Notes under the pieces: generated by a model | What the model saw: the letters and a program-made list of their open reading frames with translations, nothing else | Database searches by the model: none | What the model was told of the DNA's origin: nothing | Assembly: GCA_963920705.1 (NCBI GenBank) | Contig: OY987237.1 | Span: 12,120,601 to 12,184,600 of the forward strand | Reading direction: 5' to 3' | Length of the DNA: 64,000 nucleotides | DNA from: Odiellus spinosus | Taxonomy: Eukaryota; Arthropoda; Arachnida; Opiliones; Phalangiidae | Made by a program: the position numbers and the translations under genes | In this document: one piece after another, positions 1 through 64,000 of the stretch | Layout of the letters: each line of letters starts with the position of its first letter | Numbering within the stretch: the stretch's first letter is position 1

Positions 1-765
1 TTATCAGGAAGCGCAATTTCCACCCCCCTCTCTTTTGAAGTTGATTATTCAAACTCAATAAACGTTTTTGGGTTAGTTTGAAGCCTCAGTTTCAAGGTAA
101 TTCCCATTAAAATTAGGAAACCCCAATGAGAAGTAGTCAGAAAATGCAACTACTTTGAAGCAAAATTTCTGGAACAACATTTTACGATTGGGAAGAATCT
201 ATATCTGGATTTCCTGGAAATTTTAGTCTAAAAACACTTTAAAAACATTGCTGCTCTAAATGACCAATTGCCGCAAAATGTACGCTTATGTTAAAAGCTC
301 AAAATCAATAACTTATATTACACTCTTAAACAATGAAACATCCTTGAAACAATTCGCTACTCTTTAGCTATCGCGTCAATTTAAAACTTAAAAAGGTAAT
401 TGGTTAAATTTATTTATTTATACGCTTCAGAAATGAAGTTTTAAGTACTGGTCTTCAATGTTATAGGTAAGCGATAGTTGCTCTTATAGGAATTTGAGAT
501 ATTTCAAACTATAGACTGTTCAACAAAAGGTGGCACCGTGTTGCTCCGATCTGATTAATCTAAATCGTAATTTCTTCACACTGTTACCATTAGATTTTTT
601 TAAGCATCCGAAGTATGTGTTATTACAGGATTTTAAGTAATGGAAACTTGTACCAATTAGAAGAATAGCCTTTTCACTGAAAACAAGCGCTTCTCTGAGC
701 ATTAATTTAGAACAAGTTAAGGTACCGAAATGGTAATATTTTAATTTTTGTTGATCAAACTATTG
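1..765. other. Left flank, no gene recognised
   Basis: This is AT-rich non-coding-looking sequence. The short open frames in it have no recognisable domain, no credible splice partners and no conserved motif. It lies downstream of the 3' end of the minus-strand coiled-coil gene. Confidence 0.5.
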
Positions 766-771
766 TTTATT
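766..771 (-). promoter_or_regulatory. Candidate poly(A) signal of the coiled-coil gene
   Basis: TTTATT on the plus strand reads AATAAA on the minus strand, about 190 nt downstream of the predicted stop codon at 959-961. It is the first canonical signal seen after the stop; use of the site is inferred. Confidence 0.4.
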
Positions 772-958
772 GTTTTTTTACTCGTTTAAAATATCTGGTG
801 TGAAGAAAGTGAAAACACAAAAAAAAAAAAAAAACTTTTACAATTTGGGGCTGAAAACTCTTCTGAAGAGACCATCTATTTTTCTCTTTATAAATATGGG
901 AATGCACTTTTTAAATTTAACTGTAAACTTATTTAAACTTAGATCAAAAGGAAAAGAT

Positions 959-2893
959 TTAAAAACGGAAGGTGGTGGAATTCTTCGCTGGTTCTTGTTC
1001 ATCTTCCGGAGAAAAAAAGCCAAACATATTCTTAAAATGGTCATTACCACTGGAAGCCTCGTCGCTATTTCTAACTTGAGGAAGAAGATTGTTTTTTTTG
1101 GGTGGGTGATTAAGGGGAATGGGGTTAAAAAGATTAGCGTATGTCACTGTATAGGACTCTACATGGTCAACTCCAATTTTGTGTGGAACCCGACTGGACT
1201 CTGTGGAAGATCCATCAGTGTTGAATGAATTATTGCTACCAGAATTTGGTGTGTCATGGGCTGAATTTTCTGGATATTCTTTGCTAACATTGAGAGCTGT
1301 AAGGTAAACGCTATGCTATTAGAATTTTTAATTCCGCATCTTTAGTTGGTACTTACCTTGCAGGCTTCCTTGAGTTGGTTCGAATTGTATTGGTTGACCA
1401 AGACTAAAGCTTTCATCAGTGGCGCATGATCTTTTGGACTGTTGGGAAATCAATTGATTCGGTTGTGATCTGTTGATTGGTTGGGAAAGACTAAAAGTTT
1501 CATCAGTGGCACATGATCTTTTGGACTGTTGGGAAATCAATTGATTCGGTTGTGATCTGTTAATCGGTTGGGAAAGGCTGGTCTCCATTGGTTGTGATCT
1601 CTTGTTCTGTTGGGAAAAACTAGTTGTCATTGGTTGCGATTTTTTTAACTGTTGGGAAAGGGCAGATTCTATTGGTTGTGATTTGTTTAAATGGTGGGAA
1701 AAGCAGGTCTCCATTGGTTGCGATCCAAAGAGCTGAGGTGAGGTAACAGCCTCATTTGACTGTGATCTGGATGACTGTATGTTTTCTATATGTTGAGTGT
1801 CATTCGATACAAATTTAATTGAGTCTTTTTCAATGTCTTCAATGCCCTTTCGAAAATCTCTTTTATTATCAGAGTGATCAACCGTAAAATATGTAATGCA
1901 AGCTGAGGGACTGCAACTCTGCACTAATGAATCAGTTTGTGAATTTTGGTCGATAGCGAATGATGTAAGATTAGTGCTAACTTTCTCTTGAATCGCAGTG
2001 TTGTTGGCAATGTTTGAATACTTTTGTGAAAGTTGATTAAAAAAATGAGTTACAGTTATGGGGTTAGCTAATGGAATCTTAATAGATTCTGTATTAGTGG
2101 TGAACCTATCGAGGTAGTTCTCGGATTGTACTGTGTCATACGTGGGTTCAGGGAAGAAAGAATTTGTGTTAGAGACCTGGAGCGAATTTTTGTTTGATGA
2201 ATATACTCCATTAAGAAACAAAATCTCTGATTTTAGCTTTGCCGCTACTTTTTCTAAGTTGATGCTTTCTAGTTTGTTCTTAGCTATCTCAACAACCAAC
2301 AGATTAAAGTTTTGTAGTATAATATTGGTTGGGATAACTCCGTCCTTCCTCTTTTTAATCGAATCCCTTTGAAAACGAAAGAATTCTGCTTGGCGTTCTT
2401 TAAGATTCCTTTCTAAATTTGCAATAAGTTTTTCATTCTCTTTCAACATTCTCTCTTGATCTTCGAGCTTCCTAACCCAAGGTTGCATTAAAGGATGATC
2501 CTTACGCTTTTTTAGTATTTCGCTAATCTTAACAACTTGAGCTTCTTGAATTTTTCTATTCTCCTTAACCCTTGCAAAATTTCTTTTGAATTTGGCTTTG
2601 GCTCGCTCTTCATTCTCACGCAGGAAAATAGTTATTTTTTCAAGGGCTTCATACTTTGTACTGTCAGATTCCAACAGTTGTTTTCTTAGCATAACTTCTT
2701 CTTCCTTTGCAGCGATTTGCCCATTCAGCATTTTTAACTCTTCATTTAAAGCATTATTTTCATTTTCTAATAACTTTGATTTATAAATGCACTTTTCATA
2801 ATAAATCTTGTTTCTTAGCATGGATAAGGTTACTGCCTCTTCAAAACTGCATAGTTTATCCATTTCGAAATGATCTTCGTTTTTCTCGGCCAT
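959..2893 (-). CDS. Coiled-coil protein with SQP repeats, two exons, 624 aa
   Basis: Exons are 2893-1357 and 1296-959, with a 60-nt intron. The donor is CAAG|GTAAGT and the acceptor TTACAG|CTCTC; the split codon gives Ala and the frame stays open to TAA at 959-961. The start ATG at 2893 has the context AAAATGGC and is preceded by an in-frame TAA. Residues about 15-245 are mostly charged heptad-like helix, with a break near HPLMQPW and a second short helical segment after a VIPTN motif. Residues about 380-510 are Ser/Gln-rich and carry a repeated SQP box, including a 29-residue unit present twice in tandem (87-bp direct repeat). The C-terminus has short aromatic motifs (MFGFF, TTFRF). There is no catalytic domain, signal peptide or membrane segment. 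The order of features (N-terminal coiled coil, disordered Ser-rich middle, C-terminal Phe/Gly motifs) recalls the synaptonemal-complex protein SIX6OS1, but identity is low and the assignment is only a hypothesis. The gene model itself is solid. Confidence 0.8.
1387..1566 (-). repeat. 87-bp coding tandem repeat (two copies)
   Basis: Two near-identical 87-bp copies, for example the box CTTTTGGACTGTTGGG at 1431 and again at 1518, encode a duplicated 29-residue unit containing QLISQQSKRS. The length is a multiple of three, so the reading frame is kept. Shorter degenerate SQP units lie upstream in the protein, suggesting growth by unequal exchange. Confidence 0.85.
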
Positions 2894-3301
2894 TTTAGTC
2901 TAACCAAGCTCGGCAATGAGATTTGCTTGTGATATGTGATAGTATCAAGAATTCATTCACGAACCTGAATGTCTTTTCTTTATTGTATTTGTTCAACTTG
3001 AAAAAAGAAACATATCACGCCGGGTTTACCGCCAATTTATTTAAAATGAAAACATAGAGCATCTGTCCAGTCGTGGAGACAGGAGACTGCAAAGTAGTAC
3101 AAGTAGTGTCGAATTTTTACGAGCCTTTGGTGAAATTGGAGTGAGAGCCTAGTCAACATGCACGCCACTGTTTACTTGTAAAGTGGCCTTGTGTAAATGA
3201 TAATTTTGGCTCAGCAAAATTGGCACCATGGCAAGCTTGCGGCCGATTAACTAGTTCCCCCACCCCGACTTGCTCCTGTGGAGCTCTTGATGGAAAAAAT
3301 C

Positions 3302-3334
<33 letters not shown>

Positions 3335-3480
3335 CAAGGGATATGGAACTTCATCGTAAACGCAATATCCCTGTCAATTCAAGTGTAACTTTAAGTTTTG
3401 TTTGTTCATTATAAGTTTCGAGTTAAAACTAAAACAAACAAAAAATCCAAAAAAGACCTAGAGGGTTTACAAAATACTTA
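2894..3480. other. Upstream flank of the coiled-coil gene, poly(A) tract
   Basis: Non-coding sequence 5' of the minus-strand gene. It contains an A tract of about 29 nt near 3303-3332. From 3352 it holds the first copy of a roughly 130-bp segment that recurs from 3911. No promoter element can be named with confidence. Confidence 0.5.
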
Positions 3481-3489
3481 AAATTATTT

Positions 3490-3665
3490 TATTTTCAAAG
3501 CCTGTTTTTTAAGGGGCGTTTTATTTTCAAAGCCTGTTTAAAAGGGCGTTTTATTTTCAAAGCCTGTTTAAAAGGGCGTTTTATTTTCAAAGCCTGTGTA
3601 AAAGGGCGTTTTATTTTCAAAGCCTGTTTTAAGGGGCGTTTTATTTTAGAGCCTTTATCACGGGT
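3490..3665 (+). repeat. 30-bp tandem repeat, first patch
   Basis: About five copies of a unit built from GGGCGTTTTATTTTCAAAGC followed by CTGTTTAAAA, with exact 30-bp spacing between most GGGCG boxes. Open frames across it are artefacts of a period divisible by three. Confidence 0.9.
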
Positions 3666-3682
3666 CGTTTTATTTAATTTCA

Positions 3683-3868
3683 AGGGCTGGTTTATTTATT
3701 TTCAAGGGGTATTTTATTTATTTTCAAGGGGTGTTTTGTTTATTTTCAAGGGGTGTTTTATTTATTTTCAAGGGGTGTTTTATTTATTTTCAAGGGGTGT
3801 TTTATTTATTTTCAAGGGGTGTTTTATTTATTTTAAAGGGCTGTTTTATTTATTTTCAAGGGGTGAGT
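3683..3868 (+). repeat. 22-bp tandem repeat
   Basis: About eight copies of a 22-bp unit combining TTTTCAAGGGGTG and TTTTATTTA. It is clearly related to the 30-bp unit before it (shared GTTTTATTT and TTTTCAA) and to the 23-bp array that follows further right. Confidence 0.9.
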
Positions 3869-4043
3869 GAAATATAATCTAAACCCATCCCTTTGGAAGC
3901 CGAAAATGTTCATCGTAAACGCAATATCCAGAGTCAATTCAAGTGTAAGTTTTTGTTTGTTCATTATAAGTTTCGAGTGAAAACTAAAACAAACAAAAAA
4001 TCCAAAAAAGACCTAGAGGGCACCCCTTACAAAATACTAAAAA

Positions 4044-4490
4044 AAAAAGGGGGCGTTTTATTTTCAAAGCCTGTTTAAAAGGGCGTTTTATTTTCAAAGC
4101 CTGTTTAAAAGGGCGTTTTATTTTCAAAGCCTGTTTAAAAGGGCGTTTTATTTTCAAAGCCTGTTTAAAAGGGCGTTTTATTTTCAAAGCCTGATTTAAG
4201 GGGCATTTTATTTTCACAGCCTGTTTTAAGGGGCATTTTATTTTCACAGCCTGTTTCACGGGGCGTTTTATTTTAGAGCCTTTATCACGGGTCGTTTTAT
4301 TTTCAAGGTATGTTTAGAGGAGTGTTTTGTTTTCAAGGCCGTTTCAAGGGGTAAACTTGTTTTCAAGGCCGGTTTCAAGGGGTGTTTTGTTTTAAAGGCC
4401 GGTTTCAAGGAGTGTTTTGTTTTATAGGCCGGTTTTAAGAGGTGTTTTGTTTTCAAGGTCGGTTTCAAGGGGTGTCTTGTTTTCAAGGGG
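4044..4490 (+). repeat. 30-bp tandem repeat, second patch with divergent subfamily
   Basis: Six to seven units of the GGGCGTTTTATTTTCAAAGC family at exact 30-bp steps are followed by five or six units of a diverged subfamily with GTGTTTTGTTTTCAAGGC and GGTTTCAAGG. The array then shortens to 23-bp units at about 4490. Confidence 0.88.
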
Positions 4491-6007
4491 TGTTTTATTT
4501 TAATTTCAAGGGGTGTTTTATTTTAATTTCAAGGGGTGTTTTATTTTAATTTCAAGGGGTGTTTTATTTTAATTTCAAGGGGTGTTTTATTTTAATTTCA
4601 AGGGGTGTTTTATTTTAATTTCAAGGGGTGTTTTATTTTAATTTCAAGGGGTGTTTTATTTTAATTTCAAGGGGTGTTTTATTTTAATTTCAAGGGGTGT
4701 TTTATTTTAATTTCAAGGGGTGTTTTATTTTAATTTCAAGGGGTGTTTTATTTTAATTTCAAGGGGTGTTTTATTTTAATTTCAAGGGGTGTTTTATTTT
4801 AATTTCAAGGGGTGTTTTATTTTAATTTCAAGGGGTGTTTTATTTTAATTTCAAGGGGTGTTTTATTTTAATTTCAAGGGGTGTTTTATTTTAATTTCAA
4901 GGGGTGTTTTATTTTAATTTCTAGGGGTGTTTTATTTTAATTTCTAGGGGTGTTTTATTTTAATTTCTAGGGGTGTTTTATTTTAATTTCTAGGGGTGTT
5001 TTATTTTAATTTCTAGGGGTGTTTTATTTTAATTTCTAGGGGTGTTTTATTTTAATTTCAAGGGGTGTTTTATTTTAATTTCAAGGGGTGTTTTATTTTA
5101 ATTTCAAGGGGTGTTTTATTTTAATTTCAAGGGGTGTTTTATTTTAATTTCAAGGGGTGTTTTATTTTAATTTCAAGGGGTGTTTTATTTTAATTTCAAG
5201 GGGTGTTTTATTTTAATTTCAAGGGGTGTTTTATTTTAATTTCAAGGGGTGTTTTATTTTAATTTCAAGGGGTGTTTTATTTTAATTTCAAGGGGTGTTT
5301 TATTTTAATTTCAAGGGGTGTTTTATTTTAATTTCAAGGGGTGTTTTATTTTAATTTCAAGGGGTGTTTTATTTTAATTTCAAGGGGTGTTTTATTTTAA
5401 TTTCAAGGGGTGTTTTATTTTAATTTCAAGGGGTGTTTTATTTTAATTTCAAGGGGTGTTTTATTTTAATTTCAAGGGGTGTTTTATTTTAATTTCAAGG
5501 GGTGTTTTATTTTAATTTCAAGGGGTGTTTTATTTTAATTTCAAGGGGTGTTTTATTTTAATTTCAAGGGGTGTTTTATTTTAATTTCAAGGGGTGTTTT
5601 ATTTTAATTTCAAGGGGTGTTTTATTTTAATTTCAAGGGGTCTTTTATTTTAATTTCAAGGGGTCTTTTATTTTAATTTCAATGGGTCTTTTATTTTAAT
5701 TTCAAGGGGTCTTTTATTTTAATTTCAAGGGGTCTTTTATTTTAATTTCAAGGGGTCTTTTATTTTAATTTCAAGGGGTCTTTTATTTTAATTTCAAGGG
5801 GTCTTTTATTTTAATTTCAAGGGGTCTTTTATTTTAATTTCAAGGGGTCTTTTATTTTAATTTCAAGGGGTCTTTTATTTTAATTTCAAGGGGTCTTTTA
5901 TTTTAATTTCAAGGGGTCTTTTATTTTAATTTCAAGGGGTCTTTTATTTTAATTTCAAGGGGTCTTTTATTTTAATTTCAAGGGGTGTTTTATTTTAATT
6001 TCAAGGG
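4487..6007 (+). repeat. 23-bp satellite array, about 66 copies
   Basis: The unit is CAAGGGGTGTTTTATTTTAA followed by TTT, with 23-bp spacing (for example CAAGGGG at 4507 and 4530). It is extremely homogeneous. Two sharp variant blocks occur: CTAGGGG units at about 4920-5045 and GGGGTC units at about 5640-5975. The last unit runs directly into the first 32-bp units at about 6007. Confidence 0.97.
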
Positions 6008-9000
6008 GTGTATTTACCCGTCGGTCGTTTTTACAGGGGGTGTATTTACCCGTCGGTCGTTTTTACAGGGGGTGTATTTACCCGTCGGTCGTTTTTACAG
6101 GGGGTGTATCTATCGATCGGTCGTTTTTACAGGGGGTGTATCTATCGATCGGTCGTTTTTACAGGGGGTGTATTTATCGATCGGTCGTTTTTACAGGGGG
6201 TATATTTATCGATCGGTCGTTTTTACAGGGGGTGTATTTATCGATCGGTCGTTTTTACAGGGGGTGTATTTATCGATCGGTCGTTTTTACAGGGGGTGTA
6301 TTTATCGATCGGTCGTTTTTACAGGGGGTGTATTTATCGATCGGTCGTTTTTACAGGGGGTGTATTTATCGATCGGTCGTTTTTACAGGGGGTGTATCTA
6401 TCGATCGGTCGTTTTTACAGGGGGTGTATCTATCGATCGGTCGTTTTTACAGGGGTGTATCTATCGATCGGTCGTTTTTACAGGGGGTGTATCTATCGAT
6501 CGGTCGTTTTTACAGGGGGTGTATCTATCGATCGGTCGTTTTTACAGGGGGTGTATCTATCGATCGGTCGTTTTTACAGGGGGTGTATTTATCGATCGGT
6601 CGTTTTTACAGGGGGTGTATTTATCGATCGGTCGTTTTTACAGGGGGTGTATTTATCGATCGGTCGTTTTTACAGGGGGTGTATTTATCGATCGGTCGTT
6701 TTTACAGGGGGTGTATTTATCGATCGGTCGTTTTTACAGGGGGTGTATTTATCGATCGGTCGTTTTTACAGGGGGTGTATCTATCGATCGGTCGTTTTTA
6801 CAGGGGGTGTATTTATCGATCGGTCGTTTTTGCAGGGGGATTATTTATCGATCGGTCGTTTTTGCAGGGGGTGTATTTATCGATCGGTCGTTTTTGCAGG
6901 GGGTGTATTTATCGATCGGTCGTTTTTGCAGGGGGTGTATTTATCGATCGGTCGTTTTTACAGGGGGTGTATTTATCGATCGGTCGTTTTTACAGGGGGT
7001 GTATCTATCGATCGGTCGTTTTTACAAGGGGTGTATTTATCGATCGGTCGCTTTTACAGGGGGTGTATTTATCGATCGGTCGTTTTTACAGGGGGTGTAT
7101 TTTTCGATCGGTCGTTTTTACAGGGGGTGTATTTATCGATCGGTTGTTTTTACAGGGGGTGTATTTATCGATCGGTCGTTTTTACAGAGGGTGTATTTAT
7201 GGATCGGTCGTTTTTACAGGGGGTGTATTTATCGATCGGTCGTTTTTACAGGGGGTGTATTTATCGATCGGTCGTTTTTACAGGGGGTGTATTTTTCGAT
7301 CGGTCGTTTTTACAGGGGGTGTATTTTTCGATCGGTCGTTTTTACAGGGGGTGTATTTATCGATCGGTCGTTTTTACAGGGGGTGTATTTATCGATCGGT
7401 CGTTTTTACAGGGGGTGTATTTATCGATCGGTCGTTTTTACAGGGGGTGTATTTATCGATCGGTCGTTTTTACAGGGGGTGTATTTATCGATCGGTCGTT
7501 TTTACAGGGGGTGTATTTATCGATCGGTCGTTTTTAATGGGGGTGTATTTATCTATCGGTCGTTTTTACAGGGGGTGTATTTATCGATCGGTCGTTTTTA
7601 CAGGGGGTGTATTTATCGATCGGTCGTTTTTACAGGGGGTGTATTTATCGATCGGTCTTTTTTACAGGGGGTGTATTTATCGATCGGTCGTTTTTACAGG
7701 GGGTGTATTTATCGATCGGTCGTTTTTACAGGGGGTGTATTTATCGATCGGTCGTTTTTACAGGGGGTGTATTTATCGATCGGTCGTTTTTACAGGGGGT
7801 GTATCTATCGATCGGTCGTTTTTACAGGGGGTGTATTTATCGATCGGTCGTTTTTACAGGGGTGTATTTATCGATCGGTCGTTTTTACAGGGGGTGTATT
7901 TATCGATCGGTCGTTTTTACAGGGGGTGTATCTATCGATCGGTCGTTTTTACAGGGGGTGTATCTATCGATCGGTCGTTTTTACAGGGGTGTATTTATCG
8001 ATCGGTCGGTTTTACAGGGGGTATATTTATCGATCGGTCGTTTTTACAGGGGGTGTATTTATCGATCGGTCGTTTTTACAGGGGGTGTATTTATCGATCG
8101 GTCGTTTTTACAGGGGGTGTATTTATCGATCGGTCGTTTTTACAGGGGGTGTATTTATCGATCGGTCGTTTTTACAGGGGGTGTATCTATCGATCGGTCG
8201 TTTTTACAGGGGGTGTATTTATCGATCGGTCGTTTTTGCAGGGGGTGTATTTATCGATCGGTCGTTTTGGCAGGGGGTGTATTTATCGATCGGTCGTTTT
8301 TGCAGGGGGTGTATTTATCGATCGGTCGTTTTTGCAGGGGGATTATTTATCGATCGGTCGTTTTGCAGGGGGTGTATTTATCGATCGGTCGTTTTTGCAG
8401 GGGGATTATTTATCGATCGGTCGTTTTTGCAGGGGGTGTATTTATCGATCGGTCGTTTTTGCAGGGGGTGTATTTATCGATCGGTCGTTTTTACAGGGGG
8501 TGTATTTATCGATCGGTCGTTTTTACAGGGGGTGTATCTATCGATCGGTCGTTTTTACAGGGTGTGTATTTATCGATCGGTCGCTTTTACAGGGGGTGTA
8601 TTTATCGATCGGTCGTTTTTACAGGGGGTGTATTTTTCGATCGGTCGTTTTTACAGGGGGTGTATTTATCGATCGGTCGTTTTTACAGGGGGTGTATTTA
8701 TCGATCGGTCGTTTTTTCAGGGGGTGTATTTATCGATCGGTCGTTTTTACAGAGGGTGTATTTATCGATCGGTCGTTTTTACAGGGGGTGTATTTATCGA
8801 TCGGTCGTTTTTACAGGGGGTGTATTTATCGATCGGTCGTTTTTACAGGGGTGTATTTTTCGATCGGTCGTTTTTACAGGGGGTGTATTTATCGATCGGT
8901 CGTTTTTACAGGGGGTGTATTTATCGATCGGTCGTTTTTACAGGGGGTGTATTTATCGATCGGTCGTTTTTACAGGGGGTGTATTTATCGATCGGTCGTT

Positions 9001-10251
9001 TTTACAGGGGGTGTATTTATCGATCGGTCGTTTTTACAGGGGGTGTATTTATCGATCGGTCGTTTTTACAGGGGGTGTATTTATCGATCGGTCGTTTTTA
9101 CAGGGGGTGTATTTATCGATCGGTCGTTTTTACAGGGGGTGTATTTATCGATCGGTCGTTTTTACAGGGGGTGTATTTATCGATCGGTCGTTTTTACAGG
9201 GGGTGTATTTATCGATCGGTCGTTTTTACAGGGGGTGTATTTATCGATCGGTCGTTTTTACAGGGGGTGTATTTATCGATCGGTCGTTTTTACAGGGGGT
9301 GTATTTATCGATCGGTCGTTTTTACAGGGGGTGTATTTATCGATCGGTCGTTTTTACAGGGGGTGTATTTATCGATCGGTCGTTTTTACAGGGGGTGTAT
9401 CTATCGATCGGTTGTTTTTACAGGGGGTGTATTTATCGATCGGTCGTTTTTACAGGGGTGTATTTATCGATCGGTCGTTTTTAAAGGGGGTGTATTTATC
9501 GATCGGTCGTTTTTACAGGGGGTGTATCTATCGATCGGTCGTTTTAACAGGGGGTGTATTTATCGATCGGTCGTTTTTGCAGGGGGTGTATTTATCGATC
9601 GGTCGTTTTTGCAGGGGGTGTATTTATCGATCGGTCGTTTTTGCAGGGGGTGTATTTATCGATCGGTCGTTTTTACAGGGGGTGTATTTATCGATCGGTC
9701 GTTTTTACAGGGGGTGTATCTATCGATCGGTCGTTTTTACAAGGGGTGTATTTATCGATCGGTCGTTTTTACAGGGGGTGTATTTATCGAATGGTCGTTT
9801 TTACAGGGGGTGTATTTTTCGATCAGTCGTTTTTACAGGGGGTGTATTTATCGATCGGTCGTTTTTACAGGGGGTGTATTTATCGATCGGTCGTTTTTAC
9901 AGGGGGTTTATTTTTCGATCGGTCGTTTTTACAGGGGGTGTATTTTTCGATCGGTCGTTTTTACAGGGGATGTATTTATCGATCGGTCGTTTTTACAGGG
10001 GGTGTATTTATCGATCGGTCGTTTTTACAGGGGGTGTATTTATCGATCGGTCGTTTTTACAAGGGGTGTATTTATCGATCGGTCGTTTTTACAGGGGGTG
10101 TATTTATCGATCGGTCGTTTTTACAGGGGGTGTATTTATCGATCGGTCGTTTTTACAGGGGTTGTATTTATCGATCGGTCGTTTTTACAGGGGGTGTATT
10201 TATCGATCGGTCGTTTTTACAGGGGGTGTATTTATCGATCGGTCGTTTTTA
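6007..10251 (+). repeat. 32-bp satellite, left arm (about 130 copies, G-rich strand on plus)
   Basis: The unit is TTTTTACAGGGGGTGT followed by ATTTATCGATCGGTCG; successive CGATCGG boxes are 32 bp apart, with occasional 31-bp units that have one G fewer. The first three units carry ACCCGTCGG in place of ATCGATCGG and look transitional. Variant units (TTTTTGCAGG, GGGGGATTATT, TATTTTTCGAT, TCGCTTTTAC) recur in the same order about 1,533 bp apart (7050 and 8583; 7099 and 8632) and again about 1,182 bp later, showing a higher-order repeat. No stop codon exists in the unit in any plus-strand frame, so frames of over 1,400 codons occur by construction. I do not regard these as genes. Confidence 0.98.
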
Positions 10252-10258
10252 CAGGGGG
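10252..10258. other. Inversion centre of the 32-bp satellite
   Basis: The left arm ends ...GGTCGTTTTTA at 10251, a 7-base spacer CAGGGGG follows, and the right arm begins TAAAAACGACCGATCGATAG at 10259. Every unit to the left is in one orientation and every unit to the right in the other. Next to the spacer the first 32-bp units of the two arms are reverse complements with a single mismatch. Confidence 0.97.
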
Positions 10259-13200
10259 TAAAAACGACCGATCGATAGATACACCCCCTGTAAAAACGAC
10301 CGATCGATAAATACACCCCCTGTAAAAACGACCGATCGATAAATACACCCCCTGTAAAAACGACCGATCGATAAATACACCCCCTGTAAAAACGATCGAT
10401 CGATAAATACACCCCCTGTAAAAACGACCGATCGATAAATACACCCCCTGTAAAAACGACCGATCGATAAATAATACACCCCCTGCAAAAAAGACCGATC
10501 GATAGATACACCCCCAGCAATAACGACCGATCGATAGATACACCCCCTGTAAAAATGACCGATCGATAAATACACCCCCTGTAAAAACGACCGATCGATA
10601 AATACACCCCCTGTAAAAACGACCGATCGATAAATACACCCCCTGTAAAAACGACCGATCGATAAATACACCCCCTGTAAAAACGACCGATCGATAAATA
10701 CACCCCCTGTAAAAACGACCGATCGATAAATACACCCCCTGTAAAAACGAACGATCGATAAATACACCCCCTGTAAAAACGACCGATCGATAAATACACC
10801 CCCTGTAAAAACGACCGATCGATAAATACACCCCCTGTAAAAACGACCGATCGATAAATACACCCCCTGTAAAAACGACCGATCGATAAATACACCCCCT
10901 GTAAAAACGACCGATCGATAAATACACCCCCTGTAAAAACGACCGATCGATAAATACACCCCCTGTAAAAACGACCGATCGATAAATACACCCCCTGTAA
11001 AAACGACCGATCGATAAATACACCCCCTGTAAAAACGACCGATCGATAAATACACCCCCTGTAAAAACGAACGATCGATAAATACACCCCCTGTAAAAAC
11101 GACCGATCGATAAATACACCCCCTGTAAAAACGACCGATCGATAAATACACCCCCTGCAAAAACGACCGATCGATAGATACACCCCCAGCAAAAACGACC
11201 GATCGATAGATGCACCCCCTGAAAAAACGACCGATCGATAAATACACCCCCTGTAAAAACGACCGATCGATAAATACACCCCCTGTAAAAACGACCGATC
11301 GATAAATACACCCCCTGTAAAAACGACCGATCGATAAATACACCCCCTGTAAAAACGACCGATCGATAAACACACCCCCTGTAAAAACGACCGATCGATA
11401 AATACACCCCCTGTAAAAACGACCGATCGATAAATACACCCCTGTAAAAACGACCGATCGATAAATACACCCCCTGTAAAAACGACCGATCGATAAATAC
11501 ACCCCCTGTAAAAACGACCGATCGATAAATACACCCCCTGTAAAAACGACCGATCGATAGATACACCCCCTGTAAAAACGACCGATCGATAGATACACCC
11601 CTGTAAAAACGACCGATCGATAGATACACCCCCTGTAAAAACGACCGATAGATAGATACACCCCCTGTAAAAACGACCGATCGATAGATACACCCCCTGT
11701 AAAAACGACCGATCGATAGATACACCCCCTGTAAAACCGACCGATCGTTAGATACACCCCCTGTAAAAACGACCGATCGATAAATACACCCCCTGTAAAA
11801 ACGACCGATCGATAAATACACCCCCTGTAAAAACGACCGATCGATAAATACACCCCCTGTAAAAACGACCGATCGATAAATACACCCCCTGTAAAAACGA
11901 CCGATCGATAAATACACCCCCTGTAAAAACGACCGATCGATAAATACACCCTCTGTAAAAACGACCGATCGATAAATACACCCCCTGTAAAATCGACCGA
12001 TCAATAAATACACTCCCTGTAAAAACGACCGATCGATAAATACACCCCCTGTAAAAACGACCGATCGATAAATACACCCCCTGTAAAAACGACCGATCGA
12101 TAAATACACCCCCTGTAAAAACGACCGATCGATAAATACACCCCCTGTAAAAACGACCGATCGATAAATACACCCCCTGTAAAAACGATCGATCGATAAA
12201 TACACCCCCTGTAAAAACGACCGATCGATAAATACACCCCCTGTAAAAACGACCGATCGATAAATACACCCCCTGCAAAAAAGACCGATCGATAGATACA
12301 CCCCCAGCAATAACGACCGATCGATAGATACACCCCCTGTAAAAATGACCGATCGATAAATACACCCCCTGTAAAAACGACCGATCGATAAATACACCCC
12401 CTGTAAAAACGACCGATCGATAAATACACCCCCTGTAAAATCGACCGATCAATAAATACACTCCCTGTAAAAACGACCGATCGATAAATACACCCCCTGT
12501 AAAAACGACCGATCGATAAATACACCCCCTGTAAAAACGACCGATCGATAAATACACCCCCTGTAAAAACGACCGATCGATAAATACACCCCCTGTAAAA
12601 ACGACCGATCGATAAATACACCCCCTGTAAAAACGATCGATCGATAAATACACCCCCTGTAAAAACGACCGATCGATAAATACACCCCCTGTAAAAACGA
12701 CCGATCGATAAATACACCCCCTGCAAAAAAGACCGATCGATAGATACACCCCCAGCAATAACGACCGATCGATAGATACACCCCCTGTAAAAATGACCGA
12801 TCGATAAATACACCCCCTGTAAAAACGACCGATCGATAAATACACCCCCTGTAAAAACGACCGATCGATAAATACACCCCCTGTAAAAACGACCGATCGA
12901 TAAATACACCCCCTCTAAAAACGACCGATCGATAAATACACCCCCTGTAAAAACGACCGATCGATAAATACACCCCCTGTAAAAACGACCGATCGATAAA
13001 TACACCCCCTGTAAAAACGACCGATCGATAAATACACCCCCTGTAAAAACGACCGATCGATAAATACAACCCCTGTAAAAACGACCGATCGATAAATACA
13101 CCCCCTGTAAAAACGACCGATCGATAAATACACCCCCTGTAAAAACGACCGATCGATAAATACACCCCCTGTAAAAACGACCGATCGATAAATACACCCC

Positions 13201-16200
13201 CTGTAAAAACGACCGATCGATAGATACATCCCCTGTAAAAACGACCGATAGATAGATACACCCCCTGTAAAAACGACCGATCGATAAATACACCCCCTGT
13301 AAAAACGACCGATCGATAAAAACACCCCCTGTAAAAACGACCGATCGATAAATACACTCCCTGGAAAAACGACCGATCGATAGATACACCCCCAGCAAAA
13401 ACGACCGATCGATAGATACACCCCCTGTAAAAACGACCGATCGATAAATACACCCCCTGTAAAAACGACCGATCGATGAATACACCCCCTGTAAAAACGA
13501 CCGATCGATAAATACACCCCCTGTAAAAACGACCGATCGATAAATACACCCCCTGTAAAAACGACCGATCGATAAATACACCCCCTGTAAAAACGACCGA
13601 TCGATAAATACACCCCCTGTAAAAACGACCGATCGATAAATACACCCCCTGTAAAAACGACCGATCGATAAATACACCCCCTGTAAAAACGACCGATCGA
13701 TAAATACACCCCCTGTAAAAACGACCGATCGAAAAATACACCCCCTGTAAAAACGACCGATCGATAAATACACCCCCTGTAAAAACGACCGATCGATAAA
13801 TACACCCCCTGTAAAAACGACCGATCGATAAATACACCCCCTGCAAAAACGACCGATCGATAGATACACCCCCAGCAAAAACGACCGATCGATATATACA
13901 CCCCCTGTAAAAATGACCGATCGATAAATACACCCCCTGTAAAAACGACCGATCGATAAATACACCCCCTGTAAAAACGACCGATCGATAAATACACCCC
14001 CTGTAAAAACGACCGATCGTTAAATACACCCCCTGTAAAAACGACCGATCGATAAATACACCCCCTGTAAAAACGACCGATCGATAAATACACCCCCTGT
14101 AAAAACGACCGATCGATAAATACACCCCCTGCAAAAACGACCGATCGATAAATACACCCCCTGTAAAAACGACCGATCGATAAATACACCCCCTGTAAAA
14201 ACGACCGATCGATAAATACACCCCCTGTAAAAACGACCGATCGATAAATACACCCCCTGTAAAAACGACCGATCGATAAATACACCCCCTGTAAAAACGA
14301 CCGATCGATAGATACACCCCCTGTAAAAACGACCGATCGATAAATACACCCCCTGTAAAAACGACCGATCGATAAATACACCCCCTGTAAAAACGACCGA
14401 TCGATAAATACACCCCTGTAAAAACGACCGATCGATAAATACACCCCCTGTAAAAACGACCGATCGATAAATATACCCCCTGTAAAAACGACCGATCGAT
14501 AGATACACCCCCTGTAAAAACGACCGATCGATAAATACACCCCCTGTAAAAACGACCGATCGATAAATACACCCCCTGTAAAAACGACCGATCGATAAAT
14601 ACACCCCCTGTAAAAACGACCGATCGATAAATACACCCCCTGTAAAAACGACCGATCGATAAATACACCCCCTGTAAAAACGACCGATCGATAAATACAC
14701 CCCCTGTAAAAACGACCGATCGATAAATACACCCCCTGTAAAAACGACCGATCGATAAATACACCCCCTGTAAAAACGACCGATCGATAAATACACCCCC
14801 TGCAAAAACGACCGATCGATAGATACACCCCCAGCAAAAACGACCGATCGATAGATGCACCCCCTGAAAAAACGACCGATCGATAAATACACCCCCTGTA
14901 AAAACGACCGATCGATAAATACACCCCCTGTAAAAACGACCGATCGATAAATACACCCCCTGTAAAAACGACCGATCGATAAATACACCCCCTGTAAAAA
15001 CGACCGATCGATAAACACACCCCCTGTAAAAACGACCGATCGATAAATACACCCCCTGTAAAAACGACCGATCGATAAATACACCCCTGTAAAAACGACC
15101 GATCGATAAATACACCCCCTGTAAAAACGACCGATCGATAAATACACCCCCTGTAAAAACGACCGATCGATAAATACACCCCCTGTAAAAACGACCGATC
15201 GATAGATACACCCCCTGTAAAAACGACCGATCGATAGATACACCCCTGTAAAAACGACCGATCGATAGATACACCCCCTGTAAAAACGACCGATAGATAG
15301 ATACACCCCCTGTAAAAACGACCGATCGATAGATACACCCCCTGTAAAAACGACCGATCGATAGATACACCCCCTGTAAAACCGACCGATCGTTAGATAC
15401 ACCCCCTGTAAAAACGACCGATCGATAAATACACCCCCTGTAAAAACGACCGATCGATAAATACACCCCCTGTAAAAACGACCGATCGATAAATACACCC
15501 CCTGTAAAAACGACCGATCGATAAATACACCCCCTGTAAAAACGACCGATCGATAAATACACCCCCTGTAAAAACGATCGATCGATAAATACACCCCCTG
15601 TAAAAACGACCGATCGATAAATACACCCCCTGTAAAAACGACCGATCGATAAATACACCCCCTGCAAAAAAGACCGATCGATAAATACACCCCCTGTAAA
15701 ACCGACCGATCGTTAGATACACCCCTGTAAAAACGACCGATCGATAAATACACCCCCTGTAAAAACGACCGATCGATAAATACACCCCCTGTAAAAACGA
15801 CCGATCGATAAATACACCCCCTGTAAAAACGACCGATCGATAGATACACCCCCTGTAAAAACGACCGATCGATAGATACACCCCTGTAAAAACGACCGAT
15901 CGATAGATACACCCCCTGTAAAAACGACCGATAGATAGATACACCCCCTGTAAAAACGACCGATCGATAGATACACCCCCTGTAAAAACGACCGATCGAT
16001 AGATACACCCCCTGTAAAACCGACCGATCGTTAGATACACCCCCTGTAAAAACGACCGATCGATAAATACACCCCCTGTAAAAACGACCGATCGATAAAT
16101 ACACCCCCTGTAAAAACGACCGATCGATAAATACACCCCCTGTAAAAACGACCGATCGATAAATACACCCCCTGTAAAAACGACCGATCGATAAATACAC

Positions 16201-19200
16201 CCCCTGTAAAAACGATCGATCGATAAATACACCCCCTGTAAAAACGACCGATCGATAAATACACCCCCTGTAAAAACGACCGATCGATAAATACACTCCC
16301 TGCAAAAAAGACCGATCGATAGATACACCCCCAGCAATAACGACCGATCGATAGATACACCCCCTGTAAAAATGACCGATCGATAAATACACCCCCTGTA
16401 AAAACGACCGATCGATAAATACACCCCCTGTAAAAACGACCGATCGATAAATACACCCCCTGTAAAAACGACCGATCGATAAATACACCCCCTGTAAAAA
16501 CGACCGATCGATAAATACACCCCCTGTAAAAACGACCGATCGATAAATACACCCCCTGTAAAAACGAACGATCGATAAATACACCCCCTGTAAAAACGAC
16601 CGATCGATAAATACACCCCCTGTAAAAACGACCGATCGATAAATACACCCCCTGTAAAAACGACCGATCGATAAATACACCCCCTGTAAAAACGACCGAT
16701 CGATAAATACACCCCCTGTAAAAACGACCGATCGATAAATACACCCCCTGTAAAAACGACCGATCGATAAATACACCCCCTGTAAAAACGACCGATCGAT
16801 AAATACACCCCCTGTAAAAACGACCGATCGATAAATACACCCCCTGTAAAAACGACCGATCGATAAATACACCCCCTGTAAAAACGAACGATCGATAAAT
16901 ACACCCCCTGTAAAAACGACCGATCGATAAATACACCCCCTGTAAAAACGACCGATCGATAAATACACCCCCTGCAAAAACGACCGATCGATAGATACAC
17001 CCCCAGCAAAAACGACCGATCGATAGATGCACCCCCTGAAAAAACGACCGATCGATAAATACACCCCCTGTAAAAACGACCGATCGATAAATACACCCCC
17101 TGTAAAAACGACCGATCGATAAATACACCCCCTGTAAAAACGACCGATCGATAAATACACCCCCTGTAAAAACGACCGATCGATAAACACACCCCCTGTA
17201 AAAACGACCGATCGATAAATACACCCCCTGTAAAAACGACCGATCGATAAATACACCCCTGTAAAAACGACCGATCGATAAATACACCCCCTGTAAAAAC
17301 GACCGATCGATAAATACACCCCCTGTAAAAACGACCGATCGATAAATACACCCCCTGTAAAAACGACCGATCGATAGATACACCCCCTGTAAAAACGACC
17401 GATCGATAGATACACCCCTGTAAAAACGACCGATCGATAGATACACCCCCTGTAAAAACGACCGATAGATAGATACACCCCCTGTAAAAACGACCGATCG
17501 ATAGATACACCCCCTGTAAAAACGACCGATCGATAGATACACCCCCTGTAAAACCGACCGATCGTTAGATACACCCCCTGTAAAAACGACCGATCGATAA
17601 ATACACCCCCTGTAAAAACGACCGATCGATAAATACACCCCCTGTAAAAACGACCGATCGATAAATACACCCCCTGTAAAAACGACCGATCGATAAATAC
17701 ACCCCCTGTAAAAACGACCGATCGATAAATACACCCCCTGTAAAAACGACCGATCGATAAATACACCCTCTGTAAAAACGACCGATCGATAAATACACCC
17801 CCTGTAAAATCGACCGATCAATAAATACACTCCCTGTAAAAACGACCGATCGATAAATACACCCCCTGTAAAAACGACCGATCGATAAATACACCCCCTG
17901 TAAAAACGACCGATCGATAAATACACCCCCTGTAAAAACGACCGATCGATAAATACACCCCCTGTAAAAACGACCGATCGATAAATACACCCCCTGTAAA
18001 AACGATCGATCGATAAATACACCCCCTGTAAAAACGACCGATCGATAAATACACCCCCTGTAAAAACGACCGATCGATAAATACACCCCCTGCAAAAAAG
18101 ACCGATCGATAGATACACCCCCAGCAATAACGACCGATCGATAGATACACCCCCTGTAAAAATGACCGATCGATAAATACACCCCCTGTAAAAACGACCG
18201 ATCGATAAATACACCCCCTGTAAAAACGACCGATCGATAAATACACCCCCTGTAAAATCGACCGATCAATAAATACACTCCCTGTAAAAACGACCGATCG
18301 ATAAATACACCCCCTGTAAAAACGACCGATCGATAAATACACCCCCTGTAAAAACGACCGATCGATAAATACACCCCCTGTAAAAACGACCGATCGATAA
18401 ATACACCCCCTGTAAAAACGACCGATCGATAAATACACCCCCTGTAAAAACGATCGATCGATAAATACACCCCCTGTAAAAACGACCGATCGATAAATAC
18501 ACCCCCTGTAAAAACGACCGATCGATAAATACACCCCCTGCAAAAAAGACCGATCGATAGATACACCCCCAGCAATAACGACCGATCGATAGATACACCC
18601 CCTGTAAAAATGACCGATCGATAAATACACCCCCTGTAAAAACGACCGATCGATAAATACACCCCCTGTAAAAACGACCGATCGATAAATACACCCCCTG
18701 TAAAAACGACCGATCGATAAATACACCCCCTCTAAAAACGACCGATCGATAAATACACCCCCTGTAAAAACGACCGATCGATAAATACACCCCCTGTAAA
18801 AACGACCGATCGATAAATACACCCCCTGTAAAAACGACCGATCGATAAATACACCCCCTGTAAAAACGACCGATCGATAAATACAACCCCTGTAAAAACG
18901 ACCGATCGATAAATACACCCCCTGTAAAAACGACCGATCGATAAATACACCCCCTGTAAAAACGACCGATCGATAAATACACCCCCTGTAAAAACGACCG
19001 ATCGATAAATACACCCCCTGTAAAAACGACCGATCGATAGATACATCCCCTGTAAAAACGACCGATAGATAGATACACCCCCTGTAAAAACGACCGATCG
19101 ATAAATACACCCCCTGTAAAAACGACCGATCGATAAAAACACCCCCTGTAAAAACGACCGATCGATAAATACACTCCCTGGAAAAACGACCGATCGATAG

Positions 19201-22200
19201 ATACACCCCCAGCAAAAACGACCGATCGATAGATACACCCCCTGTAAAAACGACCGATCGATAAATACACCCCCTGTAAAAACGACCGATCGATGAATAC
19301 ACCCCCTGTAAAAACGACCGATCGATAAATACACCCCCTGTAAAAACGACCGATCGATAAATACACCCCCTGTAAAAACGACCGATCGATAAATACACCC
19401 CCTGTAAAAACGACCGATCGATAAATACACCCCCTGTAAAAACGACCGATCGATAAATACACCCCCTGTAAAAACGACCGATCGATAAATACACCCCCTG
19501 TAAAAACGACCGATCGATAAATACACCCCCTGTAAAAACGACCGATCGAAAAATACACCCCCTGTAAAAACGACCGATCGATAAATACACCCCCTGTAAA
19601 AACGACCGATCGATAAATACACCCCCTGTAAAAACGACCGATCGATAAATACACCCCCTGCAAAAACGACCGATCGATAGATACACCCCCAGCAAAAACG
19701 ACCGATCGATATATACACCCCCTGTAAAAATGACCGATCGATAAATACACCCCCTGTAAAAACGACCGATCGATAAATACACCCCCTGTAAAAACGACCG
19801 ATCGATAAATACACCCCCTGTAAAAACGACCGATCGTTAAATACACCCCCTGTAAAAACGACCGATCGATAAATACACCCCCTGTAAAAACGACCGATCG
19901 ATAAATACACCCCCTGTAAAAACGACCGATCGATAAATACACCCCCTGCAAAAACGACCGATCGATAAATACACCCCCTGTAAAAACGACCGATCGATAA
20001 ATACACCCCCTGTAAAAACGACCGATCGATAAATACACCCCCTGTAAAAACGACCGATCGATAAATACACCCCCTGTAAAAACGACCGATCGATAAATAC
20101 ACCCCCTGTAAAAACGACCGATCGATAGATACACCCCCTGTAAAAACGACCGATCGATAAATACACCCCCTGTAAAAACGACCGATCGATAAATACACCC
20201 CCTGTAAAAACGACCGATCGATAAATACACCCCTGTAAAAACGACCGATCGATAAATACACCCCCTGTAAAAACGACCGATCGATAAATATACCCCCTGT
20301 AAAAACGACCGATCGATAGATACACCCCCTGTAAAAACGACCGATCGATAAATACACCCCCTGTAAAAACGACCGATCGATAAATACACCCCCTGTAAAA
20401 ACGACCGATCGATAAATACACCCCCTGTAAAAACGACCGATCGATAAATACACCCCCTGTAAAAACGACCGATCGATAAATACACCCCCTGTAAAAACGA
20501 CCGATCGATAAATACACCCCCTGTAAAAACGACCGATCGATAAATACACCCCCTGTAAAAACGACCGATCGATAAATACACCCCCTGTAAAAACGACCGA
20601 TCGATAAATACACCCCCTGCAAAAACGACCGATCGATAGATACACCCCCAGCAAAAACGACCGATCGATAGATGCACCCCCTGAAAAAACGACCGATCGA
20701 TAAATACACCCCCTGTAAAAACGACCGATCGATAAATACACCCCCTGTAAAAACGACCGATCGATAAATACACCCCCTGTAAAAACGACCGATCGATAAA
20801 TACACCCCCTGTAAAAACGACCGATCGATAAACACACCCCCTGTAAAAACGACCGATCGATAAATACACCCCCTGTAAAAACGACCGATCGATAAATACA
20901 CCCCTGTAAAAACGACCGATCGATAAATACACCCCCTGTAAAAACGACCGATCGATAAATACACCCCCTGTAAAAACGACCGATCGATAAATACACCCCC
21001 TGTAAAAACGACCGATCGATAGATACACCCCCTGTAAAAACGACCGATCGATAGATACACCCCTGTAAAAACGACCGATCGATAGATACACCCCCTGTAA
21101 AAACGACCGATAGATAGATACACCCCCTGTAAAAACGACCGATCGATAGATACACCCCCTGTAAAAACGACCGATCGATAGATACACCCCCTGTAAAACC
21201 GACCGATCGTTAGATACACCCCCTGTAAAAACGACCGATCGATAAATACACCCCCTGTAAAAACGACCGATCGATAAATACACCCCCTGTAAAAACGACC
21301 GATCGATAAATACACCCCCTGTAAAAACGACCGATCGATAAATACACCCCCTGTAAAAACGACCGATCGATAAATACACCCCCTGTAAAAACGATCGATC
21401 GATAAATACACCCCCTGTAAAAACGACCGATCGATAAATACACCCCCTGTAAAAACGACCGATCGATAAATACACCCCCTGCAAAAAAGACCGATCGATA
21501 AATACACCCCCTGTAAAACCGACCGATCGTTAGATACACCCCTGTAAAAACGACCGATCGATAAATACACCCCCTGTAAAAACGACCGATCGATAAATAC
21601 ACCCCCTGTAAAAACGACCGATCGATAAATACACCCCCTGTAAAAACGACCGATCGATAGATACACCCCCTGTAAAAACGACCGATCGATAGATACACCC
21701 CTGTAAAAACGACCGATCGATAGATACACCCCCTGTAAAAACGACCGATAGATAGATACACCCCCTGTAAAAACGACCGATCGATAGATACACCCCCTGT
21801 AAAAACGACCGATCGATAGATACACCCCCTGTAAAACCGACCGATCGTTAGATACACCCCCTGTAAAAACGACCGATCGATAAATACACCCCCTGTAAAA
21901 ACGACCGATCGATAAATACACCCCCTGTAAAAACGACCGATCGATAAATACACCCCCTGTAAAAACGACCGATCGATAAATACACCCCCTGTAAAAACGA
22001 CCGATCGATAAATACACCCCCTGTAAAAACGATCGATCGATAAATACACCCCCTGTAAAAACGACCGATCGATAAATACACCCCCTGTAAAAACGACCGA
22101 TCGATAAATACACTCCCTGCAAAAAAGACCGATCGATAGATACACCCCCAGCAATAACGACCGATCGATAGATACACCCCCTGTAAAAATGACCGATCGA

Positions 22201-22380
22201 TAAATACACCCCCTGTAAAAACGACCGATCGATAAATACACCCCCTGTAAAAACGACCGATCGATAAATACACCCCCTGTAAAAACGACCGATCGATAAA
22301 TACACCCCCTGTAAAAACGACCGATCGATAAATACACCCCCTGTAAAAACGACCGATCGATAAATACACCCCCTGTAAAA
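10259..22380 (-). repeat. 5.8-kb higher-order repeat, two full copies and part of a third
   Basis: The marker GCAAAAAAGACC followed by CCCCCAGCAATAACG occurs at 10485, 16302 and 22119, exactly 5,817 bp apart. The markers at 12001 and 17818, 12449 and 18266, 12915 and 18732, and 15713 and 21530 share the same offset. Copy 1 has a 3-base insertion near 10471 relative to the others. Copy 3 fades near 22.38 kb, where the variant AACGAACGATCG of copies 1 and 2 is absent. The near-identity of several kilobases implies very recent duplication or an assembly effect. Confidence 0.9.
11950..12845 (-). repeat. 448-bp (14-unit) tandem duplication nested in the higher-order repeat
   Basis: The marker CTGCAAAAAAGACC recurs 448 bp apart (GC at 12275 and 12723), with the neighbouring GCAATAACG and AAAATGACCG variants in the same order. 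448 is exactly 14 monomers. The same pair is present in the second 5.8-kb copy around 17770-18662, so the 448-bp event preceded the 5.8-kb one. Confidence 0.88.
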
Positions 22381-24744
22381 ACGACCGATCGATAAATACA
22401 CCCCCTGTAAAAACGACCGATCGATAAATACACCCCCTGTAAAAACGACCGATCGATAAATACACCCCCTGTAAGAACGACCGATCGATAAATACACCCC
22501 CTGTAAAAACGACCGATCGATAAATACACCCCCTGTAAAAACGACCGATCGATAAATACACCCCCTGTAAAAACGACCGATCGATAAATACACCCCCTGT
22601 AAAAACGACCGATCGATAAATACACCCCCTGCAAAAACGACCGATCGATAGATACACCCCCAGCAAAAACGACCGATCGATAGATACACCCCCTGTAAAA
22701 ACGACCGATCGATAAATACACCCCCTGTAAAAACGACCGATCGATGAATACACCCCCTGTAAAAACGACCGATCGATAAATACACCCCCTGTAAAAACGA
22801 CCGATCGATAAATACACCCCCTGTAAAAACGACCGATCGATAAATACACCCCCTGTAAAAACGACCGATCGATAAATACACCCCCTGTAAAAACGACCGA
22901 TCGATAAATACACCCCCTGTAAAAACGACCGTTCGATAAATACACCCCCTGTAAAAACGACCGATCGATAAATACACCCCCTGTAAAAACGACCGATCGA
23001 TAAATACACCCCCTGTAAAAACGACCGATCGATAAATACACCCCCTGCAAAAACGACCGATCGATAAATACACCCCCTGTAAAAACGACCGATCGATAAA
23101 TACACCCCCTGTAAAAACGACAGATCGATAAATACACCCCCTGTAAAAACGACCGATCGATAAATACACCCCCTGTAAAAACGACCGATCGATAGATACA
23201 CCCCCTGTAAAAACGACCGATCGATAAATACACCCCCTGTAAAAACGACCGATCGATAAATACACCCCTGTAAAAACGACCGATCGATAAATACACCCCC
23301 TGTAAAAACGACCGATCGATAAATACACCCCCTGTAAAAACGACCGATCGATAAATACACCCCCTGTAAAAACGACCGAATTATAAATACACCCCCTGTA
23401 AAAACGACCGATCGATAAATACACCCCCTGTAAAAACGACCGATCGATAAATACACCCCCTGTAAAAACGACCGATCGATAAATACACCCCCTGTAAAAA
23501 CGACCGATCGATAAATACACCCCCTGCAAAAACGACCGATCGATAGATACACCCCCAGCAAAAACGACCGATCGATAAATACACCCCCTGTAAAAACGAC
23601 CGATCGATGAATACACCCCCTGTAAAAACGACCGATCGATAAATACACCCCCTGTAAAAACGACCGATCGATAAATACACCCCCTGTAAAAACGACCGAT
23701 CGATAAATACACCCCCTGTAAAAACGACCGATCGATAAATACACCCCCTGTAAAAACGACCGATCGATAAATACACCCCCTGTAAAAACGACCGATCGAT
23801 AAATACACCCCCTGTAAAAACGACCGATCGATAAATACACCCCCTGTAAAAACGACCGATCGATAAATACACCCCCTGTAAAAACGACCGATCGATAAAT
23901 ACACCCCCTGTAAAAACGACCGATCGATAGATACACCCCCTGTAAAAACGACCGATCGATAAATACACCCCCTGTAAAAACGACCGATCGATAAATACAC
24001 CCCCTGTAAAAACGACCGATCGATAAATACACCCCCTGTAAAAACGACCGATCGATAAATACACCCCCTGTAAAAACGACCGATCGATAAATACACCCCC
24101 TGTAAAAACGACCGATCGATAAATACACCCCTGTAAAAACGACCGATCGATAAATACACCCCCTGTAAAAACGACCGATCGATAAATACACCCCCTGTAA
24201 AAACGACCGATCGATAAATACACCCCCTGTAAAAACGACCGATCGATAGATACACCCCCTGTAAAAACGACCGATCGATAAATACACCCCCTGTAAAAAC
24301 GACCGATCGATAAATACACCCCCTGTAAAAACGACCGATCGATAAATACACCCCCTGTAAAAACGACCGATCGATAAATACACCCCCTGTAAAAACGACC
24401 GATCGATAAATACACCCCCTGTAAAAACGACCGATCGATAAATACACCCCTGTAAAAACGACCGATCGATAAATACACCCCCTGTAAAAACGACCGATCG
24501 ATAAATACACCCCCTGTAAAAACGACCGATCGATAAATACACCCCCTGTAAAAACGACCGATCGATAGATACACCCCCTGTAAAAACGACCGATCGATAG
24601 ATACACCCCTGTAAAAACGACCGATCGATAGATACACCCCCTGTAAAAACGACCGATAGATAGATACACCCCCTGTAAAAACGACCGATCGATAGATACA
24701 CCCCCTGTAAAAACGACCGATCGATAGATACACCCCCTGTAAAA

Positions 24745-26870
24745 CCGACCGATCGTTAGATACACCCCCTGTAAAAACGACCGATCGATAGATACACCCC
24801 CTGTAAAAACGACCGATCGATAGATACACCCCCTGTAAAAACGACCGATCGATAGATACACCCCCTGTAAAAACGACCGATCGATAGATACACCCCCTGT
24901 AAAAACGACTGATCGATAGATACACCCCCTGTAAAAACGACCGATCGATAAATACACCCCCTGTAAAAACGACCGATCGATAAATACACCCCCTGTAAAA
25001 ACGACCGATCGATAAATACACCCCCTGCAAAAACGACCGATCGATAAATACACCCCCTGCAAAAACGACCGATCGATAAATACACCCCCTGCAAAAACGA
25101 CCGATCGATAAATACACCCCCTGCAAAAACGACCGATCGATAAATACACCCCCTGCAAAAACGACCGATCGATAAATACACCCCCTGTAAAAACGACCGA
25201 TCGATAGATACACCTCCTGTAAAAACGACCGATCGATAAATACACCCCCTGTAAAAACGACCGATCGATAAATACACCCCTGTAAAAACGACCGATCGAT
25301 AAATATACCCCCTGTAAAAACGACCGATCGATAAATACACCCCCTGTAAAAACGACCGATCGATAAATACACCCCCTGTAAAAACGACCGAATTATAAAT
25401 ACACCCCCTGTAAAAACGACCGATCGATAAATACACCCCCTGTAAAAACGACCGATCGATAAATACACCCCCTGTAAAAACGACCGATCGATAAATACAC
25501 CCCCTGTAAAAACGACCGATCGATAAATACACCCCCTGCAAAAACGACCGATCGATAGATACACCCCCAGCAAAAACGACCGATCGATAGATGCACCCCC
25601 TGAAAAAACGACCGATCGATAAATACACCCCCTGTAAAAACGACCGATCGATGAATACACCCCCTGTAAAAACGACCGATCGATAAATACACCCCCTGTA
25701 AAAACGACCGATCGATAAATACACCCCCTGTAAAAACGACCGATCAATAAATACACCCCCTGTAAAAACGACCGATCGATAAATACACCCCCTGTAAAAA
25801 CGACCGATCGATAAATACACCCCCTGTAAAAACGACCGATCGATAAATACACCCCCTGTAAAAACGACCGATCGATAAATACACCCCTGTAAAAACGACC
25901 GATCGATAAATACACCCCCTGTAAAAACGACCGATCGATAAATACACCCCCTGTAAAAACGACCGATCGATAAATACACCCCCTGTAAAAACGACCGATC
26001 GATAGATACACCCCCTGTAAAAACGACCGATCGATAGATACACCCCTGTAAAAACGACCGATCGATAGATACACCCCCTGTAAAAACGACCGATAGATAG
26101 ATACACCCCCTGTAAAAACGACCGATCGATAGATACACCCCCTGTAAAAACGACCGATCGATAGATACACCCCCTGTAAAACCGACCGATCGTTAGATAC
26201 ACCCCTGTAAAAACGACCGATCGATAGATACACCCCCTGTAAAAACGACCGATCGATAGATACACCCCCTGTAAAAACGACCGATCGATAGATACACCCC
26301 CTGTAAAAACGACTGATCGATAGATACACCCCCTGTAAAAACGACCGATCGATAAATACACCCCCTGTAAAAACGACCGATCGATAAATACACCCCCTGT
26401 AAAAACGACCGATCGATAAATACACCCCCTGTAAAAACGACCGATCGATAAATACACCCCCTGCAAAAACGACCGATCGATAAATACACCCCCTGCAAAA
26501 ACGACCGATCGATGAATACACCCCCTGCAAAAACGACCGATCGATAAATACACCCCCTGCAAAAACGACCGATCGATAAATACACCCCCTGCAAAAACGA
26601 CCGATCGATAAATACACCCCCTGTAAAAACGACCGATCGATAGATACACCTCCTGTAAAAACGACCGATCGATAAATACACCCCCTGTAAAAACGACCGA
26701 TCGATAAATACACCCCTGTAAAAACGACCGATCGATAAATATACCCCCTGTAAAAACGACCGATCGATAAATACACCCCCTGTAAAAACGACCGATCGAT
26801 AAATACACCCCCTGTAAAAACGACCGAATTATAAATACACCCCCTGTAAAAACGACCGATCGATAAATAC
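24745..26870 (-). repeat. About 1.44-kb duplicated satellite module
   Basis: The rare variants CACCTCCTG (25211 and 26647) and GACCGAATTATAAA (25386 and 26822) are both separated by 1,436 bp, and a cluster of CTGCAAAAACG units lies in front of each. A third GACCGAATTAT unit at 23374 shows that the module is older. This is a different higher-order period from the 5,817-bp one to the left. Confidence 0.85.
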
Positions 26871-27830
26871 ATCCCCTGTAAAAACGACCGATCGATAAAT
26901 ACACCCCCTGTAAAAACGACCGATCGATAAATACACCCCCTGTAAAAACGACCGATCGATAAATACACCCCCTGCAAAAACGACCGATCGATAGATACAC
27001 CCCCAGCAAAAACGACCGATCGATAGATACACCCCCTGTAAAAACGACCGATCGATAAATACACCCCCTGTAAAAACGACCGATCGATGAATACACCCCC
27101 TGTAAAAACGACCGATCGATAAATACACCCCCTGTAAAAACGACCGATCGATAAATACACCCCCTGTAAAAACGACCGATCGATAAATACACCCCCTGTA
27201 AAAACGACCGATCGATAAATACACCCCCTGTAAAACCGACCGATCGATAAATACACCGCCTGTAAAAACGACCGATCGATAAATACACCCCCTGTAAAAA
27301 CGACCGATCGATAAATACACCCCTGTAAAAACGACCGATCGATAAATACACCCCCTGTAAAAACGACCGATCGATAAATACACCCCCTGTAAAAACGACC
27401 GATCGATAAATACACCCCCTGTAAAACCGACCGATCGATAAATACACCCCCTGTAAAACCGACCGATCGATAAATACACCCCTGTAAAAACGACCGATCG
27501 ATAAATACACCCCCTGTAAAAACGACCGATCGATATATACACCCCCTGTAAAAACGACCGATCGATAAATACACCCCCTGTAAAAACGACCGATCGATAG
27601 ATACACCCCCTGTAAAAACGACCGATCGATAAATACACCCCCTGTAAAAACGACCGATCGATAAATACACCCCCTGTAAAAACGACCGATCGATAGATAC
27701 ACCCCCTGTAAAAACGACCGATCAATAAATACACCCCCTGTAAAAACGACCGATCGATAAATACACCCCCTGTAAAAAAAAAAATAATAAATACACCCCC
27801 GATACGTTGAGATTGCGACGGATTGAGACG

Positions 27831-28430
27831 GATTGAGATTGATTGAGATTGATTGAGATTGATTGAGATTGATTGAGATTGATTGAGATTGATTGAGATT
27901 GATTGAGATTGATTGAGATTGATTGAGATTGATTGAGATTGATTGAGATTGATTGAGATTGATTGAGATTGATTGAGATTGATTGAGATTGATTGAGATT
28001 GATTGAGATTGATTGAGATTGATTGAGATTGATTGAGATTGATTGAGATTGATTGAGATTGATTGAGATTGATTGAGATTGATTGAGATTGATTGAGATT
28101 GATTGAGATTGATTGAGATTGATTGAGATTGATTGAGATTGATTGAGATTGATTGAGATTGATTGAGATTGATTGAGATTGATTGAGATTGATTGAGATT
28201 GATTGAGATTGATTGAGATTGATTGAGATTGATTGAGATTGATTGAGATTGATTGAGATTGATTGAGATTGATTGAGATTGATTGAGATTGATTGAGATT
28301 GATTGAGATTGATTGAGATTGATTGAGATTGATTGAGATTGATTGAGATTGATTGAGATTGATTGAGATTGATTGAGATTGATTGAGATTTATTGAGATT
28401 GATTGAGATTGATTGAGATTGATTGAGATT
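27831..28430. repeat. 10-bp satellite GATTGAGATT, about 60 copies
   Basis: Nearly perfect decamers run without interruption, with one visible variant (TATTGAGATT at 28391). They are preceded by diverged units (GACGGATTGAGACG) at about 27807-27830. The array abuts the right end of the 32-bp block and shows no relation to the 32-bp unit. Confidence 0.98.
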
Positions 28431-28590
28431 TTGATTATTTATTTTACAGGGGGTGTATTTATTTATTTTTTTTTACAAGGGGTACCCCTTGTAAAATTTT
28501 TGATTATTTATTTTAGAGGGGGTGAATTTATTTTTTTTTACAAGGGGTCTTCTTTTCCAAGTGGGAAAAAAAAGGGGGGATATACCCCTT
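28428..28590 (+). repeat. Remnant satellite units beyond the 10-bp array
   Basis: Fragments ATTTATTTTACAGGGGGTGT, TTTTACAAGGGGT and ATTTTAGAGGGGGTGAATTT resemble hybrids of the 22/23-bp and 32-bp units, in the orientation of the left arm. A short palindrome ACAAGGGGTACCCCTTGT lies within. They suggest that the satellite family once extended to both sides of the 10-bp array. Confidence 0.75.
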
Positions 28591-28617
28591 GGAAAAAAAA
28601 AAAAAAATTTCAAAACT

Positions 28618-28623
28618 TTTATT
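28618..28623 (-). promoter_or_regulatory. Candidate poly(A) signal of unc79
   Basis: TTTATT on plus, that is AATAAA on minus, lies about 142 nt beyond the unc79 stop codon (28765-28767) and before the satellite remnants. Its position fits a short 3' UTR. Confidence 0.55.
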
Positions 28624-28764
28624 GAAATTAAACCGTGTCTATAACATTTTTTGTAACAATATAGACTATTCCCGTACCACTAGCGTATTTGTTGTTAAAT
28701 AACTTTTCTAGCTTTCTTTGTATAATTGGCACGCGTTACGTATTAATTAGAATACTAAAAAAAT

Positions 28765-31700
28765 TCACATTGAATAAAACTGGGTAGCGGCGGAAGACTG
28801 CATTTCAATCTGACCCAGTTTAAACTGCAACCTTTGAAGCCATTTCAAAAATGTAGTTGTTATAGCCGTCGCTTCTTCCCGAGTTTGAATTGGTGGCTGC
28901 CAATTCAAACATATTTGCAGACGAACTTGAAGATGACCAGGGAGCTAATAAAAGAATAAGTTTAAGCATTAATTTACTCAATAAAAATAATGACAAGGCC
29001 AAATAGGGTCACTTTGGGCGTCTACATTAAAGCGAGGCTGTCACGATTTTTGGGATACATCATTAAAAACTATACAATATTTATATTACGGGTATAGTAA
29101 AATGAATTCATAATAGCTATCTTCGCGATTTTTGAAACAAATACTCCCTGAAATAGGTAGACTCATTTAAAATACAGCGTAATTATGATATACCTGTCCA
29201 TGATAGCTATAGAGCACAGGAGTCCACATTGGCAGTAACTATATAAAAAAAAAAAAAAAAAAAAAAAAAAGGGGGGTTCAGAATGTACATGTACAAACAT
29301 TCCAGTTTTTAGAAGAGAATATAAAATACTAACTCTAGCTAATACGGTAGAGTTACACTCCATTAAAGCTTCCATAAGACTTAGAAAATGCAAGCTAACC
29401 ATCTCGGCCAACTAGAATTCGCAGAAAAATCAAAATCAATTAACCTTATTTCCTTAACCACAGTCTAATTCCCTAACACCAAAGCTATTAATTTAAATTT
29501 CCATTAAATGTATACTAGTCCCTGATAAATTAATCTAGTTGAGACAAAAATTTATCGTCTGAAGTATGCTTTTGTTAAAACTCACGACTTTCGAATGACA
29601 AACAAGTTGTAGAATTGCGGGAGTAATTTTAGCCCAAAAATCAGTGAGTGTAAGACAACACTGATGATTCTGCTCACTACCAGGAGGATTGAGGACCACC
29701 ATATGCTCGCAGTACATGGTCCACAATTGGCAGAGAATAAATGCGTGGAATAAAGAAGACATGTGCAGCACTGAAGCCTAGAAAATAAATATCAATTTCT
29801 CAAATTGCATCGCATATTTAAACCATTTCTGTGACGAGCGGATACAATTACCGTTATATTTTTTGTATTCATTTTGATACGCCAAATGTAGTTCTCACCC
29901 AGCCTTAATTACTTTCAATGACTAATCGCGTAACACAGTTCAAAATCGCGGGATTTTAATCTCTAATCTAGCAATCTCTTACATAATTCCCCAGTCATTG
30001 AAGCTATAATTGAATCTTTCCAAGTAATTGGATCCGCCCTGGCACTACACCAATTCCAAATTCAATCGCTCAGCTCGATTACTTTGGATTGTTCAGCAAA
30101 TCCAGCTAAAATAACTTGAATGTGTTCCGCAATGTGAGCGTTAGCTTCCAACGGAATGGGTTGGCACACAAAATTAGCTGTATTATGAAGAAGAGCGCTA
30201 TGCTGTAAAGCCCCCAACAAAAGCCAAGAGAGTAATCTAATGTGAGAGACACATTCTATGAACTCTTTTGGTCTGCAAGATAAAATTAAAATAGTAAGTT
30301 TTTTTTTTTCTAAAAGACTATTTAAAGGGATAGCACCGCATGATTTTGAGCAAGTTATTTTTATTTTGAAATTATCTGAGCATGAAGAAAATTTATTGTG
30401 ATCTCAAAATATTCCTGGTTATTTAGCCAAAATCAAATTTTACCATGTATCACTCAACAAAAAACCAAACTTAGTTTTTAGTTAGCGTACGGACACAAGC
30501 TGGGATAATAAAAGGAGCATAGAGCTCAGGCCTCTGGCTCATGGTACAATCCCTTTAATGATTAATTTTTCACAAACCCTTGCTGAAGAGCAGTTGGGGG
30601 ATGATAGAGCCATGGTAAATATTTTCCAATGGCACGGTTATCGCGGCCATTTCCTTTCGTTATTTCCAACGCTAAGTACTGCGCCATTCCAGCTTTTAAA
30701 TGTGCTCCTAAAGTCTCTTCATTTAGGCGACTCAAAGTACCATGAAAATTACTTTTCACTTTACTCAAAGTATGAACATCAGTGAGAAACTCTAACACTT
30801 GAGTTATAAACGAAAGATATTTATGTTGAGAATTTGACATGGAGTATAAACAGGCAACAATGGTCACTTACGATCATTAAGATTTTGACGCATGCAATCG
30901 CTAGCCCCTGTAGTAAACTTTTGAAACAATACGTTAAAACAAGAACCCATTAATGACCCGAGCAAAAGGTTACTTTTTACCATAAAAATATTAAATGGCT
31001 CTTAGTGAAAACTATGCATTTTGTATTTATGTACGTATGAATATATCACTGTATCAATAAGCTTCCTTTCTATCATGTGGTTCAGGGTATATAACTTTCT
31101 AGAATATTGTTTCTATCAACAATCATGCGTGTCTCAGTAGAGGCTGCGTGGATTTTACCCATACCAAAAAAAGTTAGTCTTAAGAGGACTTGGGGAAGTC
31201 TTTCATTATGTCAAGAAGTCTTGGGGAATTCTTTAAGACCACCCCAAGACTTTTGTAGTGTTCTTGAGGACCTCTTCAAATCAGACTAACTTTTTTCAGT
31301 AAGGAAACTAAGCCTAGTGATTGACCGCAGGGAATCATTTTTGATTACAAAATCTGAATCAAATTCCAATTTTTTGCACAAATCAGACACTTCCCAAATG
31401 TTTTATCACACAAACAGGTTTAATTTTTAGTAACAGAATCTATTCAAAACCATTTGACTTTAATTTTCACTTTCCTTTTGAAATAGACACGCAACTGGCC
31501 TTGCCTTTGCGCCTTCTCAAATTTATCTTTAGAAATTGAAAAAATCCTGAGGCTGATTTTACATTATCATGACGTCTGTTTTTCAATTTACATTTCAATG
31601 TGCTCCCATAGAATATCCAAAGAAATTGGCTTTCCCAATCAGGAAAAATCTAATTCGGCAAACTTAATTTTTAACCAAAAGAATTTGAACCAATATTGAA

Positions 31701-34700
31701 ATATATCAATAAACCAAATGAAATGACTTGAATTCAACAAAAGTACACCAAAGACATTTTAATTTTAAATCATGGTCAACTTTTGTTGAATTTAGGGTAA
31801 TTGGTCAATTTCAGTTGGAATTTTTCCTAGTTGGACCTTTTTTAACCATACTTCATTTTTCCTGATTGAGAGAGTCAATTTCATTGCTTATTCTATGGGA
31901 GCATAATGAAATGTAAAGTAAAACCAACGTCTCGAGTATTTAAAGACAGCCTCTCGATTTTTTTTTTTTAATTCTTCAGATTAAATTTGCGAGCTGGTTG
32001 CCACATCCATTTGACAAGGCCTGATTCAAGTCAGGTTGAACATATACTTGTTCCATTCCCTTTAACGCAGTGATATATTTATGGTTACATGATTAAATTC
32101 AAGATTATTATACCATGTTTTGATTCTCAGGAGTGGCGTTTAGACCTTCTACAATCACTGACGGTACTAGGGTTCCACCAGCGTCTTGAAGCACAAACTG
32201 ATAATTATCAAATTTTAGGTGAATTCGGGTCAATTATGGTGGTACAAAATAACGAGTACCTGTACTAAGACGAGTACAGTTTCATCGGGAATCAAAGACT
32301 TAAACTTCAGCATTTGAAGAAGTTCATATATCGCAGTTCGGGTTAAAGTTAGTTTGTCCCGCTCTCGAGAAAATCCTCGATTGCACAAATGACATATTTC
32401 GAGTAGTTGTTGATATTGAATTGGCGAGAATTGCAAGCAATGGCTCATAATTTTAGTAAATGGATCGAGAATAGACTATAAATATACGAAAAAGTACAAA
32501 ATTTTTATGTCAGAAAGATAGTAGCCACGCAAAGTATCTCCCTAATACCTTAGTTGCAAAATGACCTGATACTCCGATAGAGTCTGACCAATTTTTCTGT
32601 AGTGCTGGCTATCTTACTGTATAATTAAAGACCTAGTTTTATCTATGGGGCAATCCAACAGGTGATTTTTTTTTTTAATATTTTACTGGCTTTGGGAAGT
32701 AAGTTTAAGATCACTCCACTCACGTTATTTTATAAATAGGCATTGATTTGGTTTTATTGATACAATTGCCTAGATCATGGGTACGCGCAAGATTTTGAAG
32801 ATAAATTTCACTGCTGTTTTCAGTTTTTCCAGACCATTTTTGTTCAACTTTCTTTTTGTATATTTTTTGATTTTTTCATGTTTGTAGGAACCCTGTTAGA
32901 TTTTGGTTGATATCTTCACCTAATATACATTTATACTTAAAAAAAAATGGTAAATTAAATTTAACCATACTTTGCAAGAAGAAATGATGGTCATTTTAAG
33001 CACGCAGATCATAATTTTAAGAAGAGCATTCAGATCACACTGTCCTGGAACTAGAACGAGAAGTAACTTGCGTAAGAAAATCTCTAGTTGAGCCACAAAA
33101 GGGTTCCAAGGAGGATTATTGGTCTCTAATGGCAAACATTCCAAATAGGTAGCGACATTCTCAGTAACGAGAAATATTGTATCGATGGTCAAGTGTTTTC
33201 TTTCATTCAAATTCTAAAATATTAATTTTAAGTTTAAAGATGATGTATTTTTATAGCTCAATTACCTACCTCAAATAAAAGCATTAGAGGCGAAATTTGA
33301 TTCAATTCAGGAAAATCTACTAGAGCCACAGAAATGGTCTTGAAAAAATCACTGTCAACAGAGTGAGAATGAAATAACTGAACAAATATTCCGTTTGGCG
33401 TGAGTTGGTGTAAAACGCAACGCAAAAATTGACGGGCTACACTTCCAGCTCCTCCAGGAAGATATATATTGCTAGAAATAAATTTATGAGAATTTTTCTT
33501 AAAATCTTTTTAATGAAATGAATAATTTTTGTAATAAAATGAATAATTTTTGTAATAAAATGAATATTTCTTTTCAATAAAATGAATATTTCTTTTCAAT
33601 AAAATGAATATTTCTTTTCAATAAAATGAATATTTCTTTTCAATAAAATGAATATTTCTTTTCAATAAAATGAATATTTCTTTTCAATAAAATGAATATT
33701 TCTTTTCAATAAAATGAATATTTCTTTTCAATAAAATGAATATTTCTTTTCAATAAAATGAATATTTCTTTTCAATAAAATGAATATTTCTTTTCAATAA
33801 AATGAATATTTCTTTTCAATAAAATGAATATTTCTTTTCAATAAAATGAATATTTCTTTTCAATAAAATGAATATTTCTTTTCAATAAAATGAATATTTC
33901 TTTTCAATAAAATGAATATTTCTTTTCAATAAAATGAATATTTCTTTTCAATAAAATGAATATTTCTTTTCAATAAAATGAATATTTCTTTTCAATAAAA
34001 TGAATATTTCTTTTCAATAAAATGAATATTTCTTTTCAATAAAATGAATATTTCTTTTCAATAAAATGAATATTTCTTTTCAATAAAATGAATATTTCTT
34101 TTCAATAAAATGAATATTTCTTTTCAATAAAATGAATATTTCTTTTCAATAAAATGAATATTTCTTTTCAATAAAATGAATATTTCTTTTCAATAAAATG
34201 AATATTTCTTTTCAATAAAATGAATATTTCTTTTCAATAAAATGAATATTTCTTTTCAATAAAATGAATATTTCTTTTCAATAAAATGAATATTTCTTTT
34301 CAATAAAATGAATATTTCTTTTCAATAAAATGAATATTTCTTTTCAATAAAATGAATATTTCTTTTCAATAAAATGAATATTTCTTTTCAATAAAATGAA
34401 TATTTCTTTTCAATAAAATGAATATTTCTTTTCAATAAAATGAATATTTCATTTCAATAAAATGAATATTTCATTTCAATAAAATGAATATTTATTTTCA
34501 ATAAAATGAATATTTATTTTCAATAAAATGAATATTTATTTTCAATAAAATGAATATTTATTTTCAATAAAATGAATATTTATTTTCAATAAAATGAATA
34601 TTTATTTTCAATAAAATGAATATTTATTTTCAATAAAATGAATATTTATTTTCAATAAAATGAATATTTATTTTCAATAAAATGAATATTTATTTTCAAT

Positions 34701-37700
34701 AAAATGAATATTTATTTTCAATAAAATGAATATTTATTTTCAATAAAATGAATATTTATTTTCAATAAAATGAATATTTATTTTCAATAAAATGAATATT
34801 TATTTTCAATAAAATGAATATTTATTTTCAATAAAATGAATATTTATTTTCAATAAAATGAATATTTATTTTCAATAAAATGAATATTTATTTTCAATAA
34901 AATGAATATTTATTTTCAATAAAATGAATATTTATTTTCAATAAAATGAATATTTATTTTCAATAAAATGAATATTTATTTTCAATAAAATGAATATTTA
35001 TTTTCAATAAAATGAATATTTATTTTCAATAAAATGAATATTTATTTTCAATAAAATGAATATTTTTTTAATAAAATGAATACTTTCTAAAATTATAGTT
35101 TATTTTGAAAATGTGAAGCTATGCAAATTTTCCTACCTGTCGCACTGCCATGGATAAGAAGTAGCTGAGGCAATTCTAGCCACTGCTCTGAGCATTTCCG
35201 GCAATAAAGGAGCTGCCAGAGTCGGTTCTCTATGAACAAAAGTCGCTAAAACCACAATACACAGTCCCAGCTCTTCATCACTATATTCCTCCATTATAGC
35301 TCCACAATCATTGCAGTGTTCCAAAACATGGTCCTCTAAGCAACGAGCGCTGGAAGACTGACTAGTACTTGAACGTTTAGACATTCCCATCACGCTACCG
35401 CTGCTAGAGAGTCCTTCAGTTTTTCTGCCTCTCCTGATTTAATAAAAAAAAAAAAAAAACTTATTTGTAATCAATTATAGAATAGAAGACTCCTTTTACC
35501 GAGCAGTAGAGGTTCTTATATCAAGAGTTTTCTGAATTTCAGCTCCCCCTATTCCAGATTTTCGTTGTCTTCGTTGTCGATAATGTAATCTGCCTTTCAA
35601 ATCATCCAATGGACCAGAATCTGACGCAATTTGCCCATTTTCATCTTCATCCTTATCGTCAATGCCGTCATTCTTGTCGCTAATTGGATCAGTGTTTAAT
35701 TCTTCGCTTAGCTTGGGTTCCAAAGGCAGGTGCGCATTTTGAATAACACATTCTTCGCCATACATAATTTCAATATCTCTCCTATCGGTTTTTTCTTTTG
35801 TTTCACTTTCTTTTTCAGCCTCATCCGTTGGAGAGGATTTAACTTTTTCAATCTTTTTGTTATCTTTCGAACCATCGCTAGATGTAGTTGATCCTGAAAA
35901 TGGATCTCCTATATCAGAATCCGTAATACTGGTAAGTGGAAGTCTAGATTGCAATGGTGGGACTTCCACAGCAACGACAAATTTCCCAGGTTTAGATGAA
36001 TACTGAAAGTTACTGGAAGTAATTGGAAAATCGGAAATATTGAAGCTTTTGGTGGTTGATTGAGACGCGACAGAGCTTTGAGCGGAAAGTGGTTGTTTTT
36101 CAGTAGATTCCTTTTCAGTTGATGAATCATCTTTAGCTTTATCACTCTGCAGAGAATCAATCTTCTCCAATACCTTAACACTTTCGGAAAATACGCTGAT
36201 TTCTTCTTGTCTGGCTACTTTGTGAAGTGACCTAGCTGGTGAACTTTTTTTCTGCGACAATGAATCCGATTCCTTCCTTATAGGCAATGGTCCAACTGGT
36301 AACAAACGCTCCAGAGCTGGTATTTCAATTTGACTAGAAGAAACAGCGTAACTTTTCATAGTTTGAACAGCTTTACTGACTTCAGTGTACTCTTTCCTGG
36401 AAGATTCAGATTCTTTCAATAACTCACTACTGACAGTTTGGGACAAATTGGAAGGATTTTCCATGCTGCGCTGCTTGTCACTGGAGATTGATTGGTGTTT
36501 AACTTTTGCTAGTATTTTCTTGGAGTCTTTTCTTTGAGGTCCAATGGGTAACAGCCTTTCTGGTATGGGTCTAGTTAAACCTTCCAATGACGAACCATGA
36601 CTTGCTATTTGAGTACCAGTACTTGACTTTCCAGATACTACGGATATGTTACTGGCAACTGAAAAGACTTCTCTCCTAGAAGCAACTGGTGATTCAGTTC
36701 TAGTTGAAGTTTTGGTTTCGTAACTTTGGGTTCTTCCAACCTTGGACTTAATTGACCCCACGTCCAATGCTCCCATTCTTTGTAGTTTTGGAGATCGTGG
36801 AGTTATTGGACTTCTAGATCCATCTTTTCTATCCAGACTCTCGAGCTTAGCTCCGGAAGTAGTTTGACTACTTTGCAAAGCCCGTGAAGATCCAACAGGG
36901 GAAGTTGTATTTAGTTTGGATGGTGGAAAGATAAACTTAGTTGGTTCTGCAGTTTTCTGTTTAAGACTTTCATTTACTACGTCAGATTTTTTAGCCGCAT
37001 AGAGAGCCACAGGTTGGCTACTTTGGCAGAACAGATTAGCGGGAGAGTTGTTGTTTCCCAACTTAGAATTTGGTTCGCAAAATTGTTGGTCTCCCGGAGA
37101 AAAAGGTGAGCCACCGCAACTGGATGTGCTGGAATTTTGCTGATAATCTTTATTAGTGGGTTGTAGCCTGGATTTCAAAACCCCATTTCCACTCTCCGTG
37201 GTGATCGTTAATCTGTCTCCTTCCATTTCGACCAAAGTTGAATCGGTTTTCTCTTCTTTTCTGGACAAAGTGACTGACAACAGGTTAACGTAATTTTTGT
37301 AATGTTTCGACAGATCGTCTTCTTCATCAGTTTCGCTAGCAATCGCAAAAACTGGTTCACAAGTAGAATGCAAAGATTTGGAGTCAAAATCATCTATATC
37401 TATTATTTCGTCACTTTTTTCTTCCTCCCCGCTGTAAGAAGCACGGAAAGATATCAGCTGGTCTTTCATAAAACCTTCAACTCTGTTTTCTTTTTCTACC
37501 ACAACAGTAGCCATGCCAGATACATTTTCAGAATGATCTATAATGGTGACAAGCCCATCCTCAACCTGTGCACTTCCTTTGACCAAACGTATACAAGCCT
37601 GTTCCGGCGCTATAGACAAAAGAGTCTCCAGTTCGCCAACAGACTCCGATTTATCAGCATCTGTACTTTCAGACTTAGGACTTTCGGGGATCGCTTCCAG

Positions 37701-40700
37701 TTCAGGCTCCTCCTCATTATCACTTGAATAGCTAAATTCTGCTAATTTGCGAGCTTTTAATTGGGCCATTTCTTTGGGAGTCCTTTGATAATGTTCCTAA
37801 GTATTGGGTTGTAATCATTATTAACTCTTAACTATCCAGACCATTATAATTATACTCCCGGGTGAGACATTACCTCTCTAATATCGCCATCTTTCGAAAA
37901 GCCCTTTGGGAAAAAAAGTCTAGAGTCTGCAGTTGAATCTCCGATGATAAACTTGAATTCGTTGGCAGAGAGGACTGATTCAGAGGGAGGCGTATGCCTT
38001 TCTTGAATATTTTCTAGGTCCACCGAAGCTGTACTCAAATCTACAACAAACGTAAAAGTCAGAGGACCCGCAACTCTAAATTTAACTAAATATCTGGATA
38101 AACTAACCACGAGATCTAGAAGGTACTGGGCTAAGCAAAGGCTCAGGCAAATGTTTACAGCGATGACACTGCGCTTCTAATGTGTTTAAGACAATGTGAA
38201 TTAGCATCTGAATCTGTCTAGACATGGGAGGTGTGGTATACTGATACTGTACGAGAAAATGACCAACATTATAATACATTCTTGTCAGCAAAAGAAAATA
38301 GAGAAAATGGGTAGATTGAGATAAAACTCGGAATTATAAAATAAATTTGGGTTTTGGACATCTGGTTGAAATGTTGCTTTGTTGTCAGCTCCAGGGACAG
38401 AGACTCAAGATCTTAACACTCAAGAAGATGAGTCGCCCTTGATAAGATTAGTCACGCTTGTATGAGGTCAGAGGTTGTTTTAAAATTTAATTTGGAGTGA
38501 TGCCTCCTGTTAATAAAATTTCTAGACAGGAAGCTAAATTATTCTTGTCCTAATTGGATGAATTCAAATTTTTGGTGGTGGATGATTTTTCAGGGGGTGG
38601 ATGATTTTTCTTCTGTAATTCAGGTGTACAGGACAACTACAAGGGCTCTGGTCTACAGTCACCCACATTCTCGATTTTCTACCATTATCGGTTATAATCA
38701 AGATATTACCTTGTACAAAATAACAAGCACAGCAACGAGCCACGAATGCCTGACGTGAGAAGTGAGCAACCATAAAGAATATGTAGGAGATTGATGCTCG
38801 TGAACAAAACGTTGAGGTGATGGACAGTAAATCAAAATTGGCAAGAAAATATTCTGCAGAATATTTCCCATATTGAAGTTGTAATCCAAAACCTTTCAAA
38901 AACAATTCGTGGATTTTTATTTAATATATAAAATTTATTTTTTAGATCAAGTACTTTGGACATCATAACCATAAAAGCATTGAAAACAGGTGACGCTCTT
39001 AGTTTAAATGGCGAAATTAAGAACACTTTTTCAGCAGGACTGAATCCCAGCAGAATATTCAAATGACGAAGAACAATGTGCTTTAAAAAAAAAAAAACCC
39101 AATCAAGAATTTTTAAGGTCCAAATACAGGTCGAGGCGAGATACAAGTAGCCAAAAATTGAAATGCCTAGCGTTTGTTAGCTGAAAACAAATTGAAATGG
39201 CTAGAACTTGTTCACTTGATTTTGAATATTAACAGTTCAAGTTTGGCTTAATAGCACCTTGATTAGGCCTAAGTGGGGGAAAAAAACATTCAGGATGAGA
39301 AAATTAGCCTAAAATTTAGGGGGGCCTCCTCAAATACCTGTGCCTATGTGGTAAAAAAAATCATTCAGGATGAGAAAAGAAAATTAGCCTAAAATTTAGG
39401 GGCCTCCTCGAATATCTGTGCCTACATCTAGGAATATAATACTCGTGCCTCTGGAACAGAAAATAGTACTCCCCCAACACGAGCTGCGCGATTCATCTAC
39501 GGCTGCCTCGGCCGAGCCAAAATCGTCGGACATAGTAGGTAGCGCCATCATATGATAGGCGTAAGAATTAAGCTCGAAATATATAATAAAATATATAATA
39601 TGTAATAAAATTAGTCTGCTATATAGTATTTCAAATTAAAATGGGGAGATATTGCTGTTTCGATAATTGTCGTAGCGATTTTAGCTGCCAGAAGAATTTA
39701 ACTTTTCATCCAGTTTAAAAACCTGGACGAAAATAGTAAAATAGTTTCTGAATTTTTCCGTTAGATGGCTCTCTATAGTTATGTCACGCACTTTTTAGTA
39801 TGCCGTTCATGCAACCCTTGTTTTCTTCTCCAGAGGTCCCCCTTCATCCTCCTAGCCTACATGGCGGCGCCACTGTATATTCCCCTCTGCCTTTGATAAA
39901 ACTAAACTCTAAGGGAAATGTTGAATTTTACCTGATTTCGACCCATTGTTTTCTCTTCGGTAGGATGAGAAAGGTCTGGGCGCGATAAAAACTGCATCAG
40001 TAAAAAAATCAACAAATGAAGAGTATCTCTGTCATGATCTTCCATATCCATGACTCTCTGAATAATATGAACGAATTGAGTTTCTTCTTGCACCAATTCG
40101 CGCAAATGCCCATCTATTTTGAAAACTGGTAGTAAAATGTGGTAAATATACTCATGTACAAATTTATTTACCAGGAAAGAAACTGTTAGGAAAATGTTGA
40201 AGCGAAGGGCCACCACTAAATAATCCTCCACTCAATTTTGAACTTTTTCTTTTCAAAACTGGCGCGGAAGACTGCCGGCTATATATTTTTTCCTTATCTA
40301 ATTTATCAGCTTTAGAAACCATACCACCAGGGGCAGACATGGCTCTTTTATAAGGCCATTTAGTGCCAAAACTCGCTGCTAAGGATCTAGAGCTATGAGT
40401 TAAAGAAAGAGCCTCGTGCGCTCGAGTTAATTTCTTTTGAAATACTTCACTATGAAGATTGCTGTTTTTCAAATCTATAAATAATTAACAGATAGGGGTA
40501 ATGAATAACTGATCTGATTAAAAATTCATATCGTTATACCTCTTGTAACTGAAAGTTCTCCAATTTTCTCTAAATTTATTTGGGCTTCTACAAAGAGAGT
40601 GTCAAATCTATTGAGAAAAAAGTCCCAAGTGAGAAAGCGTCGATTGCTCAAGTGATTGTATAGCTGATAGATAGTTTGTAAAATCATAGGACGATCTATG

Positions 40701-43700
40701 ATGACCATGTCAAATTGAATTTCTAGACACCAGACTAAAAGCTACGGAAAAATAACAAAATGCCTGTAGATTATGTAATTCGCAAGACAATTAAGCCCAT
40801 GGCCTAGACTTCTCAATGATGTCTTAGGAGGTACAAGGTTTCCCAGTCATCCTTAGTTTTTTGGCCTGAGGTTGGTAAATAACACTTCTATAGTGTTTAA
40901 ATTCGCAAGTCGTCAGTAAGAAAATGTAAAATTTATAATGTGAACCTCTCATGATATAAACAATAATATTTCAATTGAGACACAAATTCCAATTGATGGC
41001 GCCACTGTAAAGTGATAAATATCTACAGGCTCTGCATATGTCCATTTTGAACATGTGCCCATGCACTTGAATACACTCCAAGTATTTTTTACCAACATTT
41101 AATTTTAACGCTTACTTTAAGGGATGAAGCTTTAATATTCTCTAAATTTAAGAGAGCCCTCTGTGCCACTGTAGATTTAATATCGTCTAAACAGCGAACT
41201 AGGTAACAAAATGCATTTGCGAGAGACATTTGTAAAAGAGGGCTGTTTTTGACAGTAGAAGAGTCTACAAAATGAGCGATCATGGTGACTCGTTCAACTA
41301 CATTCGAACCAATTATTAGATTTGATCAATCAGTATTATTGTCAATTTTTTGTCAAAAATACCAGCAATATATCTAGCTCTCCAATTTTCATTGTGGAAG
41401 TCTCTTTCAACCACTTGCCAAAACATGTCAGAGCCACATGGTAGAGTTATGCAGTGTAGTAGAAGTGGTACGCAGAGTTGGGAAATTTGAGAGAATTCTG
41501 CTTGTAAAAGCTCCCATAAGCTGAATAATATTTCAAGGCAGTATTTTAGTAAATTTGAAACATCTTTCATAATATGTATCAACTGCTTCAACTATCCTTT
41601 GGCAAAACTGCAGACAATAAAAAACTAATCTAAGGGTTACCCATTACAGTTTCACTAAAACTTGCACTTCTTAATACTTTCTCTTTGCAAAATGAACAAT
41701 TAAATCTCAACCTCAAATACATTTTAGTCAAGACTGTACATTGATGAAAGAACTCACTTTGTGACCAGCAAGTTTTCTTGGCACCAAATTAAGAAACCAC
41801 GGTGTTCTCTAGCTGCTTTATTTAAAACTTCAGCATGAAGGCATTTCAGCTTCAGCAGGAGCAGCATATGGTATAAGACGTCTGCGTCTTTATGCACACT
41901 TAGCTCGTTTAGCAAACAGTAAATGAGTTGCAATTGGATAGGTAGTTCTTCAATAGTAAATTTGAAATTTCCTTGAGAAGTGTGCCAAAAGTCGTCGTCA
42001 TCCTTGGTTTGGTTTACAGCGTGGTCATTTTCATCTACTAGAGTAGCGGATGCCACAGTACATTTGGCAATTGCTGTTTTGTACGCGTAGTATTTTGGTT
42101 TTGATCAAGATACACGTAATATTGAAAATACAACTCTAAACCTTACCAACATCATCTTCAGTCAAATTGACGGCTCTGGCAAACGCAGTAACCACTTGTT
42201 CAGTGGGCATTGCGGCTGCTATATCCATTTGACTATCGCATTCTTTCACCGTCGCCGTTAACACTTGCGGCATTTTCCTCTCTTCATTGTCTACTACAGT
42301 TTCAGCTTCTCCTTTTGAAACAGAAGAGCGCTCTTCTCCCCGAGAAGAAGAAAACTCTTGCAAAGGAACACAAATACCCTGCGAAGCAAATTCGTTGGAC
42401 AGTTTTTGCGCCAAAGGACCGTGTTTACTGGTTGCTTTAGCGGGTATAGAATGGGAGCGTTCCTCAGTACTTCCGTGTTTCAACGGTGATGAGTGAAGAG
42501 GCTTAATGTGAGGAGAATCTGTAGGAATCTATGATAAAGAAAACTTATTAGTTAAGACCTCGTACATGGATGAAATTCGACGCTCAAACGGACTCATTCC
42601 GTAGCTCAAACAGGCCCAGGTATACCCGCACAAAATTCATACACGTACTAAATTAATATCATTTTCCGTCTACAAAAACATAAAAACTTACATCAGCCAT
42701 TGTCACTTCCATAGCCGGACAAAAATATTCCATGATAGCAAATGCCAATTGATACCAAATGGCGCACATTTCGCAAAATAAGCAATTATTTCCTTCATTG
42801 GTCCCTTCTGACTCGCACGTGTGCACTCCTACCCAAGGAGCTTTAATCATGTCGCGTAACATCGTCATGACTTCTTGAGCTTCTTTTTGAGTTATTCCTT
42901 TATGCGCATTGACTTCCTGCAGCTCAACCTTGGCGGAAAATTTAAAATTCATTGCCAATACTGTTAATTGAAATAATATTGAAACTAACTTGCTTCACGA
43001 GAATATCTAACATAAGAATGTAACACGTGATGTTCAACTCGGCATCGATCGGAGTATTTCCCGAACTAGATGCTTGCTTGCCTTCCGCAGATTCCTTGCT
43101 AGCACCGGCTACAGCTTCACTTTCTGAAGGCTTAACAGAAGACTTTTTAGAGCCAGACGCTATTGTAGATTTTATGCCAGAGAAAAACATCCCAAACAGC
43201 AAAGGTAATGGAACTGGAACCTCGAGTAACGTTAAAGTCTAACGAGATCAAGCTGATTAACCGTTAATTTCATTAATTTAATATTGTAGCTTTTGTTCGT
43301 ACTTGCAGCCAATTTAGAGCTTGTTCTTGGGTCGAAGCTGAAGAGTTTTCAAATCGGATGCTCAAGAAATGATACATGTGTTTGATATTGAAGCCTAGAG
43401 GACTCAAATCCGGATCCAGAACTTTACTAAGCAAAATTTTCATTTCAGCTAGATCTTCCTCACTCAATTCGTTGCGAAAACTTTCCATCCAAAAAGGAAA
43501 TATGTGATCCCATATCTTAACAAATATGTACGGCTATTTAAATTTTCTGAAGACTTTATAGCCTATTTCAACATTTGATATTTGTTTTGAAGGGTCGTAT
43601 TCGTTTATATCAAAGAATACACTGCACATTTGTAACAAATCTAAACGAGAAGTTTTAAAGTCACGACCTCATAATCCAGTTAGGTAATGACCTAATGATG

Positions 43701-46700
43701 AAGCAATGACTTCATAAAAGTTCAAAATTATTAACGATGTGCAGTGAATATTTGTTATATCTCATATACGGCAACCATAATGAGTTCCAAAATTTAGGAT
43801 TGTAATTATTGACTATGTTCCGCCATACATAGTTGAATTACCATCCCTTTAATATCAAAAAATTACACACTACTGGTACACTAGCTTTGTTAACTTAATT
43901 ACATCGTGAGTTATGATATCATAAGGAACCAAGCACAAAAGACGCTTGAAACCTTCTCGTATTTGATTAGTTTGTGAAGGCCAAAGGTCCCTAGGAATAA
44001 AGAAAGCCCAAAATATTTCACCATTCGATTCTAAAATGTAAGCCAAGCTAGTTCATTAGCACTATTTACAAATAATTAGAAATTATTTTTAATCACTCTT
44101 AAAAGTAGGCTTAGCTGGATGATAGGACTAATATGAAATGTAATTTCAGTACGTGAGCATGCGGAGGCTTGATTACTACTGCACGTTTCATCACTATGTA
44201 TATTTGTATCTCTGCATGCATTTTCGAACAGTTTTTTCTCAAACTAGCCATCACATAGGTAATACAAGTCCGATATCAAAAAATTTCGCCAAATCTTTGA
44301 AATTAAAAATTACGCTTAAAGAATATATACCTCGTGATCTCATTTATTCTATATGATTACTAAGGTCTAGCTTCCTTCCCCAAAATACTGGATTATTATT
44401 AAAAACCAGTTTATGCATATACATATATATTATAGTTGACAGTAGGAGTATTCCTACTTTTAGAATAAGAAACCACCAAAAAAAATGTATTTTCATACCA
44501 ATGACCACCAACTTGGGAATAATCCGCAGGGTGAGGAACCAAACACGACACAATAACTTCAAAATGAGTTCTAACAATATCCATTAACCAGCCATGAATG
44601 TACTAAATTTTGAAAATTAAAACTAATAAATTTTTCATTAAACTCTTAAGGGGATACTAGATTCTGTAAACATTAGTATTAATTGATTTAGACTTAAAAT
44701 ATGCCTTAAAACATCAAAACACGCCACCACTTTCATGAAAATTCGCAGTTGATTGCAAAATTAAGGTCAAAGAAATTTTAGATTTCTTTCACAAGGACGA
44801 TATTTTATTAACATCAGTTTTCTCGTGAATTTTTCAATTCTAAATGTTTGGAAAATAGATTTAGGCTTAGCCAGTCTAGTCTAACTCATGACTTTGATAA
44901 TTAACTGTAAATTACAGCAGAATTTTTGGCGAGTTTTAATGCGGTTTTCAAGCATACTTCAACATTTCCCAATCAATTAAAAATAGTTTGTTATCAGAGT
45001 TATTTCCCTTTAAAGAAAAAAATTGGAGCATTACGTACCTCTGACTTTAATCTCTCTAAGGAATTACCTGACTGATCTATGAGATAAAGATCCATTATAA
45101 TAATTTATTAAAAATAATGCCTTTGTATATTAAAAAAAAAAAAAATACAAGAGATTTAAGCAACAGCCCTTAAGTGTTCTACAACTGCTTACTGAAGAGA
45201 CTAAATTGCTTGCTTTGACTTTAGATACTCGCTGTCAATGTCATATGGAAATAATCATAGCCTTTGCTAGTTGTCTTTGATGATAGTGATTACGAGTAAA
45301 GTCAACTTAAAGGTAAATCGAGTGGACTGCAATGGGGCGTTTTGATTTTATGAGATGCAAAGTTTTTCTAGTTCAAAATTGGGGTATTGATTAAGGGTGT
45401 TAAAATTCTAGTGGACATAGGACTATTCAAGGTAGACAATTTTGAAGGAACAACAGCAAATGAAGGATAGAAAATACCGTCAGGTAGGCATGCCGTGTAA
45501 TGAAACCACTGGAAGAGCATGCTTAAGAGACGACCCAAAGTTTCCTAAAACCAAGAAGCTGCTTTACAAGAATCAATTCGCTGATTAACTTTGAGAAACA
45601 CTCTTACAATTGGAGTGTCACTTGTAGGTGTACAAAGCGTTACAGTCATCCAAATTCCGAATCTACTCAAGAGTTGCCTTTCTTCTATGGTATCGGTTTC
45701 CGGCCCTTCATCTCCCAAGAGGCCCATACGGCTGTGACGTTCGGAGCTATCTTTAGTTGATTTTTCCTGGTTAGGTTCCGCTTCGCGAAGCAAACTAACA
45801 ATGGCTTCAATCATGAATGATTGTTGTTCAGGGTCCATAGTCCAGGGGCTGGGAATTTTTGAGTGGGCAACGTGTTTTGCCCCAGCTCCGTGATGTTGAA
45901 TGTTGCACTGGTGACAGAAACGAATTGGTTTGAATCCGTTTAAACTGGCGCATTCAATAGAGAAGCAAGTTGTCACAGCCTTTTTTTCTGTGGATTTGCA
46001 ATTCTGTAAATTTATCAAACGAATTTTATAACTATCTCAAAAAAATGTTTCTCAGAGAGGTAGGTTCCCCAGAGCATTGAAGGGAATAAAAACTATGAAT
46101 TCTCAGAGTCAAAATCACTGGTGGCCGACATTTGCACCCAATAGGGGTGAAAAAAAAAAAAAAACAGATTTGTCAAAATTCAAATTCCCTGTTAGTTTTT
46201 CAGGTTTGCATGAACACTTCACAGTTGAAATAATCCCAAACTGACAATATATTATCCATTGTACATTAAGATTTTAATCAATCCGTCTTTGGGAAATATT
46301 TTTACAAATTTAGTTCAAAATCAAATAATTTTAATGACTTCAGAGTCTGATTAGTCAAAACTATCACCATTGAACCCAAGTGACAATATATGCCCAATTT
46401 ATATCTATAGAGAATATAATTGGGCCCAAAATTTAGGCTTTAAATAGAACTCCTATATAGATCCCATACTAATTAGGACTAACTCTGGGCTAAACTTGTC
46501 TTTACAGCTACTATATTAGGCCTAAAGATGTGATGCTTAAGAAGTTGGGTTCACAAACCCAAACTGGGGCGGCAGACCCAGTTGAAGTGACATCATGAAG
46601 AAGATGGGACCCCTTAGTGGACCAAAAGAGAAACTAATGAATTAACCTCAATCAAGCTTAGTGTGACTTTTTAAACAGCTACAGTTCCTTAAGCACAACC

Positions 46701-49700
46701 TTGGCACCAAAGTAAAAGAAAAAAAAATTTCCTTCACATAGTTCAAGTTTCAGTACCTTATATTCGCAGTAAAGTGAAATTTCTTGCATGGGTTGAAGAA
46801 TGGGAGTTAAATTTTCAATGTGATACTCTCTTTGAATTTGACCAGCGCAATCTTCGCACACATATAGGGGAGGAGGATGTTCCCCCGAGCTTATGGCGAC
46901 TGAATGATCCAAACACATCTATCAATTGGGAAAAAAAAAAAAAAAAAAATGTAACAACAAGAACCTATAGAAGAACATTGAAAGAAAAAGAAGGTTAAGC
47001 TCATAAATTTATACTTTTGAGATCAGAGGTCAATGCCTATTCACTGTTTTTATACATTTGAGTAAATATAATCTACCAAATCCATTATTACAATCGAACG
47101 AGTCAGGATGCAAGTCTGCATTAAATTATCACTTTGCACATGAGTTATTTATATCAGAATCGTACATAAATGGTCCCAATGCTTTCATAAAACCACCCAA
47201 TGGCAGTTAAGGGTATGGACAGATTTTATTATCGCGTTACCTAAAGTAGGAGCAGACAATCATCCCTTCAATGTTCTTGCTAACTACTAAGGGTTGTTGA
47301 AAACAACTATACTATAAGCAACATTATTAAGCCATTTTTACCTTGATAGCATCATTGTTTGTAGGATTTAGGCAATTATCCCTTTGACAAATGAGCGGTT
47401 TCCAACCTAATATCACCGATAGTTGAAAAAAATGTTTTACCAAGAGAACCAAGGAGAACTCTCATAACATTTAAAGAATTACCAGAGTATAAGGGTCCTA
47501 GTAGAACAGGTGAAACGCAAGGAATTTGTGCAATAAGAGGGGAAAATTTTGGGAATATACAATGCAGTGCCACAAATAAATAAAAAATTACAGATGCAAA
47601 AATATATACCAAAATTTTAAGGAAAACACTGTAACATGCACTCCTTATATAATATCCTCAGCTATTCAATACCTGAAGGAAAAAATATCTACTCAACCAT
47701 AAGACTCTGAAAGTGGTGCGTGTGATTGAGAAATAATCATTAATTAATCAAGAATTATAAAGCAAATAAAAAACTATCACTATATTGGCCAATAAACTAA
47801 ATCCTAGCCACACTCTATTGAAATTTTTGGATTTTTTTTTCTACAATCACGCAATACTACTTACCGCTATGACTAGCTATCATAGCTTTACGATCGGCTA
47901 AAGTTGGGTTTAAAGTAGGCCAGTAGTGAAATAAGAGTTCCACAGCCGGTTTGCGAGCTTTCGCGGTTCCGTGCGCAATGACGCAGAGCAAATCTTTGAC
48001 AATATCTTGCTTGAGGGCCATCAAGCATTCCAAGAGTTGACAGTGATGCTCTTAAAAATATATTTCTACAATATACTCCCAAGACTCTAAATGTTTTAAA
48101 TCAATCAGAAGTTAGCCTTCACCTGGATTATCTGTGTACTGGAATATCATCATAATGACTGCGGCTACTGACATATTGGCATAGTTCTGGTTTTCATGGT
48201 CAGTGGCGCCTAGATTTACACCCATCATGGAGGAACTGACTATAACAAGAACATATTCGATATTTGTCTAGAATTTCATCTTTCAAGGGCAAATGAACTC
48301 TTAGGGCCGTCACTAAGGGTCCTAACTAAAACCCTTTAGGTTGATGCTCGTCAGAGAGGAATTGGAGGGGTAGGTATGCTTGGGCCATCTTAAAATTTTG
48401 GGGTGTTAGCCTAAAGTGTTTTCAGTGACCTTGAGTTTAGATTACTTTTATTGTATATATAACAATAGAAGGGTCTAATAATTGTGTCATCTACTTTATA
48501 TCAACTTCATGGTAATCTTGAGGACAATGCGTTCTTTTCCTATCAATTGTTTATTGTTGAAAAAGGTCTAATTAAAAGAGTCCTTCACAGGCGTAACGTC
48601 AGCCCCCTGATTTCTCGAAAGTCAGTCTTTGAAAAATAACCCACTGCTTATCTTTGGCGCTGCTGATAAGTAAGTGGAACGAAAAGTAGTATATAAAGGG
48701 GGGGGGGAAGGAGGTAGACAAAAGGGAGCTACCAAGGCCATGAGGAGTCCTTTAACTAGTAGCTATTTCTTTAAATTAACTTGGAAAGTACACTTAACAG
48801 GGATCTATGGAGATCGAGTTTCAATATAGCTGAATTTGTTCTTCCAGCCCATAATGGTGGGATGGATGACATACAATTTAATCACATCAACAAGAACCAA
48901 CCCCCCCCCCCCCCACCAGTTCGAAATATCTTCGCAGATTGGGGTCTACCAGTGCAACTATTCTTAAGTACACATGCCATTTCTATACATTTGGATGGAT
49001 GTAATTTTTCAGCATATCTCCCAAAGGATAATTTTAGCTTGTAGGTTTTTACTAAACATATTGTATAGCTTATTTTACTTGGCCAGTCAACTATTCATAT
49101 ATTTATCAAAAACGATAAAAAGTTACCAATAGTAAATGGTAGCAAGTGATTGCAAATGATTTCCATTATATCCTTGTGAAGAGAGTTGGGAAACTGCGCC
49201 ATAGATGACGCAGCAATATAAGGTAAAGTATCCATATATTCATGTTCCAAAAATGGAACCAAACACATAAGTGTTTGAAGTATGGTTTGCCCCAAAACTG
49301 ATAAGTAAAATATAGTTATTACGCAGCAATGATTTGTAAATTATATATTTTTTTATATTACTGTGAGCTCCGTATTGAACGAGCGAAACTGAATCAACAA
49401 GATCAACAACAACATGATAGAGAGCTTTATAGTCTAGACTGGGAAAAAGTGAGATCCTAGAATGATCTTTCTCCGCTGTTCGCATGATTTCCAAAGGAAT
49501 ACTTTTGACATCTTTAAGAACACTGTAAAGGAGGCCAGTAGAGTAATCAACGAAACCCATGACTACTAAAAGGTCTTACCTCAACAAAGTTTGATTAAAA
49601 TATTTCAAAGTGTTAGCCACATCGATACCGGATGGAAGGGGGAGAATGTTATGCTGTATCCTATGATGATAATCTTGAAGGTTGCGAATTTTGGCAGCAA

Positions 49701-49797
49701 CTTGAATATTTGGAAAGGCATTATATCGATTAAGGCATAACGAAAATGTTAAGTTCATGAATACTTGAAGCTTACAGGCTGCGGCTCTGGTTCCCAT
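28765..49797 (-). CDS. unc79: UNC79, NALCN channel-complex subunit; complete, 40 coding exons, 3,008 aa
   Basis: UNC79 pairs with UNC80 as a HEAT-repeat-type scaffold of the NALCN (insect narrow abdomen) sodium-leak channel at the neuronal plasma membrane. Exons (GT-AG, frames agree throughout): 49797-49776, 49700-49580, 49522-49362, 49297-49127, 48239-48123, 48050-47865, 47406-47342, 46918-46757, 46003-45608, 45544-45478, 45067-45039, 44602-44499, 43990-43903, 43515-43303, 43238-42990, 42928-42692, 42528-42147, 42073-41758, 41520-41363, 41297-41116, 40741-40540, 40474-40172, 40125-39932, 39080-38955, 38892-38710, 38246-38108, 38040-37874, 37796-35500, 35433-35137, 33471-33270, 33213-32971, 32475-32260, 32197-32114, 30917-30872, 30797-30578, 30272-30083, 29777-29589, 29411-29334, 29238-29194, 28944-28765 (TGA). 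They sum to 9,027 nt, divisible by three. The N-terminus MGTRAAA is as I recall for the fly protein. Family hallmarks are seen in order: PSGIDVANTLKYF, HHCQLLECLM, a CxxC-rich segment (exons 7-9), PLLLHCITLP, FFLNRFDTLFVEAQINLEK, NTLEAQ, KERDK-like RERDK, KYLPWLYHPP, SLMEALMECNST and a C-terminal KWLQ...QSS...QFYSM. Exon 28 encodes a 765-residue Ser-rich, probably disordered linker. No frame break was found. Confidence 0.96.
29247..29277. repeat. Poly(A)/poly(G) tract in a unc79 intron
   Basis: An A run of about 27 nt followed by GGGGGG lies only a few bases upstream, in the gene's direction, of the 45-nt exon 29238-29194. On the transcribed strand it forms a C then T run that could serve as the polypyrimidine tract of that acceptor. 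Confidence 0.7.
31166..31296. mobile_element. 131-bp fold-back (MITE-like) element in a unc79 intron
   Basis: The ends are inverted repeats: AAAAAAAGTTAGTCT on the left and AGACTAACTTTTTT on the right. Inside, AAGTCTTGGGG and CCCCAAGACTT form a second inverted pair, so most of the element can fold into a hairpin. It has no coding capacity. The family is not recognised and no target-site duplication was confirmed. Confidence 0.75.
31520..31985. mobile_element. About 465-bp fold-back element with long inverted arms in a unc79 intron
   Basis: The left arm, containing TTTACATTTCAATGTGCTCC, CATAGAATA and AATCAGGAAA (31587-31650), matches the reverse complement of the right arm, containing CTGATTGAGAGAGTCAATTTC and CTATGGGAGCATAATGAAATG (31861-31917). 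Weaker pairing extends outward to about 31520 and 31985 and inward to ATTCAACAAAAGT and ACTTTTGTTGAAT around 31735-31795. It is non-coding, in the same intron as the 131-bp element. The superfamily is unknown. Confidence 0.75.
33520..35085. repeat. 22-bp satellite in unc79 intron 29, about 70 copies
   Basis: The unit AAAATGAATATTTCTTTTCA plus AT repeats at exactly 22 bp (for example AAAATGAA at 33601 and 33623). Variants are in clean blocks: two AATAATTTTTG units, about 40 ATTTCTTTTC units, two ATTTCATTTC units, then about 26 ATTTATTTTC units. The array fills nearly all of the 1,665-nt intron between exons 35433-35137 and 33471-33270. Confidence 0.98.
39265..39480 (-). mobile_element. Dispersed repeat, inverted copy in a unc79 intron
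   Basis: The boxes CATTCAGGATGAG, AAAATTAGCCTAAAATTTAG, GGCCTCCTC and CTGTGCCTA occur twice in tandem here. They are the reverse complement of modules at 56.7-57.07 kb; AGTACTCCC at 39463 also matches GGGAGTACT at 56901. It is a non-autonomous interspersed repeat of unknown class. Confidence 0.8.
46571..46680. mobile_element. Short MITE-like repeat, copy 1 (unc79 intron)
   Basis: It shares GGCAGACCCAGTT, CCAAAAGAGAAAC, CTCAATCA and the terminal GTGACTTTTT box with the copy at 52675-52790. The inverted ends have decayed. It is non-coding. Confidence 0.65.
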
Positions 49798-50512
49798 TGC
49801 TTTCTTCTCTTAATATGCTTGGTTTCAAGTTTTCAATACGCAATCATTATGTTCAATCAATGTTCACTGCCTTCCAAGCCTTTGGTTATCATTATTTCAA
49901 GTTAACTGGTTTTTCTAGTGTTAGAATAAAATTGACAATTAATAATATAATTGATTTTATAGAATTTCAACGATTATTCAAGAAAGGGTCTTAAATAAAA
50001 ATATTAAATATAAATTTAAAAGTTAAATTGCTGCCTGCCTTCAGGCAGTAATTCTAAATTTATATAATAGCTAGCTTGATGAACTTGACCAATCAAAAGT
50101 CTCAGCCCAGATTTATGGATTTTTTTTTTTTTTTGCTTCTGTGTATTGAGCAACTCCAACCCCAGTGGGGGGTGGTACAAATAGTCACCTTTGACTCAAG
50201 ATCAAACAGCCCTTCCCCACAACAACTACCAATAGAGAGAGAATAAGCAACCTGGGAAATAAGCCTGCTGGGAGAAATGTATGGGGTGCTAGTGGAGTTT
50301 TAACCTCCTACTCTTAAAATAAGAGGTTATTGACCAGTTTTTTTTTATTGAATAACTTTGATTCCACTGGCCAAATGACCAATTTTTAAAAAATTCATAT
50401 TCCAACCATTGTCAGAAGAGCTGCTCACTCTGCGGAAGTGAACTGAACAATTCCTCCACAGTCGTACACTGTCAGAATTGTAGAACACAAGGTACACCAC
50501 CACTGATTAAAC
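49798..50512. promoter_or_regulatory. Divergent intergenic region between unc79 and zinc-finger gene A
   Basis: About 715 bp separate the start codons of the two oppositely transcribed genes, so both promoters and 5' UTRs are expected here unless upstream non-coding exons exist. No TATA box or other named element could be assigned confidently. A run of 16 T near 50119-50134 and an inverted pair, GCTGCCTGCC and AGGCAGTAAT, near 50030-50050 are visible. Confidence 0.45.
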
Positions 50513-52459
50513 ATGGAAGCGAACAAATTAACGAGGGAAGTTAATTTAGACGCATTTAAAGATAATGCTTTGAATAAAAATTCAGAGTCCACGATGCTTC
50601 TAATAATATCAATGATAGATGTATGGCAAGAAGCTAAATCAAACTGGATTAACGTTAAAGCATTTAATAAAACACGTATTGAAAGACCCGAAATTCCAAG
50701 TAAAAATGCAGCCAGACTCGAAAAAATACTAGAAACGGTGTTCTTATCCAAGAACTTAAATTTAGAAAAATCAATAGATAATGACCGTGTTCAACGTATG
50801 AATGGGTTTTTCGCTCAACATCTCTTATTGGTTCACGAAATGTACTGTAATGTATGTTTCACGCACAAATCTGAAGAAACAGAAATTCAACAATCAGACT
50901 GGCAGAAAAATAAAGATTCAAAATTATATGATAGTAAAATGAGTAACAAGGGAACACAAACCACAACCAAAATACCAACCATAAACATTTCGAGTAAAAT
51001 GTTGAGACCCAGGAAATTTCTGCCAGCTTTAAAAACGAGAGTAAATAAGGCAGTAAATTGCGCAGTGAAAAACCGTAATAAAACTAATAATAAACTCAAA
51101 GTAACAAGAAATGTTGTTAAATCAGAAAGTGTCAAACCTAAGATCCAATTGATATTAACTAGAAGATCTGCGAGAAATTTGCAAAAGGCTTCAGAAAAAG
51201 AGGACGAAAATAGTTGCCAATCATCGAGTATTAATACTGACATCAATGAAAGTAATTACACCAATGACGACAAACTCTGTAGTATTAACAATAATAGACG
51301 CAGTCTAAATGACAAGACAGACGACGATTCTGAATGCGATGTTGACTATCCAGGTAGTCCACCTTCCAATTCAGACAATGATACGGATGATGAAAAGTCA
51401 AAACATTATTCTTCCAAAAGGTATAATCAAATTATTTCTAAGCAATGTCTCGAAAAAAATAAATATCATTTAAAAAATTGTAACAGATATGAATTCAAAT
51501 GTAACTTGTGTGATAAAGCATACGCCCGGCCAGGAGTGCTAAAAGTCCATATTGACACGCATCATATGGGTAAAAAATTCAAGTGTGATATTTGTGAAAG
51601 AGAATATACTCAAGCAGCCACGCTACGATATCATATGGTAAGAAAAAAATCAGATGTAATAATCTTGGTAGTATTTAATATAAAGTTTTTGTAGGCTGTC
51701 CATACTGATGGGCCGAAAGATTGTTCAGAATGTGGAAAAAGGTTTATGACTGTTCAAAATTTGAAATTTCACGTCAAAAACCATCACACCCCAAAGAATG
51801 AAGTGTGTAAATGTGAAATTTGCGGAAACATCTTCAGTTCAAAATTATCACTAAAAAATCACGCTGTAGTCCATTTGGAAACCAAAAATTTCTGCTGCGA
51901 TATTTGCGGGAAAGCATTTAAGAGAAAAACGGGTCTAATGTCACACCTAGCAATCCACACGGGTAAAAAATCGTATTCCTGCGACCTCTGTGATGCTACC
52001 TTTGGTCACAGTTCCTTGGTGTATAAACACAAGAAGAAAAAACATGGCGAGAGGGATCAACTCTGCAATGTGTGTGGAAAGGCATTTTTCACAGTTGAAC
52101 TCTTAAACAGACACACAAGAACTCATTCCGAAGAGCCTCATTTCAATTGCCGAGAATGCGGGAAAGCTTATCGATCTGAAACTGCATACCGAATACATTT
52201 AAACACTCATAAGGGAATCCTTCCGAAACCCCAAAACAGGCGACCAAGAAAAAAACCACCAATAAATCAAGAGAAAAACAAACAAACAGTGACTGCGAAT
52301 TCTAGATCTTGCATGTTTTCTACTGAACAAGTTCCTGCAGGCATTGTGCGCGAGCCTCAGAGAGAAAATATAGTTAATCAAGCATCCTTCATTCCACCAC
52401 ATACTCATCCTCATCCATCGTATGTTCATTATGAATATGACGACTACCGATATTTTTAA
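50513..52459 (+). CDS. C2H2 zinc-finger protein A, two exons, 629 aa
   Basis: Exons are 50513-51637 and 51695-52459, joined in phase 0 (CATATG|GTAAG ... TTGTAG|GCTGTC). Eight C2H2 fingers span residues about 330-547, starting CNLCDKAY, CDICEREY, CSECGKRF, CEICGNIF, CDICGKAF, CDLCDATF, CNVCGKAF and CRECGKAY. This predicts a nuclear DNA-binding protein, probably a transcriptional regulator; the target is unknown. Residues about 24-122 form a conserved N-terminal block with SNWINVK, RMNGFFAQHLLLVHE and CNVCF, shared with gene B. It lacks the paired-cysteine pattern of the insect ZAD domain. A Ser/Asp/Asn-rich acidic linker separates block and fingers, and the tail ends in an aromatic DDYRYF. It is the tandem paralogue of gene B and divergent from unc79. 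Confidence 0.92.
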
Positions 52460-52674
52460 TTACATAATGATTATGTTTTTTATTGGTTAATTCATTTTAT
52501 GTACATGCTTACTGACTGACATAGGGATACCAACGATAATTATAAGTTTGTAACTAACGTTCTATCTTAATTGAGTATGAAGACTCAAATGTATGGTGGA
52601 TAACCATAAAAACACTTTTTACCACAATAGCGTTTATTATTTTGGGAAACCAGTTTAAGGCACACAAGGTGGCA

Positions 52675-52790
52675 GACCCAGTTTGAAAAAGTCACATCCA
52701 CAAGTATGATGATGTGGTAGCGTCTGTATAGGCCAAAAGAGAAACCAACAATCTCAATCACGCGAACTGTGACGTTTTTCAGACTGGTTC
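52675..52790. mobile_element. 116-bp MITE-like element, copy 2
   Basis: Imperfect terminal inverted repeats of about 21-22 bp: left GACCCAGTTTGAAAAAGTCA, right GTGACGTTTTTCAGACTGGT. The interior (CCAAAAGAGAAACC, ATCTCAATCA) matches the copy at 46571-46680. It lies just 3' of zinc-finger gene A. Confidence 0.75.
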
Positions 52791-54169
52791 ATCCACAATT
52801 TGTGTCCCTTGTTCATATTAGACACTTATTCATATTAGATTATACTAAACTAAAGGGGTATCTCAAAGAGTCTGATATGATAATTGCAATAGGCAGCTTT
52901 TTCGGAGGTTGGTCAGACTCTTGGTACAATTACCTATTACAGTATCACCTTTGGATTGATAGTGATTTCCACTGGACCAATCTGAGTGGTCTGCACCTCG
53001 CTCAAAACCTAGCAGCTGCTCTTGCCCTTACTGGCTATCGAGCATGGGAAGGTAAAAAAGAGAATGCACCCCCCCCCCCCTCCCGATAGAATCAGTAGAA
53101 AAATTGGTTTTTTTGGTTGCCCCAAGAGAGCAACTGGTTGCTCCGACTCTCTAAGAGGAATATTAAATTTATCTATTGATCTAGGCAACCAAGTGGAATT
53201 AGCTATTAGATCATTGAAACACTTATTCCCTTTGATAAGTTAACATTGTCTGATTTTTCAAGCTTGCTTTTCATTGGTCTCTTCAGACCAAACACCATTC
53301 ATACAAATGTATTAGAAAATGGCTGTGCTATGGACAGATTCGAAAATTCATTACAGAGAAAATAACTGCAAGAAGCCCGCCCCTTTGCCACCATACTAGG
53401 TATTAGACGAGAAGAAAACTGTATTTTGTGCTCTTCTGTGGAGCACTGGGCAACACTATTAAAAAAATTTAAAACCAACATTGACTCTGGATAGACTCGT
53501 CTGAGTAGTATGACGAATTGACTATCTCGGATCAGGCTACTATGTGCTCAATAACTCACTTTTAGTTCGAAATTCCCGCCAATTCCCTAACCCAGGACCT
53601 TAAGGGAAGGTGCAAGAAATCAATAGTTTTGGAGTGTGGATACCATAATTTTAATTTTCAGATCTGACATTGAAACCAGCCTCAAATGACTAGTCAACTG
53701 TCAATTTGACTAGTGAAAAATTTGCCTATACATTCATAATAGGGTATTCATCAATCCCAAATTTTTAAACAAATCACTATTGTGAAATTCAGATAGGATA
53801 AGAGTCTGGAGAAAGACAAAAACTTTGAAGGGGGCAAGAGCAGCAACTCTCCGTAGAAACTAGATTTTAAAAGTACTCAATGAATCCAAAACATAACCAG
53901 GGTAAAAACCCTGTCATAACCTATACATCACATGTTTTAAGTGTATGAAATTGTAGCAGTCCAATAGTGACTCATCCACTCAGCTTCCATTCTGGATTTT
54001 ATACCCTCATTTATTACCCCCTAGTCAGTGATTACTAAAATAAATTACGATAGGGGCTCACTAGTCAGGCTGACTACTAAAAATATTGATAGGGTGCTCA
54101 CTAGTCAGGCTGACTACTAAAAAAAATCCTTATGTAGAACCCTGGTTAAGAGCTTTAAGATTTCGAAAA
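52791..54169. other. Intergenic region between the two zinc-finger genes
   Basis: No supported gene. It contains a C12 run near 53069-53080 and, at about 54056-54120, two tandem copies of GCTCACTAGTCAGGCTGACT offset by about 36 bp just upstream of gene B, which could lie in its promoter or 5' UTR. The short open frames here match no family I know. Confidence 0.5.
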
Positions 54170-56346
54170 ATGGCGGATGTAAACAATGAAGAACCAAATA
54201 ATGAGACAGCAAGGATTGAAAGGAATTTGATGAAAGATTTAGAAGAAACCATTGTTGTCATAACATCTGCTTTTCAACCGTGGGAAAATAGCAAAACGAA
54301 TTGGATAAACATAAAAACTTCAGATCAGCCACCAGTTACACGGCCATCGCCACTAACTGTATGTCCAACTAGACACGAGTTGCTTTGTTCAGCGATTCTA
54401 GAAAATAAACACAACTTTCAACAGTCAAATGAGAATGACTGGGGCTATAGGCTAAATGGACTTTATTTGAATCATCTCTTGCTCATCCACGAAGAGTTCT
54501 GCAAGTGTTGCTATACGAATAGTTCTGATCAACTCTCAAATGCCTCGCATGAAAAGGAAATTAATATTGACTCAATTGAAACCAATAAAACTCAAGATGT
54601 TACGAACAATATCACCTGTAGAAAACCCAGCTTAAAGTTGAAAACCTCTAAGTATAAAATATTAACCAAAAACGTGCGTGGTAAAAATTTTAAAACTATC
54701 AAGAATACCCAAGGGACTGCCAAAAATGAAACTTCAAAGAGAAAAATTTGCAAAAAGACCAAAGATCTTCCAGACACCACAAGTGCTAAGAGTTCTGGAT
54801 TGAAAAGACTTACAATGAAAAGTGACATTAAGAGTCAAAGGTCAAGTATGAATGAAAGTTTAAGTTCTGAGGAACAATCATCAACCGACATCTCAGATGA
54901 CGAATGGGAAGATGGTTTAAATAGCATATCATTCAGCAATTCATCAAATTATTCGTCTAATGAAGAGGACAAAGAGACTACCAACTCAAATACCTGGACC
55001 AGGTATAAATTTCAGTTCTGAAAATCTCTTAAACATAAAATTTAACATTATGAAATTTTGTTTAGATACAAATTGAAATGTGAATTATGCGACAAAATCT
55101 TTCATCGGCCTGGGAGACTTAAAGATCATATGGCTTGCCAACATGAAGGGAAAAAGTTTTCATGTGAAATTTGCAAAAAGGAATACGCATCATCTAATAC
55201 TCTCAAAGAACACATGGTAGAAAAAATTCATATAAGTCGGTTTTAATAATTTGGCCTAACATTAATTGTTTCAGGTAGAACATACGGAAGAACCCAAAGA
55301 ATGTCCAGAATGTTCCAAAAAATTTAAAACACTCAGGAACTTAAGGCAACATTTAAAAACTCACAAACCCATTGGTGATACTTGGAAATGCAACGAATGT
55401 AGCAAGACTTTTTTCTCAAAGCATACTCTTAAAAATCATAAAATTGTACACTCCTCAGTCCGAAACTTTTGCTGCGATATATGCGGGAAGAGTTTTAAGC
55501 GTAAGCATTTCTGCTATTTTTATTAAAGTACATAAGTTATGTACGAAATTGTCACCTAATAATCTTCAGACTGGACCCGATGCCTTAGCTAGGGTCCCTT
55601 AAAGATACAAGTTGACTCAGTTATGCCTCATTTGTAATGTTTGTACGCTTAATGATCAGATCATTCACTAGGCGGTCCTCATCGCATGAAGATCATTGGT
55701 ATACTAATGTTTGAGTCTTGTACATATACTAAATAGTAATTACTACCAAGTTACTAACATCACCAATTCTATTTGCAGGTAAATCTTATCTAACTATCCA
55801 TAGGTTTGTAAATATATTTTTAAGTCAAATTTCCTATACACTAGAGCAGTTGGCAATATACCAAAAATACACTAGAGTAAATTGTAAAATTTATCTAGGT
55901 CTGTTCACACTGGAGACATTGCATACAACTGCGATGTCTGCCACGCTACTTTCAACTACTCTGGACAATTGCATAAACATAAGAAGAAAAAGCACGGTGA
56001 GAGAGATCAACTTTGCATTGTCTGTGGGAAGGCTTTCTTCACAGCAGAATTACTAAAAAGACACGAGCGAATTCATTCCAAAGATCCTCATTTTAAGTGT
56101 GGAGAATGTGGTAAGGCATATAGATCCGAAACTGCGTATCGTGTTCATTTGAACACTCACAAAGGAATCACCCCGAAACCTCAAAAAAGGAGACTTCGAA
56201 AAAAACCAAATGTAGCTATGGATCTAGAACAAATGCCTACATTAGTACTAACTTCTCAAAAAGAGCAAAAAGTCGAGCCCCCATTATGTTTACTTTCCCA
56301 ACCTCCTTTTGCTCAATATGCCTACGAAGAACTTGGATACTTTTAA
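54170..56346 (+). CDS. C2H2 zinc-finger protein B, five exons, 560 aa
   Basis: Exons are 54170-55002, 55066-55216, 55275-55500, 55779-55803 (25-nt micro-exon) and 55899-56346. All junctions are GT-AG and the frames agree (1,683 nt including TAA). The start at 54170 was chosen for its AAAATGG context; an in-frame ATG at 54086 lies 28 codons upstream but adds no conserved sequence. Eight fingers occupy residues about 283-498: CELCDKIF, CEICKKEY, CPECSKKF, CNECSKTF, CDICGKSF, CDVCHATF, CIVCGKAF and CGECGKAY. The fifth finger is assembled across three exons through the micro-exon. Residues about 17-117 share the TNWINIK, RLNG and HLLLIHE block of gene A. The tail ends YEELGYF, like gene A. It is a likely nuclear DNA-binding protein with unknown target. 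Confidence 0.9.
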
Positions 56347-56414
56347 TTTTGAATGTGTAAAAACAATATATTGTTTGGACTTTGCCATATTAGATAAGCC
56401 AAATATTTTTTAAA

Positions 56415-56420
56415 AATAAA
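56415..56420 (+). promoter_or_regulatory. Poly(A) signal of zinc-finger gene B
   Basis: AATAAA lies about 70 nt downstream of the gene B stop codon, in the expected orientation, within an AT-rich 3' end. Confidence 0.65.
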
Positions 56421-56633
56421 AAATATTAAATCTAACTTTTGCCTGTAATACTTTTTTTCTTATACATTGATTAATTTGAAGTAGATTCAGACAAACTGAT
56501 TATTTCAAAGAAGATATCTCCAAGTATTGATGAATTTGAGCCTTTGAGGGGAACACCAAATTCTTGGATAAAACAACACAATCTTTGTTACCAACAACAC
56601 AGATGTTGTTACCATTTCCAGGCTGCTCTCCTA

Positions 56634-57085
56634 AAACTTGAGATTGCTAGTCACAAAAGGTCAGTCCCAATAAATAGCCTTCCCCACCTTGGCGCCGCCA
56701 GGATTTTTCACCACGTAGGCACAGGTATTCGAGGAGGCCCCCCCTAAGTTTTAGGCTAATTTTCTTTTCTCATTCTGAATGTTTTTCCCTCACGTAGGCA
56801 CACGTATTCGAGGAGCCCCCCCCCCCTAAATTTTAGGCTAATTTTCTCTTCTCATCCTGAATGTTTTTTTCCCCCAGTGAAAACTTTGGACACCTGTAGG
56901 GAGTACTAGCTCTAGCCTTAAACTTGAGATTGCTAGTCACAAAAGGTCGGTCCCAATAAATAGCCTTCCCCACCTTGGCGCCGCCAGGATTTTTCCCCAC
57001 GTAGGCACAGGTATTCGAGGAGGCCCCCCCTAAGTTTTAGGCTAATTTTCTTTTCTCATTCTGAATGTTTTGTAATTTTTAATAA
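56634..57085 (+). mobile_element. Dispersed-repeat modules, duplicated in tandem
   Basis: A module beginning AAACTTGAGATTGCTAGTCA occurs at 56634 and 56921 (287 bp apart). Each continues through GGTC(A/G)GTCCCAATAAATAG, CCTTGGCGCCGCCAGG, GTAGGCACAGGTATTCGAGG and TTTTAGGCTAATTTTC. A partial third copy of the second half lies at about 56787-56870. The inverted relative is at 39265-39480. It is a non-autonomous element of unknown class. Confidence 0.82.
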
Positions 57086-57429
57086 AATTCAATTAAAAGT
57101 ACCAGGTTTTTCAGATAAGGGGTAAACTATCTGCATGTTGACAAAAGAAATGTATATAACACCCCCCTTCTGTTGTGCTACACTGTTTTTAACACTTATG
57201 CACTGACCAAAGCTAAAATTTCAAGCATTCCTTACTTTGGAGATTATGTATATATTTTTTTTAGAGTATACACAGGTGGGGGCTTTTACTTATACCCTCC
57301 TGCTGAAAGGCAGAAATCTTTCCCAGTACAAAAAATATCAATAACACTTAAGTTTTCGACCCCCTTGATTCCTTATTCCATCCTTTACAAAAGCAAAAGT
57401 TGATTATTCAAAAATACAAATGCTAAAGG

Positions 57430-57540
57430 CACTATGTATCTATATGAAGTAAAAATGAAATGCGAGGCCCCCTATAAATTCTCAGGTAGCCACGTGCCAA
57501 CCCGTGCCTATTACTGGCGGCGCCACAGTTCCCCAGAACG
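57430..57540 (+). repeat. Fragment of the same dispersed repeat
   Basis: GCGAGGCCCCCTATAAATT, CGTGCCTATTACTGG and GGCGGCGCCAC resemble rearranged parts of the 56.6-57.08 kb element. They lead directly into the tandem units that start at about 57540. Confidence 0.6.
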
Positions 57541-58170
57541 GTCGTTCCCAATAAATAGCCTTCCCCAGATCAGTCCTCCCCAATAAATAGCCTTCCCCAG
57601 AAGATCAGTCGTTCCCAATAAATAGCCTTCCCCAGCAGATCAGTCGTTCCCAATAAATTGCCTTCCCCAGATCGGTCGTTCCCAATTAATAGCCCTGCAA
57701 TAGGTCGGTCCCAATTAATAGCCCTGCAATAGGTCGGTCCCAATTAATAGCCCTGCAATAGGTCGGTCCCAATTAATAGCCCTGCATTAGGTCGGTCCCA
57801 ATTAATAGCCCTGCAATAGGTCGGTCCCAATTAATAGCCCTGCAATAGGTCGGTCCCAATTAATAGCCCTGCAATAGGTCGGTCCCAATTAATAGCCCTG
57901 CAATAGGTCGGTCCCAATTAATAGCCCTGCAATAGGTCGGTCCCAATTAATAGCCCTGCAATAGGTCGGTCCCAATTAATAACCCTGCAATAGGTCGGTC
58001 CCAATTAATAGCCCTGCAATAGGTCGGTCCCAATTAATAGCCCTGCAATAGGTCGGTCCCAATTAATAGCCCTGCAATAGGTCGGTCCCAATTAATAGCC
58101 CTGCAATAGGTCGGTCCCAATTAATAGCCCTGCAATAGGTCGGTCCCAATTAATAGCCCTGCAATCGGTC
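57540..58170 (+). repeat. 29-bp satellite with diverged leading units
   Basis: About 16-17 units of GGTCGGTCCCAATTAATAGC plus CCTGCAATA are spaced 29 bp apart (for example GCCCTGC at 57721 and 57750). Four or five longer, irregular units precede them (GATCAGTCGTTCCCAATAAA, TAGCCTTCCCCAG). The array ends in a degenerate unit at about 58160-58182. Confidence 0.95.
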
Positions 58171-58182
58171 AATCCCATTTAA

Positions 58183-61100
58183 TGTAGGGACAAGTTACTA
58201 GATAATTATGCATCTTTTCGGAGTGCGAGTTAAGTGAGACATTGCGAAACCTATTATTAGCACGGCCAATAGTCATCTACCTATTGTTTCGTACGAGCAC
58301 GAAGATTACATATATTTTTCATATTTTATTGGAATAAAAATTTATTATATAAAAGTTTGGTGGCTTAGTGTCAAGTCTGTGACAAACAGGGGTACCAGAG
58401 TGTTTTGGGTCCCAAAATAAAGTCTTAGGCCTAGCAAAAAAAAATATTTTTAAAAGGGGTCGGGTGTCAGCGAGGTTCTCAAGAAAACCTGGGAAATAAG
58501 TGATGGAGCTTCCCTGAGAGTCTGCTACCCATTATTGCTCCAGCTAATAAATTTAATTTCACACACCCACTAGCGGCTAAAGATTGAGAGCCCTATGTTA
58601 TATTTTCCCCACAAAATGGAAGAGTGAGCGCAGTTCAGTGAAACAATAGTTTTCACTGAATGGGATTTTCTCTTGTCACTTTTATGAAAACACTGATACA
58701 AAGGTGAAAGTAAATGATTCTTCATGTAAATTTTTATCAAACTCATGGATGCCAACTAAATTGTAGTGTTTTCTTAAGGGGGTACAGAAAATTTGACACC
58801 TCGCTCCCTTAGCTTTGCCTTCATTGCAGTGTTATCAGAACTTCTGCGAGTGGAGTTTTGTTTTGATCAGTATTGGAAACATACCCTTTAGTAAACTATT
58901 TGTATTTTTCCTAATTATTTGACAAGATAGCAGTATTCAGATAAATGATATAAAGTATAAGCCGCGGAGATCTAACCCACAGCATCCTTCGCAGCTTAGT
59001 TTATAAACAATTTAATCTTCGTATTAGTCAAATATAAAATAGATCTATGTAAATAATGAATACTCGATTCCAAGCACTAGTCTGAGTTTGGATCGAAACA
59101 TCACTCTCCTTAGTCTCCTACGACTCTACCTTCATTACAGAATAGGTAAGAGTACCCATTGTCTTGGATTTAATGTTGGTATTTATTGAAATATCAACGC
59201 AAATTTCTTACCTTTCATCAGCAAGCTTCGAAGGAATCCACAAACGAAGTAACATTATCATTGTAGTTTAAGGTAAATTGAGGGCGTTATGATGAAGTTT
59301 GGCGCTTGACAACCCGCTTATCTCTGATGTAGTTTCTACTTTCTAGAAGAAAATACCTATTATTATTTAAGCCTTGGCTAACCAAAATAATTTTTAACTT
59401 AATATTATCTTTCACTGGGACTTACTTTTAAGATTCCGAAACTCTAGTACTAAACCCAGCATCAAATTCGGCGATCGGATTTAATTAGTATGATTGACAC
59501 AAAAATAACGGTTCTAAACAATTTTGAAACGTTTCTCAATCCTACAAAGTTTCACAAACTACGACCGCTGCGGTAACTGCGCCTAATGGCGGCAAACGAA
59601 TTGTGATTCGTGCGCGCGCTTCGAAAATTGGACAGATGTCGCTAGTTAATCTGTAAAAACCAATGAGAATTCTGTAAGTCTTTAGACTCCTTAACCAATG
59701 AAAAACTAGTAGCATATTTAAAGAGGTAAATAACACGAGGCTTAATAATTGGTTTTTCCAAAACAGCTTTTTAAGGCACTTAATTCAGGTTAGGAAATAA
59801 TTGACTAAATACAGCACAGCACGAAATTTTTGTCACATAAAAACAAAACAGATAAAAACAACATTTTCATTATATTATCATATAGTTAACACAATTTTTT
59901 GTATTATTATTTTTTATCACAGACGTGGTTTCTTGGTTTTCAGCGATAATAATTTAATGGGAAATATTTTTAACGGAGAATTGAGCTTAGTAAATGGCTA
60001 AATTCTCTCCTCGTTGCTCAGCGTATTTTTATAATAGAGAAAAATATAAGATTAAGTACTAAAATTAAAACTTACATTCTCTACAACTAGAGTCATTATA
60101 AAGCTTGATTTTCTTATACATACATAGTTAGGTTATATGTTTTTATTTTCTGGAAATTCTGGCGTGTTCGATGTTAAAATGTAGAAAAAATGCTCGTAAC
60201 ATATATTTTGGAAGCTAATTCCCGGCCAGTATCTAATACCCCAATTTTAAGGTTATGCCTTGGGTAATATTGCAACGAGCGCCGGAGGCCTATAAAAAGG
60301 AACCGTATAGTAGCTATAGTTGGAATACATATTTCGTATATACTTAAGGCTTTTCTCCCCGTGACGTCGTCTCCGACTTTTCCTATATCACACAGCTTAA
60401 ATCTAAAAATAGTTAAATACCAAAACGACACGGCGCCGTATACAAAACCAAAGCCGTGTTAACGTATTTACGCGTTAAGAAAAATGATCATTCTGGCAAG
60501 ATTTTCGGTACTATCTCGAGAGTAAATAGGAGAAATAAAATTTACGTATATTATATATCTAAAAAATGCATCGTGTCAGAGAAGATATTTACATTTAAAA
60601 ACAACAGAGATTAAAAGAAAGATAATGATATGAATAAATTTCTCCGTGGTTATGAATTCCAACCTACGATGGACACCATCAGTCGTCTATTTTTAAAAAG
60701 GTTCAAATCTAATCATACGCGAAATGAACACAGGCGAAGTTTTACTTCAGAAGGCTTTTACTTTTTGAGCAATTAGTCAATATTTCAATCGGACCTCGAT
60801 TATTTGAGCTCGAGTTTATTTGATTGGGCCTTTCGAAAAGCCAACGCGCTTCTGTCAGAAAGCTTCACCTCGAAGGGCACCCTTTGTTATCAGGGTCCCT
60901 TTACTCGGGGCGGAGAAGATGAGAAGCTTCGAGAATATCACTGCTATACTTTAGCATCAAAATTCCAAATTTGTTTGAGCTGTAACAGCCACATTTCGGA
61001 TACAACACCGGCACAATGGTGTTTTCACTTTTCACCAACTTGTGAACTTAAAGCCATTTGCAAGGAATTAAATTGACGTTACCCATCACTTTTCGGGCCT

Positions 61101-61536
61101 GCAGTAGCGGGAATATTTTCGAGGCTACTCTTCGTGTTCTAAACTCGAGTAATCGAAGCTCTATTATAATAGTGCTTTAGTCTTCTCACGGACCAATGTT
61201 AAAAACTTAGCAGATGACGGATGACCTCCATCTTGGATAAGGAATGGTATAAATAAAACCAGGGCTAAAGTTCTCGCTGAGAGAAATGAACGTTAAAAAC
61301 GAAGTATTATACAACAGCTATGAAAAAAACATTGTTTACCCTCTTCAGGATATTGAGTAAACGCTAAGCCTGGGATACATCACCTATAGGGTGCCAATAG
61401 GGCCTAATTTCGATTATTGCGTTAATATTAAGTGATAGCCAAGGCTTAGCGGTTACCGAGAGTTTCCTAACGGCGTGGGCTTTAAATAGATAACAAATAA
61501 CTTGTTATGGCAAAATTCCCAAGTTAGAGTAAACGC
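58183..61536. other. Intergenic region without recognised genes
   Basis: About 3.35 kb between the 29-bp satellite and the 3' end of the potassium-channel gene. Short open frames on both strands have no recognisable domains or splice partners. The 3' UTR of the channel gene must fall at the right edge. No tRNA or rRNA was recognised by eye. Confidence 0.5.
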
Positions 61537-62722
61537 CTAAATTTCAGTGGATTTCTTTCCGTTGACAATGGTCGTGTCTGATTTGTTTTCTATATTTTTG
61601 CCATTGTCTTTTTTAGACTCTTTTTCGTTTTGGCCTTCTTTGACCTTGTCTTTTTTAGAGTCTTTTTCCTTCTTCCCATCTTTGTCTTTGACATTTTCTT
61701 TTTTGATGCCCTTGTCTTTTTCCGGCGAGCCTTTCTTCCCGTGAACGTCGGCAATTTCCGTATTGGGCGCGTTGTTCAGGGCCTCTTCGGCCATAAGCGC
61801 GTTAATGTCCAGGCCCATTGTGGTTCCCAAGCGTAATTTCGCCGCCTCGAAGACGTCGGCCAACTTCTCCTGCACGACGTTGATGCACATGGAAGTTAGG
61901 GCCAGGCCGAAGAGCAGATAGATGAAGGTGGCCATCATGAACATGGGGTGCTCGGGCACGTAGTCTCCAAATCCGATGGTGCTCATGGAGATGAAGACGA
62001 AGTACACCGCCTCGAAGAAGGACCAATCTTCCCAGAGGGTAAATATAAAGGCTCCCAGGTTTATGTAAGCCACCAGAAGGATTAACGCAAGGGAGATGGG
62101 CAAGTTGAATTCGTCATCGACTTCAAAAGGGGGTGCTTCTTCCACGATGGACGGACTCTCTATTTCCGGTTTGAATTTTCCGTCTGGTTCCGGGATGATC
62201 AGTTTCTTCTTATCCAGTTCCTTATCCTTTTTCTTATCTTTCTTTTCTTTTTCCGAGTCATTCTTTTCCTCTTTCGGTTTAGCGGCTTCGACATCTGTTT
62301 TGCTATCCGTGGCGGTCGTAGCTGTAGGGTTGTCTTCTAGGATATCGCCTTTAGAGTTGCGCTTGTAGGGCATATCAGGCATTTTGTTCCAAGCAACTGT
62401 AATAAACTGTATCGACGAGATATTTATTGTTAAGTAAAATGAAGGGACTATACACTAAAGGTTTTATTTCGGTGTTACTGGCAGGATTTCATTTCTTAAG
62501 TAGTTACCTGTACAGGAGACGCTTTCTTTCCAACTTTTCGGACTTTCTTGCATTTGCCAGTGTAATAAAATTGGCGAACTACGTTGAACAAATACTTGAT
62601 AGCCCTGGTGAAGAGTTTACCCAAGTCGGCAAGGACCATCAACATGATAGGGATTCCAAGGAAGGAGTAGACGATGGTGGCGGCTCGACCGGCATCCGTG
62701 TTTGGACAAATATTGCCGTAGC
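61537..62722 (-). CDS. Two-pore-domain (K2P, TWIK-type) potassium channel, C-terminal exons (partial)
   Basis: Two exons are visible: 62722-62508 (acceptor CGCCAAG|GC, donor ACAG|GTAACT) and 62406-61537 (acceptor GATACAG|TTTATT, stop TAA or equivalent at the left end). Together they encode about 361 residues of a plasma-membrane potassium leak channel. The first exon opens inside pore loop 1 with the selectivity filter GYGN, followed by transmembrane helix 2 (SFLGIPIMLMVLADLGKLF). The second has a Lys/Glu/Asp-rich linker, helix 3 (LPISLALILLVAYINLGAFI), pore loop 2 with filter GFGD, helix 4 (FIYLLFGLALTSMCINVV) and a long Lys/Asp-rich cytoplasmic tail. The N-terminus, helix 1 and the start of pore loop 1 should lie at coordinates above 62722, but no matching exon was found before 64000. 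The ATG at 62382 is internal, not the start. The part from 61740 to 62060 is visibly richer in G+C than its surroundings. Confidence 0.9.
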
Positions 62723-64000
62723 CTTGGCGAGGGATAGAAACAAAGAAAACCACTGTAATAACTGCAAAACTCGTCTAACTGCCAGTCTCATAAGTTTAAA
62801 GCCGTCTCGCAGATGTGTTTTTATATCTATTTTTCAGACATCCCGAAAATGTTATTGCTTTCGAGACAAGAATACTTTTAAAATTATGTCACGATTCTTT
62901 TCAGAAAAGGAATGTCATTCAATGGTTACTATTCAAGTTCAATTTTTAAAGCGCGATGAATAACAAAATTATGTAATAAGAAAATAATCAAATATAGTTC
63001 CGAGCACTAGATAATTCTTAAACGTTTTTCTTATCACCCTTTCATTTTAAACCAAATGATTGTTCCGTGCTCACGCGTGAGTTAAAAAAGTTAAATGTTT
63101 CCTGGAAAAAAAGTGCTGGAAAAAGACCTAAATAGTGTTCTTTTCCTCAGCTTACTGGCATGACACCCTTTAGATGGCACTCGTGGGGCACCCACGTTTC
63201 TTTATAGCGATCCTAGTAAGTAAGGAGGATTGCACAAGGGTGGGTGGAAGCCAAGAATAGCAGCTGAAACCTTGTCACTCTTCGTAGCCTAGCTTCCTCG
63301 GAGAAGATGTCGAGACAACATTGTCTGGCAACCATGAACGCTTTGACTCATGGAGAGTATTTTTAACAAAAACGGATCATCATCTCCGATGAAACTAGGT
63401 TCCTTTAGCCGCGCATCTTTCCCGATAACGACTTTTATTGTATAATTTTACCTTTGAAGTATAAGTTCCACGAAACACATTTTTAACTGTATCGTAACCA
63501 TTAGAAGAAGAAGAAGAAAAAAACAGTGCCACTAAAAAGCGGGGTAATTAGCGTCAGGTTACAGTAATTCAAATCACAGTCAGTGTAATTCCTTCCTTTA
63601 AAGCAGATCCGTACAGATCAGACTTCAAGTGAGAATCAAGCTTTAGGCTTTAGGGAGATACATTAGCCTCTTCCTTCTATTCCTTCCTTCAGGTCCCATA
63701 ATCTTATAATATAATTAATTTACGAATTAATTTAATAATATTACAAGTTAATCACCATTGGTCAATAAATTTTGCGTAAAGGATCTATAATGTTATTTCC
63801 CCATTGTTACGATATTACCCTTTGACCCGTGACATCATATAACTATCCAAATTAAAAATTGTTCGTGAGTCTTTTCCTTTCAAGAATAGCTTAGGAATCA
63901 GATGAGATTTTATTTTTACTCAGCTCAACATTTGAGATAAGATTTCGAAAAGCGCAGCTAGTTATTCTCGTTTTTGAGGGTGTATGCTCGTTGATGAGTC
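62723..64000. other. Intron or upstream region of the potassium-channel gene
   Basis: Probably a long intron, because the visible coding begins in the middle of pore loop 1. I searched by eye for an exon ending in a Thr-Ile/Val-G split codon before a GT donor on the minus strand and did not find one. Only simple AT-rich sequence and a short GAA run near 63505 are seen. Confidence 0.45.

Follow-up and report, generated by a model that had tools for sequence, protein, structure and literature searches.

Why should a satellite array reverse its direction, and do so only once? The 64,000-nucleotide stretch of the Odiellus spinosus genome analysed here (the window) contains an array of about 22 kb that is built of one 32-bp minisatellite, changes direction a single time, and sits between genes, adjoining unc-79 (Table 1). 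A preliminary description had seen in it an inverted repeat of about 130 units facing about 545, and TRF bears this out, reporting 133.2 copies on the left (6005-10259) and 548.2 copies of the reverse-complement unit on the right (10258-27778), with 97% matches in each. Wrap-around alignment of the individual units divides the arms into 135 and 549 pieces, nearly all of 32 or 31 bp. When up to two substitutions are allowed, a 14-base core matches on the + strand in all 133 cases on the left and on the - strand in all 546 on the right, which confirms that the array switches only once; with at most one mismatch the core is found 649 times, where shuffled sequence gives 0.08 on average. The spacer, earlier put at 7 bases, is 5 bases long and is flanked by GTTTTTAC and GTAAAAAC. 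Its shortness is in itself unremarkable, since any inversion of an array with a 32-bp period leaves a spacer of 16 bases or fewer, and 47% of phase combinations leave 7 or fewer.

Table 1. Features at and around the switch in direction (positions within the window)
Feature	Positions	Strand	Unit or sequence	Evidence
Outer left layer: related 30-, 22-, 30- and 23-bp minisatellites	3487..6016	+	core GGGGTGTTTTATTTTCAA and variants	TRF, sequence, orientation
Left arm	6005..10252	+	~133 units, 32-bp GGGGGTGTATTTATCGATCGGTCGTTTTTACA	TRF, unit alignment, core matches
Unpaired centre of the palindrome, tail-to-tail switch	10253..10257	.	AGGGG	sequence, arm definition, DNA-fold loop of 5
Right arm	10258..27778	-	~548 units, the left arm's 32-bp unit reversed	TRF, unit alignment, core matches
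Higher-order repeat, 5,817 bp, two copies	10481..22384	-		exact identity over 6,087 bases: 10481-16567 = 16298-22384
Outer right layer: 10-bp minisatellite	27821..28430	-	AATCTCAATC on the - strand	TRF, sequence, orientation
"Seed" units, degenerate, partly palindromic	28429..28605	.	GGGGGTGTATTTATT..., AAGGGGTACCCCTT
unc-79 (3' part, several exons)	28768..46036	-		Pfam PF14776; PDB matches to UNC79

The arms are not mirror copies of each other. Fourteen unit types that are present in at least four copies each in the right arm (90 units altogether) are missing from the left, and an alignment at the level of whole units scores 17.0 with their order kept and 18.0 with it reversed (30 shuffles: mean 11.9, maximum 17.0); because the reversed control scores as high, no higher-order structure common to the two arms is shown. 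A third, partial copy of the 5,817-bp repeat is truncated at the switch and differs by three events in about 220 bases. Arm lengths are those of the assembly and are unproven, above all over the 6,087-base exact duplication. Re-inverting positions 10258-28447 in silico puts the right joint in phase and leaves the left joint still inverted.

The outer left layer runs in the same direction as the left arm, and its last member, the 23-bp minisatellite, passes into that arm seamlessly. The outermost seed units at the right edge run in the + direction, which is wrong for a perfect mirror, so that the right arm is flanked on both sides by + members of the group. Seed units have 891 matches in the genome, many of them due to the part at 28429-28548, with a spacing of about 66 bp where neighbours are listed. 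Small quasi-palindromes also occur in the right flank. The unc-79 gene is directed toward the right arm, and about 340 bases separate its stop codon from the 10-bp array; the last exon has a weak PDB match to UNC79 (E 0.004). Searches of the window for RNA families and tRNAs found none, and exact 27-mer comparison with viral and prokaryotic collections gave no match. Two other candidates were rejected: a coding role for the 32-mer, one strand of which is open in all three frames, as is some strand in 24% of shuffled units; and a cloning-vector look-alike at 3230-3256, which 16 plasmid records match weakly (best E 0.4), with nothing vector-like among the matches listed.

Taken as single-stranded DNA, the 205 bases that span the junction are predicted to fold into a single, almost perfect hairpin (-120.4 kcal/mol; shuffled sequences average -27.4). 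Given this fold and the direction of unc-79, one might imagine a functional hairpin or a locus of double-stranded RNA, supplied for example by read-through from that gene. We consider such a function a remote prospect: a polyadenylation signal (AATAAA at 28623, between unc-79 and the seed units) precedes the arrays, and any inversion would give a fold of this kind. The structure is explicable without any function, and a hairpin or cruciform could possibly form as its by-product.

A wider view comes from the genome, 443 Mb in size with (TTAGG)n at contig ends. The 32-bp unit meets itself tail-to-tail at 22 loci or more, on eight contigs, as judged by exact-motif searches and with the window counted. 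Tail-to-tail matches were found at 15 places with spacers of 0-30 bases, one of which is a microinversion of a single unit, and spacers of 31-61 bases gave 32 matches, comprising 8 new loci and 24 junctions detected again. The same 12-mers gave no head-to-head match at spacers of 0-30 and one at 31-61, and this lone match is half of the one-unit microinversion (C14:12.52 Mb), leaving a ratio of tail-to-tail to head-to-head of 22:0. A less specific head-to-head pattern, kept outside that count, found 21 places, nearly all of them seed units and one the microinversion. All 22 loci run + then -, with one switch in each stretch read; the stretches extend 10 kb per side in 10 loci besides the window, about 2.5 kb per side in 3, and only about 315 bases per side in 8. 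It had been suggested that a single clean switch is unusual. In this genome that view fails: with 22 loci flipping once, and always tail-to-tail, a single flip appears to be the rule in the 32-bp repeat family and no oddity. Two motifs of the related 18-30-mer family revealed no tail-to-tail junctions of that family's own. At C1:19.96 Mb there is an array with one arm, in which the exact matches among those listed lie on the + strand only, across 17 kb; in its last 2 kb, the part read, seed units occupy the 3' edge, much as the + seeds do at the right edge in the window.

These loci also bear on whether the switch is an artefact of fold-back reads or of a false join of opposite strands, the latter an alternative that the preliminary description had raised. 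The exact duplication near the switch does mean that the arm length could be wrong. A fold-back read, or a recent fold-back duplication, is rejected by the absence of mirror copying: in the window, as in all 11 loci compared, the difference between arms at the centre is about that of random offsets. Joins made at random would hardly produce a 22:0 polarity with mirrored outer families. The right arm's own unit types also speak against an artefact. Arms that are not mirror copies, junctions that vary, and the fixed polarity together argue against both forms of artefact, and we regard this explanation as very improbable. The scar of a telomere fusion was likewise rejected, the exact 32-mer motif being present in none of 12 contig ends (800 bases each; one all N), 5 of which are, or finish in, (TTAGG)n or its complement.

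The polarity extends beyond the 32-mer. The other repeat families of the group are mirrored at the switch in 11 loci with few exceptions: matches on the + and - strands number 2147 and 1 to the left and 0 and 2746 to the right for the 32-mer, 278 and 0 against 0 and 651 for the 18-30-mer core, 280 and 0 against 1 and 254 for the 24-mer core, and 339 and 1 against 2 and 92 for the seed units. The loci, here called twin arrays, are composite minisatellite loci in which 18-30-mers, 10-24-mers, seed units and the 32-mer all aim at a single tail-to-tail centre. Ordinary independent inversions, inside satellite arrays or at their edges as in primate alpha satellite, with no special cause behind the excess, are improbable. 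Such inversions are known inside satellite arrays (PMC11062924), and the window's right arm does lie between + family members much as an inverted block would; internal inversions should, however, yield both types of junction in pairs, against the 22:0 seen, and mirrored outer layers in each of the 11 loci are not what they would produce.

The two arms of a locus are related to each other. Unit types are shared between them more often than in shuffled pairings (0 of 10,000 permutations reached the observed mean), and a pair from the same locus is on average more alike than arms drawn from other loci; in just 11 of 22 cases, however, is an arm's partner also its nearest neighbour. The 22 junctions fall into 20 distinct strings, or 17 types at one edit and 13 at two; that of the window is identical to one other, and another four group into a single type when one edit is allowed, where by our own arithmetic random phases should give about 0.5 identical pairs. 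Growth from the centre was considered and rejected: the rank correlation of divergence with distance is positive in 15 of 22 arms, mostly weakly, and close to the centre, within 500 bases, the divergence of units is if anything higher (mean 1.25-1.39 edits versus 0.75-1.09 beyond), partly because the unit type changes there in two left arms.

We favour, tentatively and at somewhat less than an even chance, the view that the twin arrays, at least 22 of which are dispersed through this genome with the window's among them, stem from a founder, palindromic or foldback-like, in which the two halves already stood tail-to-tail. Such a history might have run as follows: (i) the loci would descend from a short founder of this kind, its two halves opposed from the start; (ii) tandem amplification would then have proceeded separately within each arm; (iii) pairing between homologous neighbours would have spread new unit types and kept their direction; and (iv) deletion at an unstable centre would have altered the junction from locus to locus. 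The founder is supported by the 22:0 polarity, the mirrored layers, the likeness between the arms of a locus, the absence of mirror copying at the centre in 11 of 11 loci, the junctions that some loci have in common, and the precedent of foldback elements, which have inverted arms of tandem repeats and seed satellites (PMC4079207). It is weakened because most junctions differ and because neither a common terminus nor a convincing target-site duplication was found. The eight outer stretches compared, six of which reach non-repeat DNA, have no outer terminus in common. Outside the known families their similarity is limited to a single 38-base match between two loci, which lies on the same strand on opposite sides and so is not a mirrored terminus. 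The left outer 154 bases have three matches, every one on the window's contig. At the window, the target-site check gave two overlapping matches of 8-9 bp, a yield equalled or exceeded by 56 of 200 randomly paired stretches. The frequency with which the partner arm is not the nearest, the one-armed array on C1 and the misdirected seeds at the right edge weaken the founder further.

Several of these same observations are what one would expect if each inverted pair arose in place. A template switch would copy a one-way array back on itself, each time from the unit's 3' side; alternatively, head-to-head products would be lost, and the outer layers would be mirrored since they were copied too. In either form this inverted duplication is possible, and we judge it less probable than the founder. 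Local unit variants common to both arms of a locus, junctions that mostly differ among loci, the template-switch-like microinversion on C14, the quasi-palindromes of the window's right flank, and the one-way locus whose 3'-edge seeds recall those of the window are all in its favour. A recent event should nevertheless show copying, and none of the 11 loci is mirror-copied near the centre; the bias toward tail-to-tail products is, moreover, an additional assumption.

A third source of polarity might lie in replication. If the repeat hinders forks that arrive from one side, head-to-head arrays could not be completed and would be lost, which would account for 22:0 with differing junctions and without a common founder. 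The 32-mer shares with the seed units, and with many 18-30-mers, a run of four or five G residues on the same strand, which is consistent with such an effect, but the 10-24-mer family is mirrored too and has no G run. A crude test of strand composition in 14 arrays outside the sorted families, some of which proved to be family members, gave a mixed and uninformative result. We think a polar fork effect unlikely. We find it quite unlikely, too, that tail-to-tail satellite pairs serve as natural traps for replication termination, with forks entering from both ends and stopping at the centre; were this so, the genome would hold at least 22 eukaryotic fork traps, legible from the direction of the repeats alone.

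The turnover of satellite arrays is usually considered blind to direction, apart from local homogenisation. That each locus switches once, tail-to-tail in 22 of 22 cases and across several families, means that polarity is kept or inherited while the units themselves are replaced. These loci offer a sharp test of three accounts: that polarity descends from a palindromic founder, that copying is biased, or that the opposite arrangement is lost.

Three known systems come closest. In primate alpha satellite, direction also changes within an array, as validated with ultra-long reads; the inversion polymorphisms there are large, 3.2 Mb in one orangutan centromere (PMC11062924). We infer that a simple internal inversion of that sort should make both types of junction, whereas one type is seen here, at dispersed loci. 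The foldback-type DNA transposons Tetris (PMC4079207), Galileo (PMC3573991) and Rehavkus (named in PMC10218199) are described with inverted arms that reach about 1.3-1.7 kb and enclose a middle region, and many copies have target duplications of 7-10 bp; foldback elements carry arms of tandem repeats and can seed satellites (PMC4079207). The twin arrays resemble them in having long inverted arms of tandem repeats that are modular, dispersed, variable in length and of fixed polarity, and differ in arms of up to 17.5 kb, in having no middle region, and in the absence of a conserved terminal sequence from the eight outer stretches compared. The macro-dyads of Tribolium are satellite arrays made mostly of two opposed subarrays, kilobases to tens of kilobases long with variable arms, that could in principle form giant hairpins (PMC13081366). 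One array with two long opposed subarrays is likewise what the window and 13 other loci contain, the 8 further loci having been read for 315 bases per side only. The Tribolium repeats are of 225 and 704 bp, in multi-megabase (peri)centromeric blocks with inversion sites 98-99% conserved (PMC13081366), whereas here a 32-bp unit occurs at loci on eight contigs, several related families are mirrored in layers, and the inversion site is not conserved, the 20 strings at 22 loci being only partly shared. Within the searches made, the orientation here is always tail-to-tail; the Tribolium account, in the sections consulted, states no rule of polarity (PMC13081366). We read the twin arrays as a variant beyond the known macro-dyad and foldback systems, one whose polarity would come from a palindromic or foldback-like founder, and which takes the macro-dyad idea beyond the centromeres of beetles, to a minisatellite that is dispersed.

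In this assembly, arrays of the 32-bp unit meet tail to tail, a + array followed by a - array. We searched the genome for GGTCGTTTTTAC, a spacer and its reverse complement, with spacers of 0-30 or 31-61 bases. The shorter range matched 15 places (reversed control, 0), 1 of the 15 being a lone inverted unit within a + array; the longer gave 32 matches, 24 at known places and 8 at new loci, bringing the tail-to-tail loci to 22, on 8 contigs and with the window counted in. The head-to-head pattern built from the same 12-mers was matched 0 times at 0-30 bases and once at 31-61, by the other half of that one-unit inversion. The ratio of 22:0, in which both counts rest on exact motifs and are lower bounds, would by our arithmetic arise with a two-sided probability of about 5 in 10 million if the types were equally likely; random inversions within arrays would be expected to produce both. 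Besides the window, we read ten loci at 10 kb per side, three at about 2.5 kb and eight at about 315 bases, and in every stretch (22 of 22 loci, eight near the junction only) the 32-mer switches from + to - once. The lone inverted 32-bp unit, a microinversion of the template-switch kind, sits at about 950-1020 of fetched stretch L034 (contig C14:12523500-12525500), within a long one-way array.

Components of the window's 32-bp array
Feature	Position	Strand	Basis
32-bp unit array, left arm	6005-10252	+	TRF, unit alignment
32-bp unit array, right arm	10258-27778	-	TRF, unit alignment
Unpaired centre, 5 bases	10253-10257		sequence, arm definition, DNA fold

The preliminary description of the window as one 32-bp satellite with a single orientation switch is borne out, since unit cores lie on + in 133 of 133 left-arm matches and on - in 546 of 546 right-arm matches; the 7-base spacer it gave is in fact the shorter centre listed in the table. 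A spacer of 7 bases or less is expected in 47% of phase combinations for a 32-bp unit, and its shortness here follows from the periodicity of the array. Over the 256, 512 and 1,024 bases nearest the switch, the arms are separated by 9, 23 and 42 events respectively; random in-phase offsets give means of 7.2, 22.1 and 41.6. Because the two sets are so similar, a fold-back read as the origin of the switch and a recent fold-back duplication are both excluded. Unit-level alignment demonstrated no higher-order structure common to the window's two arms (true order 17.0, reversed control 18.0, mean of 30 shuffles 11.9), and 14 right-arm unit types that each occur four or more times (90 units in total) are missing from the left arm. 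Within the right arm a 5,817-bp higher-order repeat occurs twice (10481-22384), with exact identity across 6,087 bases, and a third, partial copy, differing by 3 events in about 220 bases, reaches the switch. That exact identity contrasts with about 3% variation elsewhere in the array; the duplication is either very recent or a product of assembly, and the arm lengths, above all through this duplication, may be assembly products as well.

Related repeat families at these loci also keep their polarity toward the centre.

Copies of each repeat layer by arm and strand, window plus ten loci
Layer	Left +	Left -	Right +	Right -	Loci
32-mer	2147	1	0	2746	11
18-30-mer core	278	0	0	651	11
24-mer core	280	0	1	254	11
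Seed	339	1	2	92	11

The nearly palindromic motif TTTTACAAGGGGTACCC lies on both strands (left+ 10, left- 9, right+ 14, right- 13; 11 loci). A strand-composition test on 14 repeats unsorted into families had a mixed outcome and says little, because some of them turned out to be family members. The layers usually run, from the outer edge to the centre, as 18-30-mers, seed units, 24-mers or their relatives of 10-16 bp, and the 32-mer; individual loci are without some layers or have them alternating. In unit-type profiles, arms of one locus are closer than shuffled pairings (observed mean 0.554, reached by 0 of 10,000 shuffles); in only 11 of 22 cases is an arm closest to its own partner, and the arms are dissimilar at two loci, C1 and C12b, because another unit type dominates their left arm. 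Mirror copying beside the centre was seen at 0 of 11 loci, and no steady gradient of unit divergence with distance from the centre was found; units within 500 bases of it are somewhat more divergent. At C1:19.96 Mb the exact matches, among the first 100 places listed, are on + only over 17 kb, and the last 2 kb read end in + seed units followed by other DNA; pairing of arms therefore seems not to be obligatory.

Left of the window array lie related minisatellites of 30, 22, 30 and 23 bp, all running in the left arm's direction, the 23-bp one passing straight into the 32-mer. On its right a 10-bp minisatellite is followed by degenerate seed units, and these by the 3′ end of the - strand gene unc-79; a poly-A signal at 28623 comes ahead of the seed units. 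One unc-79 exon has both a Pfam (PF14776) and a PDB match, three more have PDB matches, and the last has a weak one (E 0.004). The intron at 33472-35136 (-), whose splice sites were judged by eye, is nearly filled by a 22-bp minisatellite (33505-35088, 72 copies, 99%) and lies between exons whose matches to UNC79 (7w7g) stop at residue 2084 and resume at 2088. The seed region at 28429-28548 has many tandem matches in the genome at 91-96%, including C1:16.08-16.17 Mb and C13:18.98-19.03 Mb, spaced at about 66 bp wherever adjacent matches are listed, and appears to be part of a larger, internally palindromic satellite. Elsewhere on the left, 3350-3675 and 3909-4243 are directly repeated copies (87% identical) that each comprise flank and 30-bp array, the unique part of which has a third copy about 1.9 Mb off on the same contig, and an open frame at 1328-2899 (-; 523 aa), with internal repeats from in-frame minisatellites of 39, 42, 84 and 87 bp, has no Pfam match.

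Across the assembly (443,074,358 bases, 286 contigs; the window is C15:12120601-12184600), the unit's exact 31-mers occur 3,446 times in forward and 6,991 times in reverse orientation, so that the reverse strand of the contigs carries twice as many. The window and ten fetched loci hold 807 and 1,152 of these; most copies lie elsewhere. Of 12 contig ends, each sampled over 800 bases, none contains the exact 32-mer motif; 5 are or end in (TTAGG)n or its complement, a repeat typical of arthropods, and 1 is all N. Near one contig end (L035, C1:1-800), TCAGG is mixed among TTAGG repeats adjoining a different minisatellite.

The 22 junctions comprise 20 distinct strings, or 17 types at one edit (either strand) and 13 at two. 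The window shares its exact junction with a locus on C12, and one type at one edit unites four loci, an identical pair on C14 and C15 plus single loci on C1 and C13; by our arithmetic about 0.5 identical pairs are expected from random phases. Junctions thus mostly differ among loci, yet are common to more of them than chance gives, an excess that would come from shared ancestry or from favoured sites of breakage. Polarity across several families, combined with many different junctions, points to one of three origins: (i) a founder that would have been palindromic and tail-to-tail from the start, like foldback-type transposons; (ii) a biased copying process that creates the polarity; or (iii) loss of the head-to-head form. 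Both (ii) and (iii) fit this combination; we favor the founder. Classification as a foldback element fails on conserved termini, none of which appeared in the 8 outer stretches compared (6 reach non-repeat DNA). Outside the repeat families these stretches gave one 38-base match only, same-stranded and on opposite sides of the two loci concerned. At 92% identity, it joins L024 (about 1357-1384, C12) to L033 (about 6905-6931, C14), beside outer 18-19-bp arrays, and may mark one end of a mobile element inserted there. For the window's left outer 154 bases, all 3 matches lie on the contig that holds the window. Candidate target-site duplications at the window amount to 2 overlapping matches of 8-9 bp, a number equalled or exceeded by 56 of 200 random pairs of stretches.

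The locus may be likened to a foldback arm pair and is at most a candidate for one. According to the available portions of the sources, inverted arms with tandem repeats reach 1.7 kb in Tetris (PMC4079207) and 1.3 kb in Galileo (PMC3573991), the inverted termini of Tribolium Rehavkus contain a satellite (PMC10218199), TCAST forms inverted dimers (PMC5844308), and inversions are known from primate centromeres (PMC11062924). A tail-to-tail-only rule does not appear in those portions of the literature on macro-dyads, foldback transposons and satellite inversions, and may still be published. Among published systems so represented, the closest to these twin arrays is the macro-dyad symmetries of Tribolium madens: arrays that usually comprise two subarrays, with lengths up to 75 kb, conserved inversion sites and a (peri)centromeric location, the structures having been checked on raw HiFi reads (PMC13081366).
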